DNA from: Lophium mytilinum
Lineage: Eukaryota > Ascomycota > Dothideomycetes > Mytilinidiales > Mytilinidiaceae
Assembly (NCBI GenBank): GCA_010093605.1
Contig: MU004201.1
Span: 276,834 to 340,833 of the forward strand
Reading direction: 5' to 3'
DNA: 64,000 nt
The stretch's first letter is position 1; the number at the start of each line of letters is the position of its first letter. This document shows positions 1-64,000 of this stretch, piece after piece. The position numbers and the translations under genes are program-made. A model generated the notes under the pieces. The model was not told the origin of the DNA and searched no databases. It saw only the letters and a program-made list of their open reading frames with translations.

Positions 1-900
1 TCTTTCTTGCCTAGCTAAACTCGAAGTTTAAAGTAGATAGAGATAGCTTTAGAAATAATAGGTAGAGATACTAGTACTGCTTTAGATAACTTAAGGGCGT
101 AGCTACTAAATAAGTCTTCCCTAGATAGAAGCTAGGGAGAATACTTATATAAACTATATAGGGGGTTTACTAACTATAATAGAGCTAGTAATATATATGC
201 GTATAACCTTTAAAGACTCTATAAAGAAAGAGAAGGCTACTTTATATATAATAAGAATCTTCTAAGAAAATAAAAACTCTATAAGAATTCCTCTATAGCT
301 TTAACTAGACCCTCTTAGAAGCTAATAGTTAGAACTAGTTAGATAATATAAAGATTAACTGTCTTAATAGAGCTATTTTGCCTAAGATCTATAATATAAT
401 AGTTACTATTACTTCTTCTATCTTATATAAAGACTATAAAAGGCAACTAACTACTATTAAAGATAGGCTGCATAAAGTACAATATATATAGAAATATACG
501 CGTCTAAAAGACACTTATACCCCTTAGACAATAATAATAATAATAACAACATCGGCCTAATAAGCTAATAGATTAGATTAGAAACCTATAAAGGCTCGAG
601 CAGCTAAAATAGAAAGTATATAATATACCTAGTAGGTTATAATAGATAAAATCTAGTAAAGATAGATAAATAAAGCCTATCTGCGCTATAGGAAGAAACG
701 CCATCTTATCTCTAAATGCCGGCTACTCCTAGTAAAAGGTCCTGCGCAAGCGGCAGTTGCGTTACTCTAAAAGGAAGATAACTTAGATAATAACCCCCCT
801 AACTAGGGAAAAGAGTAGCTTCTACCTATAGCTATAGATAGAAGCCGCCTATTAGACAAAAGAAATTAGCACTAGATTAGAACCTATTTAAAGAAAACTA
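1..900 (+). pseudogene. gag: Element A gag remnant with mutated CCHC knuckle
   Basis: This part should encode the capsid/nucleocapsid polyprotein that packages the element RNA. Most of it is too decayed to align by eye. The nucleocapsid zinc knuckle is visible at 678-719: the residues read Y-L-R-Y-R-K-K-R-H-L-I-S-K-C, which has exactly the C-X2-C-X4-H-X4-C spacing. Both leading cysteines have become tyrosine (TGT to TAT, a G-to-A change expected from RIP on the other strand). The His and last Cys survive. The rest of the assignment rests on position upstream of the protease. Confidence 0.55.
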
Positions 901-3900
901 TATAACCTTGGTACCCTTTACTATCTCTACTACTCTTATTAATTAATTGTATAATATATGAACTATAGTAGATACTAGGTGCCTTTACTATAGGTTAATT
1001 AATGTAAATACTGTTAACCGTCTTTATCCTAAGCGCATCTCTATCCCCTCTCGTCCTATTATAGGCGTAGGAGGTTAAGCAGAAGAAATAAATAAAATTA
1101 TACAACTCGGCTTTAATATTAAAGGATATTAAAAAAACGCCTTCTTCTATATTATAGATAATACCTTAGGAGTAGACCTAATCTTAAGAAGACCCTAAAT
1201 AAATAAACACGACGTATAAATAGTACTAAAGAAGAAGACTCTCTTTATCTATTTATCTAGAGTGCGCGTATAAAGTAATAAAGGAAAAACAAAGCTATAA
1301 TATAGCTACTGCGCTATCTTAGCCGCTGCATATATTCATAAGAACTAGAAAGCGAGGATAAATAAAGCTATTTAAGTATTCGCTGCAAGTCTTACGGATA
1401 TTAATAAGGCCTTACAGCCTAAGAAGAAGATAAATAACTAGAAAATATAGAAGAAACTTCCTAGCTAGATAAAGGATAAGTTTCTAATATTTACACTATA
1501 GAAAGCTGTAAAGCTCCCTCCTCTATAAAAGCCTAGAAATAGACTACACTATTAAACTAGATTATACGCCTGAAGGAAAATAAGTTAAAGTTCTTTAGGG
1601 GCCCTTCTATAGTATATTAAGAGAAGAGCTGCTAGTTCTTTAATATACACTTACTAACTTCTTAAATAAGAACTTTATCTAAGTAAGTAACTTAGCCGCT
1701 GCCGCCCCCATCTTATTTATATAGAAGCCTGGAGGAGGCCTCCGCTTCTACGTTAACTACTACGCCCTAAACTAGATTACTAAAAAGGATTATTATCTAC
1801 TCCTTCTTATCTAGGAAACCTTAGCCTAGATTAGTAAAGCTAAATAGTTTACTAAACTAGATATCTCGGCCGCCTTCTACTGCATCCGCATTAAAGCTAG
1901 CGATAAGTAGAAAATAGCCTTTTATATATAATACAGCTTGTATAAGTAGATAGTAACCCCCTTTAGCCTAGTCGGGGCCCTAAGCACCTTCTAAAGGTAT
2001 ATTAATTAGACCCTTAAAGGGTTCCTAGACGAATTCTACTTAGCCTATATAAATAATGTACTTATCTATACTAATAGAACCTAAGAAGAACACTAATAAT
2101 AAGTAAAGAAGGTACTTAAACGTTTAAACAAAGCTGGCCTCTAGCTAGATATTAGAAAGTGCGAATTTAAAACTACGCGTATAAAGTACTTAGGTTTTAT
2201 TATTAAGGTAGGTAAAAGAACCTAAATAGACCTAGAAAAGGTGAAAGCCGTATAAGAATAGGAAGCCCCTATTTTAGTTAAGGGAGTCTAAAGCTTTATT
2301 AGATTTATAAATTTCTACCGCTACTTTATTAAAGATATTTTAGAGGTAGCTATGCCGCTTATCTAACTTATAAAGAAGGACCTCTTATTCTAATAAACAG
2401 ACGAAGAATAATAGGCTTTTAAGTAACTAAATAAAGCCTTTATTTTTAAATCTATCCTTATAAGCTTTAACCCCAATTATACTACTATTCTAGAAACTAA
2501 CGCCTTAGGTTATACTAGAGGAGGAACCCTCTTCTAGATTAGAGAGAATAGTATTCTATAACCTTATGCCTACTTCTCTAAGAAATACCTACTAGCTAAG
2601 TATAACTATAAAATCTATAATAAAGAAATGCTTACAGTTATCTATTTCCTTAAAGAATAGAACGCTAAGCTACGCTCTATATAGAAGTTTATAGTTCTTA
2701 CTAACTATAAGAACCTAGAATACTTTATATCCCCTAGAAAACTTAGTAACTAGCACGTATAATAGTCCTAGATCCTTAGCCGTTATAATATAGAAATAGA
2801 ATACCGGCTAGAAAAGGTTTATAATAGAGTAGACGCCTTTATACAACGCGAATAAGATATGCCTAGCGACTACATTAATAAGAGGGTTTAGTCTTATGTA
2901 TTCTAGCTTCTTAAGCCTACCTACGCCGGCTACGTATAAGCTATCCTGTTAATTGCAGCAGTATATATGCAACTATTAGATAAACTACGCAGTTTAGAAG
3001 ACCTCTAGGAAGAAGGACTTAAGAAGGACTATGATTATACTAACTGCGTTAAGGCTATTAGTATAAACGCACAACGCTTCCTTCTAGAGCTTAAGTTAAA
3101 AGTATCTATTACTAAATGCTCTCTTCTTACTAAAGACACTATTACCTTCTAAAAGCGGCGCTAGGTTTCTAACTATAAACTCCTTTATACAGCTCTTATT
3201 AATAGGTCTTACGTCTCCCTACTAGCAGGTTACCTAGGATAAGATAGTTAGTATTCTATTCTAGCCCGAGACTTCTTCTAGCTAGGGATATTAGACGATA
3301 TCCGGAAATACATATAAAACTGCAATAGTTATAGATAAACTAAGCCCTAGAAAGAATAGAAATACAGACTTCTAAAGCTACTCCCTATCCTAGATTATAT
3401 ATAGAGAGAAATCTTAGTAGACTTTATTATAGGCCTACTAGAAAGTAATAGATATATAAACCTAATAGTAGTTACTAATAGGTTAAGTAAAGGAATTATT
3501 ATGGAACCCCTCTCTAATATATAAGCTAAAACTATAGTTTAGGTATTTATATATATAATCTTTATAAACTACAGTTTTATATCCGCTATTATATCTAATA
3601 GAGGCGTGCAGTTTATAGGCGACCTATAGATAGAGGTCTATAGAATTATAAATATTAAGTAGAGACTCTTAACTGCCTATTATCCCTAAACTAATAGAGC
3701 TACTAAATAAATAAATAGTACTATTAAAGCATACCTTTATACGTAGGTAAACTACAAATAGGATAACTAGGCCTAGCTTTGCCCTATGGCATAGCTCGCA
3801 TTTAATAGACGAGAAGCAACAGTAATAGGAGTTAGCCTGTTCTCCCTTAGCTATAGATACTATTTAGAAACTCTTACCTTTAAGCTAGACCCTTATATAA

Positions 3901-4440
3901 TAGATGCGCCCCTAAGGGACCCTAAAGAATAAGAAGAATTAATTACTAGAGCCCTAAAAGCCGCTTTTAAACTCACCTAAGTAAGCATAGCCGAGGCCTA
4001 GCAAGAGTAAGAAAGACAAGTAAACTAGCACTGTACGTCGGCACCTGTTCTATAAGTAGAAGATAAAGTCTAGCTAAAGCTAGGGAAGCATATATTACTA
4101 GGCCGTCTAAGTAAAACACTTAACTAGAAGAATATAAAATATATAGTAACTAAAGTAATAAGCTCTTATAATACATAACTAGATACTCCTAGAAATATAG
4201 AATCTGTATTTTATATAGACCGGCTACACCTAGCCTCTAATAACCCCCTTTTAAGCTAAGCTATAGATAATTTACAACCCGAGGCCCTAATAGTAGATAG
4301 GGAAGAAGAATATAAAGTAGAAGATATTATCTAAGAGATCTAGAAGAAGGTTAGATAAGGCACTTATACAACCTATATAGTAAAACAGGCTGGCTACACC
4401 TAACCCTTTAAAACTAACACTAATAATATAAAAAATACTA
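900..4440 (+). pseudogene. pol: Element A pol remnant: protease, RT, RNase H, integrase, chromodomain
   Basis: The protease active site is at 968-979, where V-D-T-R replaces the expected V-D-T-G (GGG to AGG), followed by a VDLILRRP-like flap at about 1160. RT spans about 1600-2460, with a KPGGGLRFYVNY-like fingers motif near 1720. The catalytic box at 2046-2057 reads YINN where YxDD is expected. RNase H is at 2480-2860 (FSKKYLLAKYNYKIYNKE). Integrase is at 3160-3900: the first Asp is kept in a VDFIIGLL context, the second reads N in SNRGVQF, and the Glu reads K. A chromodomain starts at 4307 (EYKVEDII) and runs to about 4420. All catalytic centres except the first integrase Asp are altered. 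Confidence 0.8.
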
Positions 4441-4985
4441 AGGCTCTTAACTAGTAGGAAGCTCTTACCGCGGAAGTATAATAACTAGATAGTACTCTTC
4501 TACCTAGTTTCCAGCGCCTATAAAGCTTTATAAACTTCTTACTATATAGCTCTCTAGAAATATTAAGAAGGAGTTAAGTAGTAGCTCTCTAGAGATATTA
4601 AAAAGAAGTTAAGTAGTAGCTCTCTAAAGATATAGAGAAGGAGTTAAGTAGTAGTATAGACTAGCTTAAGTTAGTAGGTAAGGCGGAGCCTAATGCTCCG
4701 TATAAAAGAAGACTTATACTAAAATAGGCCGTACTTCTTTATATAATAGGAAAAAAAAACTTATAAAAGAATAAAAAGAAAGAAAAGATAAGATTTAAAT
4801 TTATTTAACTTTTAGGGGTATCGTTAATTTCATTTCTTAAGCTAGAAGTAAACTTCCTCTAATCTATTCTCTACTATTATCCTTATCTAAATCTAACTTA
4901 TTAATTCTACCACCTTTATCTCTACTGTTATCTAACTCTTTAACCTTAGGGATTCTACACCTCTTATTATAATCCCTCTACTTAT
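4440..4985. other. Non-coding tail between element A and element B1
   Basis: No coding signal is seen. The stretch holds a 3 x 35 bp tandem repeat (4548-4652), a small hairpin (stem CGGAGC/GCTCCG at 4684-4700) and AT-rich sequence. It probably includes the 3' non-coding part or 3' LTR of element A, but without a second copy the LTR ends cannot be placed. Confidence 0.5.
4548..4652 (+). repeat. Tandem repeat, 3 x 35 bp
   Basis: Three head-to-tail copies of a 35-bp unit start at 4548, 4583 and 4618, each beginning AGCTCTCTA and ending GTTAAGTAGT. Differences between units are mostly G/A and C/T transitions. The 35-bp period is not a multiple of three and the array lies after the chromodomain, so it is a non-coding repeat of the element tail. 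Confidence 0.85.
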
Positions 4986-7780
4986 AATTCTAATAATTTA
5001 TTAATATAGCTCTCTATAAGTATCTTAATAAGTACGTTATAGCTTACCTTAGTAATATTCTCGTTTACAGTAATAGCGTAGAAGAATAATAAGAATATAT
5101 TAAAGCGGTTCTAACTAGGCTATAAGAATCCGGCCTCTACGCCAATATTAACAAGAGCGAGGTCCACGTTATAGGAGTAAAGTTTCTCAGTCTTATTATC
5201 TCCACAAATAGAATAAAGATGGACCCTGTAAAGCTAGAAGCTATCTATAATTAGTAGGTCCCTTAAATAGTAATAGGAGTCTTAGAATTCCGAAGTTTTA
5301 CTAGATTCTATTAATAGTTTATTGCCGGATACTTATTAATAGCCCGCTCTCTTACTAACTCGGTAAAAGGAACCGGACCCTTAAGGGGGAAGCTAATTAA
5401 GGTTATTATTACTCTAGAATTTAAAGCTACTTTCTAAAAGCTAAAAGACGCCTTTAAAGGTAATTAAATCCTTATACCTTTTAACCCTAATAAGATAATG
5501 TACGTCTTCTATAATAGCTTAGAATAGGCTATAGAAGGAATACTAAAGTAGAAAGGGGCCGATAGTATTCTATACTCTATAGTCTTCTTCGCTAAGAAGT
5601 ATAGCCCTGCAGAGTCTAACTATAATATCTATAACTAAGAACTAATAGCTATTATTTAAGCTTCTAAGGAGTTCCGGCCGAAACTTATAAGTATTAACCC
5701 TAAGAATCCTATTTAAGTTATTACTAACTATAAGAACCTAGAATCTTTTATAACTAATAAGTAGCGTAGCCGCCGGTAGGCTAGATAGAGCCTATTTCTT
5801 TCCCAGTTTAACTTTAAGATTCTCTATTAACCTGGGATGGAAAACGTTAAAGCTAATACTCTTTCCCGGAAGAAATAAGATATACTAGCAGGCGCAGATA
5901 ATAGTAGGCTTACAGTAAACTATTAGGCTATCCTTAAGCTATATAACCTAGCTAAAGGAATAAAGCCGTTTGCGCCTAAGGAAGCTATTATTACTGCACT
6001 TACTATACTTTCCCTTAGCACTAAAGATAATTAGCTAGACAACTACGTTACTAATAATACTATTAATATTATACGCCTCTATCTAATAGAAGAAGGGGAC
6101 AATAATAAAGAAGATAACTCTAAAGAGAGCATTAATTAAAAATCTACCTTAGTAGAACCCCTAGAACTAGATAGACCGCCTATAGTAGAGCTAATAGCTA
6201 CTGCCTACGCAGAAGATAAGATCTCTAAGGAGATCTTCCGCATACTAGAGGACCCTACAGGCTCCCAACGCTGCATGCCTAAGTAGTTACTTAAAGCTAG
6301 ATACTACTTCTCTCTAGCTAACTATGCTATCTAAGGATTATAGACTAATATAGTAGATAACCATTAACTTCTAGTTAATAGAAAGGTCTTTATTTCTAGT
6401 AATAAGCCTCTACAACGCTAACTATATATAGAATAGTATAATTACCCTACTACAGGATATAAGGGGTATAAGCGTATATATTTTACTCTTATCTAGTACT
6501 ACTACTAGCTATATATAGTAAAGGAAATTAACTAGTTCTATAATAACTATACTATCTACTACTATTCTAAGTACTCCTAAGATAAGAAATATAGTTTCTT
6601 AAGGCCCCTACCTATCCCAAATAAGCGCTAGCAGTATCTTAGTATTAACTATATTATTGCTCTACCTAAATACATCTATAGAGGTATTATATATAAGCAT
6701 ATTATAGTAGTCTATATTAGACTAACTAAACGCTGCTACTTTATTCCTATAGATAGCCTTAGCTCTAAGGCTCTTATATAAGCCTTCCTTCCTATCTTTA
6801 TACTTTATAGAGTCTTAGTCTATCCTCTCTAATAGAGGAAGTAACTTTATCTCTAAGTTTTAGAGATGGCTCTACTAACGCCTAGGAATCTCTCTTAAGA
6901 TATCTACCGCCTTCCACCTAGAAATAGATGGTTAAACTAAATATTCTAACTAAGAACTTAAAGAATATCTTTAGAAATATATTAATTACGCATAAGATAA
7001 CTAGGTAGACTAGCTATCTATTGCGGAATTCTAAGTAAATAATACTATTTATGCCTCTACTAGTATAACGCTCTTTTTTATAGATACGGGCTACTACCCT
7101 AGCACCGGCCTTAAACTAGCTACCGCTGTTAATCTAGATCTAAGTAGTAGAGGTAAGGAAGAAATATAGATTGCTAATAATATTACTATATCTATAGAGA
7201 ACCTTACTTAAGTTCTTTAAGAGAATCTAGCTTAGGCTTAGAAATAATAAGCTAAGTACGCTAATATACACTAAGCAGATGCTCTACTATTTAAGATAGG
7301 AGACCTAGTCTATATCGATACTAGGAACTAGAAAACAGAATAACTAGCTAAGAAACTTAGTAATAAGTACGCCGGCCCTTACCCTATTATCTATATTATA
7401 CTAGAAAGTAAAGCTATATAAGTATAGCTTCCTAAACATCTTAAAGTAGAAGGGATATTTAATATCTTCTACTTTAACCTTCTACGCTTATATAAGCCCG
7501 ACTCTATTCCATTATAGACTTAACCTAAACTATAACCTATCTATATAGTTTAGAATAAAAAAATAAAGACGCAAAAAGAAGAGTACCTTATAGATAAGAT
7601 TATAGATAGCCGCTATATTAGATAAGGAGTTTAATATAAGATTAAGTAGGTAGATAATTCTAAGTACTACTAGAAGCCTTCTAAGACGTATATTAACTAC
7701 TATAACGCTTAGTTATTCTACTAGAAGTACCCGCGTAAGCCCCGCCCGCCCACCTAAGTTCTACCGCCCGGTTAGATACC
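4986..7780 (+). pseudogene. pol: Element B1 pol remnant: RT end, RNase H, integrase, chromodomain
   Basis: RT starts within the palm. The catalytic box at 5045-5056 reads YLSN. RNase H is at about 5490-5860 (FFAKKYSPAESNYNIYN). The integrase H2C2 zinc-binding region at about 6440-6590 has lost all its Cys and His to Tyr. The integrase core at about 6630-7060 shows N, N and K at the three catalytic positions (INYIIALP, SNRGSNF and a TKYSN context). The GPY-like C-terminal segment (NKYAGPYPIIY) is at about 7350-7400. A chromodomain-like stretch (EEYLIDKIIDSRYI) begins at about 7580. The many stops are TAG or TAA. Confidence 0.8.
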
Positions 7781-7810
7781 CTAGAAGGAGGATTAAGATA
7801 ATTTTTATAG

Positions 7811-8147
7811 TATTAGCAGTATGCAGCTAGCTAGATTAGGCTGGAGAAACGCTTGCATAGTTAATTTAGTTTATAACCTTCTTTCCTTAGCTACTCCTTA
7901 TAGGAGCTTAGACTTAAAGGAAAGAAAGGTAGTATTAGGCCTTATAAGGCCTTTTCCTTTATTTATTATAGGACGGGCACGTAGGTTACGTGCCCTTGCG
8001 CCTCTTAGCACGCTAGCGCATTAGCGCGCGCACAGCAGTGTACTTCTAGCTACTGCGCTCGCGTTTCTTTTCTCTCTTTATCTTACAACCTCTATAGTAT
8101 AGTAATAGAAACCTTACCTTTCTCTATATAGCCTACAAGTCTTTATA
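7811..8147 (+). repeat. Element B1 3' LTR (337 bp)
   Basis: The segment aligns over its whole length with 58290-58626, also 337 bp, and follows a purine-rich tract (GAAGGAGGATTAAGATAA). The start at TATTAGCAG (expected TGTTAGCAG) follows the TAG that also precedes the LTRs of C and F. The right end is placed where the two copies stop matching. Inside are a perfect 16-bp palindrome (AGGCCTTATAAGGCCT, 7937-7952) followed by T-rich sequence, and a hairpin GGGCACGTA/TACGTGCCC (7975-7995) that looks like two CACGTG boxes partly altered by RIP. The left end is uncertain by a few bases. Confidence 0.7.
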
Positions 8148-10020
8148 AAAGTAGTATATTTTAAGTTTAAAGAAATTATCTATTTAGTAATACTATATTT
8201 AAATACTATGTAGTAGTATAAGATTTATTTTTATAAAGTAATCTACTTCTAGTAACTATAAAGACCTTCTTAGGAGTTATATATTATAAAAGAATCTAAT
8301 AACTAATATAGCTATTTAATACCTTCTTAAATAGGTTAGTTTAAGATAAACTACTATATATATATATAATAGCGGCTATACTATTATATTAGAAAATATT
8401 AGTTATAATAATTACTTTATGAATATACTAATAGCTCTATAACTACTTTAATAGAGAGTTTTCTTTTCCTTATAAAATAGTTATTTAAATATTCTTTTTA
8501 AACTAAATCTATTTATAATATAATCTAAATATTAAAATATTAATTAGCTAGAAATATACTATGAAAAGCAATACTAGAGTAATTAAATCTTTTTAGATTA
8601 AAGGTAAGGTATATAGAAAGCGAAACAAGTTCTATAGAATAGTTATTAATTCGTAAAGTACTAATAAAGGTTTATTAGAGTATTCTATTAGAAACAACTA
8701 CTTTAACTTTATTATAATCTTATCTATATTTTATAAATATATAATTAAGAAATTACACTTACACTATAAATGCATTTTTTTCATATATTTCAATTAAAGT
8801 AATAGTATTACTAGTATATATAAAAGTGTATATAAATCTAGATATTAAAATCTAGATTGAAACTTAACTACCTAGAAATATTAGAAGCTTCTCCTTTATT
8901 AAATCTATAGACTATTATACTTAAAAACCATATTTTCTAGCGTTATGTATACTATTTGTCTAGTTCTATTAATAGTGTCTGGTAGGGTTGGCCTCCTAGC
9001 AGATAAATAATAGAATTAAACCATACTTACTATTACTATAAAAAATCATTTCCTATATAATTAGACAATTTCTATCCTTTTTATTGGATTCTAAAGCTTT
9101 TATATAAGCTATTCTATACACATTTATCACTCAATAAAATCTAAATAGTAAGTTATAAGTTTTAGATAGTTTCTTAATACTAATAGAATCTATATAGGTA
9201 TTAAAATAACTAATATATCTACAACTATCTTCCCCTTAAGAATCCTAGTAATAAAGCTATTCTAAAATGCATATAATAATGAAAGAAAATGCAGAATCTA
9301 CTTTATCTCTATATACTTATTCATACTCATACTATATATAACTATAATTTAAAATAAAATATTTTAAAGTATATACTTATTAGATTGGGTTCTATAAAAA
9401 CTTATTCTTTAAGTAATAAAATATATATAGTATTTATAGTATAAAAGCTATAGTAGTTATTTAGATAAAGCTATATACTTTTAAATACTTATAGAAAAGA
9501 ATAAAAATAAATTTCAAGTAAGCTAATTTATACCTATTAAGTAAAAGCACTTAGCTAATATATATAGATTATTCCTATTAGTTTAAATTCAACCGTTCTT
9601 CTCTTAAATACATATTATAATCTAGTTTATAACAAAGTTATTTAAAATAAAACCTAGCATATAGTATAATAATCTAAAACTACTTATAATATATTAGACT
9701 AATTTTAATTATAGTACTTTAAGTAGACAGTTTATATAGATACTCTTAGTACATAGTATAGAGTAATAGAATAGCTCTAGTAAAGAAGAGAATTACTAAG
9801 TTAAAATAAAAAGCTTAGGTAATTAAAAGACTTTTAATAAGAGATAGATACTTTTACACTTATATAGAACTATTTAAATAAAACGTCTTAATATATTTAG
9901 TATATATATACATAATAATCTAGTAGAAGAAAGGGTTTTATAGCTACTTTAAATAAGCTAACCTAATGCTACAACTACTATTACAATCCTAAGAATAACC
10001 TATAAAACCCTTTCTTCTTC
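8148..10020. other. Extremely AT-rich stretch without recognisable genes
   Basis: No coding domain, LTR or tRNA could be recognised on either strand. The sequence is dominated by TA steps, as expected after saturating RIP. A part around 8740-9060 keeps somewhat more CA/TG than its surroundings, but I cannot assign it. The stretch ends in a short inverted-repeat structure next to the assembly gap. Confidence 0.6.
9926..10017. repeat. Short inverted repeat abutting the assembly gap
   Basis: An 18-bp arm at 9926-9943 (GAAGAAAGGGTTTTATAG) is perfectly repeated in inverse orientation at 10000-10017, with a 56-bp AT-rich loop. With one mismatch the arms extend to 21 bp. The right arm runs straight into the run of Ns. 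It could be a miniature inverted-repeat element or one end of a larger palindrome that broke the assembly. Confidence 0.7.
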
Positions 10021-10135
10021 NNNNNNNNNNNNNNNNNNNNNNNNNNNNNNNNNNNNNNNNNNNNNNNNNNNNNNNNNNNNNNNNNNNNNNNNNNNNNNNN
10101 NNNNNNNNNNNNNNNNNNNNNNNNNNNNNNNNNNN
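10021..10135. other. Assembly gap (115 Ns)
   Basis: 115 unresolved bases. The gap starts three bases after the right arm of an inverted repeat, and may have been caused by it. Confidence 0.99.
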
Positions 10136-10244
10136 ACTATCCACTATTTAAAATCTTAGTATACTAGTATTATTCTTAGCATGTATACTTAATATTTAAT
10201 ACTATTTATAATATAGAGCTAGTAGTTCTATTACTTTACTATAC

Positions 10245-10444
10245 TATTAGGGGTTAAGATTAGAACGTTAGAATACTACATTAGATAGTCTTAACATTAA
10301 TAAAAGATAAATATAGTAGAGAAAGAGGTTCCTAGAACAGAAGTTATTATAACCTAACAGCCGGAGTACTATTCATCTATTCTATAGAACTTCTATCATT
10401 TAACTTCTACTTATATACTCTAGAGTATATATTTATTTATAATA
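10245..10444 (-). repeat. Family I LTR, minus orientation (200 bp)
   Basis: The reverse complement aligns end to end with the LTRs at 11538-11737 and 62649-63680 (insert removed) and has the same length of 200 bp. Recognisable blocks are the reverse complements of CTAGAAACCTCTTTCTC (near 10320) and of TTCTAACGTTCTAA (near 10265). It is strongly RIP-mutated. No matching target duplication is visible (TATAC left, TTTAA right), so it may be a solo LTR that has decayed or one end of a deleted element. Confidence 0.75.
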
Positions 10445-11537
10445 TTTAATACTACTATCTATTTATCTATCTAGAATTCTAATAAGATTATGTATACCTA
10501 TACTATATATATAAGTATTCTATAAAGTTAGTAAGATAAATAGATATACTAGTTCTTGAGAGTAGTAATTTATATAAACTATAAAAGTTATATAGTAATA
10601 TATATTAGTTATAGAAGAAAAATGTAATTATATTTATAGTATCTTAGAAATATAACCTAGAAAGTGCCTCTAGGCCCTACTTAAGGCCCTTTAGATAACT
10701 ATACGCTCTCTTAAAGTACTATAAATAGTGCTAGTAGTATTATAGTAGGTTAATATAATATAATATCTAAAACGTAGCTCTTCTAGGGCTAATATTAATA
10801 ATAACTCTAATACTATCTAAAGTTCTTTAAGAATGCCTACTAAAGCATCTAAAATACCTCTAAAAAGTCTAGAATATATAGATTTAACCATAGATAAAGC
10901 TACTTTCTCCCATTTATTTTTATTTATTACATTCTATTATACTAGTGTAGCTTCTATTAGAGTCTATATAGCTGTTCTATCTAGGCTCATTTATAAGGGG
11001 AAACTGTTTGCTGCCAGGTAGCATTTAGGTAAAAACCTTATCTTCTATTATATCTACCGCGGAGCGCTTTTCTCTATTACGTTTTACTATAGAGAATATA
11101 GGGTTAGGTCTAGAAAAGCTACTATTAGAATAAGCTATTAAGATATATTATTCTATATCTATCTAAAATAGTTTCTTATTATCCTTCTAGGTTGGGGCCG
11201 CGTAGAATCCAGATAAATAGCTGGTATAGAATTAGTGTAAGGGCCCGCGTATAAGTAGTACGCCCGCGGGGCCTTTATCTAAGGTAATAAGATAGGTAGA
11301 AATATACATATTTATAGATATATATAGAGATAGTGCCTTAGACTTATTTAGGCTTGCCTACTTAAGCCTCTATTACTAGGTAACAATGCGCCTATTTCTG
11401 CTTATTTATTCCTTAAGCCTAGTACTATAAGTTATTATCTATTCTCTATAGTTAAATAGACTAGCATACGCATCTATCTATTTAGGCTATATAGATAGTA
11501 TTATTAGTAAGGTATTAATCCTTCTCTATATATAGTA
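10445..11537. other. AT-rich spacer between two inverted family I LTRs
   Basis: About 1.1 kb lies between LTRs in opposite orientation. A long weakly open stretch on the minus strand (about 11200 to 10650) suggests a decayed coding region, but I recognise no domain. A local GC-rich imperfect inverted repeat at 11239-11275 (GGGCCCGCG/CGCCCGCGGGG) stands out from the AT-rich background. The open frame at 10833-11021 is not supported by any family resemblance. Confidence 0.45.
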
Positions 11538-11737
11538 TATTATAGTAATATATTTATGCATAATAAGTAACTAGAGGTTACGTAATAGAGGCTCTATAAA
11601 ATAGGCGAACGTTGCTCCGCTCTTTAGGTTATTTTAACATCTATCCTAGAAACCTCTTTCTCTCTTATATTTATTTTTTATTAATATTAATACTATTTAA
11701 TCTAACAATTCTAACGTTCTAACCTCAAGCCCTAATA
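11538..11737 (+). repeat. Family I LTR, plus orientation (200 bp), probably a 5' LTR
   Basis: It runs from TATTATAG (expected TGTTATAG) to CCCTAATA (expected CTCTAACA) and matches the 3' LTR of element I end to end, at exactly 200 bp. The bases after it (CCCTTCTAGCTTCTAG, from about 11749) resemble the leader that follows the family C 5' LTR. This suggests a true 5' LTR with an untranslated leader, not a solo LTR. RIP has removed most CA/TG. Confidence 0.75.
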
Positions 11738-13195
11738 AGAGTTAAGTACCCTTCTAGCTTCTAGGAGTAATAGAAGTAACCCTAGGAGAAATTTTCTATA
11801 ATAGAGTACACTTTTATAATAAGCTATAGTATGCGCTACTACCTATATAGTAACTATAAGTAGTATTATTATAGACCCCTAATAAAGACTATACTTAATA
11901 ATATAGTACCCTTCTATTAGTAGCGCCGCGGGCCTCTAATAAAGCGTTCTAACTATTAGGCGCAATATTAGGTAATAGACCTTACAACTGTAGAAGCACT
12001 TGCAAGCCGCTATAATAGAAGGGTAGAAATAGTACCCTAGAAAGTCCTTACTAATTATATTAATTACTTTAATAGCTCTATAACTTCTTCTTTTACTTAC
12101 TATTACTATATAGCGACTAATATCTAGAGCGTTTAGTATTAGTAATAGCGCGTGCACGCGCCTAGTATTACTAATTAATTGCTATTACTATATAGAGACT
12201 AATACGCGGAAAGCTTAGTATTAATAATAGTAAGCCTAAGCGCATGTCTAGCGTTATAAAATACCTACCTATAGACTATCTATTTCCTATATACTACCTG
12301 TATCCTGTTATTTACTATAACCCTCTAGGTAGTTCTATAGCTAAGCGTAACTAGTGCTACTAGTGCTACTAGCACTACCCTCTTAAACCTTCCACGCATC
12401 TAAAACCATGTAGTAAATAATCTAAATTTAATAGGATTTTATATATAAATTTAATGCCTTACCCCTCTAAGTTTTCTTTCTTCTATATTAACTTATTTTT
12501 CTACCTTATTATATAGCTAACCCTAGCCGCTATACTTTTAACCGCGCTAAAGCCCTATAGTTTAGTAATTCCGTTACTAGTAGATGCTCTACTACTAGAG
12601 GCCCCTTTAGTAACGCTAATAGTATTCCTATTAACCCTTACCGCGTTATATTATATTAAGCAGGCGCCTTAAACCTGCACTACTTTCTTATAGAAGATAA
12701 TAATGATAATAAAACGTGGGATAATTATAGCCTGCAGCCTTCTCTTATTTAGCCAGCAAACTTACCTTCCTAAGGCGCGACTTAATTCTAGTTGCAGATA
12801 TTAGCTACTACCTCTTAACTAGCTCTATCTATTAGACTAATCCCTTCTATAACACCCGCTAAGCTCTAATATTATTAAACTAAGTTTAGTACTATAGGTA
12901 AGCCTCTACTAGTTACTTTAGCTTCTCTAGTAGAGACTACTATAGAGGAGACTATACTTCTACTCTTCTATATTAGTAGCTATATACTAGGTAACTTTAA
13001 TTTACCTAATTAACTTATAAATATAACTGCCGGCCTTAATAATAATAAGAACTTCTTCTTTAACTTTAATTCGGCTAATAAATATAACTATTAAGAGGAG
13101 GATTATTAGTTTAGTAATAACGCAGACAATAAAGTTAATAAATGTAAGATAGCCTATTAAGGTATTACTATTAAGACTTCTAATATTATAGTATA
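11738..13195 (+). pseudogene. Leader and unrecognised coding-like region, possibly gag of a family I element
   Basis: After the LTR comes a non-coding leader (to about 12430). A stretch then follows that reads in one plus-strand frame from about 12690 to 13190 with only TAG and TAA interruptions. The visible protein is rich in Asn, Gln and Leu, with an N-rich stretch near 13030-13090 and no motif I recognise. Position directly after an LTR and leader is what a gag start would occupy. It is cut off at 13196 by element F. The assignment to gag is inference from context only. Confidence 0.35.
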
Positions 13196-13408
13196 TATTA
13201 CAGCATAAACCTAGGATTCTAGTAATTACGTGCTAAGGTTACGTGCCGTCCCTTACGTGACCTAAGCGAGACGCGCTAAGCTGCGGCCTGTGCGCCGGCC
13301 TTAAACTACAACCTCTTAAGAGCTCCTAGCTCTCTCTCTCCTTCTTAGCTTAGATTTTTATATTAGTTAATATACCTTATTACTTGTATTATATCGGCCC
13401 CCTATATA
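13196..13408 (+). repeat. Element F 5' LTR
   Basis: It begins TATTACAGCATAAACC (expected TGTTACAG) and ends near CGGCCCCCTATATA. It aligns with 20623-20846, sharing blocks such as GAGCTCCTAGCTCTCTCTCT and ATATCGGCCCCCTATA. Three ACGTG blocks at 13226-13232, 13239-13245 and 13253-13259 look like former CACGTG boxes. The two LTRs differ by a short indel near CGCTAGCCTAAGGCGC and many transitions. Confidence 0.8.
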
Positions 13409-13659
13409 ATTTAAGCTTACCCTTTCACGCTTAGAATCTTATTAATTTTTTCTAGAACTCTATTATAAGATCTAGGCGTTTTTACTAAAACTAATTAAAC
13501 CCTCCGGCCTAGCTATATAGCTACGCGCGGCACTTAAATCTAACCTAGCGGACCGTAATCTAGCACCGCCTCCTTTAAATAAGCTAGTTGCTATAGCTAA
13601 GCTTTAAAATAATGTAAAGGCTCCAGGCACTATAAATAGCGCTAACCTAAACACTTCTA

Positions 13660-15600
13660 TAACTCTATTAACCGCTAAGAATAAGAAAGCCTACTATGCT
13701 GCGCGCCTTACGCGTTTCTAAGGCGCAGTTAAGGGCCTTTCTACTCCAGCTATTATTCCTAGCTTCTACTACGGAACTAGAGGACTAATTCTAAATATCT
13801 AAGAATAGACCTAAGACTCTATAACTCTTCCAGCCACCTTATAGGCAATATATAATACCCAGCGCGCTAATACCTAGCGCCCTAAATGCCTAGCGGACGA
13901 ATAAGTTAACGCTGCTGGATCCTCTAACTAGAACTAGACTGTTACTAATAAACTTAACCCGGACTGCGACTCTAACAGTAAAGGAGGCTTCGTTACGCCT
14001 AGCATAAATATCCTAGGTAAGCGCGCTATATAGTTTATTACTAAGGATAATATAAATAAGATATAAGCTAGAGGTAGTAAGCCGCGTTCTACTTATTACC
14101 GCGTGTCTATAGCGGACCGATAAGCCTGTATTTTAGTTGCACGCCATAAGACTTAATAGGTTCTAGACGCTAAACCTAAGTATATAGATATTCTAAAGGG
14201 ACTATAAGAAACCGACCTATAGCGCTATATATAGCTACTAGTCTAGCTTCTTAACTATTATAGTAATGGTATAATAACTATTAATACTATAGTTACTAAT
14301 AAGACTAAATTTGCCGCTGTAGTAAATAAGGATAACCTAGTATAGTAGGAATTTATCTAGAAGCTTTTTATAGAGTATAAAGTAGGCTTTAAAGAAGCAA
14401 ATAATAAAGATAAGCTCTATAATAAACTCTAGAATAAATACTAAAAGTATAAATAGGATACTACTAATAACACTACTATAGTAGAATAAGAACTAGAGGC
14501 CTATTATGCTAAGCAGCTACAGTAAGTTACAAGCAGTTGTTAGGCCGACCTTAAGCTTAATTAAATGCGCCTACACCGTAATTACTGGCGTGGCAAGTAC
14601 TAGACTCTTAAAGAGATATATAAGAAACTTACTACTTATATTAAGAACCTTAAATAGTAGCTTTATTAATAGGCTTATCTACAGCCCTTAGACTCTAGCC
14701 GTAATTTAGATAATAATAATAGCACCCGCTCTCCTACGCCTGCAGTACTAGTTTGCTATTATTCTATTGGCTAGCCTCTGCAGTTTAATTCTATTAAGAG
14801 TAAGTCCGCTACTCTATTTACGTCTATTTAGGATCTAGGCGCGTACATAGCAATATCTTGTTACCCTAATCTAGATAAGTTTAGTAGTAGTAATAAGGAT
14901 AAATTATTCTACTAGTAGTAGCGCATGCAGGTACTTAGTAAGCTAGATATCTACGCACTACTATACGCTACTACTAATTATCGCATAGTATACGTCCGTA
15001 ATAGGCTTAAGGGTAAAGCATTTAATATAATCTTCTACTATACTAAACCTAATAGCGATAAGCTATATCTCTCTATAGAGAAACTAATTAATAACCTTAA
15101 TAAGGTCTATAGATCTTTTAATAAAGCAGCTAATGCGTGCACTAATTTGCATAATAGTAAGTTTATAGTAGAGAAAGATAAGCGCGTTATAACCTGGGTA
15201 GGATGTTTTAATACTAGTGTAGCCTTCCTCCGCCTTAAAGACCCCGAGAAGATCTACTATTTGCGATGTAATCTTGCTAACAGCCTTAAGTATAAGGCTA
15301 CTAATAGATAGGATACTAATATAATAACTTTTATCGCTTTTCTATAGACTCTAGAATTATAGCTTAATATTATTAAGCTAAATAAAGATGCCTGTAAAGA
15401 GAAGGAGACCTCTATATCTACGTGTAATACCCGTAAAGCTACTAGCGCTAGCTCTACTACGCTTTGCCGCCCGCCGCTTACTAACTAAGCGTATATCTAA
15501 GAACAACACTAGTAACACCACCCTAGGTAATGCTACCGCTGCGAATAACTCCCTAGGCCCCTTTAGTTGCGATCGCCGCACTATTACGCGCCTTAAGTAG
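13660..15600 (+). pseudogene. gag: Element F gag remnant
   Basis: One plus-strand frame can be followed from about 13660 to 15600, interrupted only by TAG and TAA. Residues encoded at 14925-15311 form the longest uninterrupted part (128 codons) and look like a capsid core, rich in helices and basic residues (YVRNRLKGKAFN). At about 15529 the sequence C-Y-R-C-E marks the start of a nucleocapsid knuckle whose second half is eroded. The open frames at 14506, 15388 and 15378 (minus) are in other frames and are not genes. Confidence 0.65.
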
Positions 15601-16099
15601 CTTAGTCGCTACTAGAACTATCTTAAGCGCGGATATATAGCTAATAGCGACACTCTATATATTAGCTAGCAGCTAGTCCCTATCTATAAAGTTAGTAGCC
15701 TTACTAATAAAATTAACCTTACTAGCGTTATTATTAGCGCTATATATACTAGCTCTGCCTATAATAAGATAATAGAAAATACTAAGTCCTTAGTAATAGT
15801 TACTACTAAGGACCTCTAATAGCCTTTAATAATGGAAAATTAAGAGCGGTTATAGATAGGATTACTATTTTAGAATAGGAAATCAAGCTAGTTATTGTGC
15901 GTATATCTACTCTTACGCCTTAACCGGTTAATAGCGAATAATTTAGCTTCTTAGGTAGAATCCTCTAATCTAATTCTAATTTATTTACTACTAAGATCCT
16001 TTCTAATATAGAATTGGACTCTTAGTTCCTTTATTTAAAGACCGCGCGCCTTTATAAGATACCCACCCAACCCTTCTTATAACCTATTATTCTTAAGCT

Positions 16100-19000
16100 T
16101 ACTAATAGTAAGCCCTCTATAATACTAGACTGCGTAGTAGATATTACCTTCTATATAGATAACTACTATAATACTATTACCTACTATATTACTAATACTA
16201 GATAATATAATATAATCCTAGGCATGCCCTAGCTCTAGCTTTATAACCCTACTCTTAGTTTTAGGAAAACGTAACTTATCTTCTAATCCGACTACTGCAT
16301 GTCTAACTGCCTCTATTACAGTAGGCTAGTTATTGTAAAGAGCCTTATTTATTTAAAATATATTAAATTAAACTATACTAGAACCTAGGCGATTTCTACG
16401 GCTCCTAATATAACCCTAACTCTAACCCTAACTCTAATTCTAATTCTAACCTTAGCCCGGCTATTAAAGGCCCCGACGACGCGGAGGATTCCCCTTAGCT
16501 TAATTATAATAGTAGGCCTCTTCTACCTAAACTAGTTTTACTAGACAAGCCACTAGCATATAATATCTAGTTTATCTCCGTGTACGCCTGTTCCACTATA
16601 GCTAAACGCAATAAAGACGCCGTAATAACTATTACTTTACGAGACTTTAAGTAACTAGATTAACTACTAGATACTAATAAACAACACGCGTACGGGCGAT
16701 AGGTAGTAAACCTAGCAGGTGTTACTGCGGAGGACTACCGTTACTTTAAGGAAAAGATAATAAAGTTACTATATATAAAGGATTAGCTTTAATAAAACAT
16801 TCCTTCTTTCTTCTATTAGATTCTAGTCGTCTTTAATCTATAGGCGGCTAATAAGCTGCCCCTATATAGGCCTAGCGTAGACTATACTATTAATTTTAAA
16901 GATCTAAATACAAAACTCCCTATCCTGCGCTAATACGGCCTCTCCTATAATAAACTTTAAGCAGTTAAAGCCTATATTAATAAGATGCTTAGTAAGAGCT
17001 TTATCTATCCTAGCATATCGCCCTTCGCAGCGCCTATTATTATTATCCGCAAGCTAGGCGGAGAACTCTGCATCTATATTAACTACCGCTTGCTAAATAA
17101 AATTATAATTAAGGATAGGAACGCCCCTTCTCTCCTACGCGATATAATTATGCAGCTCTGCAAAGCTAAAATATATTCCGTCTTTAACATTATTACCGCA
17201 TTTAACAACATCCGCGTTAAGAATAGCAATTAGTATAAGATAGCCTTCCGTACTTAATATAGCGTCTTTAAATTTAACATTATACCCTTTAGCCTATGCA
17301 ACGCTCCCGGTATATTCTTATTTTTTATTAACTCTATACTACGCCTATACCTAGATATCTACTATATAGCTTATATAGATAACATTCTTATTTATAGTAA
17401 TAATAAAAAAGATTATAAAAAGAACTATATAAACGTCCTTACAGTACTATATAACGCAGGACTCTTTCTTAACATTAATAAGTGTTATTTCTTAGTTAAA
17501 CGCGTAAAGTATCTTGGACTTATTATTACGCCTAATAGCATAGAGATGGACCTAAATAAGGTTAGCGCTATCTAAGATTAGAAGCTGCCCCGTAACGTTA
17601 AGAATGTCTAATTATATCTAGGCTTCTATAATTTCTACTAATAATTTATTGCTAGTTATTCAAGGATCGCCGCTCTACTAACTAAGCTTACTAAGAAAAT
17701 AATGGAATAAGGTAGCTTTCCTCTACTTGCTAATAGTCTAGCAGCTTAAGCCTTTAAGAAACTTGAAGCCTCCTTCCTAATAGCCCCGGTCCTTGCTTAT
17801 TTTGACCCTAATCTAGACTATATCCTTAAAACTGACGCCTTAGATTATATTATAGCCGCAATTCTTTTATAATATAAACTAGATAGAATCCTACGTCCTG
17901 TCGCCTTCTTCTTAAAGAAGATAACCCCTACTAAGTGTAATTATAAGATCTATAATGAAGAATTACTCGCTATTAGTTAAGCCCCTAAGAAATAGCAACC
18001 TAAGCTTACTAGTGTTATTAACCCTGCGCTTATACAAATAGACTATAAGAACCTAGAATACTTTATATCTTCTAAGTAGTTAAATTGCCGTTAAGCCCGA
18101 TAGGCTAAATACCTTTCTTAATTTAACTTTATCCTAAACTAGCGACCAGGCAAGTAGTTAACTAAGCCTAATAGCCTTACTCGCAGGCCTAGTAATATTC
18201 TAGATAATCTAAACAATTCTAGGATAATGTATTAAACATAAACTATATTAAAAAAGACGAACCTATTAAAAGAAATGTACTAAGCCCTCCAGCTCGCCAA
18301 TATGCTCCTTAATAAATAGGAGGTTACTATTATCTAATTCGCCTAGCTAATATATAATGTTGCGGAGTAGCACCCTATAGATATTCTATACGTTGTTTTA
18401 GTAGCTAATAATACAAGAGGGAAGAAAAAGTATTTAACTAAGGCCGTAGCTAATTATAGTAAGTTAGATAAAGATCTACAGGACGCTGCCTCTAAAGTTA
18501 CAACGCCTATAGCTACTAACGGTTTACCTAAAGAAGGAGCGCCGGAAGTATCTAAACCTAGTAACAAGTTAGATAAGGACTTACTAGGGGACTATATTAA
18601 CAACGCTACTATTTAGTAGATTAATTAAGCCTACATAGAGGATAATATCCTCTAGCGTATTATGCACACTAAAGAAACCGGTAAATAATAGATCCCGCTT
18701 AAACTTATTCGGAAACAGGGTATTAAGATTAAGCTTGGCGACTGCAAAACCTATAAAAATAGGCTATTTATTAACGGCCGCTTATATGTGCCTTACGACG
18801 CAAAGCTCTATATGCAGTTAATTAAAGAAGCCTATAACTCTCTCCCTAGAGGCTATACTAGAAGGAACTCCCTCTATTATCGCCTTTTTTCTTAGTACTA
18901 CTAGCTAGGAATTATAAACTCTATTACTATATATATTAACGCCTGCCTTACATGCAGGCGCATAAAGGTCTATAAAGACGGCAGGCACAGTCTACTTAAA

Positions 19001-20200
19001 CTGCTACTAATTCTAAATTAATCCTAGACGGATATATCTATTAATTTTATTACTAAGCTGCCCCCCTGCACTATTAAAGGGCGCATATACTAACACGTTA
19101 TAGTAGTAGTTAACCGGCTCTCTAAGAAGCGCAAGTTTCTTCCTCTAGACTCTATAGAACTAGAAGACGTTGCGTAGGCATTTATTAATTAGATTTAGCG
19201 TAAAGAAGGCTATCTAGACTATATTATATCTAACCGCGGTGTATAGTTTATATCTTTCTTTTAGAAACACCTATATAAACATATAGAAACGCACCTAAAG
19301 CTATCTACTATAGCCTACCTAGAGACTAATAGTTAGACTAAGATTGTTAATATAGGCCTAAAGTAGTACCTACGCGCGTACGTTTATTACCTGCAGGATA
19401 ATTAGGTGAACCTAATCGCCTTTACTAAGTTTAAAGCTAACGCTAATATTAACTAGTCTACTAGTATATTATCTTTTAAAGCTACTAAGGGTTATACGCC
19501 CTATAGTAGGCTGGAACCATTATTATAAGGCGTTATTATCCCCGGCCCTAAGCACCGTGGAGTTAACGCAGCTAAGAAACTTGTTACCCGCATTTACAAT
19601 CTATATAAGTTCCTTAAAGGAGAACTCCGTTAGAATTAGTCTAAAATAAAGAAGCTAGCTAATTAAAATTATCTACTAGCCCCTAAGTTTAAAGTTAATA
19701 ATATAGCCATGCTTAACACTAAGAATATCTACACTACGCGGCCGAGTAAGTCTCTTAATTATAAGAATCTCGGTTCCTTTTATGTAACACGGGTTATTAA
19801 TAATATAGCCTATAAGCTAGAACTTTCTAACTCTATAAAAGGAATCTTTCTAGTATTCTACCCGTAGCTACTCTATTAAATTAATAAGAATCCGCCCCTT
19901 CCAGGATAATATCTAGAGCCCCTGCCTGCGCTTAAGGTAGAAGAAGATAGCTTTGCAGGGCAGTTCTATATTAATAAAGTCTTTAACTCCTATTTTAACG
20001 GCCACTAACTAGATCTATATATAGGTAAGAAGCCTTACTTAGTCTATAAAATAGCCTAGACTAGATATAATAATACCCGGCCTAAATAGAAGCCCTATTA
20101 GAACGCTAATAGTTATAATAAACTTCTTATAGGATACTATATAAAGTATAGTCTTAAAGTAGAACCTTATCTAATATTTAGCATATTAGAATAGGAGGTT
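16100..20200 (+). pseudogene. pol: Element F pol remnant
   Basis: The protease region is at about 16130-16260; the active-site Asp-Thr-Gly is lost, and the later YNIILGMP motif survives. RT is at about 16980-17690: an uninterrupted 82-codon run at 16985-17233 covers the fingers, and the catalytic box at 17372-17383 reads YIDN. RNase H is at about 17800-18190 ([19 protein letters not shown]). The integrase zinc region is near 18850-18990 with C-L-T-C kept. The integrase core is at about 19030-19480, with N, N and K at the catalytic positions. A DNA-binding tail is near 19690-19870, then a chromodomain-like segment (about 19960-20160). It is non-functional. Confidence 0.8.
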
Positions 20201-20608
20201 GCAAAGATAATAGGTAAAAGTATAAGCGCTGCCGCGGCGATAGCAGGCCTATAGAATATCCTTAGCACCACCCTAAGTAAGTATAAATAGCAACCTTATT
20301 AGATAGCTAAGTTATCTTATAAGAAGGCTATTCTGCATAGGGAATCTAAAGTAGAACTCTAATAGGTAGAAGCTAATAATAGGCCTTAGGTTAATTTGTA
20401 TAGTCCGCTTGCAGCGCTTAAGAACAACTATAAGGATAAATATAAGGACGGAAATAAGAAATATAGTAAGACTGCATAAGCGACTATAGATAATAGTAAG
20501 TATGTAAATAGAAGAGCTGCATAAGCGGCTTAATATAGATAGAATGGAAAGAACGGAATAGATAAAGGAGCTATAATATATTATAAGCCTTATAGGACTT
20601 TAGCTTTT

Positions 20609-20622
20609 AAAGGGGGGGGTAG
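20609..20622 (+). promoter_or_regulatory. Element F polypurine tract
   Basis: AAAGGGGGGGGTAG lies immediately before the 3' LTR. A purine run at this place primes plus-strand DNA synthesis during reverse transcription. Elements C1 and C2 have nearly the same tract (AGGGGGG then TAG or AG), which supports both the tract and the LTR start. Confidence 0.8.
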
Positions 20623-20846
20623 TATTATAGCATAAACCTAGAATTATAATAATTACATGCTAAGGTTATATGCAGCCCCTTACGTGACCTAAGTAAGACG
20701 CTAGCCTAAGGCGCTAGGCCGTGGCCCGTACGCTAGCCTCGAACTATAACCTCTCGAGAGCTCCTAGCTCTCTCTCTCCTCCTTAGCTTAGATTTTTATA
20801 ATAGTTAATACACTTTCTTACTTATATTATATCGGCCCCCTATATA
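20623..20846 (+). repeat. Element F 3' LTR
   Basis: It starts TATTATAGCATAAACC after the polypurine tract and ends at CCCCCTATATA. It matches the 5' LTR apart from RIP-type transitions and a roughly 10-bp indel. The first bases agree with the TG start expected of LTRs after a G-to-A change. Confidence 0.8.
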
Positions 20847-20854
20847 TAGCGTAT

Positions 20855-21195
20855 AATTAATAAAGAACTAGAAGGTTCTAGGGCCTTCTATAACGCTAAA
20901 GGGCATAATAATAGATTTATACTGTCCCTATTATATAGAGAAGGCCGTAAGACCTATATCTCCCTCCCGCATTTAAATTTAATTAAACGCGGAAATGACA
21001 TCCAGTTTAGAATACTATTTAGTGTTACTAAGCTTTTAGAGCGTTTCTTAGATAAGTAGTAGTAGGTATCTTATCTTAACTATTATAGTATTAATAGCTC
21101 TATAGTTAACGTAGAAATAAATACGCCCTCTAGGTTTCCGGACGAGAAGCATAGGGGAGGACGTGGAGGATTATAACTTATATATAAATCCTTTA
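20855..21195 (-). pseudogene. pol: Element H RT fragment
   Basis: The reverse complement reads SPMLLVRKPRGR, then FYVNYRAIN, then SKLDVISAF and MPFSVIEGPRTF with a few TAG/TAA stops. This is the fingers and early palm of a Ty3/gypsy reverse transcriptase. It stops before the YxDD box, at the point where element F begins. It is a clear match to the RT fold order but only about a third of the domain. Confidence 0.75.
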
Positions 21196-21199
21196 TTAA

Positions 21200-21900
21200 G
21201 GTTATTATTAATCTATTTCTTTACAACTTTAAGTTCTTCTTTTAATATAGTATATGGCTAAGCCTTAGGCAGTTTACCGGCTCCTTCTATTAGATTGATT
21301 TCGTGATTAATTCCGGGTCGGTGCGGAGGCAGTGTGTTGGCCTTAACTTGGTTAAATACATGGACATAGCGGCGTAGACGTTTTAGAAGCTATTATTCTA
21401 TCTCTTCTTGGAAGAGGTGCATAGAGTTTATTTTTATATTCTTCTAGTTCGGTTTTAATATTAAGTAGGTGTTTAAGTTTCTTATACACAGCTTCTAATT
21501 TATTATCTTTTTTATTATATTCCTCTTTAAAGACTCTAATCTCATCCTAGAGGTTGCGCTGCGCTTTCTAGTTATCCTTGCGTATCTACTAGAGGATCTT
21601 AGTTGTAGCTTAATAGCTTCTAAGAATGCGGAAGAAGTAGATAGGGTCGGCTTAGACTTACGCAAGAAAGTCTTAAGAGTCTACAATCTTAATTAAGCCG
21701 TTAAACTATTTATCGCCGGGCAGGAGTAAATAGTCCAGGAATTTAGTAACGTTATTAATAGTGTTGAGAAACGTGCCTAGATTACGGCCTCGGCTGGGAG
21801 TGTAATATTTAATAATAGAGCCGTGGACGGTTAGATCCGGGGTGTATATAGAGTAGTCGACATTATTATTATTATCTTTAGTAGCGTCTTTATTCTAGGT
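21200..21900 (-). pseudogene. gag: Element H gag remnant
   Basis: One minus-strand frame from about 21870 to 21200 is largely open. It begins with a helical region (LLPGDK, then FNGLIKIVDS) and continues into a charged segment with coiled-coil character (RVFKEEYNKKDNKLEAVYKK). This is the usual design of gag N-terminal regions in these elements. A Ser/Arg/Gln-rich tail follows. No zinc knuckle is seen, probably because of the deletion that joins gag to RT. Confidence 0.55.
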
Positions 21901-22348
21901 AAGCTAATTCTCTTTCTCTTAGGTAGTCTACTAAGTGTTGTCTACATTTAGGCAGACTACTAAGTATCTACTTTAGCTAGCTTTTAGAGGGGCGCGCTCT
22001 TTAGAGTCTTATAAGGAGACTTAGAGGGCGCGCGGGACTATAAATAGAAGGGTAGTAGAAAGTAGGAGGCTAGTTATAAGCCGCTGCGCCTAGAGCGTTT
22101 AGGTCCTATTTCTACGCCTAGTAGAGGTAGTAGATCGCCTATTATAGAGAATATAGTAATAGCGCTTAGTAAGGTAAGGTAGTATAGCTGCGTGCCCTTT
22201 AGTATTATATATAAAGTTATATAGATACGCTTACTAAGCTATTAGGTGGCTTAGTAAATAAGAATTAAGGTTTAAGGTACGAGGGTTAAAGTAGTAATAG
22301 TGAAAAAGAATTAGTGCTAGTTAGAGTATTAGACACGACCTAATACCC

Positions 22349-22588
22349 TAGTTACGGTGTAGAGGAGCTTAGTAGTATAAGGTAACTAGGTTAAATTTAA
22401 GAGGTTGTATAAGAAGTAGAAAGAGAGGCTTCTAGGAAGGAACTATATATATAGAAGAGAGAGGCGCGTAGGCGCTAGGCGGGCTAGCGCGTAGGCGGTA
22501 CCAGGTAACGTAACAGGTGTAGAAGTAGGAGGCCGGTAGCCAGTAACGGGTAAATATATAACCGGAGGGCAGGGTGTAATCCGTTACA
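22349..22588 (-). repeat. Element H 5' LTR (about 240 bp)
   Basis: On the minus strand it starts TGTAACGGATTACACC at 22588. Its end is inferred near 22349 from the CCGTAACTA that mirrors the start. There is no second copy in the window to confirm the left edge. The bases just inside (GGGTATTAGGTCG) are a possible primer-binding site. Between gag and LTR lies about 450 bp of leader with no gene. Confidence 0.55.
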
Positions 22589-23152
22589 CTAGGGACCACG
22601 ATATTAAGATTTAGGAAGGAGCTAAGCTTCCAGCCTGGAAGCCTTATCCTATATTCTACTTAGAGCTAGAAGCTGTCTAGTAGTATATCTCTAAGATAAT
22701 AGTAAAAGGATTTATTAAACTAGCTTAAGGAGACCTTAGCTTACCCCTTCTTATTATTTAAAAGCCCGGAGGAGGCCTACGCATTTACGTTAATTACTAG
22801 GACCTTACTAATGCCACTATTAAGGATAGGTATCCTATTCCGCTAATCTAAGAGACCCTAGCTAGACTATTAAAAGCTAAGATCTTTACTAAGATTAATA
22901 TTATTACTGCTTTTAACCGGGTATAAATAAAGCCTGGAACTAAGTGGATAACAGCCTTCTTAACGCGGTACAGAATCTATTAATACTAAGTAATGCCCTT
23001 TACCCTCTGCAACGCCCCCGCTACCTTCTAATAATTTATTAATATAGCTCTCTATAAGTATCTTAATAAGTATACTATAACCTACCTTAATAATATTATT
23101 ATCTATAGTAATAGCATAGAAGAATATTAAGAATATATTAAAGCGGTTCTAA
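22589..23152 (+). pseudogene. pol: Element B2, part 1: RT
   Basis: This is the first surviving piece of the second B copy. It reads KPGGGLRIYVNY near 22750 and MPFTLCNAPATF near 22990, and the catalytic box at 23083-23094 reads YLNN. From about 23025 it is nearly identical to B1 from 4986 on. It is cut at 23152 by the 5' LTR of element D, at the point that corresponds to about 5115 in B1. B2 resumes at 49040. Confidence 0.8.
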
Positions 23153-23460
23153 TATAATAGATCTAGCTCCGCATATATTACGTGCCTTCGGCTATATTAC
23201 ATAAGCCCGTGCGCTAGCGCGGTTTTGCACCTCTAGCCTGTATTTAGCCTGCGCCGCGTAGAACCTCTACCTCCACGCAACTTTATCTTTATAAATACAC
23301 CCTATTTCTTATATAATACTATACTCTATACCTTGCCTCTTATAGTCTATAATACTATAAAGTTGCTCTACCTAGCCACTGTTCTACTAAGTCCTTAGAT
23401 AATAATCCGCTGCTAGTAAACTATAATACTCTATAATTACCCCGCGCGGCTATTAATACT
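23153..23460 (+). repeat. Element D 5' LTR and leader
   Basis: The LTR begins at 23153; its end cannot be fixed because the 3' LTR is lost. A TATA-like box (CTTTATAAATACACCC) lies near 23290. A start codon follows at 23461. A TTACGTGCC block at 23186-23194 resembles one half of the CACGTG pairs found in other LTRs. Confidence 0.55.
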
Positions 23461-24102
23461 ATGGCCGACGACTATAACTATAACCCTAAGCCCCTTAGTA
23501 TAACTAGCATGTAAAAGCTCCGTAACCTCCTCTTATAGCGCGCTGTTCTTGTACCCTTAGACTTCTAGGCCTTAACTTAAGACTCCTAGAATACCGCCGA
23601 GGAATCCTAGATAATTACGAGAAACTCGCAGCGCGCGCGCAGCTACGACGACACTGAAGACAACGCCTTCCTTAAAGATAAACTTTAGGAACACCCCGAT
23701 TAGCCTAACGCTAGTGGCCATATCTACTACCCTAAGATGCCCGGCGCCTTTAAGACTTCTATCCTTAAAGTAAATAAACTTGTTAATTACTCCGCTGTTA
23801 ATAAATAAGACGCTAATAAAGCCCCTATTACCTATAAAGTCCCTAATGCTAAAGCTTTTATAGACTTTATTACTAAAGATAAGGTAATAGCGTTTAAATT
23901 AACCCGTTTATATAAAGCTAAGATCTATTAACTGCGCAACCGCCTAGAGCGTAATAAGGCCTCTATAGAGGCATAGGCTAAGCTTAATAAGTAAGCTTAT
24001 AATATAATTTAGTGATAAAATAATCGCCTCTTAGCCGTAAAAGATAATATTAAGCAGCTTAAAAAGGCCATCGCCGATATAAAATTCTAATACGAATCTA
24101 AC
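23461..24102 (+). pseudogene. gag: Element D gag, first part
   Basis: The frame opens with ATG at 23461 (MADDYNYNPKPL) and continues with TAG/TAA interruptions to the C1 insertion. It has an acidic N-terminus, then a conserved-looking block (YYPKMPGAFKTSILKVNKLV), then charged helices ending in an Asn/Lys-rich coiled coil. The same frame resumes after C1 at 32322. Confidence 0.65.
24098..24102 (+). repeat. Target-site duplication of C1, left copy (CTAAC)
   Basis: CTAAC immediately precedes C1 and is repeated at 32317-32321 immediately after it. A perfect 5-bp duplication is typical of Ty3/gypsy integrase. Confidence 0.95.
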
Positions 24103-24323
24103 TATCACGGTGCAATACGGGATCGTGATAGAAAACTAGATAGTATTGAGTATACAACGAAGTAGCTATAAGGAGAGAGAGTAGGGCGCGGAGCGCCGGC
24201 CGAGAGGTAGGCGAGGCTGGCGCTAAGCGAGGTCAGGTGACGGTGGCACGTGATAGAGGCCACGTGACACCGTTGCCTGTGACAGGAACGTATCGCGATA
24301 AGGGTCGCGTTACGGCCATAACA
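24103..24323 (-). repeat. Element C1 3' LTR (221 bp)
   Basis: On the minus strand it starts TGTTATGGCC and ends CACCGTGATA. It matches 32096-32316 except for about three transitions. Two CACGTG palindromes (24247-24252 and 24261-24266) lie 8 bp apart, and a run of GAGAGAGAG follows in the opposite orientation. Confidence 0.95.
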
Positions 24324-24336
24324 CTACCCCCCTCCG
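24324..24336 (-). promoter_or_regulatory. Element C1 polypurine tract
   Basis: On the minus strand GGAGGGGGGTAG directly precedes the 3' LTR. It is the plus-strand primer of reverse transcription. The C2 copy has the equivalent tract at 58009-58022. Confidence 0.85.
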
Positions 24337-24659
24337 AAAGAAAGCTATATACGTGCAGCCTTCCTATTTTAGTGTATATACTTGCCATAGGTTCTTCCAG
24401 TCTTGCAAAGGGTTATCGTTCTTCCGGATCGTTGTGGGCGCTTACCGAGCCTTAGATGTGAGGTCAGCAATACAGTTGATCTTACGTGCGTTACCAAGCT
24501 TCATCGCGCAGTCCACGCGGTGCGGCGTCGTCCGATTTGTACAAATCGGCAATAGCTCAGCCGGCCGGTGCTGGTTGAGTTGGCAAGGCAGGGGACGGGC
24601 GTCATCCGTAGAGCGTTGTCATGATTAGGGCGAGTAGTGGCTCCTAATGTTTAGGCTTC

Positions 24660-24890
24660 CGGAAGGACTTATAAGGTCCTTTTGCTTTTGGGTAGGCGTG
24701 GTGATAGTCCATAACAATATCACGGCAGTCAGTGACACTGGTGTAGGATTCCTATTGAGGATTGGCGTTCCACTTGGGGTGACCGGTGTAAAGGATCTTA
24801 TACTGAAGCAGGCCTTTTTAGTTTATAGCTGGGTCGAGCATGGCCTTGTTGATACGTAAGTCAACAATTTCGTCGACGTCCCATTGCTTG
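24660..24890 (-). pseudogene. Element C1 chromodomain at the pol C-terminus
   Basis: The minus strand reads WDVDEIVDLRINK, then LLQYKILYTGHPKWN, then a TAG at the site of an expected aromatic/Gln codon, and TSVTDCRDIVMDYH. This fits the three-strand plus helix pattern of chromodomains at the end of chromoviral integrases, which direct integration to histone-marked heterochromatin. C2 preserves the same region at about 57430-57680. Confidence 0.65.
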
Positions 24891-26332
24891 TAGCCATCTT
24901 TATCTATTTTGACGGGTCTAGGTTCTTCCTGGATCTGGCCTTCCAACGGCTCGTGCGTGATGCGATGAAGTAGCTATGGGTGGAAGGCGTTAAATACTCC
25001 CTTTATAGTACGTAGGAGAGACAGCTTATAGGCGGCGTTGTTGATAACCCTGGTGACTTTAAATGGACCGAGCTGTTTATGATCGAGTGACTTGTTCGGT
25101 CGTTGGGTCTTGATATTGCGTGCGTCCAACATGACTTGGTTACCGACTTTGAACTCTGTAGCTGGTTTTCGCTTGCGGTTGGCGAACTCTTCCTGTCTGG
25201 CTTGTACCCAAATCAATTTGTTACGGAGGAAGAGGCGGAGGTCGTTTAATCGCTCGGCGAGCGCATCGGCTTTCTCTCTGAGGGGCTTCTGTGGTCCTTT
25301 AGCTACGGAGTCGTTGGCTGGTTCAAGACCGGAGCGCGGATTGTACCCTTTTGTTGCAACGAAAGGAGAGACGCCGGTGGTTGTCTTGTCTAAATTCGCT
25401 TCGAATTCGGCAATAGGCAGGAGGTCGGCCCAGTTGTCTTGCTTATAATTGACATACGCGCGTAAATACTGTTTAAGGGCCATGTTGGCGATTTCCGTTT
25501 GTCCATCTATTTTAGGATGAAAAGCAGTGGAGAGCTTTGGCTTTGTTCCAACTCAAGCGCATAGCCGCTTCCAGAAGTGGGAGACGAATTGAGGGCCTTG
25601 ATCCGAAACGATTAAGTACGGGTATCCTTCTTCTCGCCATATCCATTTGATAAACGCCTGGGCGATGTCCTCAGCCTCCATGGAGTCCATGGCGATGAAC
25701 TTCCTCTTTTTCGAGAATTGGTTAACTACAACCATGATGTGTTTAAGCTTGCGACCCCATTGTTCGCAGATTGGCAGAGGAGTGATGAAGTCGACTGAAA
25801 TATAGTGCCAGTATCGGTCTGGAATAGGCAGAGGGCGGAGTAGTCCTTGCTTGCCTTCACGGGAGTATTTTGATCTCTTGCAAGCGAGACAGGCGCCGAC
25901 ATATTGGTCTATATAAGAGGTTATCTGTGGCTAGTAATAGTACTTACAGAGCCGTGCATAGGTTAATGTTGTCCCGGCGTGTCCAGCGGGCTTCGGCTCG
26001 TGCATGGATCGGATGATATGAGTGCGCAGTTGCTTGATATCCGGAACGTAGAGCCGCTTACGGATGTAGAGGAGGTTGTCAACGACTTCGCAATCGCCTA
26101 GTTCTATTCGCAAGTGATGATCTCGACAGAATTGCGCAGGCAGTCGTTGTTGGTTGCGGCGCTTGGCGTATTTGACAGCTTGTACAACAGGGTCGCTTTT
26201 GGAGTGCTTTTGGATCCTTTGAAGAATTTGATCACCCGTGAGGACTGCTTTAGATGAATCATTTAGCTCATTATCTGCAGGCAGTTTCTCGACAGTGGAA
26301 TTATATAGCTCATCCGCTGGGGGTGTCTTATC

Positions 26333-26425
26333 CTTCTTGGGGCGTCCTCGTGGGCGAGCTGGACCAGAGTCATTTATCTCGTCTGGTGTAGCTGCCGTTC
26401 GGGGCGTTTTCCTAGGGCGTCCTCT
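26333..26425 (-). other. Two AT-hook motifs in the RNase H to integrase linker of C1
   Basis: RGRPRK (26408-26425) and RGRPKK (26333-26350) sit 19 codons apart in a Pro/Asp/Asn-rich linker with repeated NDSG-like motifs. AT-hooks bind the minor groove of AT-rich DNA. Both are retained in C2 as RGRPKK (56222-56239) and QGRPKK (56312-56329), so they belong to the family. Confidence 0.75.
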
Positions 26426-29090
26426 TGTGCGAACGCGCGGTCCAGAGTCATTTGGCTCATCTGGAACGGCGGGCGGAGGGCGTATGCGCGTGACTGCTGC
26501 TAGGTGGACGTCGTCGTTGTCCGGGTAATTGAATTCACTGAAGTCGTATATTATCTCGGCCAGTTCGACAGGGGTACATTCGAAGGTGTCGGTTAGGATG
26601 TGCGCGAGCTTGATGGCGTGATGCATTCCTGGTTCGTAATTGGATGGCTTTAGCATGACTTGTTCTTGACATTTGTACCTGTCATCTCCTGGGGCTGGCT
26701 CATTACCTGGTCGTTGAGTTAGCAGGTCGGGTTTCTTATTCTGCTTGCCTGGTTTATAGGTGATCTTAAAATTGAACTCGGCGAGGAACTTGGCCCAGCG
26801 AGCTTGTCGACGATTGAGGCGCTTGGAAGTCATGAACGTTTGAAGGTTCTTGTAATCTGAGATGACGTTAACGGGGCTATTGCACTCCTGTCCTTATCCA
26901 GCGAGTTCCGGTCTCTATTCTTTAAAGGCGAGTACTATGGCGAGGAGCTCTTTGTTGTAGATAGCGTAGTTAATTTATTGTGGTGTTATACGTCTTAACA
27001 TGAAGGCGACTAGGCAAAGCGTTCCGTTGGGCTAGACCTGTAATAGCACGGCTGCAGTTGTATAGTTAGAGGAATCGCATTTAACCCAGGTGTCGTAGTC
27101 GGGGTTCCACAGTGCAAGCCATGGGGCTGCGCGAAAGCATTCCTTAACGTTGCGGAACGCTTTAGCTTCGTCACTGTCGTCTGGCCATGGGAACTTGAAG
27201 CCTTTTTAGACAGCTAATGTAAGCGTTGTTAATGGAGCTGTAAACGCGGAGTAATCAGCGATGAAGTGTCTATAGAAGTTGCAGAACCCAAGGAAAGCTT
27301 AAACGTCTTTGAGGTTTCGTGGCGTTGGCCAGTCTAACACTGTTTGGACCTTTGATGGGTCCATCCGAACGCCGTTAACGCCGACGAGGACACCGAGATA
27401 TTTGACTTCGTCGACGGCGAACTCGCATTTGTGGATATCGAGGAACAGTCCGGCGTCGCGAAGCTTGGTGATAATTGTGAGGACGTGCTCTTTGTGTTCT
27501 TCTAGCGTGTTGCTGTATATTAGGACGTCGTCCATGTATGCAGTGCAGAAGTTGTTAAGGTATTTCCGTAAGGTATCATTAATATAGGCCTGGAAGGAAC
27601 TAGGTGCATTATATAACCCGAACGGAAGTACTATAAATTTAAATAACCCCCAACGGGTGAGGAAGGCCGTCTTGTGCTCGTCGCCTTCCTTAATTCGTAG
27701 TGCGTTGAATGCGCTGATTACATCGAGCTTGGTGTAATACCTGGCTTTAGCTAATAAGGCGAGGGTGTCTTTAACGAGTGGTGGCACGTTGCGGCTCTTG
27801 ACGCTAATTTCGTTAAGGCCGCGGTAATCAATGCAGACTCAAAGTCCTCCTCCTGGTTTCTTGACAACTAGCGTAGGTGCAGCGTATAACAACAAGCTAG
27901 GGCGGATGAATTCTTTAGTGCGCATTTCGTCGACGAAGGCTTTAATAATGGCGGCTTGGTCTCTTAAGAGGCCGTATACCTTGCGAGCAGGTGGTTTAGA
28001 GCCGGGGAGGACGTCAATCGCGTGATCTATTAGCCTATGAGGTGGTAGTTTATTTGCTTCTTAAGGATCCCATGCATTAGCTATGTAATGGAGCCAGTTA
28101 GGAAGTAAAGCTTTAATTTCCTAATTCGTGATAGGAGGGCGGTTCATTTTCTCAAAGAACTTGCGATAGTCAGATGGGTCGATGGCGAAGATATTAGCGG
28201 TGAAAGCGGCTGTTTGTGCATCGTAGAGAACGTTATTAATTTTAGATAGGCCATACAGAGCTGGGTCTGCTTCCGGGGTGGATGTTTGTAGAGGATGAGT
28301 TGTGGGCTGAGGCCGATGGCGTTCGTGATCCTCCATTTGTTGTAGTTTTGTCTAATCGTCATCCTGGAGTTGGACGATATGGTCCTCTTTGCCATCGCGC
28401 TAGAGCTTTTAGCAGGCTGCCATTATGTTCTTTGCCTTGTCTAGTTCCAGGCCGAGTTTTCGATACTTGTTAAAGACTTCTTGAAGTGCGGTATTGTACA
28501 TGCGCTTGCCCACTTAGGCGATGTTACGGTCTTTGCTATCGCTCTATACGCGTCTGCATCTATCTATGTGTAGACAATAATTGTAGCAGAAGTCTTTGTT
28601 AAAATTAAGGGCGTGCTCGCCCTATATAATGCTAGGCTCGTGTTTCTTAAACCATAGTGTGCCTAGAATGACATTGTAGCCTTTAAGGTCGGTGATATAA
28701 CACTATATGTTCTCTGTGTGAGCTCCTAAGGACAGCGTAAGCTGGGCCTTATAGGTCACGAGCTTTATGGGTATGCCGTTGGCTAAGCGTAGGGGAATAG
28801 GAGTGGCCAGCGGAAGTGTTATCAGCTTATTGGTTTTGGCGTACGATCGTGAGACGAAAGCGAAGCAGGAGCAGCCCGTGTCAGTAAGGCAGCGGCTGCT
28901 GGTCGTGCCGATAGGTGTATGAATTCTGCACTTGAAATTCAACTACTTACCGTGAGTGACGTCTTAGGTTAAGTCGGTGGAACAAGCTAATAGCTGGATT
29001 TCGCCGGGCTCTGGGGGCGGCCTTTCCAACTCTTGGATACGGGCCGTAATAGCACTTAGAAAGAATTCTGCATGGCTCTGTCCGTGACTA

Positions 29091-31560
29091 TGGTTAGAGC
29101 CTACGCAAAACCCTCTCCCTCGCTGTTGTTGTTGCTGCTGCTGTCGCTCAGGACGCTGGAAGATGAGACTTCATCGGCGTGAGTGACGATAGCCAGGTCC
29201 TCTCTATCGCTGTTGATAGAGATTAGGTCGTCATCATCCTCGTCGGCGTAGCAGATTGCGGAAAGCTTAAGCTCGAGGCCACTGTCGGCTTTGGATAGGC
29301 GCTCGGTCAGCTTGCGCTTGGATAGAGGGGGGTTCTAAGCGCAAGGGCGCTTGGGGTTATTGGCTTGGTGACCCTTCTTAATGCAGTGGAAACAGTAGCC
29401 TTTAGTGCGCAGGACCGCTGTAACTGCGGGAGGGAGGTGAATAGGGCAGTTGCCCTGATCCTTGTTGTCGTCGCGAGTCGATGACTGTTGTGCGTAGCTC
29501 TGCTTGGGGCGGCGGTCTTGGTAGTTATTCAGTCGGTAATTACTTAAGCGGTTGTTGCGATAGCCATTGCGGAAGCCGGTTGGTTAAGAGGGCTAAGTAG
29601 TTGCGTTACGCTAAGCGTTGTTCTAAAGGAAGGCTTTAGCGCGGAATACCGCAGCGACAAGCGTAGGCCAGTCTGGATAGCTATTGGCGCTGCCGAACAC
29701 TTAGGCACTAAGGTCTGGGCGTAGAAGGCGTTCAAGCCATCCTTTCTTAGACGCGAAGGGCATCTAGTTCTCGTTGTTAATGTTAGTCATCTCTTTAAAA
29801 CGTAGCATGTACATGTCCTATAACTCGCGGCCCTTTATCTTTGCTTTAGGGCTGTAGAGGATATTATCTATATGCGCAGGCTTGTTAAAGATAGTAAAAT
29901 ATAGGTCCATGTACGCAAACATCTGGTCAAGAGTTGTAAAGTTCTTGTTTAGCAAGGGCTTCTCGAACTGGGTGTAGCTGCGGATGGTTGCTTCTGCGTA
30001 ATCGACGCAGTATAACTTAACGTATTCCATCTTGCTCTGCTTATCTGGGTAGGCCAGCCCTTTATGTCGGAAGACAGCGTAGGCATGGCTCTTCTAAGAT
30101 AGGTATCGGTGTTTGTCGCTCTTGCCAGCGAATTCCCAGAGGTTACGGAATTTAGGTTTATGGTCTCCGTGGAGTTGCAGGCGCGCGAGCTGAGTCATGG
30201 CATTATTATCTGTGACAGCGAAGTCGTCGCGATCAGCGTCGTCATCGTTGTTGTCTCCTGAGTTGTAGTTGAGGTCGCCTGCGGCGGCGGCGGCGGCGCG
30301 ACGTAACTGTGCAGGCGCTGATGCTGCTTTTCGGTTTACTTTTAAGTCAGTGTACTGCCGCTTGTATGTAAGGCCAAGTTCTTTAAAGTGATCGCGCTGG
30401 GTTTGTAGTTAATCTGAATCCCATTGTGCTGTGGCGACGTCCTGACGGAGGGCTTTATTTTCCAAGCGTGCCTCGCCTAGCAGGAGGATTTTGGCTTCGT
30501 AAGCTTTCCGTTCAGTCGTGAACTGGCGGTTGTGCTTAGTGTACGCCTTCTCGTTCTCTAATTAAAGACGCGCAATGTCTTTAGTTAGTTGGGTGACTTT
30601 GGCTTACAGGCGTAAGATCTTATCGGGGTCCTGAGCTTGGTTACGAAGGGTAGTTAGCTCGGCGTCTCGGGCTCGGCAATCCTCTTGAAGAGATTCTAGG
30701 TTCTGCTAGAACGTAGCGACTCCATGGTACATGTCTTTATAGTATTTAGGAACTGCGTTACGGAACGCTTTGGCAGAGTCGAGATTAATGTCAACGGCGT
30801 TGGCGACTCCATCGCGGTTGACGTGGAACGTAATTCCTTCGGCTGTTGTGGCGAAGTACGACTTGCGGCGGCTGGAGTTGCGGCGTGCTGGGCCTGGTGT
30901 AGGCGATTCTAGGTTAGGCCGTGATGGCATAGCTGTGGTGGAGGGACTCTGCGCTGATGGGGGTGGGTTGTCTGTGCGTTCCTCAGTGCGCTGGGCTTCC
31001 TAAGTGAATGGAAGGACTAGGCTGGCAGGAACGTTGTCGTTCTGTACGTTAAGGAGGTCGCCTTAAGCGAAGTGGACTACTTTCCGGAGGTCTGTGGCTG
31101 ACTAGAATTGGGTGTTGTCGTCTTCTTCGTTAAGTTCGTCGAGCTCCTGGTCTAGTTGTTCGTTGTCTTCCTCGTCGGAGGTAATACGGAACTCTTCGTC
31201 CTCTAGGTCGAGAGAGCGCTTGCTGCGCTGGAGGATAGTAGTTGGCTGGAGGCGGCTGTAGGCTGCGGCTGCACCTGGTCCAATAGTACCAGCCTTTAGT
31301 GTGTGGAGTTTGTTGCGAGCGGCTAGCTGCTCTAGGGTAGAACTGACACCGTACTGAGATAATTTACCTGCCTTTTTGCGTAAGGCTTTGGCGTGTCGGG
31401 TCTCTCGTGCTTACTAAGAGTTAGAGGCCAGTGTTGACTGGGTGGCTTGGCTGTTAAGGGTAGGGTATAGGTTAGTGTTGCCACTCTTGTCGGCGTGTAC
31501 GCCGCCAGAGGGAGCTTCTAAATGCGCTGCAGCGTGTTTACCGCGACTCGGTGTTGCAGG
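29091..31560 (-). pseudogene. gag: Element C1 gag
   Basis: It is one frame from about 31555 to the TAG at 29101-29103. The N-terminal part is Ser/Thr/Asn-rich and then very acidic (about 31250-31120). A start at MPSRPNLESPT (30930) is possible but the frame is open further up. Then comes a long coiled coil (about 30720-30420) and an Ala run. The capsid core follows (30030-29818, MEYVKLYCVDYAEATI). A zinc knuckle at 29341-29394 reads C-X2-C-X4-H-X8-C, with a longer last spacer than usual; C2 has the same spacing. The C-terminus is Ser/Asp/Asn-rich. Stops are TAG/TAA. Confidence 0.85.
29107..29113 (-). promoter_or_regulatory. Candidate -1 ribosomal frameshift site (GGGTTTT) at the C1 gag-pol overlap
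   Basis: In the gag frame the minus strand reads GAG GGT TTT GCG TAG, so the heptamer G GGT TTT is in the X XXY YYZ phase of eukaryotic -1 slippery sites, two codons before the gag stop. A -1 slip enters the frame that contains protease and the rest of pol. C2 has GGATTTT here (about 53541), so RIP destroyed it in that copy. Confidence 0.65.
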
Positions 31561-32095
31561 CGGTTAATTCTACTTGTGGGGTCTTAAATGAGGAGGGACT
31601 GGTGTTAGGGGGTTGCGCTAGTCAACCATTGCTAGTTAGGTAATGGTGGATAGTGTCCTGGTAGGTGGACGATAGTCCGGGTAGTGGGACGGAGAAAAAG
31701 ATTAATATAGGTAGAAAGGTTGTAGGGCCTTCGTGAGAGCTAGTAAGTAGACGTAGCTGGTGCGCTCCTTGGCGGCCTTTCTTGGCGGCGGAGTTGATCA
31801 GTGAATGACTGCGCTTGGTTTGGTTAGTTTGCGCATGCGCGTGCGGGTAGGGGCGCAACAGCAAGCAGGTTTATAGGGCCTGCGCGTTGGTTTGTATGCA
31901 CAACGGGGTGTAGCGTCCTTGCTATGAGGTTGTAGGGCCTCCTGAGGTTGTAGGGTCTCCTTCCGTTTCGGTTCCTTGTTAATGAAGGTCACGGGAATCA
32001 AATTTTAGTAGCTGTAGGGGCGCCGGTATGTATGTATATAGGTAGAGAAAGAGTGCTTCCGATGTCTTCTGGAAGCTAGGAGGGTAGCTACTTTA
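31561..32095 (-). other. Element C1 5' leader between LTR and gag
   Basis: About 530 bp of untranslated leader, matching 50525-51080 in C2. The short open frames here (31622-31864, 31798-32001) differ between copies and show no domain. The primer-binding site should lie next to 32095, but I could not identify the tRNA. Confidence 0.6.
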
Positions 32096-32316
32096 TATCA
32101 CGGTGCAATACGGGATCGTGATAGAAAACTAGATAGTATTAAGTATACAACGAAGTAGCTATAAGGAGAGAGAGTAGGGCGCGGAGCGCCGGCCGAGAGG
32201 TAGGCGAGGCTGGCGCTAAGCGAGGTTAGGTGACGGTGGCACGTGATAGAGGCCACGTGACACCGTTGCCTGTGACAGGAACGTATCGCGATAAGGGTCG
32301 CGTTACGGCCATGACA
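32096..32316 (-). repeat. Element C1 5' LTR (221 bp)
   Basis: On the minus strand it runs from TGTCATGGCCGTAACG to CACCGTGATA. TGTCA at the start and TGATA (expected TGACA) at the end form the terminal inverted repeat. Two CACGTG boxes are present as in the other LTR. Confidence 0.95.
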
Positions 32317-32321
32317 CTAAC
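32317..32321 (+). repeat. Target-site duplication of C1, right copy (CTAAC)
   Basis: Exact repeat of 24098-24102. Element D gag continues directly after it. Confidence 0.95.
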
Positions 32322-34300
32322 ATTATTAAAGCTAAAGAGGATCGGGACTAGGCCTTTAATAACCGCGATAATGCTATCTAAGATAGAGATAACGCTATCT
32401 ACGCTAGAAACCTTAAGAATAAAATTATATATAAACACGTCGCTAATATAGCAGCGTTTACCGCCTAGATAGATACTATTAACGCAATAGCTACTAACTA
32501 TATTACTAAGCTTAAAGCCTATAGCAAAGCTTTAGCTAAGCGTATTACTAAGCTTAAAGCCTATATTAAGAACGTTAAAAAAGCTCTTACTACTACTAAA
32601 GTCTATATTAACAGCCTCTAGAATACTACTATCTACAGTTCTACTATCCGCGGCCCTATAGCCCGTACTAATAGCCTACCCCCTAATAAGATTACTACGC
32701 AACTCGCCGCTACTATAAGCTATTAATGTAAGCTTATAGCCTATATTATAGCTAAAGAAGGCGCTAAGCTAGAACTACGCCCTTCTATTCTACCGGGCCG
32801 TAATTATTTACGCGGCCGCGACCGCCAGCAACGCGAACCCTCGCCACCCCGCCGCCCTAATAAACAGGACCATGTGCGCTCCACCGGGGGCGGCGGCAAA
32901 CCCCCCTCTAATTCCAGCAACAGTAATAATAATAAGGACTCCCGTAACCGCAATCTAATTTACGCCCCTTAACCGCGCACACCGCTTTATATAGGACTAG
33001 ACGGCGCTTTACTACCTCTATATAATATTAATTATAGAACCCGCGCCGATTAAAATAAAGACAAGACTATACCACACCCCCCTAAGTATAATAGCGATAA
33101 GGCTAAGTATATTACCTAGCGCTACTAGGTTCTTAGCAAGTTTAACTACGGTAGCTGCCTCTATTGCTATAATAAAGGCTTCCGCCTTTACTTCCTTAGC
33201 ATATGCCTTACTAGCACCCCCCTTAGTAACTACGTAGCGCGGATAATAGGCTATTAGCCCTTTTACACCCTAGATAAAGCTATTAAGTATCTTAACGTTA
33301 AAAACCTGCTGCACAACCCTAAAGCTCTTACTTCTTAGCAACTTAACTAGTTAATATAGGGCAATAATAACCTTAATATATTCTACGCAAAATACTAAGC
33401 GCTTATAGTATAACTGCTAAAGCAAGAATACTATTAGAATGTTACCGCGCTTAAGGTAAAGATCCGCCCCGGTATTACTAAGCCTGCGGGCGTTCTAGGA
33501 AAATAATACAAGAAAGAATATAAAGTTATTAACGCTTACTGCACCTAGCTCCTTAATTAGGCTTTAGTAGACTATACCCAGCCCCGCCGATAATATAATA
33601 ACTAGCCCGGATAGTATGGCTAGCAGCCTAACTCCTAAACTAATAGCTGCCGCGGTGGCTACCGCGGCAACCGCCTATAGAACCCCCCTAACTAGACCCT
33701 TATAGGTTAGTTTTAAGCCACCTAGAACTAGGTCTCTTAGAATACTTAAAACTAAGGCTACTAGAACAACTAAAGCTAAGGATAAGCCTAGAATATAATA
33801 AATGCGCCTAGCTAGAATTGCTAGATGTCCGCACTACAGACACGTAAAGTCACAAACTTCCCTGTTAGCGTTCCCGCTAATTAGCAGCGCCTAGCTCTAA
33901 GCCGTCTTATAGATAACTAAAAGCGTTAGCTTATAAATAAGAACTGTTACTTCTACTACTAACTTGTTAGCTGTACCTCTACTAACTAGCAGTACTCTAT
34001 AGAGCGTTCTATACTCGCCCTATAAGGCGTTAGCACGTACCCTAATAATATTATAACTCTAGCCCTAGCCCCGTCTATAATATACGCCCTGTCTACTTAC
34101 GCGGCCCTATCTATATACGCTCTATCTACCTACACGCCTACTATGTTTACTCTAGCTCCTACTAAAGTGGGTATTAACACTTCTATCTTATCTAGAGGCG
34201 CCGGAGGACCGTTTATAGGTTACGGCCAACCCTAAAATTAGAGCCAACCCTACTTAGAAAATGCTCGGTCCTAGATTATAGTCGCGATCTAGGGCGTATT
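32322..34300 (+). pseudogene. gag: Element D gag, second part
   Basis: The gag frame resumes with alternating charged helices (RDNAIYARNLKNK, AKRITKLKAYIKN), a clear coiled coil. A basic Arg/Gly-rich and Ser/Asn-rich stretch follows (about 32800-32960). C-L-Y-C at about 33160 may be the first half of a nucleocapsid knuckle; the expected His and last Cys are not recognisable. A Tyr/Asn/Gly-rich segment follows up to about 33680. The rest to 34300 is unassigned. Confidence 0.6.
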
Positions 34301-34479
34301 TTTACTTAAGCAGTCTAATACTATAAAAATAAAGAATCCACACAGTTATAGTTAAGAAGGTTAGTTATTCTAGCTGCCTCTCTTAGTAATAATGTTTAAG
34401 CGGGTTAAACTAATAAAAAGACCCTCTATAGCTTTCTAGTACTAGTAAAGATCTAGCGTTTCTATAAAGAACAACTACT

Positions 34480-36505
34480 AGATATAATTAAAGAACACCT
34501 TTACAGCGACACTAGAGTAGCTAATAAATTTATAGATACTACTTATGCGCACTAAATAAACTTCCCTACCCGCCCCTTACCTAAATTACAAATACTTGAA
34601 TTAGCTAACGGCTCTGCCGTCGCTAAAAAGATTACCCATGAAGCTCTTATTCCCATCGCTATTTAAGGCTATTAGAGCCGCAAATAGGCCTATATTACCG
34701 ACCTCGGCGACTATAATATTATCTTAGGCCTCCGCTAGTTCTAGCGCTACAACCCGGCTATTAACTAGGTTACCGGCAAGATTAACTTTATAAAAAAGAA
34801 ATATAATAGGATTTTCTATCCATATTACTGTTACTATATAAACAGCACTAATAGCGCTATTACCTACGTAAAAGGCTTAGCACTACCTAATTTTATATAT
34901 AATTATAATATTATACAGCCTTCTAATTCTATAGACTCTGCGCAATGTATAGGCGTTACAGCCTACCTTACTATGCGCCGTATAGCCGCTGTTAAAGAAG
35001 ACTAACTTAATAATTTACCTTAACACGTCGCAGCCGACCTCGCTAATACCTGCAAGGATTTCCTAACTTGTTCAAATCACCTCCAGGTCGTAGCTATGCA
35101 AACGAGCAACGTACCCGTTTACCTCCGCAAACTAGCTATACGCGATATTAAGAAGTTTATAGAAGTTAAGCAACACTATACTAAGAAGGAAACGTTTACT
35201 TAACTCCCCCCTAGTCTTTATAAATACGTCCGCATCTTTAACTAAGTTAATGTAGACAGCTTACCGCTATACTAACTAGGCATAGACTATAAGATTAACT
35301 AGGTTAATAGTATTAACCTAAGTAAACTACCTAAAGCCCGCCTGTATTCTATATCTGCTAATAAACTTTATATTATTAAGAAATAGCTTAATAATAATCT
35401 AGCTAAGGGCTACATTAGACGATTATAATTATAAGTCTCTTTACCTATCCTCCTTATACGCAAGCTAGGGGGCGGTGTCTAGTTCTGCGTTAACTATAGA
35501 GCCGTTAACGCCCTTACCGTTAAAACTTATTATCCTATACCCCTTATATAAGAGATACTTTACTATCTTAGAAAAGCTAAGTAGTTTACTAAGCTTAACA
35601 TTATTGCCGCCTTTAATAAAGTCTGTATGGCCCTAGGCTATAAGTATAAAATAGCTTTTGCAATACGCTATAGCGAATACAAGTCCCTTATTATACCTTT
35701 TAGCGTTATAGGAGGACTAGAAACCTTCTAGTCCTTTATTAATTAAATACTGTATAACTTCCTTAATACATTCTATATAGCGTACCTTAATAATATCCTT
35801 ATCTATATAGGAGGCTCTAAAGCTAAATATAAAGCTTACGTTATAGCTATACTTAAATAATTAGACGCAGCAGGCTTATATATTAACTTATCCAAGTGCG
35901 CGTTTAATTAAAAAGAAGTTACCTACTTAGAACTAATAATCTTAACTAACGGAATCCGCATAGATCTAGAGAAAGTTGCCGCCATCCTTAAATAGAACAC
36001 TCTAACCTGCATTAAGGACGTCTAAGCCTTTATCGGGCTGTCTAATCTTTACTAGCGATTTATATACGGGTTCTTATATATTATTAAACCTCTTACTAAT
36101 ATAATAAAGCTTTAAGAGGGATAGAAAAAAGCCCGCTTCTTATAGATAGAGGCCTATAAAAAGGCCTTCCGCGCGCTTAAGAAAGCGTTTATAGAAGTAC
36201 CCGTCCTTATGCACTTCTAATACGGTAAGAAGGTCTTCCTTAAAATAGACGTTTCGGATTACGTAATAGCCGGCGTTATATCCTAAATTAGACCTAACAG
36301 CCTACTATATCTAGTTGCCTTTTTCTCTTCTAAGATGTTACTAGCTAAATGCAACTACGAGATCTATAACAAAGAACTCCTTGCCGTAGTTATAGCTTTT
36401 GAAGAGTAGAGACCCGGGCTCGCGAGCGCTAACTCTAAAGACCTAACCAACATTCTTATAGATTACTATAATCTAGAATAGTTTATAACTACTAAGAAAC
36501 TTAAT
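34480..36505 (+). pseudogene. pol: Element D pol: protease, RT, truncated RNase H
   Basis: The protease is at about 34520-34760: F-I-D-T-T marks the mutated active site, and YNIILGLR is the later motif. RT is at about 35440-36080: the fingers read IRKLGGGV near 35455, and the catalytic box at 35783-35794 reads YLNN. RNase H starts at about 36230 (LKIDVSDYVIAGV) and keeps NYEIYNKELLAVV near 36360. It breaks at KKLNY (36505) where E begins. Integrase is missing. Confidence 0.8.
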
Positions 36506-36659
36506 TATTATCTCTTCTTCTTGCAAAGTCTACTCTAGGCAGCATAACGGCTACGGCCTTATCTTTAAAATATAATTAAGGTTATCCTCTCCTACTCTCT
36601 CTCCCCCCTTAGTAGACGTAATTCTTACTCCTATAACTATCCCGCCCTCTACTACTATA
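36505..36659 (+). repeat. Element E 5' LTR, truncated (155 of 247 bp)
   Basis: It matches 48885-49039 of the 3' LTR from ATTATCTCTTCTTCTT on and ends CTACTATA where the 3' LTR ends CTACCACA. The first 92 bp or so are absent and are replaced by element D sequence. Confidence 0.85.
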
Positions 36660-36663
36660 TAAA

Positions 36664-36681
36664 TGGCGACCAGCACAGGAC
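36664..36681 (+). promoter_or_regulatory. Possible primer-binding site of element E
   Basis: TGGCGACCAGCACAGGAC begins four bases after the LTR. TGG is the complement of a tRNA CCA end, and the position is right for minus-strand priming. The matching tRNA was not identified. Confidence 0.45.
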
Positions 36682-36969
36682 TTTAACAGTAATAGCCTCG
36701 TCCTTAGAAAAAGCAACTAGCTAAGTTTCTTATCTCCTTCTAAGTCTATAATAGAGACGTCTATCTATCTTTCCTAGTATTAGTTGTAAAGCAGTCTACG
36801 AATTAGCGGCAGTAGTGGCCTATTATTAGTTTAGCATTACTAGTCAGCCCGCAGCCTCTGCAGCCTGTTATTAGTCTTTCTAGTTTATATTAGCTATTAT
36901 ATTCTACATTAGCCGCCCCATACAGTTACAGCCTTACTATCTAGAATTAGTCCTGCCGTTTAGCTATAG

Positions 36970-37064
36970 TCTTTCCATTCTACTACAGTCTTTCCATTCT
37001 ACTACAGTCTTTCTATTCTACTACAGTCTTTCTATTCTACTACAGTCTTTCCATTCTACTACAG
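36970..37064 (+). repeat. Tandem repeat, 5 x 19 bp, in the element E leader
   Basis: Five copies of TCTTTCCATTCTACTACAG start at 36970, 36989, 37008, 37027 and 37046; two have a C-to-T change. They lie in the leader, about 0.6 kb before the gag start. Pyrimidine-rich relatives of the unit (CAGTCCTTCTATTTCA) occur in the second leader near 44960. Confidence 0.9.
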
Positions 37065-37652
37065 TCCTGCTATTTAGCCGCGGCCTCCCTGTTTGCATAG
37101 CGGCCTATAGCTGTGTTATCTTCGGGGCATCTAGGGGACCCTAAGAATTGCCAAGAAGGTTATTTACTTTTAAGGCTGCCCGCAGGCCTGTGCTTTCCTT
37201 AGTATTGGAACTATTAGCCGCACTCAGCAAAGCGGCTAAAGCGGCCGAAGCTAGGATACCGCTATTAGGCCCAGAATCAGCACCGGCCATTATACAGAGA
37301 CCTCCTGGCCAGTAGGATGGCTGCCCGGCAGCTAAGAGGCGACTATTACGGGCATCAGGCCCACCATCGGATGCAGTACCGATGGCCTTAGGAACGCCGG
37401 AGTCGACAGAGCGAGCGCCTATAGGGGGTGCGACTCGTAAGAACGGCCACGCGGAGGCCCCGGCTAAGGGAAGAAACGAAGTGGCGGTTACCACGGGCGC
37501 AGGCAGATGATATATTTAAGGAAGCGTTCCCTTAGGTCGGAAAGAAGACTTAGCAGCTCCTATCAGCCGTCTACTTGTTATCATTCCTGACTACTTCTAT
37601 TATTATCTCAGCCATCCGCGGATTCCTGGTCGCCCTCGCACCTATCGATAGA

Positions 37653-40438
37653 ATGGCGGACTTTACTACCTTTCCGCACCTAGCGGCAGTAGACGGAGAC
37701 AGCATTTTAACCTCTCGCCCGCTAGGTGAACACCATGAGGACCTTGCTCCTAAAGGGCAGGCCCGCGCGGAGCCTACTTAAGAATAGAGCACTAATCCTC
37801 CTCTATCTAACGCGATCATGAACCCGGCGTCCGAATCTTGTTTCTAGGGGCTAGGTATACCTTAGGCCACAGGTGCGCCCATGCCAACGGTACACCCGCA
37901 GGAAATCCGCATCATCCATCCGCTGCCTGGGCTTAGATCTCTAGAGTCCCCTCAGTTCACGGGCGTTAATGTTACTTAGTTCCTCCGTGACTTTAAAGAC
38001 ATGTGCTCTCGCTATTACGTTACAAGCGGTGATAATAAGATTAAGAAGATACTGGAATACTATAGCGAGCACATCAGGGAATGGCTTTAGACGACCCCGG
38101 AAATCACTTTGCCCTTCGCTGGTTGGACGGGCGTTGTACGCATGATAAAGAAGGAATTCCGTTTATAGAATAGCCACGCCAGGGTCGCTAAACTAGAGTT
38201 CCTGGAGGAATATGTGAAGGTGGCAAAGGCAAAACACGAGTCTGGGGAGATGTTTGATATTAAGCAGTACTGCCGCGAGTTCACTACCATCTCTTAGTAC
38301 GCTGTTACTGCCGGAAACCTAATAGACTATAAGCGCGGATATAAGTTTATTATGGGGCTCCTAAAGAAGTATCGCATGAAGGCCATAAGCAGGGCAAACG
38401 CTCTTGCTAATGACAGGACGACCTTCCACTTTAAGAAGCTGCGCCGTGCGGTCCTGGAAAGCTATCACGCTCTTCGGGGCGCTAAGCAGGTGGGAGAAAC
38501 GGATACGGACAGCGTCGCCCTGTTAGTGTCAGCATTTCAAGGAGAGCAGCTACCTGCCACCTTGGCATCACCAGCATCCGGCCAAGCGTCCTACGGAGGT
38601 GGCTATCATGCGCAGGAACCAGCAGCGGCAGCATCTACGGCGCCCATTGCGGTGCCAACCATCCGTTAACCAGCTCTATTAACGGATACGAACATAGATA
38701 TGATCACGGAACAGCTTCGAGGGCTAAAGCTCAACGCGGTAGAACTTACTAATTACATTTCCAAGTACCCGATGATTGATTAGGCCTTCCGGAACCCCAC
38801 TAATCTGCTCCGTGCCGGAAACGCTGCTGCCGTTTAAGTCGTTCCAGCAGCACGCGCTATGCCAGCTCGGGAATCTACTGCACCGCTAACGCGTCCTCCT
38901 TAGCAGTACGGTAGCTATAGCGGAGGTGCCGCCGCACAGAGACCTGGAGTAATGGAATGCTTCGGATACGGAGAAGTAGGCTACGTCTGGGGACGCTGTC
39001 CGCAGATTGAGCGCCTTGTGGAATTCAACCTGGTGCACTTGGATGGCTATCGCCTAGTTCCTGGAAGGAAGGGCCATCCTGTTAGCGACTTTGAATGAAT
39101 GCTGGAACGTAATCGCGTATAATATGTTAAGGACATGATTATTAGGAACCGTGGCGATCTAGAAAAGCCAGCACCTTCCTCTACCGCTGCTCCTACAGCC
39201 ACGGGAGGCCAGGTCACCGCAGTTAGTGTAGGCTTCCAAGAGGCCTACGCGGAGGATGGAGAGGAAGAAGAATTAGGCCAGAACTGGGAAGATGAATTTG
39301 GCGTGCAGGACCTTTTAGTTGACTACAGCGTCAGCGCAGTAGCCAACAACACTAGAGGAAAGGCCCCCGTGCGTGCTCCTGTGCAGGGAGGGTCGAGAGT
39401 ATAGAAACTAACAAACGGTCCGCAAAAGGCGACTGTAAGGACCTCTAGGCCTGGAGATTACGCGATGCTAGGACGGGCCCTTAAGGAACAGGACGGTGAA
39501 CGTTCTCAAATAATGGACTACAAGGCTGGGCCCCAACAGGGTGATGGAGGTTAGCCCCGTCCGCCGCGAGTGAAGCCCGTACGAATAATGGACCTTCTAA
39601 GGCAGAAGGCCGCCCTAATGACGGGAATCGTGGAGAACATGATAACGGCCACGGTGGAGATGTTAATTGCCGATATGCTCGTGCATATGCCTAATGCTGC
39701 AAAGCTATTCTTTAAGCCGCTAAGCCCTAATCTGGCGGAACCTATACAATAAGAACAGCAACAAATGATCTAGCAGCAGCTATCGCAGCCACGATTTGGG
39801 CCCGGAATACGTACTATTGGCGAAGTGGCATCTATTAATGCTCGATACTTCCCCGCCGCGGATATAGCTGGAATGAATGCCAGCGAGATACTGTGTATAG
39901 AAACAGATGCAGGCTTTACTAGGTATTGTAGGCCGTGCCCGCAAGCATAAATTACTATCGGAAAGGGACGGTTAAGCGCGTTAGTTGATTCTGGAGCAGA
40001 AATGAACATCATTTAGGAAAATGGGGCCCGAAGAATAGGCCTACCGATTGACAGTCTTCCAGGGGAAATGGCTAGAGGAGTGATGACGGCCGCAAACGGT
40101 ACGACTACCGGCTTCTCTGGCGTCATACGCCGTGCCGACGTTAGTATTAGTGGCGTCACTACTCCAACTAACTTTGTAGTGGTTTAAGATATAAACTACG
40201 ACGTAATTCTCGGCGAGCCGTGGTTATGTTAGGTTAGCCTGGAAACGAAACGAACGCCAGCAGGAGGAGTGACCTGCCTTATTACTGCCCCGAACGGGTC
40301 AATCCGCACGAGCTTCACGGCCATTTATAAAGAAGTAGGCTTCCTCCGTCCCGATGAATCTATGGAGGTGGGGGGGACGCGATTTAAGAGTATAGGCGCC
40401 AGCATTATTAGTGCGGGAAACGCCATGCCGGGGCAATA
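37653..40438 (+). pseudogene. gag: Element E gag-protease
   Basis: It is one frame. The start at 37653 (MADFTTFPHL) is preferred; an in-frame ATG at 37575 is possible. A gag capsid core lies at about 37940-38500 (PQFTGVNVT, FLRDFKDMCSRYYV). Then comes a CCHC knuckle at 38958-38999 with the exact spacing but Tyr in place of the second Cys and of the His. An acidic segment follows (about 39230-39320). An aspartic protease has D-S-G-A-E at 39987-40001 and DVILGEPWL near 40205. Gag and protease share one frame; pol is in the -1 frame. Interrupted by TAG, TAA and one TGA (39096). Confidence 0.8.
40370..40376 (+). promoter_or_regulatory. Candidate -1 frameshift site (seven Gs) between protease and pol of E
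   Basis: The gag-protease frame reads GTG GGG GGG ACG, so G GGG GGG fits the X XXY YYZ phase. The -1 frame entered here continues into RT with only TAA/TAG breaks, while the gag frame ends at the TAA at 40436. An ordinary indel in a G run is the alternative. Confidence 0.45.
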
Positions 40439-43400
40439 ACCAGTGTTGCTTCGGTAAGTGCTAGTATTCCGGTATTAGATCTCCCACCGTCCGGGGAGAA
40501 CCCTATGGAGGCCAGGCACAGCACGGCGGACGTCTTCGGGTGGAGGAAGTTACCGTTGGAAGCTCGACAGCGAGATGTGGAGAGCGCAAGAAAGAAGACG
40601 GATGCTACGCACGTGTTTGTGGCACGAGCAAATGGCTTATGCTATTAATTAATAAGGGAAACAGACCTCTTTAGAATGCAGATAGAGATGCGGCAGCAGG
40701 ACGTTAGACGCCAACAGCTTAACGGTACTGCTAAATATCGACAACGCAGCGCTAACGTTGCTACGCTGTACAAACGAAAAGCGGACAAGGTGCGGCCAGT
40801 TGATTCCTCGGAACAGGATTGCGTGGGTTTAGGGGGAATTAGGGAATGGAAGGAGAGGGCCAAGCAGCGCCAACAGTTGTTGCTTAATGAATAGCAGGCC
40901 GCGGGCCATAACCTACCCACCGGGCGTTTCGACGATGTGCTGGAGGCACGCTATGCGCCGTTTCCCTGTGGAACTCGGCTAACGGACGAACGCATGAAGA
41001 AGCTTCTAGTTGGAACCCACTTGAAGTCTCAGGAACTTAAGCTGCTAAAGGAAATGCTGCACCGATAAGAGGGGGCCCTATTGTTCGATTTCACAGAGAT
41101 GGGGCGTGTTCATCCTAACGTCGCGCCGCCACAAAAGATCAGGACTGTCCCTCACAATGCCTGGCAGGCAAAGCCCTTTCCCGTTCCAAGGAAGCTCCAA
41201 GAGACCGTGACGGAAATGGTGAGGGAGAGGCTCGAGAAGGGAACCCTAGAACCGTGTTAAAGCCCGTGTAGGAACCCATGGTTCCTTATAAAAAAGAAGG
41301 ATAGGAAGTATCGCCTTATTAACGCGGCAATGAAGATTAATGCTGTTACTATTCGGGACGCCAACTTACCGCCAACTGCGGATAAGTACTCTGAGGAGTT
41401 TGCATGCTGCAAGGTCCTCTCGCTTATTAATTTCTTCTCCAGCTACGATTAGATACCCCTAGACCCGGAGAGCCGTAATCTTACTGCATTTATAACGAGC
41501 CTAGGCCTAATGCGTTAGACGACACTACCGCAGGGAGGAACGAACTCAGTCGCGCAGTTCGTGCGCATCATCCTTGAGATTCTTAGCGATCACGTTCCTA
41601 CAATTGCGCTACCCTTCCTGGACGACATAGGCGTAAAGGGGCCCAAAACGACTTACGGGAACGAAGAATTAATGCCGGGCATCCGGCGCTACGTGATGGA
41701 GCACATTCAGAACCTGGACGCCGTCCTGGCTGATCTCGAACGGGCCGGATGCACTATCAGCGGTGCCAAATCCTTCTTCTGCGTGGAGGAGGTCGTAATC
41801 GTCGGGTATAAGTGCAATGGGACGGGAAGGCATCCGAATAACGATAAGGTTGAAAAGATCGTTAATTGGAAGCCGTGCAATTTAGTGACAGCAGTGCGGG
41901 CCTTTCTAGGTATTTGCACGTACTTTCGCATATAGATTAAAGGATACGTAAGCGTTGCTAAGCCCCTCTTTCGGCTGACTAAAGTAACCGTGAGATTCGT
42001 ATGGGGACCTAAGCAGGCTAGGGCGATGGAGTCGTTGAAAAGGATGCTAACTTCCGCGCCTGCGCTGGTTAGCCTTGACTTCAGTGACGGGGCAGGAGAA
42101 ATCATACTCGCCGTAGATGCTAGCACCGGCGGATAGGGGTGCTGTTTAATGCAGCTTGACGCTGAAGGACGGCAGCACCCTGTGCGATACAAAAGTGGCA
42201 TCTAGTTATCGGCGGAACGGAAGTATAATGCTGGGAAACTTAAATGCAGAGCACTACTACTATTACTAAAGAAGCTTCGCCGATACCTCTACGGGGCAAC
42301 ATTTACGGTGGAAACGGATGCAAAAACGCTAGTGGCTCAACTTAACAGGGCTGCGACGGATCTTCCCGGCTCTTTGATAACACGGTGGCTGGCCTAGATA
42401 CAGCTATGGGACTTCTAGGTTCGTCACGTACCTGGGAAAAGAAACGGCGCTGCAGACAGGCTCTCTTAACGTCCTCCGGATAATGATAAGGTCCTGGAGG
42501 AACTATATGAGGACATTGATGCATTCATTAATAGTAAGATTGGAGCCGTAAGATTCGACATCTCCCCGGCGGCAGCGGGGCATGCAGAGGATGCCACAGA
42601 GGAGGTGTATAATGCGCAGCTGGCAGAGGGGTATTTAGAGGAATCGGAGCGTATCGCCGCCTGGCTAACAATAATGCAACGCCCCGCAGGCATGGATCGA
42701 AAGGAATATCGCTCGTTTAAGAAGAACGCCTGCCGATTCGTTGTTCGAGAGCGCTACCTCTTCCGCCGTCAATCTAAAAACGTGCCTATTCAACGGGTTA
42801 TTGATGACCCGGAGCTGCGCAAGGAGACCATTAGAAATCTCCATAACGATGGGGCTTATCGCGGGCGAGAAGGGACGTACCAGCGAATAGCTTACAGATA
42901 CTGGTGGCTAAACCTCTAGCAGGAAGTCTGCACCTTCGTTACTAGCTGCAAGGAGTGCTAAAGTCGAGCATTAAACCGTACGCAAGAGGCCTTGCATCCT
43001 ACTTGGGAGAGTGTGCTGTGGGAACGGGTATTAATTGACATCGTTAAGCTGCCAACCTGCAGAGGTTTCCAATTTATCATCGTCGCCCGAGAATACGTCT
43101 CTGGTTGGGTAGAGGCTCGTGCTCTGCGGAAGGCCGACTTAAAATCTGTTGCAAAATTCCTATACGAGGACGTTATCACGCGCTACGGTCTAATGGGGAG
43201 GCTAAACGTTAATGGTGGAGGAGAAAATATGGGGGAAGTGCTCTAGATGCTCGCACTCTATAGCGTTAAACGCGTCCAGGCCTCGGCGTATTACCCAGAG
43301 GCTTAGAGCCTCATTAAGCGCGGCCATCGCCCTATCCTAGACGCCCTGGTAAAGATGGGAGGAGACTAACCACAGAATCTCTTCGCCGTACTATGGGCAG

Positions 43401-44460
43401 ACAGAACGACTATGCGCATTAGCACGGGCATAACTCCAGCCAGAATGCTCTTTGGGCAAGAGTATATCCTTCTAATCGACCTCGCCATCCCAACCTGGCA
43501 GGCACTCCCGTGGAATACCGTGCGCACTACTGCGGATCTCCTTGAGCTGCGCGCTCGCCAATTGCAACGTCGCAAGGAGGACGTTAAGGAGGCTGTGGCT
43601 CGGACTATACGCCACCGTCTGAATAACAAGGAGGAATTTAACGGCCGGAAGCATATACGGGAGGCCGGGTACGCAGCTGGCGATATAGTACTTCTCTGGG
43701 ACAGCGTGCGAGAGAAGGATATAAGTAGAGCTAGGAAGCTAAGCCCCCGATGGCTAGGCCCTTTCCGCGTTTGAGATGGGACCGCCATGGGATCCTACCA
43801 GCTCGAGGAGCTTGATGGCATAAAGTTCCGCGGCAGAACGCCTAGCAGTTGCCTGAAGTTGTTTATCTAGAGGGACCCTAATAGCGTGGCGGCTAAAGAC
43901 CGCCTAGAGAGAATAGGGACAGCTCCGGAGGACGACGCCCCGAACGAGGCGTGGTGGGAACCTATTAATCCCGCGTATAACGAGCGGCCGCCCGCTCTTA
44001 ATAGTACTTCTGTTCCTAAAGCAATTACAGATGAGCCTGACTTTAAACAAGAGCTGCCTCCGCGCCTGCAGCATGAAGTCCGCATTACGATCCCGCAGGC
44101 GTTTAACCGGGATAAATACCAGGCCTTTAATGATAACGGGGCGCCCGTGCTGCCTGCGCCCATAGCCCCTTAGCCTAGTGTTTGTATTGTTCCCCTAGTA
44201 AACTTTAATCCCGACGAGTATACGCGCTTTAAGGAGGAGGACCTTATTAATTTTTCCAATTTAGATTGATTCCTGCGCGCGTGCAACTTGCTACCTAGGT
44301 ATTTAATTCGGGGGCGTTCGATTATGGGACAATCTCGTAGGTGGGGAGGAGGACCTGAGCCGTGCCTGCTCATCGTTAGCAAGTTGCAAAAACCTGGGTT
44401 TGACCTCACGCCCTCACCCTATTACGACTTCACGACGTTTTCCTTAGTTTCCGTTTCCTG
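40377..44460 (+). pseudogene. pol: Element E pol: RT, RNase H, integrase (no chromodomain)
   Basis: RT is at about 41150-41940: FLIKKKDRKYRLINAAMK near 41290, and an intact FLDD box at 41615-41626. RNase H is at about 42080-42460: VDAST and ETDAKTL are kept, and CRAL is preceded by K where E is expected (about 42244). In the integrase zinc region (42842-42960) the first His and both Cys are kept and the second His has become Tyr (42857-42859). In the integrase core Asp is at 43037-43039, the second Asp reads Asn (43211-43213), and Glu reads Lys (43316-43318), each explained by one TG-to-TA change. The C-terminal DNA-binding part includes PRWLGPFRV (43747-43773). A Pro-rich tail follows, without a chromodomain. 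Confidence 0.85.
44338..44349 (+). promoter_or_regulatory. Internal copy of the element E polypurine motif (TAGGTGGGGAGG)
   Basis: The same 12 bases occur at 48572-48583 and at 48779-48790 next to the 3' LTR. This copy lies just after pol, preceded by GGGACAATCTCG, which resembles GGGACGACTCC before the terminal copy. Confidence 0.7.
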
Positions 44461-45230
44461 AGGTAATGCGCGGGCAAGGTAGAAGTGATGGTATTGTGCG
44501 GATTGGCGCCAGAAGAGACTGCTAATAAGGCGGTGAGCGACCTGGCTAATCAAGAGTTTTCGTGTCGGATTCTGCCGTAACATGAAAACTTGTAATTGGC
44601 TGGATTAGACATTACGTTTACTGCCTAGTCCGGATAGCAGTATATTCCGTCCCGCTAACCGCATATCTATTACTACTATCACTACTATTACCGCCCACCT
44701 CTCCTTTCTACCTATAACCTCTTCCTCTTTCTATTTAAGCCTTTTAAGTTCTATATAGCCTTAACCACCAGCAAGAATAAGTCCTGCTGCACGCCAGAAG
44801 CTGCCTGCGCAGCCTAAGAGTGCCTACTCTTAATAACGCTATCCACGGTTGTTGCAGACTACCCAATCTTGCTTACAGACTACTTATTCCTGTATGCAGC
44901 CTTACCATGCTCCTCTAGTCTTCGTAAGAACAACTGCACGAGCAACCTTACTATCTACAGTCCTTCTATTTCACCTTCAGTCCTACCACCCTACTTCAGC
45001 CTTTCTTCCTTAAGCTAAGGACGGAGCGCACGCCGCTCACCGCCTCTCTGCCAAAGAGACACCGCCAGTATCGTGCCTCCCCTCTTAAGAACCTCACCTT
45101 CTTCTGCTTTCCTCCTTAGCTCCTGTCAGTTAATTATTAGCTGCCGTCCTCCTCTAGCGCTTTAAGCCTTCTCCATTCTGTCCGCCCTCCAGCACCATCT
45201 GCCAGATCCATCGCCAACGAGCCGCCCGCA
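44461..45230 (+). promoter_or_regulatory. Intergenic region with possible promoter for the element E cargo gene
   Basis: There is no coding signal. Long pyrimidine-rich runs (CCTCTTCCTCTTTC at 44718-44731) are followed by TATTTAAG (44732-44739) and a roughly 490-bp C/T-rich leader ending at the cargo start codon. CT-rich tracts near a TATA-like box are usual in fungal promoters. The region therefore suggests an independent transcript, but that is inference. Confidence 0.4.
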
Positions 45231-48206
45231 ATGGCGTCTTCTTCTTCCAGCCTGGTTCCGGTCGCCACAGGCAGTGCCTTTTGGTTTAATTACCAGGGCA
45301 AGATGACAACCGTTAATGATGCGCTCGCAGCCATTGCGGAATTTACCCTGAAAATGAGAATGCAATTATATTACTACTTTGTGGAATGCGTCACCGACGT
45401 CCAGGAGCACATTAACACGGCTGCTCAATCTATTCTTGACGTAGCAACGCGAGACGTCCAAGCACGCGCGCTCCTTACTCCTGCGCAGTTCAAAGAGGCA
45501 TTCCGCCCGCTCACTGAGGTTGCCCAGATGACTTGAGATAGCCGCACCCGCGCAGTCGCTGCTAGGGCCAAGGTTCAAGAGGTCTTTGGCGACCTAGTTA
45601 AGGAGAAAATTAGGGTCCTCCGCCAGATCAACACTACGCACGGAGCACCTATCGTCAATAGGTACCTGCGGACCTATCCTAGGGACTTTAAGCGGGTAAA
45701 TAGTGCGCTGCTTACCCGCCTTACCACCCAAGCCTCTGCTAGGAAGACCCCCCACCTTATAGCTGTTGACTTCATCACAGCATTAACGCCGATATATCAA
45801 CCTTAATACTTCTCGAACGAGGTTATTCTTTCCCTTGGCCTCGGGCGCCATCCGCTGGGCTTCTTACTTCCCCTTAGCGATCTACCACCGGTAATAGATC
45901 GCTTTACCACGGTTCCGCCCGATGCATTGTCCTTAATCAAGCTCCCTTATCGAAGCGCGCCGCCCTCTCGCCTAGAAACCCCCGTCAAGGCCCCTCCTTA
46001 AGACGTTGAGATGGCCTCCCCTATGTCGTCCGCGCTGTCCTCCCCTAGGGATGTCGGAACCCCTTAATTATTTGGTTACCCGTCGCCGCACCCAAAGCCC
46101 CAAGACACGCTTCCAGCCCCCCGAACGACTCGTACCTTCCTGGCTGCCGTGGACTACAGTGAGCTGGACCTAGAAGAAGACGAGGCCCTGCTGGAGGACC
46201 AGGTTGAGTCCCTGGTCGCCCTAAACTCAGCACCCTCCCGATGCACCTGCGATTCCTCCGTGCAGCCTGCTCTTAAAATAAAGCTGCAGTCTAAGACAAG
46301 AATAACTGATTTCGAGCGCATGCGAACACTGACCAGCTGGTTCAAGAATACTGGCCCCAACCCATCTCGCTGCTTCGTCTGCTATCACCATACGCGCGCG
46401 ATGGCAGCCCACCTAGGCCTTAAGAGCGGCCACGGGACCTACATTTAGCTGATTTCGAGGCTCCGCTATATCTATAACCATCGCGAAACCTTTAGTTCCT
46501 TAAAGGTAGCTAATAACACATTTAGTTGGTTCCGCAAGGAGGCTCGTCCACCCGTCCTATTTGATGAGCTTAGACCCTACCGTTTTAATCACAACACTGC
46601 AGCTACTTGTGGATCCAACTTCAAGGTCCCTGTCCTTTAACTCTAGCAGCGGATTCTCGGCTCTAAGGTCCTATTAGATGCCTGGCATAGGGATGGCACT
46701 ATTGTTCTCCCAGACGCTTTTAGATAGTGGCGATCCAGCGGTCTCCTAGCCATCTTCCACGAGGAAATGGAGATGTATTTGTGGCACCAGCGAGTAATTA
46801 GCGGCCGCCCGAACTATGGTTGGCTGCGCTCTATGGTGCACGGACTTAGTTAGCAGGTTATAAGGATAGATTCTTAGTACTACCGGCAATATATTGCCCT
46901 TCGCCCGGACCATTAATGGTGCCTAGTCTCCTTTCCGTACTATGCTAAGTTTGCTGTTCCCGGCGATTATACGGCATTCCAGCACATTAATCTAAATATT
47001 AAGGAGTTAGTGCTATACGACCGCGGAATTAACGCCCTTCAAGGCAGTATTTCCCTGGATGATGAGCGAAATGATGACTGCACTTAGCTGGTTTTCGGCA
47101 TGCACAGGAACATTTAGAACTAGTACCAGCGCATGGTGAGCGAGAATTGCCCCCTCGCAGATGGCAAGGTTTAAAGCATCAACAGCGAGATGTGGAATGC
47201 GGAAGACATTACGCTCTATGGCGACTTCTAACCCCAGCCCGTGAATAACTGTGGAGTTTGTATCTCTATGCCTTATCTGCCCTATGGCGCGCTTAGCCCT
47301 TGCAAATAAGTCCGCCGCACCCTCCTCCCCTGGTTTGTAGGCATTTAGAAGGATTACGTCTATCTAGAGATTACGGAAGGCACTACGTGGCCGGAAGTAT
47401 CCCAGGCGGCGCGCGACCTGATAATGACGAAGAAGACACTCTCTGGGCATGCCTTTATATACGGCACCGCACCCTATTAATTCCCTGCAGCCGTGGAGCT
47501 TAATCCCCCTCGCGCCATCTATGCTGCACTCCTTGGGCTGCGGAAGTGGGATTTGCCCGCTATTCTTGCCGAACGAGACTTCCTTCTTACGGCGCCTTAG
47601 GCAGAGGTTGACAAGTGGATGCACTAGTACCGGAAGGACATCACTAGGGAGGTAGAGAAGGCCTGGCCCCTTATCTAAGCGGCTGAGCGCAAGGTTTTCG
47701 GCGACAAATTATACTTCAAGTACATGGACGAGAACAGCCACAAGCCGCGCGATTACTAGTATCCTGACAATCCTTAATATAGGCCTTTCCCGCCCGCTAC
47801 TAGCAAGGACATGAACGCAGAGAACGCAGCCTTAATGCCCTATACTAGCACCCCCGATGACTAAGCCGCTGCCGCAGCTGCGGGTCTTTAACCTATTGCT
47901 GCACCTGCTGGGCTCTATTCCCGATCTTCCTCCTCCGCATTATCGTCCTTAGCTGCCTCAGGACGTCCCCGCACTTTCTTTTCTGCTAGCCGTGGAGGAG
48001 GAGACAAGCTGTTGAAACAGGTGCACCAGAGATCGCTGTCTGGCAGTGGTGGAGACTCCTTTCTTAGTCTTAACTCAGCCTTACAGCAGTCGGCCTTATC
48101 TTTAAAGGGAAAGGGTAAGGAGCGCGCCTCCCGGAAGGGCTCGCCCATAATATCACGGCGGAGCTCTCGCTCTCATAGAGATTCTCCTCTGCCTCCCCCA
48201 CCTTAG
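45231..48206 (+). pseudogene. Element E cargo gene: large protein with 2OG-Fe(II) oxygenase-like region
   Basis: A single frame of about 992 codons runs from MASSSSSLVP to a Pro/Ser-rich end. There is no frameshift and about 25 stops, all but one TAG or TAA. The N-terminal 300 residues are helical and then Pro/Ser-rich. The part at about 46150-46450 is Cys/His-rich. The part at about 46600-47420 resembles a 2-oxoglutarate/Fe(II) oxygenase. H-I-N (46983-46991) would be the HxD motif with Asp to Asn. GSISLDDE and LVFGMHRNI follow. P-Y-L-P-Y-G (47271-47288) would hold the distal His, mutated to Tyr. RRTLLPWFVGI follows with the Arg expected to bind 2OG. The C-terminal 100 residues are basic and Ser-rich. 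It lies between pol and the 3' LTR, and its function is unproven. Confidence 0.55.
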
Positions 48207-48377
48207 CCGGAATCTTAATGGGACTAGGAAACTCATCTATTTTCCTTCCGTTGCTGCCTTTGTCTCCAACGGAACCTCTACTACCTGCGCGGCTTCCTGT
48301 CGCCACTGCAGTCTATCCGCTGCCTATGCGAGTTTACATTTCAAATAACTTGCGCCCACTGCGGAACGAGCGACTCG

Positions 48378-48449
48378 TTGCGAAACGAGCTTGCGCTGCG
48401 GAACGAGCTCGCGCTGCGGAACGAGCTCGCGCTGCAGAACGAGCGCGGC
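48378..48449 (+). repeat. Tandem repeat, about 4 x 18 bp, after the cargo gene
   Basis: Units start at 48378, 48396, 48414 and 48432. The central two are identical (CTGCGGAACGAGCTCGCG) and contain the palindrome CGAGCTCG. A diverged unit precedes them at 48359. The array could fold as a set of short hairpins in the 3' untranslated part of the transcript. Confidence 0.85.
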
Positions 48450-48571
48450 ATTCCCCTTTCCTTCTATAAACTGCTAAGTTTATTTCTACAGCCTACCCGT
48501 TCTATAGCTAGGCTGTATTAGTCTTCCCATTTCTCTGGCTAACCTTATTAAGCCATCGCTGCACCAGCTTC

Positions 48572-48583
48572 TAGGTGGGGAGG
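48572..48583 (+). promoter_or_regulatory. Second copy of the element E polypurine motif
   Basis: TAGGTGGGGAGG, preceded by GCTTC, lies about 200 bp before the terminal copy. Confidence 0.7.
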
Positions 48584-48778
48584 CCGCCACTAACTAACAC
48601 TCTCTGTTTTCCTGCCCACCCCTAACTATCACCACGGCTAAACTTTCTATGCTTCTTTCCTTAGTTCTCTACAATCTCTATTCCCTTAGCTACCTAGTCT
48701 TCTGTTTGTAGCAGTCCTTAGCGATTCTTAGTGTCTATCTACCTTACACGGTCTACTGTATCGTCATGGGACGACTCC

Positions 48779-48790
48779 TAGGTGGGGAGG
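48779..48790 (+). promoter_or_regulatory. Terminal polypurine tract of element E
   Basis: TAGGTGGGGAGG ends two bases before the 3' LTR. It is the expected plus-strand primer. The second family copy has TAGATAGGGAGG at the same place (63693-63704). Confidence 0.85.
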
Positions 48791-48792
48791 CA

Positions 48793-49039
48793 TGTGGTAA
48801 GGTAGATCGGTGCAGGTATGCGAGCGGCACGTAATAAGCGTCTAGGCCCCTTCTTAATTGTGGAGGGCGGAGCTTCATCATCTATTATCTCTTCTTCTTA
48901 CGAAGTCTGCCCTAGGCAGCACGACGGCTACGGCCTTATCTTTAATATAATACAATTGAGGTTATCCTCTCCTACTCTCTCTCCCCCCTTAGTGAACGTG
49001 ATCCTTACTCCCTTAACTATCCCGCCCTCTACTACCACA
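48793..49039 (+). repeat. Element E 3' LTR (247 bp)
   Basis: It starts TGTGGTA and ends TACCACA, a perfect 7-bp terminal inverted repeat. It matches the truncated 5' LTR (36505-36659) and a third copy at 63707-63951. Element B2 follows immediately. Confidence 0.95.
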
Positions 49040-50304
49040 CTACTAGTATATATAGTAAAGGAAATTAACTAGTTCTATAATAACTATACTATCTACTACT
49101 ATTCTAAGTACTCCTAAGATAAGAAATATAGTTTCTTAAGGCCCCTACCTATTCTAAATAAGCGCTAGCAGTATCTTAGCATTAACTATATTGCTGCCCT
49201 ACCTAAATGCATCTATAGAGGTATTATATATAAGTATATTATAGTAGTCTATAATAGACTAACTAAACACTGCTACTTTATTTCTATAGATAGCCTTAGC
49301 TCTAAGGCTCTTATATAAGCCTTCCTTTCTATCTTTACACTTTACGGAGTCTTAGTCTATCCTCTCTAATAGAGGAAGTAACTTTATCTCTAAGTTCTAG
49401 AGACGGCTCTGCTAACGCCTAGATATCTCTCTTAAGATGTCTACCGCCTTCCACCTAGAAATAAATGGTTAAACTAAATATTCTAACTAAGAACTTAAAG
49501 AATATATTTAGAAATATATTAATTATGCATAAGATAACTAGGTAGACTAGCTATCTATTGCGGAATTCTAAGTAAATAATACTATTTATACCTCTACTAG
49601 TATAACGCTCTTTTTTATAGATACCGGCTACTACCCTAGCACCGGCCTTAAACTAGCTATCGCTGTTATCTAGATCTAACTAGTAGAGGTAAGAAAGAAA
49701 TATACATTGCTAATAATATTACTATATCTATAGAGAACCTTACTTAAGTTCTTTAAGAGAATCTAGCTTAGGCTTAGGAATAATAAGCTAAGTACGCTAA
49801 TGCACACTAAGTAGACGCTCCGCTATTTAAGATAGGAGACCTAGTCTATATTAACACTAGGAACTAGAAAACAGAATAACTAGCTAAGAAACTTAATAAT
49901 AAGTACGCCGGCCCTTACCCTATTATCTATATTATACTAGAAAGTAAAGCTATATAAGTATAGCTTTCTAAATACCTTAAAGTAGAAGGGATATTTAATA
50001 TCTTCTACTTTAACCTTCTACACTTATATAAGCCCGACTCTATTCTATTATAGGCTTAACCTAAACTATAACCTATCTATATAGTTTAGAATAAAAAAAT
50101 AAAGACGCAAAAAGAAGAGTACCTTATAGATAAGATTATAGATAGCCGCTATATTAGATAAGGAGTTTAATATAAGATTAAGTAGGTAGATAACTCTAAG
50201 TACTACTAGGAGCCTTTTAAGACGTGGATTAACTATTATAACGCTTAGTTATTCTACTAGAAGTACCCGTGTAAGCTACGCCCGCCTACCTAAGTTCTAC
50301 TACC
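49040..50304 (+). pseudogene. pol: Element B2, part 2: integrase and chromodomain
   Basis: It is nearly identical to B1 from about 6497 to 7755. It begins in the integrase zinc-binding region and continues through the core, the C-terminal module and the chromodomain (EEYLIDKIIDSRYI near 50120). Element C2 interrupts it at 50305; B2 continues at 58243. Compared with B1, about 1.4 kb of B between RT and this point is missing, because of the deletion that joined D to E. Confidence 0.85.
50300..50304 (+). repeat. Target-site duplication of C2, left copy (CTACC)
   Basis: CTACC here and CCACC at 58243-58247. The one difference is a CA-to-TA change. B1 has the uninterrupted site CTACCGCCCGG. Confidence 0.8.
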
Positions 50305-50524
50305 TATTATGGCCGTAACGCGACCCTTATCGCGATACGTTTCTATTATAGGCAACGGCGTCACGTAGCTTCTATCACGTGCCACCGTGACCTAACCTCG
50401 CTTAGCGCCAGCCTCGCCTACCTCTTAGCCGATGCTCCGCGCCCTACTCTCTCTCCTTGTAGCTACTTTATTATATACTTAATATAATTAGTTTTCTATT
50501 ACAATTCTATATTGCACTATAATA
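50305..50524 (+). repeat. Element C2 5' LTR (220 bp)
   Basis: It runs from TATTATGGCCGTAACG to GCACTATAATA and matches the C1 LTR. One of the CACGTG boxes survives (CACGTGCC near 50378); the other has become CACGTAG. Confidence 0.9.
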
Positions 50525-51080
50525 TAAAGTAGCTACCCTTCTAGCTTCTAGAAGATATTAGAAGTACTCTTTTTACCTATCTAACTATATATATATATAT
50601 ATACACCGGCGCCATTTACTATCTATAAGCTACTAAAATTTAATTCCTATAACCTTTATTAATAAGGAACTAGAATAGAAGGAGGCTCTATAACCTTATA
50701 TTAAGGATACTACAACCCGTTGCCTATATAGACTAACGCGCAGGCCCTATAAACCTACTTGCTATTGCGCCTCTACCCGCGCACGCGTAAACTAACTAAA
50801 CCCAGCGCAGTTATTAGATATTATTTACTAATTAGCTTAGCCGCTAAGAACGGCCGCTAAGGAGCGCACTAGCTATATCTACTTACTAGCTTTTATAAAG
50901 GCCCTATAACCTTCCTTTCTATACTAATCTTTTTCTTTATCTACCTACCTGGACTATTATCTACCTACTAGAACACCCTCTACTATTACCTAACTAGTAA
51001 TAGTTAACTAGCGCAACCCCCTAACACTAGTTCCTCCTTATTTAAGACCCCACAAGCAGAATTAACCGCCTGCGACATCG
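50525..51080 (+). other. Element C2 leader
   Basis: Untranslated leader matching C1 31561-32095, with a run of TA dinucleotides near 50588-50602. No gene is seen. Confidence 0.6.
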
Positions 51081-53560
51081 AGTCGCGGTAAACACGCTGC
51101 AGCGCATTTAGAAGCTTCCTCTGGCGGTGTATACGCTAATAAGAGTAGCAACACTAACCTATACCCTACTCTTAATAGCTAAGCTACCTAGTTAATACTA
51201 GCTTCTAACTCTTAGTAAGTATAATAAGAGACCTAATACACTAAAGCCTTACTTAAAAAGGCAGGTAAATTATCTTAATATAGTGTTAGTTCTACTCTAG
51301 AGTAGCTAGCCGCTCGCAGTAAACTCTACCTGCCCTAAAAGCTAGTACTATTAGACTAGGCGCAGCCGCTGCCTATAGTCGCCTGTAATAACTAACTATA
51401 ATCCTCTAGCGCAGCAGTCGCTCCCTTAACCCGGAAGATAAGGAATTCTGTATTACTTCTAATAAGAAAGATAGCGCGCAGCTTAACTAGGAGCTTGACG
51501 AGCTTAATAAAGAGGATGAGGATAATTAATTCTAATCCGCTATAGACCTCCGGAAAGTAGTCTACTTTAATTAAGGCGACCTCCTCGGCGTATAATAGAA
51601 TAAGACCGTTCTAGCTAGTCTAGTTCTGCCATTTACTCCTTAAGAAGCTTAGCGCAGCAATAATCTACCTTTCTTAGCATAGAGCCCCTCTAGGCTAACT
51701 ATAGCTATGCTATTACAACCTAACCCGGAGTTACCTACACTAGGCGCATTAGGGCGCCGCAACTCTAACTATCGTAAGTTGTACTTTGCTATAATAGCTA
51801 AAGGTATTACATTCTATATTAACCGCGATAGAGTTGCCAATACTATTAATATTAACCTTAACTCTGCTAAAGCCTTCCGGGATGCAGTTTCTGAGCATTA
51901 TAAGGATATATATTATAAAGTTACTATATTCTAATAAAACCTAGAAGCGCTTTAAGAAGACATGCAGGCTAAGAACGCGGAATTAAATACTCTCTGCAGC
52001 TAAGCTGAAGCTTATAACCTAGAGGAGATCTTATGCTTTTAACGCAAAGTTACTTAACTAAATAAGGACATTGCGCGTTTTTAATTAGAAAATAAGAAAG
52101 CGTACACTAAGTATAACTAATAGTTTACAACTAAACATAAAGCTTATAAAGATAAAACTCTCCTGCTTAGTAAAGCACGCCTAGAGATTAAAGCTCTCTG
52201 TTAGGACGTCTCCACAGCATAATAGGATTCAGATTAATTGTGAACCTAGTAAGATTACTTTAAGGAGCTTAGTCTTACCTATAAGCGGCAGTACACTAAT
52301 TTAAAAGCAAACTAGAAGATAATATTAGCGCCTGCATAATTACGACGCGCTGCCGCTGTTGCCGCAGGCGACCTTAACTATAACTTAGCGGAAGACAATA
52401 ATAATAAAGTTAATTGGGACGACTTCGCTATTATAGATAATAACACCATAACTTAGCTTACGTGCCTGCAGCTCCACGGAGACTATAAGCCTAAATTCCG
52501 TAATCTTTAGAAATTTACTAGTAAGAGCGATAAACACTAATACCTATCTTAGAAGAGCTACGCCTACGCTATCTTCTAATATAAGGGCCTGGCCTACCTA
52601 GATAAGTAGAGCAAGATAGAATATATTAAGTTATACTGCGTTAATTACGCAGAAGCTACTATCTGCAGCTACATCTAGTTTAAGAAGCCCTTGCTAAATA
52701 AGAACTTTAAAACTCTAGACTAGATATTTAAATATATAGACCCGTACTTTACTATTTTTAATAAGCCCGCGCATATAGATAATATCCTCTATAGCAATAA
52801 GGTAAAAATAAAAGGCTGTAAATTTTAGGACATGTACATGCTACGTTTTAAAGAGATAACTAATATTAATAATAAGAACTAGATGCTCTTCGCTTTTAAG
52901 AAAGGATGGCTTAAGCGACTCCTACGTCTAGATCTTAGTAGCTAAGTGTTTAGCAGCGCTAACAGCTATTAAGACTGGCCCACGCTTATCGCCGCGGTAT
53001 TCCGCGCTAAAGCCTTCCTTTAGAATAACGCTTAGCGAGATGCAACTGCCTAGCCCTCTTAATTATCCGGCTTCTATAATAGTTACCGCAACAACTATTT
53101 AAGTAATTACCGACTAAACCGACCGAATAACTACTAAGATTGTCGCCCTAACTAGAACTACAGATAAAAGTTATCTACTCCTTGCAACGATAAGAGCGAT
53201 TAAGGCAATCGCTCTATTTACCTTCCCCTATTAGTTATATTAGTCCTGCGCACTAAAGGATACTGCTTCTACTATATTAAGAAAGGTTACTAAGCTAATA
53301 ACCCTAAGCGCCCTTGCGCTAATAACCCCCCTCTATCCAAGCGTAAGCTAACTAAGTACCTGTCTAAAGCCGAGAGTGGACTTAAGCTTAAGCTCTCCGC
53401 GATTTATTACGCGGACGAAGATATTAACAACTTAATTTCTATTAATAGTAATAGAGAGAATCTTACTATTATTACCTACTCTAATAAAGTATTATCCTCT
53501 AGTGTACTTAGTAATATAGATAGTAGCAGCAACTAGGAGGATTTTATATAGGCTCTAACT
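51080..53560 (+). pseudogene. gag: Element C2 gag remnant
   Basis: It matches C1 gag throughout. An uninterrupted 75-codon run at 51707-51934 corresponds to C1 30930-30706. The zinc-knuckle region near 53260-53320 has several Cys and His replaced by Tyr, with the same long last spacer as C1. The slippery heptamer at the gag end reads GGATTTT instead of GGGTTTT. It is non-functional. Confidence 0.8.
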
Positions 53561-56500
53561 ATAGTTATAGATAAAGCTATATAGAATTCTTTCTAAGTAC
53601 TATTACGGCCCGTATCTAGGAACTAGAACGGCCACCCCTGGAACTAGATAAGATCTAGCTATCCGCATGCTCTACTGACTTAACCTAAGACATTACTTAC
53701 GGCAAGTAGTTAAATTTCAAGTGTAGAATTTATATACCTATTAGCACAACTAATAGCTACTATCTTATAAGATACAGGCTGCTCCTGCTTCGCCTTCGTC
53801 TTACAATCCTACGCTAAAGCCAACAAGCTAATAACGTTGCCCCTAGCTACTTCTATCCTACTGCGCCTAGCTAATAGTATATCTATAAAGCTTATTACTT
53901 ATAAAGCCTAGCTTATGCTATTCTTAGGTGCCTATACTAAGAATATATAGTGTTATATTACTAATCTTAAGGGCTATAATATTATCTTAGGCACCCCTTA
54001 GTTTAAGAAACACAAACTAAATATTATATAGAGTAAACACGCGCTTAACTTTAATAAGGACTTCTGCTATAATTACTGCCTCTATACCGACAGATGAAGG
54101 CGCGTATAGAGCGACGGAAAGAATAGAGATATTACCCGCGTAGGTAAGCGCTTATATAATACCGCACTTTAAGAAGTCTTTAGCAAGTATTGGAAACTTA
54201 GCCTAGAACTAGATAAGGTAAAGGACATAATAGCAGCCTGCTAAAAGCTCCAGCGCGAAGGCAAAGAGGACTATATTGTTTAACTCTAGGATAATAACTA
54301 GGTAAAACTATAAATAGAGGATTACGAACGCTATTAGCCTTAGCCTATAACTTATCCTCTATAAACATCCACCCCGGAAAAGAATCCAGCCCTGTGCGGC
54401 CTCGCTAAACTTAATAATATCCTTAATAACGCATAGATAGCCGCTTTTACCGCTAATATATTCGCTATTAACCCTTCTAATTACTAGAAGTTCTTTAAGA
54501 AAATAAATCGGCCTCTAATTACTAATAAAGAAATTAAGGAGTTACTTCCTAATTAGGTGCACTATATAGTAGATGCATAGGATCACCGTAGAGCTAATAA
54601 GCTTCCACCTTATTAACTAATAGACTACGCAATTAACGTCCTCCCTAATTCTAAGCCACCTGCCCGGAAAGTCTACGGCCTTTTAAGAGATTAAGCCGCC
54701 ATTATTAAAGCTTTCGTTAATAAAATGCGCGCTAAAGGTTTTATTCGCCCGAGCTCCTCCTTATACGCTGCACCAACCCTAGTTATTAAGAAACTAGGTG
54801 GAGGACTCTATGTTTGCATTAATTACTATAGCCTTAATAAGATTAGCATTAAAAGCCGTAATATACTACTACTTGTAAAAGACACTCTTATACTGCTGGC
54901 TAAAGCTAAGTATTATACAAAACTTAACGTAATTAGCGCGTTTAACGCCCTCTATATTAAAGAAGGCGACGAATATAAAACAGCCTTTCTAACACGCTAG
55001 GGGCTATTTAAATTTATAGTACTCCCGTTTAGTCTATATAATGCACCTAGTTCCTTCTAAGCCTATATTAATAACACCCTATAAGAATATCTTAATAATT
55101 TCTATACTATATATATAGATAACGTCTTAATATATAGCAATACGCTAGAAGAATATAAGGTACACGTCCTTACGGTTGTTACTAAGCTCCGCGATGCTGG
55201 CCTATTCCTTGACATTTATAAATGCGAGTTCGCCGTCGACAAAGTTAAATATCTTGGGGTGCTTGTCGGCGTTAACGGCGTTTAGATAGACCTAGCTAAA
55301 GTATAAACCGTACTCGACTAGCTAACGCTATAAAACCTTAAGAACGTCTAAGCCTTCCTTAGATTCTGCAATTTCTATTATTATTTTATTGCTAACTACT
55401 CCGCGTTTATAGCTCTACTAATAATACTAATATCTACTATATAAAAAGGCTTTAAGTTTCTATAGCTAGATAATAGTAACGAAGCAAAGGCTTTTTAAAA
55501 TGTAAAAGAATATTTCCGCGTAGCCGCCTAGCTTGCATTATAGAACCCTAACTACGATACCTGGGTTAAATGCGACTCGTCTAATTATACTATAGCAGCC
55601 GTGCTATCTTAGGTCTAGCCTAACCGGACGCTCCGCCTAGTTGCCTTTATATTACGATGTATAATACTATAATAGATTAATTACGCCATCTATAATAAAG
55701 AACTCCTAGCTAAAGTCCTCGCCTTTAAAGAATAGAGACTAGAACTTGCCGGATAGGGATAGGAATGTAACAGCCTAGTTAATATTATCTTAGATTACAA
55801 GAACCTATAAATGTTTATAACTTCTAAAGGCCTTAATTATCGATAAGCTCGCTAGGCCAAGTTTCTTGCGGAGTTTAACTTTAAAATTACCTATAAACCA
55901 GGCAAGTAGAATAAAAAACCTAACCTGCTAACTTAATAACTAGGTAATAAACTAGCCCTAGGCGATAATTGGTACAAATGCTAAGAATAAGTTATGCTAA
56001 AGCTAGCTAACTATAAAGCAGGAATGCACTACGCCGTAAAGCTTGCGTATATTCTAACTAACACGCTTAAATGCACTCCTGTTAAACTGGCATAGATAAT
56101 ATACAACTTTAGTAAATTTAATTACCTAGACGATAAAGGCGTTTAGTTAGCAGTTACGCGCATGCGCTCTCCGCCTACTGTTTTAGATAAGCTAAATAAT
56201 TCTAGACTACGCGTGCGCATAAGAGGCCGCCCTAAGAAGACGATTACGCCTATAGTTTCTTAACCGACAGCCAAGCTAGATAAGATAAAGGACTCTAGCC
56301 TAGCTCGCCTACAAGGACGCCCTAAGAAGAATAAGACACCCCTAGTAGATGAGCTATATAATTCTACTACCGAGAAACTACCTATAGATAATAAGCTAAA
56401 TAATTCATCTAAGAAAATAGTTCTTACGGGTAACTAGATCCTTTAAAGGGTCTAAAAGCACTCTAAAGGCGACCCCGTTATACAAGCTATTAAATACGCT

Positions 56501-57960
56501 AAACGCCGCAATTAATAACGGCTTTCTACCTAATTCTGCCGAGATTACTACCTATAAATAGAACTAGGTAACTATAAAGTTATTAATAACCTCCTCTACG
56601 TCTATAAGCGGCTCTATGTTCTAGATATTAAATAACTGCGCACTTATATTATCTAATCTATGCAAGAACCTAAGCCCGCTAGACACGCTAGGATAATATT
56701 AATCTACGCACGACTCTGTAAACACTATTACTAGCCTTAAATAACGTCCTCCATAGACTAGTATATCGGCGCCTTCCTAGCTTATAAAAGATCTAAACAC
56801 TCTTAAGAAGGTAAATAAGGACTACTCCGTCCTCTGCCTATTCTAGATTAATATTAGTATTACATTTCTATTAACTTTATTACCCCCTTGCCAATCTATA
56901 AATAATAGGGGCGCAAGCTTAAATATATTATAGTTGTTGTTAATTAATTCTTAAAGAAGAGGAAGTTTATCCTTTCATTGCAATAAAAGGATATAATCCG
57001 CGCTCCGGTCTTAAACTAGTAGATAACTCTATAGCTAAAGGACTATAGAAGCCCCTTAGAGAGAAGGCTAATGCGCTCGCTAAGCGACTAAATAACCTCC
57101 GCCTGTTCCTCTATAATAAATTAATTTGGGTACAAGCTAGATAGATAGAGTTTGCTAACCGCAAGCGGAAACTAGCTACAGAGTTTAAAGTTGGTAACTA
57201 AGTTATATTGGACGCGCGCAATATTAAGACTTACCGCCTAAATAAATTACTAGACCATAAATAGCTTAGTCCCTTTAAAGTTACTAAGGTTATTAATAAC
57301 GCCGCTTACTAATTAGATCTCCCACGCACTATAAAGGGAGTGTTTAATATCTTCCACCTATAGCTACTCTACCGCATTACGCATAAGCTATTAAAAGGAT
57401 AAATCCAGGAGGAACCTAGACCCGTTAAGATTAATAAAGAAGGCTACGAGCAATAGAATATTAATAAGACTATTAACTTACGTATTAATAAAGCTATGCT
57501 TAACCTAGCCACTAAATAAAAAGGCCTACTTTAGTATAAGATTCTCTATACTAGTTACCCTAAATGGAACGCTAATTCTTAATAGAAGTTCTATACTAGT
57601 GTTACTAACTACTATAATATTATTATAGACTATTACTACATCTACCTAAATATAAAAGGACCTTATAAGTCCTTCTAGAAACCTAAATATTAGGAGCCGC
57701 TACTCGCCCTAATTATGACAACGCTCTACAGATAACGCCCGTTCCCTGCCTTGCTAACCCAACTAGTACCGGTCGGCTAAGCTATTGTCGACTATATTAA
57801 ACAACGCCGCACCGCGTGGACTGCGCAACGAAGCTTAGTAACGCATGTAAGATTAACTATATTACTAACCTTATATCTAAGGCTTAGTAAGCACCTACTA
57901 TAACCCGGAAGAATAATAGGCCGTTTATATAATTGCAAGATAGAAAGGACTACTCTATAG
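53560..57960 (+). pseudogene. pol: Element C2 pol remnant
   Basis: The protease DTG is intact at 53771-53779. RT fingers are in the open run 54725-55000 (VIKKLGGGL); the catalytic box at 55112-55123 reads YIDN. RNase H is at about 55540-55900. The AT-hook linker is at 56222-56329 (RGRPKK and QGRPKK). The integrase zinc region is near 56670-56790. The first core Asp reads Asn (INFITPLP near 56870). A deletion of about 0.3 kb at about 56972 removes the second Asp and the Glu. A chromodomain-like part is at about 57430-57680. Confidence 0.85.
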
Positions 57961-58008
57961 TAAGTATATATGCTAGAATAGGAAGGCTATATATATATAG
58001 CTTTCTTT

Positions 58009-58022
58009 TTAGAGGGGGGGAG
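58009..58022 (+). promoter_or_regulatory. Element C2 polypurine tract
   Basis: TTAGAGGGGGGGAG directly precedes the 3' LTR and corresponds to the tract in C1. Confidence 0.85.
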
Positions 58023-58242
58023 TATTATAGCTGTAACGCGACCCTTATTATAATACTTTCCTATTATAGGTAACAGCGTTACGTGGCTTCTATTATATGC
58101 CACCGTTACCTAACCTCGCTTAGCGCCAGCCTCGCCTACCTCTCGGCCGACGCTCCGCGCCCTACTCTCTCTTCTTGTAGCTAATTTGTTGTATACTTAA
58201 TACAATTAGTTTTCTATTACAATTCTATATTACACCGTGACA
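58023..58242 (+). repeat. Element C2 3' LTR (220 bp)
   Basis: It runs from TATTATAGCTGTAACG to CACCGTGACA. The TGACA end is unmutated and gives the terminal inverted repeat with TGTCA of C1. Confidence 0.9.
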
Positions 58243-58626
58243 CCACCCGGTTAGATACCCTGGAAGGAGGATTAAAATAATTTTAATAGTATTAGTAGTA
58301 TATAGCTAGCTAGATTAAGCTAGAGGAACACTTATATAGTTAATTTAGTTTATAACCTTCTTTCTTTAGCTACTCCTTACAGGAGCTTAGACTTAAAGGG
58401 AAGAAGGGTAGTTTTAGGCCTTATAAGGCCTTTTTCTTTATTTATTGCGGGACGGGCATATAGGTTACATGCCCTTACGCCTCTTAGCACGCTAGCGCGT
58501 TAGCACGCATATAGCAGCGTACTTCTAGCTGCTGCACTTACGTCTCTTTTCTCTCTTTATCTTATAACTTCTATAGTATAGTAATTAAAATCTTACCTTT
58601 CTCTATATAGCCTATAAGTTCTTATA
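58243..58626 (+). repeat. Element B2, part 3: 3' end and 3' LTR
   Basis: It continues B2 after C2: CCACCCGGTTAGATACC matches B1 at about 7764. The LTR is 58290-58626 (337 bp, the same length as in B1). The 16-bp AGGCCTTATAAGGCCT palindrome is kept; the CACGTG hairpin is more eroded. Element I sequence starts right after it, so B2 may have inserted into I. Confidence 0.8.
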
Positions 58627-61600
58627 CTATTTATATATAGCCTAATTACTTTAAGCTAGCGCTAGCTTATAAGAAAGCTAAAGCTTAGGCGCGCACTAAT
58701 AGACGCCCGTATAAATCTAGCAATGTTGTCTTAGGTCTAGCTAATTTTACTAATAACCTAGCAGCTATTAGTCTCTACGCAATGTTAAAAGATAACTAAC
58801 GGAAATTCTTTAAGAAGATAGAACGCAAGCTAATAAGCTGTAATAAACTTAAAGTATTAGTATCTATAGAATATTATAGCTTCCTTAATATATAAGACCT
58901 AAAGAAAGCTAATAAGCTTCTATCCTATTATAAAGCAAAAGACGGCACTAATATTAACTACTAAATTAATATTAAGCTAGAATCTAAAGCACCGGCATTT
59001 AACGTCTACAGGCTCTTAAGAAATAAGATACTAGTTATTAAAACATTTATTAATAAGATATATAGTAAGGGCTATATTTAGAAAAGTAATAGTTAATATA
59101 TAGCCCTAGTTATTATTTTCCATAAGCTAGGCGGAGGTCTACGCATCTGCGTTAATTATTGGGGCCTTAACGCTGTTACAATTAAGGCCCGGAATGTCCC
59201 TCTAGCAATAAAGGATACTCTAGCCTTATTAAAACACGCCCAATAATATATAAAGTTCGATGTTATTACTGCCTTTCACGCTATCTAGATATAAAAAGGT
59301 AATAAAAAGTATATAGCGTTTCTTATAAGATACAGTTTATTTAAATTTACTATCCTATCTTTTAGCTTATACAATACTCTAGCAACATTCTAAGCCTTTA
59401 TTAATAATATCCTCCTAGAGTACTTAGATAATTTCTTTATAGCGTACCTTAATAATATCCTTATTTATAGTAATATACTTAAAGAGTATGTCGGCCACGT
59501 TAAGAAAGTCTTTTAATAACTTTATAAAGCTGGCCTCTTCCTTAATATTACTAAATATAAATTTTATAAGTAAGAAGTTAAGTACCTAGGTATTATTATT
59601 AGCGTCGACAGCCTTAAAATGGACCTGCCTAAGGTAGAGACCGTTATTAATTAGCCCTAACTATAAAACTTACAGGACGTAAAAGTATTCTTAGGCTTTT
59701 ACAACTTCTATAAGTAATTTATTATCGCCTATTTAGATATTACAGGACCCCTTATATAACTGACTAAGGCAGAAGTCCGTAAATAGTTTACTTTCCTATA
59801 GTAGAAAGATAGCTAAGAGAATTTCTTCTTTAAATATAAATAAAACAGGCGTTTATTAACGCCCCTTAGATGGCCCACTTTAATCTAGATCTAGAGATGT
59901 AGGTAGAATATAATACATCTAATACTGTTACAGCTGCTATTTTATTATAAATATAGGCTAATAGCGTTCTCCGCCCTATTATATTTATATTATATTAGAT
60001 AAGCGCTATATAACTTAATTACTAGATCTATAATAAAAAACTCCTTATAATTATCCGCGCCTTTAAAAGATAGCGTATAGAACTTACTAGTTAAAGCTAT
60101 AGTAACCTAATTAAGGTGCTCTCTAACTACTAGATATTATAATACTTTATAGAAACTAAGCAGCTTGCTTAGAAATAAGCTAGATAGGCTAAGTTTCTCT
60201 AAGTTTAATTTCTACATTACTTATAGGCCAGGCAAGGATAATACTAAAGCTAATTTACTAATAAGGCACCTAGGCAATATACTAGGTTAAGATAATAAGC
60301 GCTATAAAATCTAGTAGTAAACTATTTTAAAAGACTATAACCTTAAACTAGAAATGCGCTATACTATTAAACTAGCCTATATTATAACTAACGGTGTTAC
60401 CTATAATATAGCCTTCCTTGCAGCAATAATATACAACCTTATTAAAGTGGAACTTAATTAGGAGGAGTCTAAGAATAACCCTAATAAGAAGCTACTAGAG
60501 CTACTAAGTAGGTAGAAGGAGTTATAGAATAACCCTACTAAAGGTGCTATAGATTAAGATATTATAGATTATATATAAGAAGCCCTTACTAATATTATTA
60601 TTGCTAACGCTATTAAAGACGCTATTGGAGCTAAGCTACGCCGCCTGCCTACTAATATAGTTAAAAATTACGGCGTTAAGCTTAAGCTCTATAATTATAT
60701 AATTATAATAGCCTTATCTTTATTTAAAAAGACCGCCTATATATTTCTACTAAGAAGAAACTCTAGTTAGCTATTATTAAGACCCTTTAGAAACCTCAAC
60801 GCGCTAGATATAGTAGAACTACGTCCACCTATAACCGCGTTTTAATATATTACTTCTAGCTATAGATAACCTATAATATTAACCGTTATATTAAGGCCTA
60901 TTAGCCGTGTAATTATATTAAGCACGCATAAGAAGTAAAGCAAGGCTTTCTTAAGCTACTCCCTATCCCTAAGCGATACTAGACTAATTTAATAGTAGAT
61001 TTTATTAGTCCTCTGCCTAAATACTTATAATTTAGACGGGATTACTAATATCTTATAGTAGTTATTAATAGGCTCTCTAAGATGCGTAAGTTTATCTCTA
61101 TAGTTACTACATACACTAAGGAAGTAGCCTAAGCCTTTCTTAAATAGATATAGCGCATTAAAGGGTATTTATAGTCTATTATTTCTAATAGAGAAATATA
61201 ATTTATCTTAATCTTTTAGTTTCGCCTATGTAAATGCATTAGAATAAAGCTAAAGCTTTCTACCTCTTTCTACTCTAAACTAGATAGATAGACGGAAATT
61301 ACTAATATAGGCTTTAAATAGTACTTTAGAGCATATAATTACTACTAGTAGAATAACTAGTATAACTTCCTTACTATTACTAAGTTTAAAGTTAACTTAT
61401 TAAAGAATGCCTCTACTAGAGTAGCGCCTTTTACAGCTACTAAAGGTTATATTCCCAGCGCGGGCACTAAACTAGCTACGCAATTGCTAGAAGACGCAAC
61501 TGCATCTATAATTCATTCTACTAAGCTAGCGGATAAGCTTGTTAATAAGCTAGATAAGCTATACGCGTTCCTCTACACGGAAATTATTTAAGCTTAGGCT

Positions 61601-62300
61601 AAGTAAAAGAAATACGCTAACGCCGGATAATAACTAGCTTAGATATACTACCTAGGCGATTAAGTTAGACTTAATAGATAAAATAAACTGCCTAAATAAG
61701 AAACTTAACTTTAAGAAGCTAGGCCCCTTTAAGGTTCTAGAAAGCTATAAAAACGGCAGTGCATATAAGCTTAAGCTACCTAAGGGTATAGAAAACCTGC
61801 ACCCTATCTTCTATCCTTAGTAACTCTACCCGGCTAACGCGGTCCCTATAGAAGAATAGTATAATCCTAAGCCTCTACCTATATAGATAACGCTAATATA
61901 TTAGAAAGATAACGCTAAGAAGGTTATTAACTACTATCTTAATAGAAGATAACTTAACCCCACTAAAGGTAAAAGGGGCATACTCTAGTATAAAATTAGG
62001 TTTATTAGATAGTATAATAAATCCTAATATAATAACTATAATTACGCTAACAGTTGTCTATATTTTATAGTAGACTTCTACTATTACTATCCTAAGAAGC
62101 TAGAACCTTACATGTTATTTATACTACTATTAGACTAGAAACTAATCTTAGCTAATATCCTTGCCGCTATAGACCTCCGTATAACTAATGCTGCAGAAGC
62201 TTACTAGACTAGCAGTTAAATTGATTTATTAAGAAGGCCTAAATGTAGACATGCATAATGATTAAATATAATATAATAGCATAGATTATTATAAGCACCT
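58627..62300 (+). pseudogene. pol: Element I pol remnant
   Basis: RT is at about 58990-59760: FHKLGGGLRICVNY near 59120, and the catalytic box at 59445-59456 reads YLNN. RNase H is at about 59880-60240, in a shifted frame. The integrase zinc region is near 60850-60950. In the integrase core (about 60970-61450) the first Asp is kept (LIVDFISPLP), the second reads Asn (ISNREI), and the Glu is kept (TEITNIGF). The C-terminal part runs to about 61850. A chromodomain-like tail may lie at 61950-62120. Confidence 0.75.
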
Positions 62301-62385
62301 AGTAGTAGGCTAGCAGCTATAAAGGCTATATAGCTCCTTATAGCCCTATTATACCCGGTTCTAGTCTAGATAAATAAGGCTACTT

Positions 62386-62430
62386 ATAGTAATACTGCGC
62401 ATAGTAATACTACGCATAGTAATACTATAC
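62386..62430 (+). repeat. Tandem repeat, 3 x 15 bp
   Basis: Units ATAGTAATACTGCGC, ATAGTAATACTACGC and ATAGTAATACTATAC start at 62386, 62401 and 62416. They lie in the 3' untranslated part of element I. Confidence 0.85.
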
Positions 62431-62648
62431 ATGTCTATACTACTGCACTAAAACAGTAAGGCTGCATAAAAATAGGAAGAATAAGCAATCCTCTAGAAAT
62501 TAATTTATTTCCTTTATTTACTTACGGCTGTAACACGATAAAGTACTTTATTTAATAAATATTAAACTAGTTATAGATACTCTAGCATAGAAATAACTCT
62601 CTGTTATAAAAGCTTTAAATTAGGGGGCTTCTTTAGAGGGAGAAGATG

Positions 62649-63680
62649 TGTTATAGCTATATAATTGCGCATAACACGTAACTAGAGGTTACGTAATAGA
62701 GGCTCTACGGAATAGGTAAATATTGCTCTGTATTTTAGGTTCTTATAACGTCCGTCCTAGAAACCTCTTTCTCTCTTATATTTATCTTATATTAAGGGCA
62801 CTAATAATTCTATACCGGGTTTTTCCTCTATATATACCGTGTAATTCCTCTATATATACCTACTTACGTCTAATCTTCTAATTAGCTTAGAGGGCTTGGA
62901 ATACTGCTCCGGCGCTTTATAGTAAGGCTGTATAGCCTTCCTATTTTATTATGCATTCTTACTATTTTTAATAGACTATACTTAGTCGCGCGTAAGGCTA
63001 TAGATAAGACTATATATATAGGCCGTGCGCAAGGCTATATATAAGGCTGTATTTATAGTAAGGCTATATAGTTATAGTAAGGCTGTATAGTATACCCGTT
63101 ATACTATATATACTCCCTGTTTCCTATAGTATATAGGCTATTATATTACTATCTACGTGCCTGCGTGCCTATAAGCATGCTAAAACAGTTAAATTCTTAC
63201 CTTATTACGGCCTCTCCGCATTAAACCTAGCCCCCCTACATCGCCCCTGCACCCCCCTAGCTATTCTAATCTATTAACGCCTCTATATACTATTTATATA
63301 TTACTATCTAATATTAGAGCTCCTTATAAGAAAGCAGCGCTAGCGCTGCCTAAGGCTAAGGAGCTAGCTAAGGGGGCGGCTGGAGGGCTATAGTAAGAGG
63401 TGTATTATAGAGGAAGAGATTAAGAATAAGATTATAATTGCTTATAGCTACGCCGCACTTAGAGAGAGTATTTAGAATTAGTAGTAAACCTAAGCGAGCG
63501 AATTAGAGGCCTTATAGGGCCTCTCTAGACCAATTAGAAGATTAGATATAAATGGGTGTATATAGAGGAGAAAACAGGTATACATAGAGGAAAAACCTAG
63601 TGTAGGATTATTAGTCCCCTTTATTAATATTAATACTATTTAATTTAATAATTCCGATGTTCTAACCCTAAGCTCTAACA
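62649..63680 (+). repeat. Element I 3' LTR, split by an 824-bp insertion
   Basis: It starts TGTTATAG and ends CTCTAACA (inverted repeat TGTTA/TAACA). After removing the insert and one copy of its 8-bp duplication the LTR is 200 bp, identical in length to the copies at 10245-10444 and 11538-11737. CACGTA (62675-62680) and TTACGTAA (62689-62696) look like two former CACGTG boxes. Confidence 0.9.
62796..63619. mobile_element. Non-autonomous DNA element with about 90-bp terminal inverted repeats (824 bp)
   Basis: The first 90 bases and the reverse complement of the last 90 align with about 80 percent identity: GGGCACTAATAATTC against GGGGACTAATAATCC, and later CTAATCTTCTAATTAG against CTAATCTTCTAATTGG. 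Flanks TATATTAA (62788-62795) and TTTATTAA (63620-63627) match at 7 of 8 positions. The family I LTR at 11538 shows the site without the insert. There is no coding potential inside; several short AAGGCTGTATAG-like repeats are at 62920-63090. An 8-bp duplication suggests hAT-like mobilisation; the long inverted repeats would also fit a Mutator-like element. Confidence 0.85.
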
Positions 63681-63951
63681 CGGGATAACTTCTAGATAGG
63701 GAGGCATTTAGTAAGGTAGATAAGTGCAGGTATATAGGTAGCACGTAATAAGTATTTAGGGCCTTTCTTAGTTATAGAGAAGAGAGCTTATTATCTAATA
63801 TCTCTTTATCTTATAAAGTTTACCCTAGGTAGTATAACGGCCACGGCCTTATCTTTAATATAATATAATTAAGGTTATTCTCTTCTACTCTCTCTCCCCT
63901 TTAGTAAATGTAATTCTTACTCTTATAACTATTCCGCCCTCTACTGCTACA
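63681..63951 (+). mobile_element. 3' end of a second family E element (polypurine tract and LTR)
   Basis: 63681-63706 matches the bases before the 3' LTR of E (GATAACTTCTAGATAGGGAGG against GACGACTCCTAGGTGGGGAGG, in part). 63707-63951 is the LTR, ending CTGCTACA. Because internal sequence precedes the LTR it is not a solo LTR. It is heavily RIP-mutated, unlike E. Confidence 0.8.
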
Positions 63952-64000
63952 CTAACTAAGGTTATTATAGGAATGAAGAAGTTTAAGTAATAGTAAGAGG
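63952..64000. other. Unassigned end of window
   Basis: 49 bases right of the E-type LTR. Nothing recognisable. Confidence 0.6.

What the first reader, a model, noticed from the sequence alone, without database searches (positions are those of the whole stretch)
45231..48206. Retrotransposon cargo gene of about 990 codons with a possible 2OG-Fe(II) oxygenase region
Inside the LTRs of E, after a complete pol, one uninterrupted frame encodes a large protein that is not part of the standard gypsy gene set. Seen: no frameshift in 992 codons, only substitution-type stops, H-x-N near 46983, LDDE and GMHRNI blocks, P-Y-L-P-Y-G near 47271 and RRTLLPWFVG after it. Known: double-stranded beta-helix 2OG oxygenases use H-x-D, a distal His and an Arg or Lys. 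Inference: N and Y are RIP products of D (GAT to AAT) and H (CAT to TAT). TET/JBP-type enzymes are known from other fungal transposons, so a nucleic-acid or chromatin modifying oxygenase carried by a retrotransposon is a real possibility.
Basis: partly seen in the sequence, partly recalled or inferred. Interest (0 to 1): 0.8.

Follow-up and report, generated by a model that had tools for sequence, protein, structure and literature searches.

The report
Oxygenase gene carried by fungal retrotransposon
A decayed fungal retrotransposon carries, between its polymerase gene and its end repeat, the remains of a gene for an iron- and 2-oxoglutarate-dependent oxygenase that has many unstudied relatives in other fungi; what the enzyme acted on is unknown.

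The parts
36506..36659 (+). 5' LTR remnant (first ~90 bp of the LTR missing)
   Evidence: 89% identical over 153 columns to the 3' LTR up to 36655; end at 36659 from comparison with 49030-49039
37500..40500 (+). gag-like region, approximate limits; C-x2-Y-x4-Y-x4-C within 38904-39098 looks like a decayed zinc knuckle
   Evidence: low stop density in one + frame, piece read; no relevant Pfam match; inference
40649..44173 (+). Ty3/gypsy pol, broken by stops; searched as separate pieces only
   Evidence: RVT_1 8.3e-6, RT_RNaseH 8.5e-9, Integrase_H2C2 2.3e-7, SH3_Tf2-1 0.0036 in pieces; outer limits approximate
44338..44349 (+). polypurine-tract-like 12-mer directly after pol
   Evidence: exact copy of the two tracts before the 3' LTR
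45231..48206 (+). ORF3: broken gene of a 2OG-Fe(II) oxygenase family protein (26 internal stops)
46242..46391 (+). C-x-C and C-x2-H cluster (codons 46242, 46248, 46380, 46389), possible zinc site, all four residues present in the window
   Evidence: C-x-C in 109 of 122, C-x2-H in 115 of 122, all four in 107 of 122 relatives; positions
46641..47546 (+). double-stranded beta-helix oxygenase domain (about P0002 residues 488-790; limits approximate)
   Evidence: structure of relative P0002
46983..46991 (+). H-I-N at the H-x-D iron site of relatives
   Evidence: H 121/122, D 120/122 in relatives
47283..47285 (+). Tyr at the distal iron His of relatives
   Evidence: H 121/122
47316..47318 (+). Arg at the place of the 2OG-binding Arg
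   Evidence: R 117/122; the PhyH profile match ends at or one residue after this Arg in all 8 relatives for which the match was shown
48572..48583 (+). upstream one of two polypurine tracts, 207 bp apart
   Evidence: with a pattern that allows G-to-A the pair is also seen in L011 and L034; L010 shows only this one
48779..48790 (+). polypurine tract next to the 3' LTR
48793..49039 (+). 3' LTR, TGTGGT...ACCACA, 247 bp
   Evidence: ends agree with several LTR-only matches elsewhere in the genome

Best explanation
ORF3 is an additional sense-strand gene of this Ty3/gypsy family, placed between pol and the 3' LTR. In active ancestors it coded for a protein of roughly 900-1000 residues: an N-terminal helical part, a disordered linker, a C-x-C/C-x2-H cluster and a PhyH/DUF1479-type 2OG-Fe(II) oxygenase domain. 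It would bind Fe(II) through H-x-D and a distal His and 2OG through an Arg, and oxidise a substrate. Shown here: the frame, the homology, the predicted fold of the closest relative, the ligand conservation, and ORF3 remains before the same 3' end in two further copies. Inferred: catalysis in the ancestors, and that the window copy is dead (26 stops and two ligand positions lost, probably by RIP-type transitions). Most likely role, weakly supported (about 0.35): an oxidative modifier of nucleic acid or chromatin that helps the element against host silencing.
Against: The window frame itself gives no Pfam match and was not folded; the structure is of relative P0002. Genomic context of the relatives is unknown, so ORF3 may be element-borne only here. 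15 of the 20 relatives scored are below PhyH's cut-off or without a match, and in P0112 and P0123 the match leaves out the HxD. The two other genomic copies hold only fragments of ORF3. Of 21 stops at columns covered by 40 or more relatives only 5 have Q or W as the commonest residue, so a RIP origin of every stop is not shown. The 3' copies of the protein in L009 also read Tyr at the distal His, so an older loss of the ligand in this lineage is not excluded. Nothing speaks directly for a nucleic-acid substrate.
Confidence: 0.82

Rival explanations
1. TET/JBP or AlkB-type nucleic-acid oxygenase: the element removes DNA or RNA methylation by a known class of eraser.
For: The fold superfamily is shared; fungal DNA transposons carry TET/JBP (PMC12730594) and orchid gypsy elements an AlkB (PMC9289625).
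Against: No TET/JBP or AlkB profile among Pfam matches of the window frame at E<=10, of the 12 relatives of A2 at E<=10, of 10 relatives at E<=5 or of 10 named relatives at E<=0.1; PhyH instead. Best folds are DUF1479/PhyH type. HMMER's filters drop weak matches, so a very remote link is not excluded.
Confidence: 0.05
2. Passenger gene: a PhyH-type (metabolic) oxygenase gene transduced by the element, with no role in its life cycle.
For: Many of the matched PhyH-type structures are small-molecule enzymes by their titles; additional ORFs most often sit between pol and 3' LTR (PMC7264820 passages).
Against: No other copy outside the element family was found in this genome; ORF3 remains are present in three old copies; 104 of 122 relatives are longer than 600 residues and 99 of 122 cover most of the N-terminal part, so this is not a bare enzyme domain.
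Confidence: 0.3
3. ORF3 is part of another mobile element nested in this one.
For: Polypurine-tract-like direct repeats lie on both sides of ORF3 (44338; 48572 and 48779), so something was added after an older 3' end.
Against: Apart from those tracts no repeats were found at ORF3's edges; the longest inverted repeat (30 nt, 77%) has both arms inside ORF3. ORF3 remains stand before the same 3' end in two other copies.
Confidence: 0.08
4. Non-catalytic DSBH protein (binding or structural).
Against: All four motif residues are kept in 114 of 122 relatives; the copies in this genome are decayed.
Confidence: 0.1

Closest known systems
Phalaenopsis Ty3/gypsy elements with an AlkB-type 2-ODD ORF (PMC9289625)
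   Same: additional ORF with a 2OG-Fe(II) oxygenase fold in a gypsy retrotransposon
   Different: plant host; AlkB m6A demethylase family with in vitro activity; here PhyH/DUF1479-type in a fungus, with a long N-terminal part
Fungal DNA transposons with TET/JBP (PMC12730594)
   Same: fungal mobile elements carrying a 2OG oxygenase
   Different: DNA transposons and Helitrons; [quoted passage not shown] here a retrotransposon and another 2OG family
PhyH (PF05721) and DUF1479 proteins such as YbiU and Candida GIG2
   Same: domain fold; HxD...H...R arrangement
   Different: the matched chains have 244-451 residues; no C-x-C/C-x2-H cluster or mobile-element context known to me (recalled)
Botrytis Boty brtn and plant env-like additional ORFs
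   Same: extra ORF between pol and 3' LTR
   Different: brtn is antisense (title of Zhao 2011 in reference lists and passages); its paper was not read and its sequence was not compared

Membership tests
2OG-Fe(II) oxygenase superfamily (DSBH) | double-stranded beta-helix fold | tested here: met
   model of relative P0002; for the window only by homology
2OG-Fe(II) oxygenase superfamily (DSBH) | H-x-D...H iron triad and basic 2OG residue | tested here: met
   114 of 122 relatives have all four; the window copy itself lacks the D and the distal H
2OG-Fe(II) oxygenase superfamily (DSBH) | 2OG-dependent activity | not testable with these tools
   needs bench work
PhyH (PF05721) | profile match at gathering score | tested here: inconclusive
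   5 of 20 relatives with shown scores pass, the others are below or without a match; 8 of the 120 proteins listed carry PF05721 precomputed; window frame none
TET/JBP | Tet_JBP profile match | tested here: not met
   no match in the window frame or 12 relatives at E<=10, nor in 10 named relatives at E<=0.1
TET/JBP | fold match to TET structures | tested here: inconclusive
   not among the 50 rows shown
AlkB | AlkB-type 2OG profile match (family name recalled) | tested here: not met
   same limits
Ty3/gypsy element with additional ORF | pol domain order RT-RNase H-integrase, then ORF, then LTR | tested here: met
   pieces only, protease and integrase core not detected
Ty3/gypsy element with additional ORF | ORF shared by several copies | tested here: met
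   ORF3 fragments in two other copies of the same genome
Ty3/gypsy element with additional ORF | relatives in other species also between pol and LTR | not testable with these tools
   contigs of the relatives were not available

The most novel reading that the evidence does not exclude
A gypsy lineage spread through Pezizomycotina encodes a PhyH-type oxygenase with its own nucleic-acid-binding (Cys/His) module that oxidises a silencing mark on DNA, RNA or chromatin, that is, a retrotransposon-encoded counter-silencing enzyme of a new class in the fungi that practise RIP.
Probability: 0.2. Interest if true: 0.88.

Novelty: new variant of a known kind. Interest (0 to 1): 0.62.

Why it matters
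Fungal transposons are targets of RIP and cytosine methylation, and the 2025 survey of transposon-borne TET/JBP genes (PMC12730594) remarked that no retrotransposon had one. A gypsy family with a different 2OG oxygenase, with 139 relatives found in one search, gives a defined enzyme family with intact members to assay, and makes the question whether retrotransposons encode modification enzymes against silencing directly testable.

Tried and rejected
TET/JBP and AlkB by profile: no match. Sequence search of PDB with the window frame, the A2 profile, P0109 and P0118: no oxygenase among the matches. Viral contigs and genome-contig scans with A2: 21 and 11 pattern stretches, none a relative. The second homology search, with profile A2, returned only P0002; only the 7995 candidates sharing most words were scored. 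NCBIfam on 6 relatives: nothing near a cut-off. Rfam over 36000-49300: no match.

Idea that ORF3 shields the element from RIP: E has RIP indices (TA/AT; (CA+TG)/(AC+GT)) of 1.31 and 1.00, against 1.54-1.98 and 0.26-0.52 in the eleven 4-kb blocks outside 24001-32000 and 36001-48000. But the other GC-rich gypsy element, in 24001-32000, has 1.06-1.46 and 0.96-0.98, and I saw no ORF3 there, so no support.

Idea that the pre-ORF3 segment duplicates the element's 5' leader: local score 48 against shuffle mean 37.7, 9 of 200 shuffles as high; dropped. The LTR against the pre-ORF3 segment: no more than shuffles (96 of 200 as high). The polypurine 12-mer: at up to 2 mismatches the window has 4 matches where shuffles have 1.09 on average and 3 of 100 shuffles have 4 or more; the exactness of three copies and their places carry the argument, not the count. 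brtn as a relative: antisense; similarity of a chromodomain protein to BRTN was reported in Monilinia (PMC5987419 passages), which does not suggest an oxygenase.

Literature: 9 searches of the held open-access library; in their capped listings (titles and starts of abstracts) and the passages I read I saw no fungal retrotransposon with a PhyH or other 2OG oxygenase. Most subscription papers are missing from that library.

Full report
What is there. Window 45231-48206 on the + strand is one reading frame of 992 codons with 26 internal stops and no frameshift. Five hundred dinucleotide shuffles had 40.2 +- 4.0 stops in their best + frame and one had as few as 26. One of the 26 stops is TGA, against 12 of 44, 18 of 63, 4 of 32, 7 of 56 and 14 of 74 in the other five frames, as expected if most stops arose by transitions to TpA. 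Against a simple RIP origin: of 21 stops at columns covered by 40 or more relatives only 5 have Q or W as the commonest residue; the relatives are distant, so this decides little. A protein search with the frame (X at stops, residues 470-850) found 13 proteins at E 7e-109 to 2.5e-28, 31-48% identical.

The element. Pol pieces just upstream match reverse transcriptase, RNase H, integrase zinc-binding and Tf2-1-type SH3 profiles in the usual Ty3/gypsy order. The 3' LTR is 48793-49039, TGTGGT...ACCACA, after a polypurine tract; several LTR-only matches elsewhere in the genome share its ends. The 5' LTR is a remnant, 36506-36659. The polypurine tract is doubled 207 bp apart in the window; allowing G-to-A the pair is also seen in L011 and L034, and one of the two in L010; an identical 12-mer lies right after pol at 44338. 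My inference: the ORF3 module was added downstream of an older 3' tract.

ORF3 belongs to the family. In the same genome the ORF3 end runs without a break into the same 3' region and LTR at L011 (69-70% identity), and a 0.9-kb ORF3 fragment (66% DNA identity; 45% protein identity over its longer part) lies 1.7 kb before the same 3' end in L009/L010. tblastn with P0002 and P0013 found no other place in the 43-Mb genome.

What it encodes. A search with intact relative P0004 (residues 480-740) gave 139 proteins, 120 listed. That few named species appear suggests a patchy, mobile-like distribution (inference). In an alignment of 122 relatives with the window (A3), the H of H-x-D is kept in 121, the D in 120, the distal H in 121 and the Arg in 117; 114 have all four. 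The window reads H-I-N, Y and R there. Exceptions include one other HIN (P0039) and one other PYG (P0066). The heavily decayed genomic copy L009 also has Y at the distal position, so parallel decay and an older shared loss cannot be told apart. C-x-C is kept in 109, C-x2-H in 115 and all four in 107 of 122 relatives, and all four in the window. In a FastTree of 122 rows (A3 without P0014) the window is sister to P0002, support 0.94, on long branches.

Mechanism. Shown: the predicted fold and the ligands of the relatives, and the place of ORF3 in the element. Inferred: the ancestral protein was an active 2OG-Fe(II) oxygenase made from its own ATG, about 1 kb after pol and in another frame, so from a separate message or by reinitiation. 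I put about 0.35 on a nucleic-acid or chromatin substrate serving against silencing, about 0.3 on a metabolic passenger. Against a protective role here: a neighbouring gypsy element in which I saw no ORF3 is equally little altered by RIP.

Known or new. Gypsy elements with a 2OG oxygenase are known from Phalaenopsis orchids, an AlkB demethylase active in vitro (PMC9289625; abstract, introduction and one results section read). [quoted passage not shown] abstract, passages and section 4.2 read). Additional ORFs between pol and the 3' LTR are known in plants, and Botrytis Boty has the antisense brtn (PMC7264820 passages; PMC8365987 passages). A Coccidioides transposon paper (PMC5872316, passages) showed no such ORF in what I saw. 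Nine searches of the held library showed me no fungal retrotransposon with a PhyH-type oxygenase. I therefore call it a new variant of a known kind: another oxygenase subfamily, in fungi, by what looks like an independent acquisition.

Limits. The context of the relatives could not be fetched, so the claim of a retrotransposon-borne gene rests on this one genome. The window protein was not folded. The identity of the host fungus was not determined; the strong RIP-like bias of the flanks suggests Pezizomycotina.

Noticed in passing
window 38904-39098 (+): Decayed CCHC zinc knuckle in the gag-like region (C-x2-Y-x4-Y-x4-C, read), with the same kind of ligand loss to Tyr as at the ORF3 distal His.
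   Followed up: partly
window about 24974-32000 (-): Second GC-rich Ty3/gypsy element with RT, integrase zinc and Tf2-1 SH3 matches above Pfam's cut-offs; no ORF3 seen.
   Followed up: partly
window 44338, 48572, 48779: Three exact copies of a polypurine-tract 12-mer in one element; the pair before the LTR is also seen in two other copies when G-to-A changes are allowed.
   Followed up: partly
window 63679-63952 (+): LTR of the same family with its polypurine tract, 79% identical, near the window end.
   Followed up: no
L015 (C10:1542580-1542821): An LTR copy 92% identical to the window's 3' LTR, closer than the element's own 5' remnant (89%); no internal part was found in the 10 kb fetched around it (L035).
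   Followed up: partly
window 48347-48444 (+): Short direct repeats, mostly 18 bp apart, in the stretch between ORF3 and the LTR.
   Followed up: no
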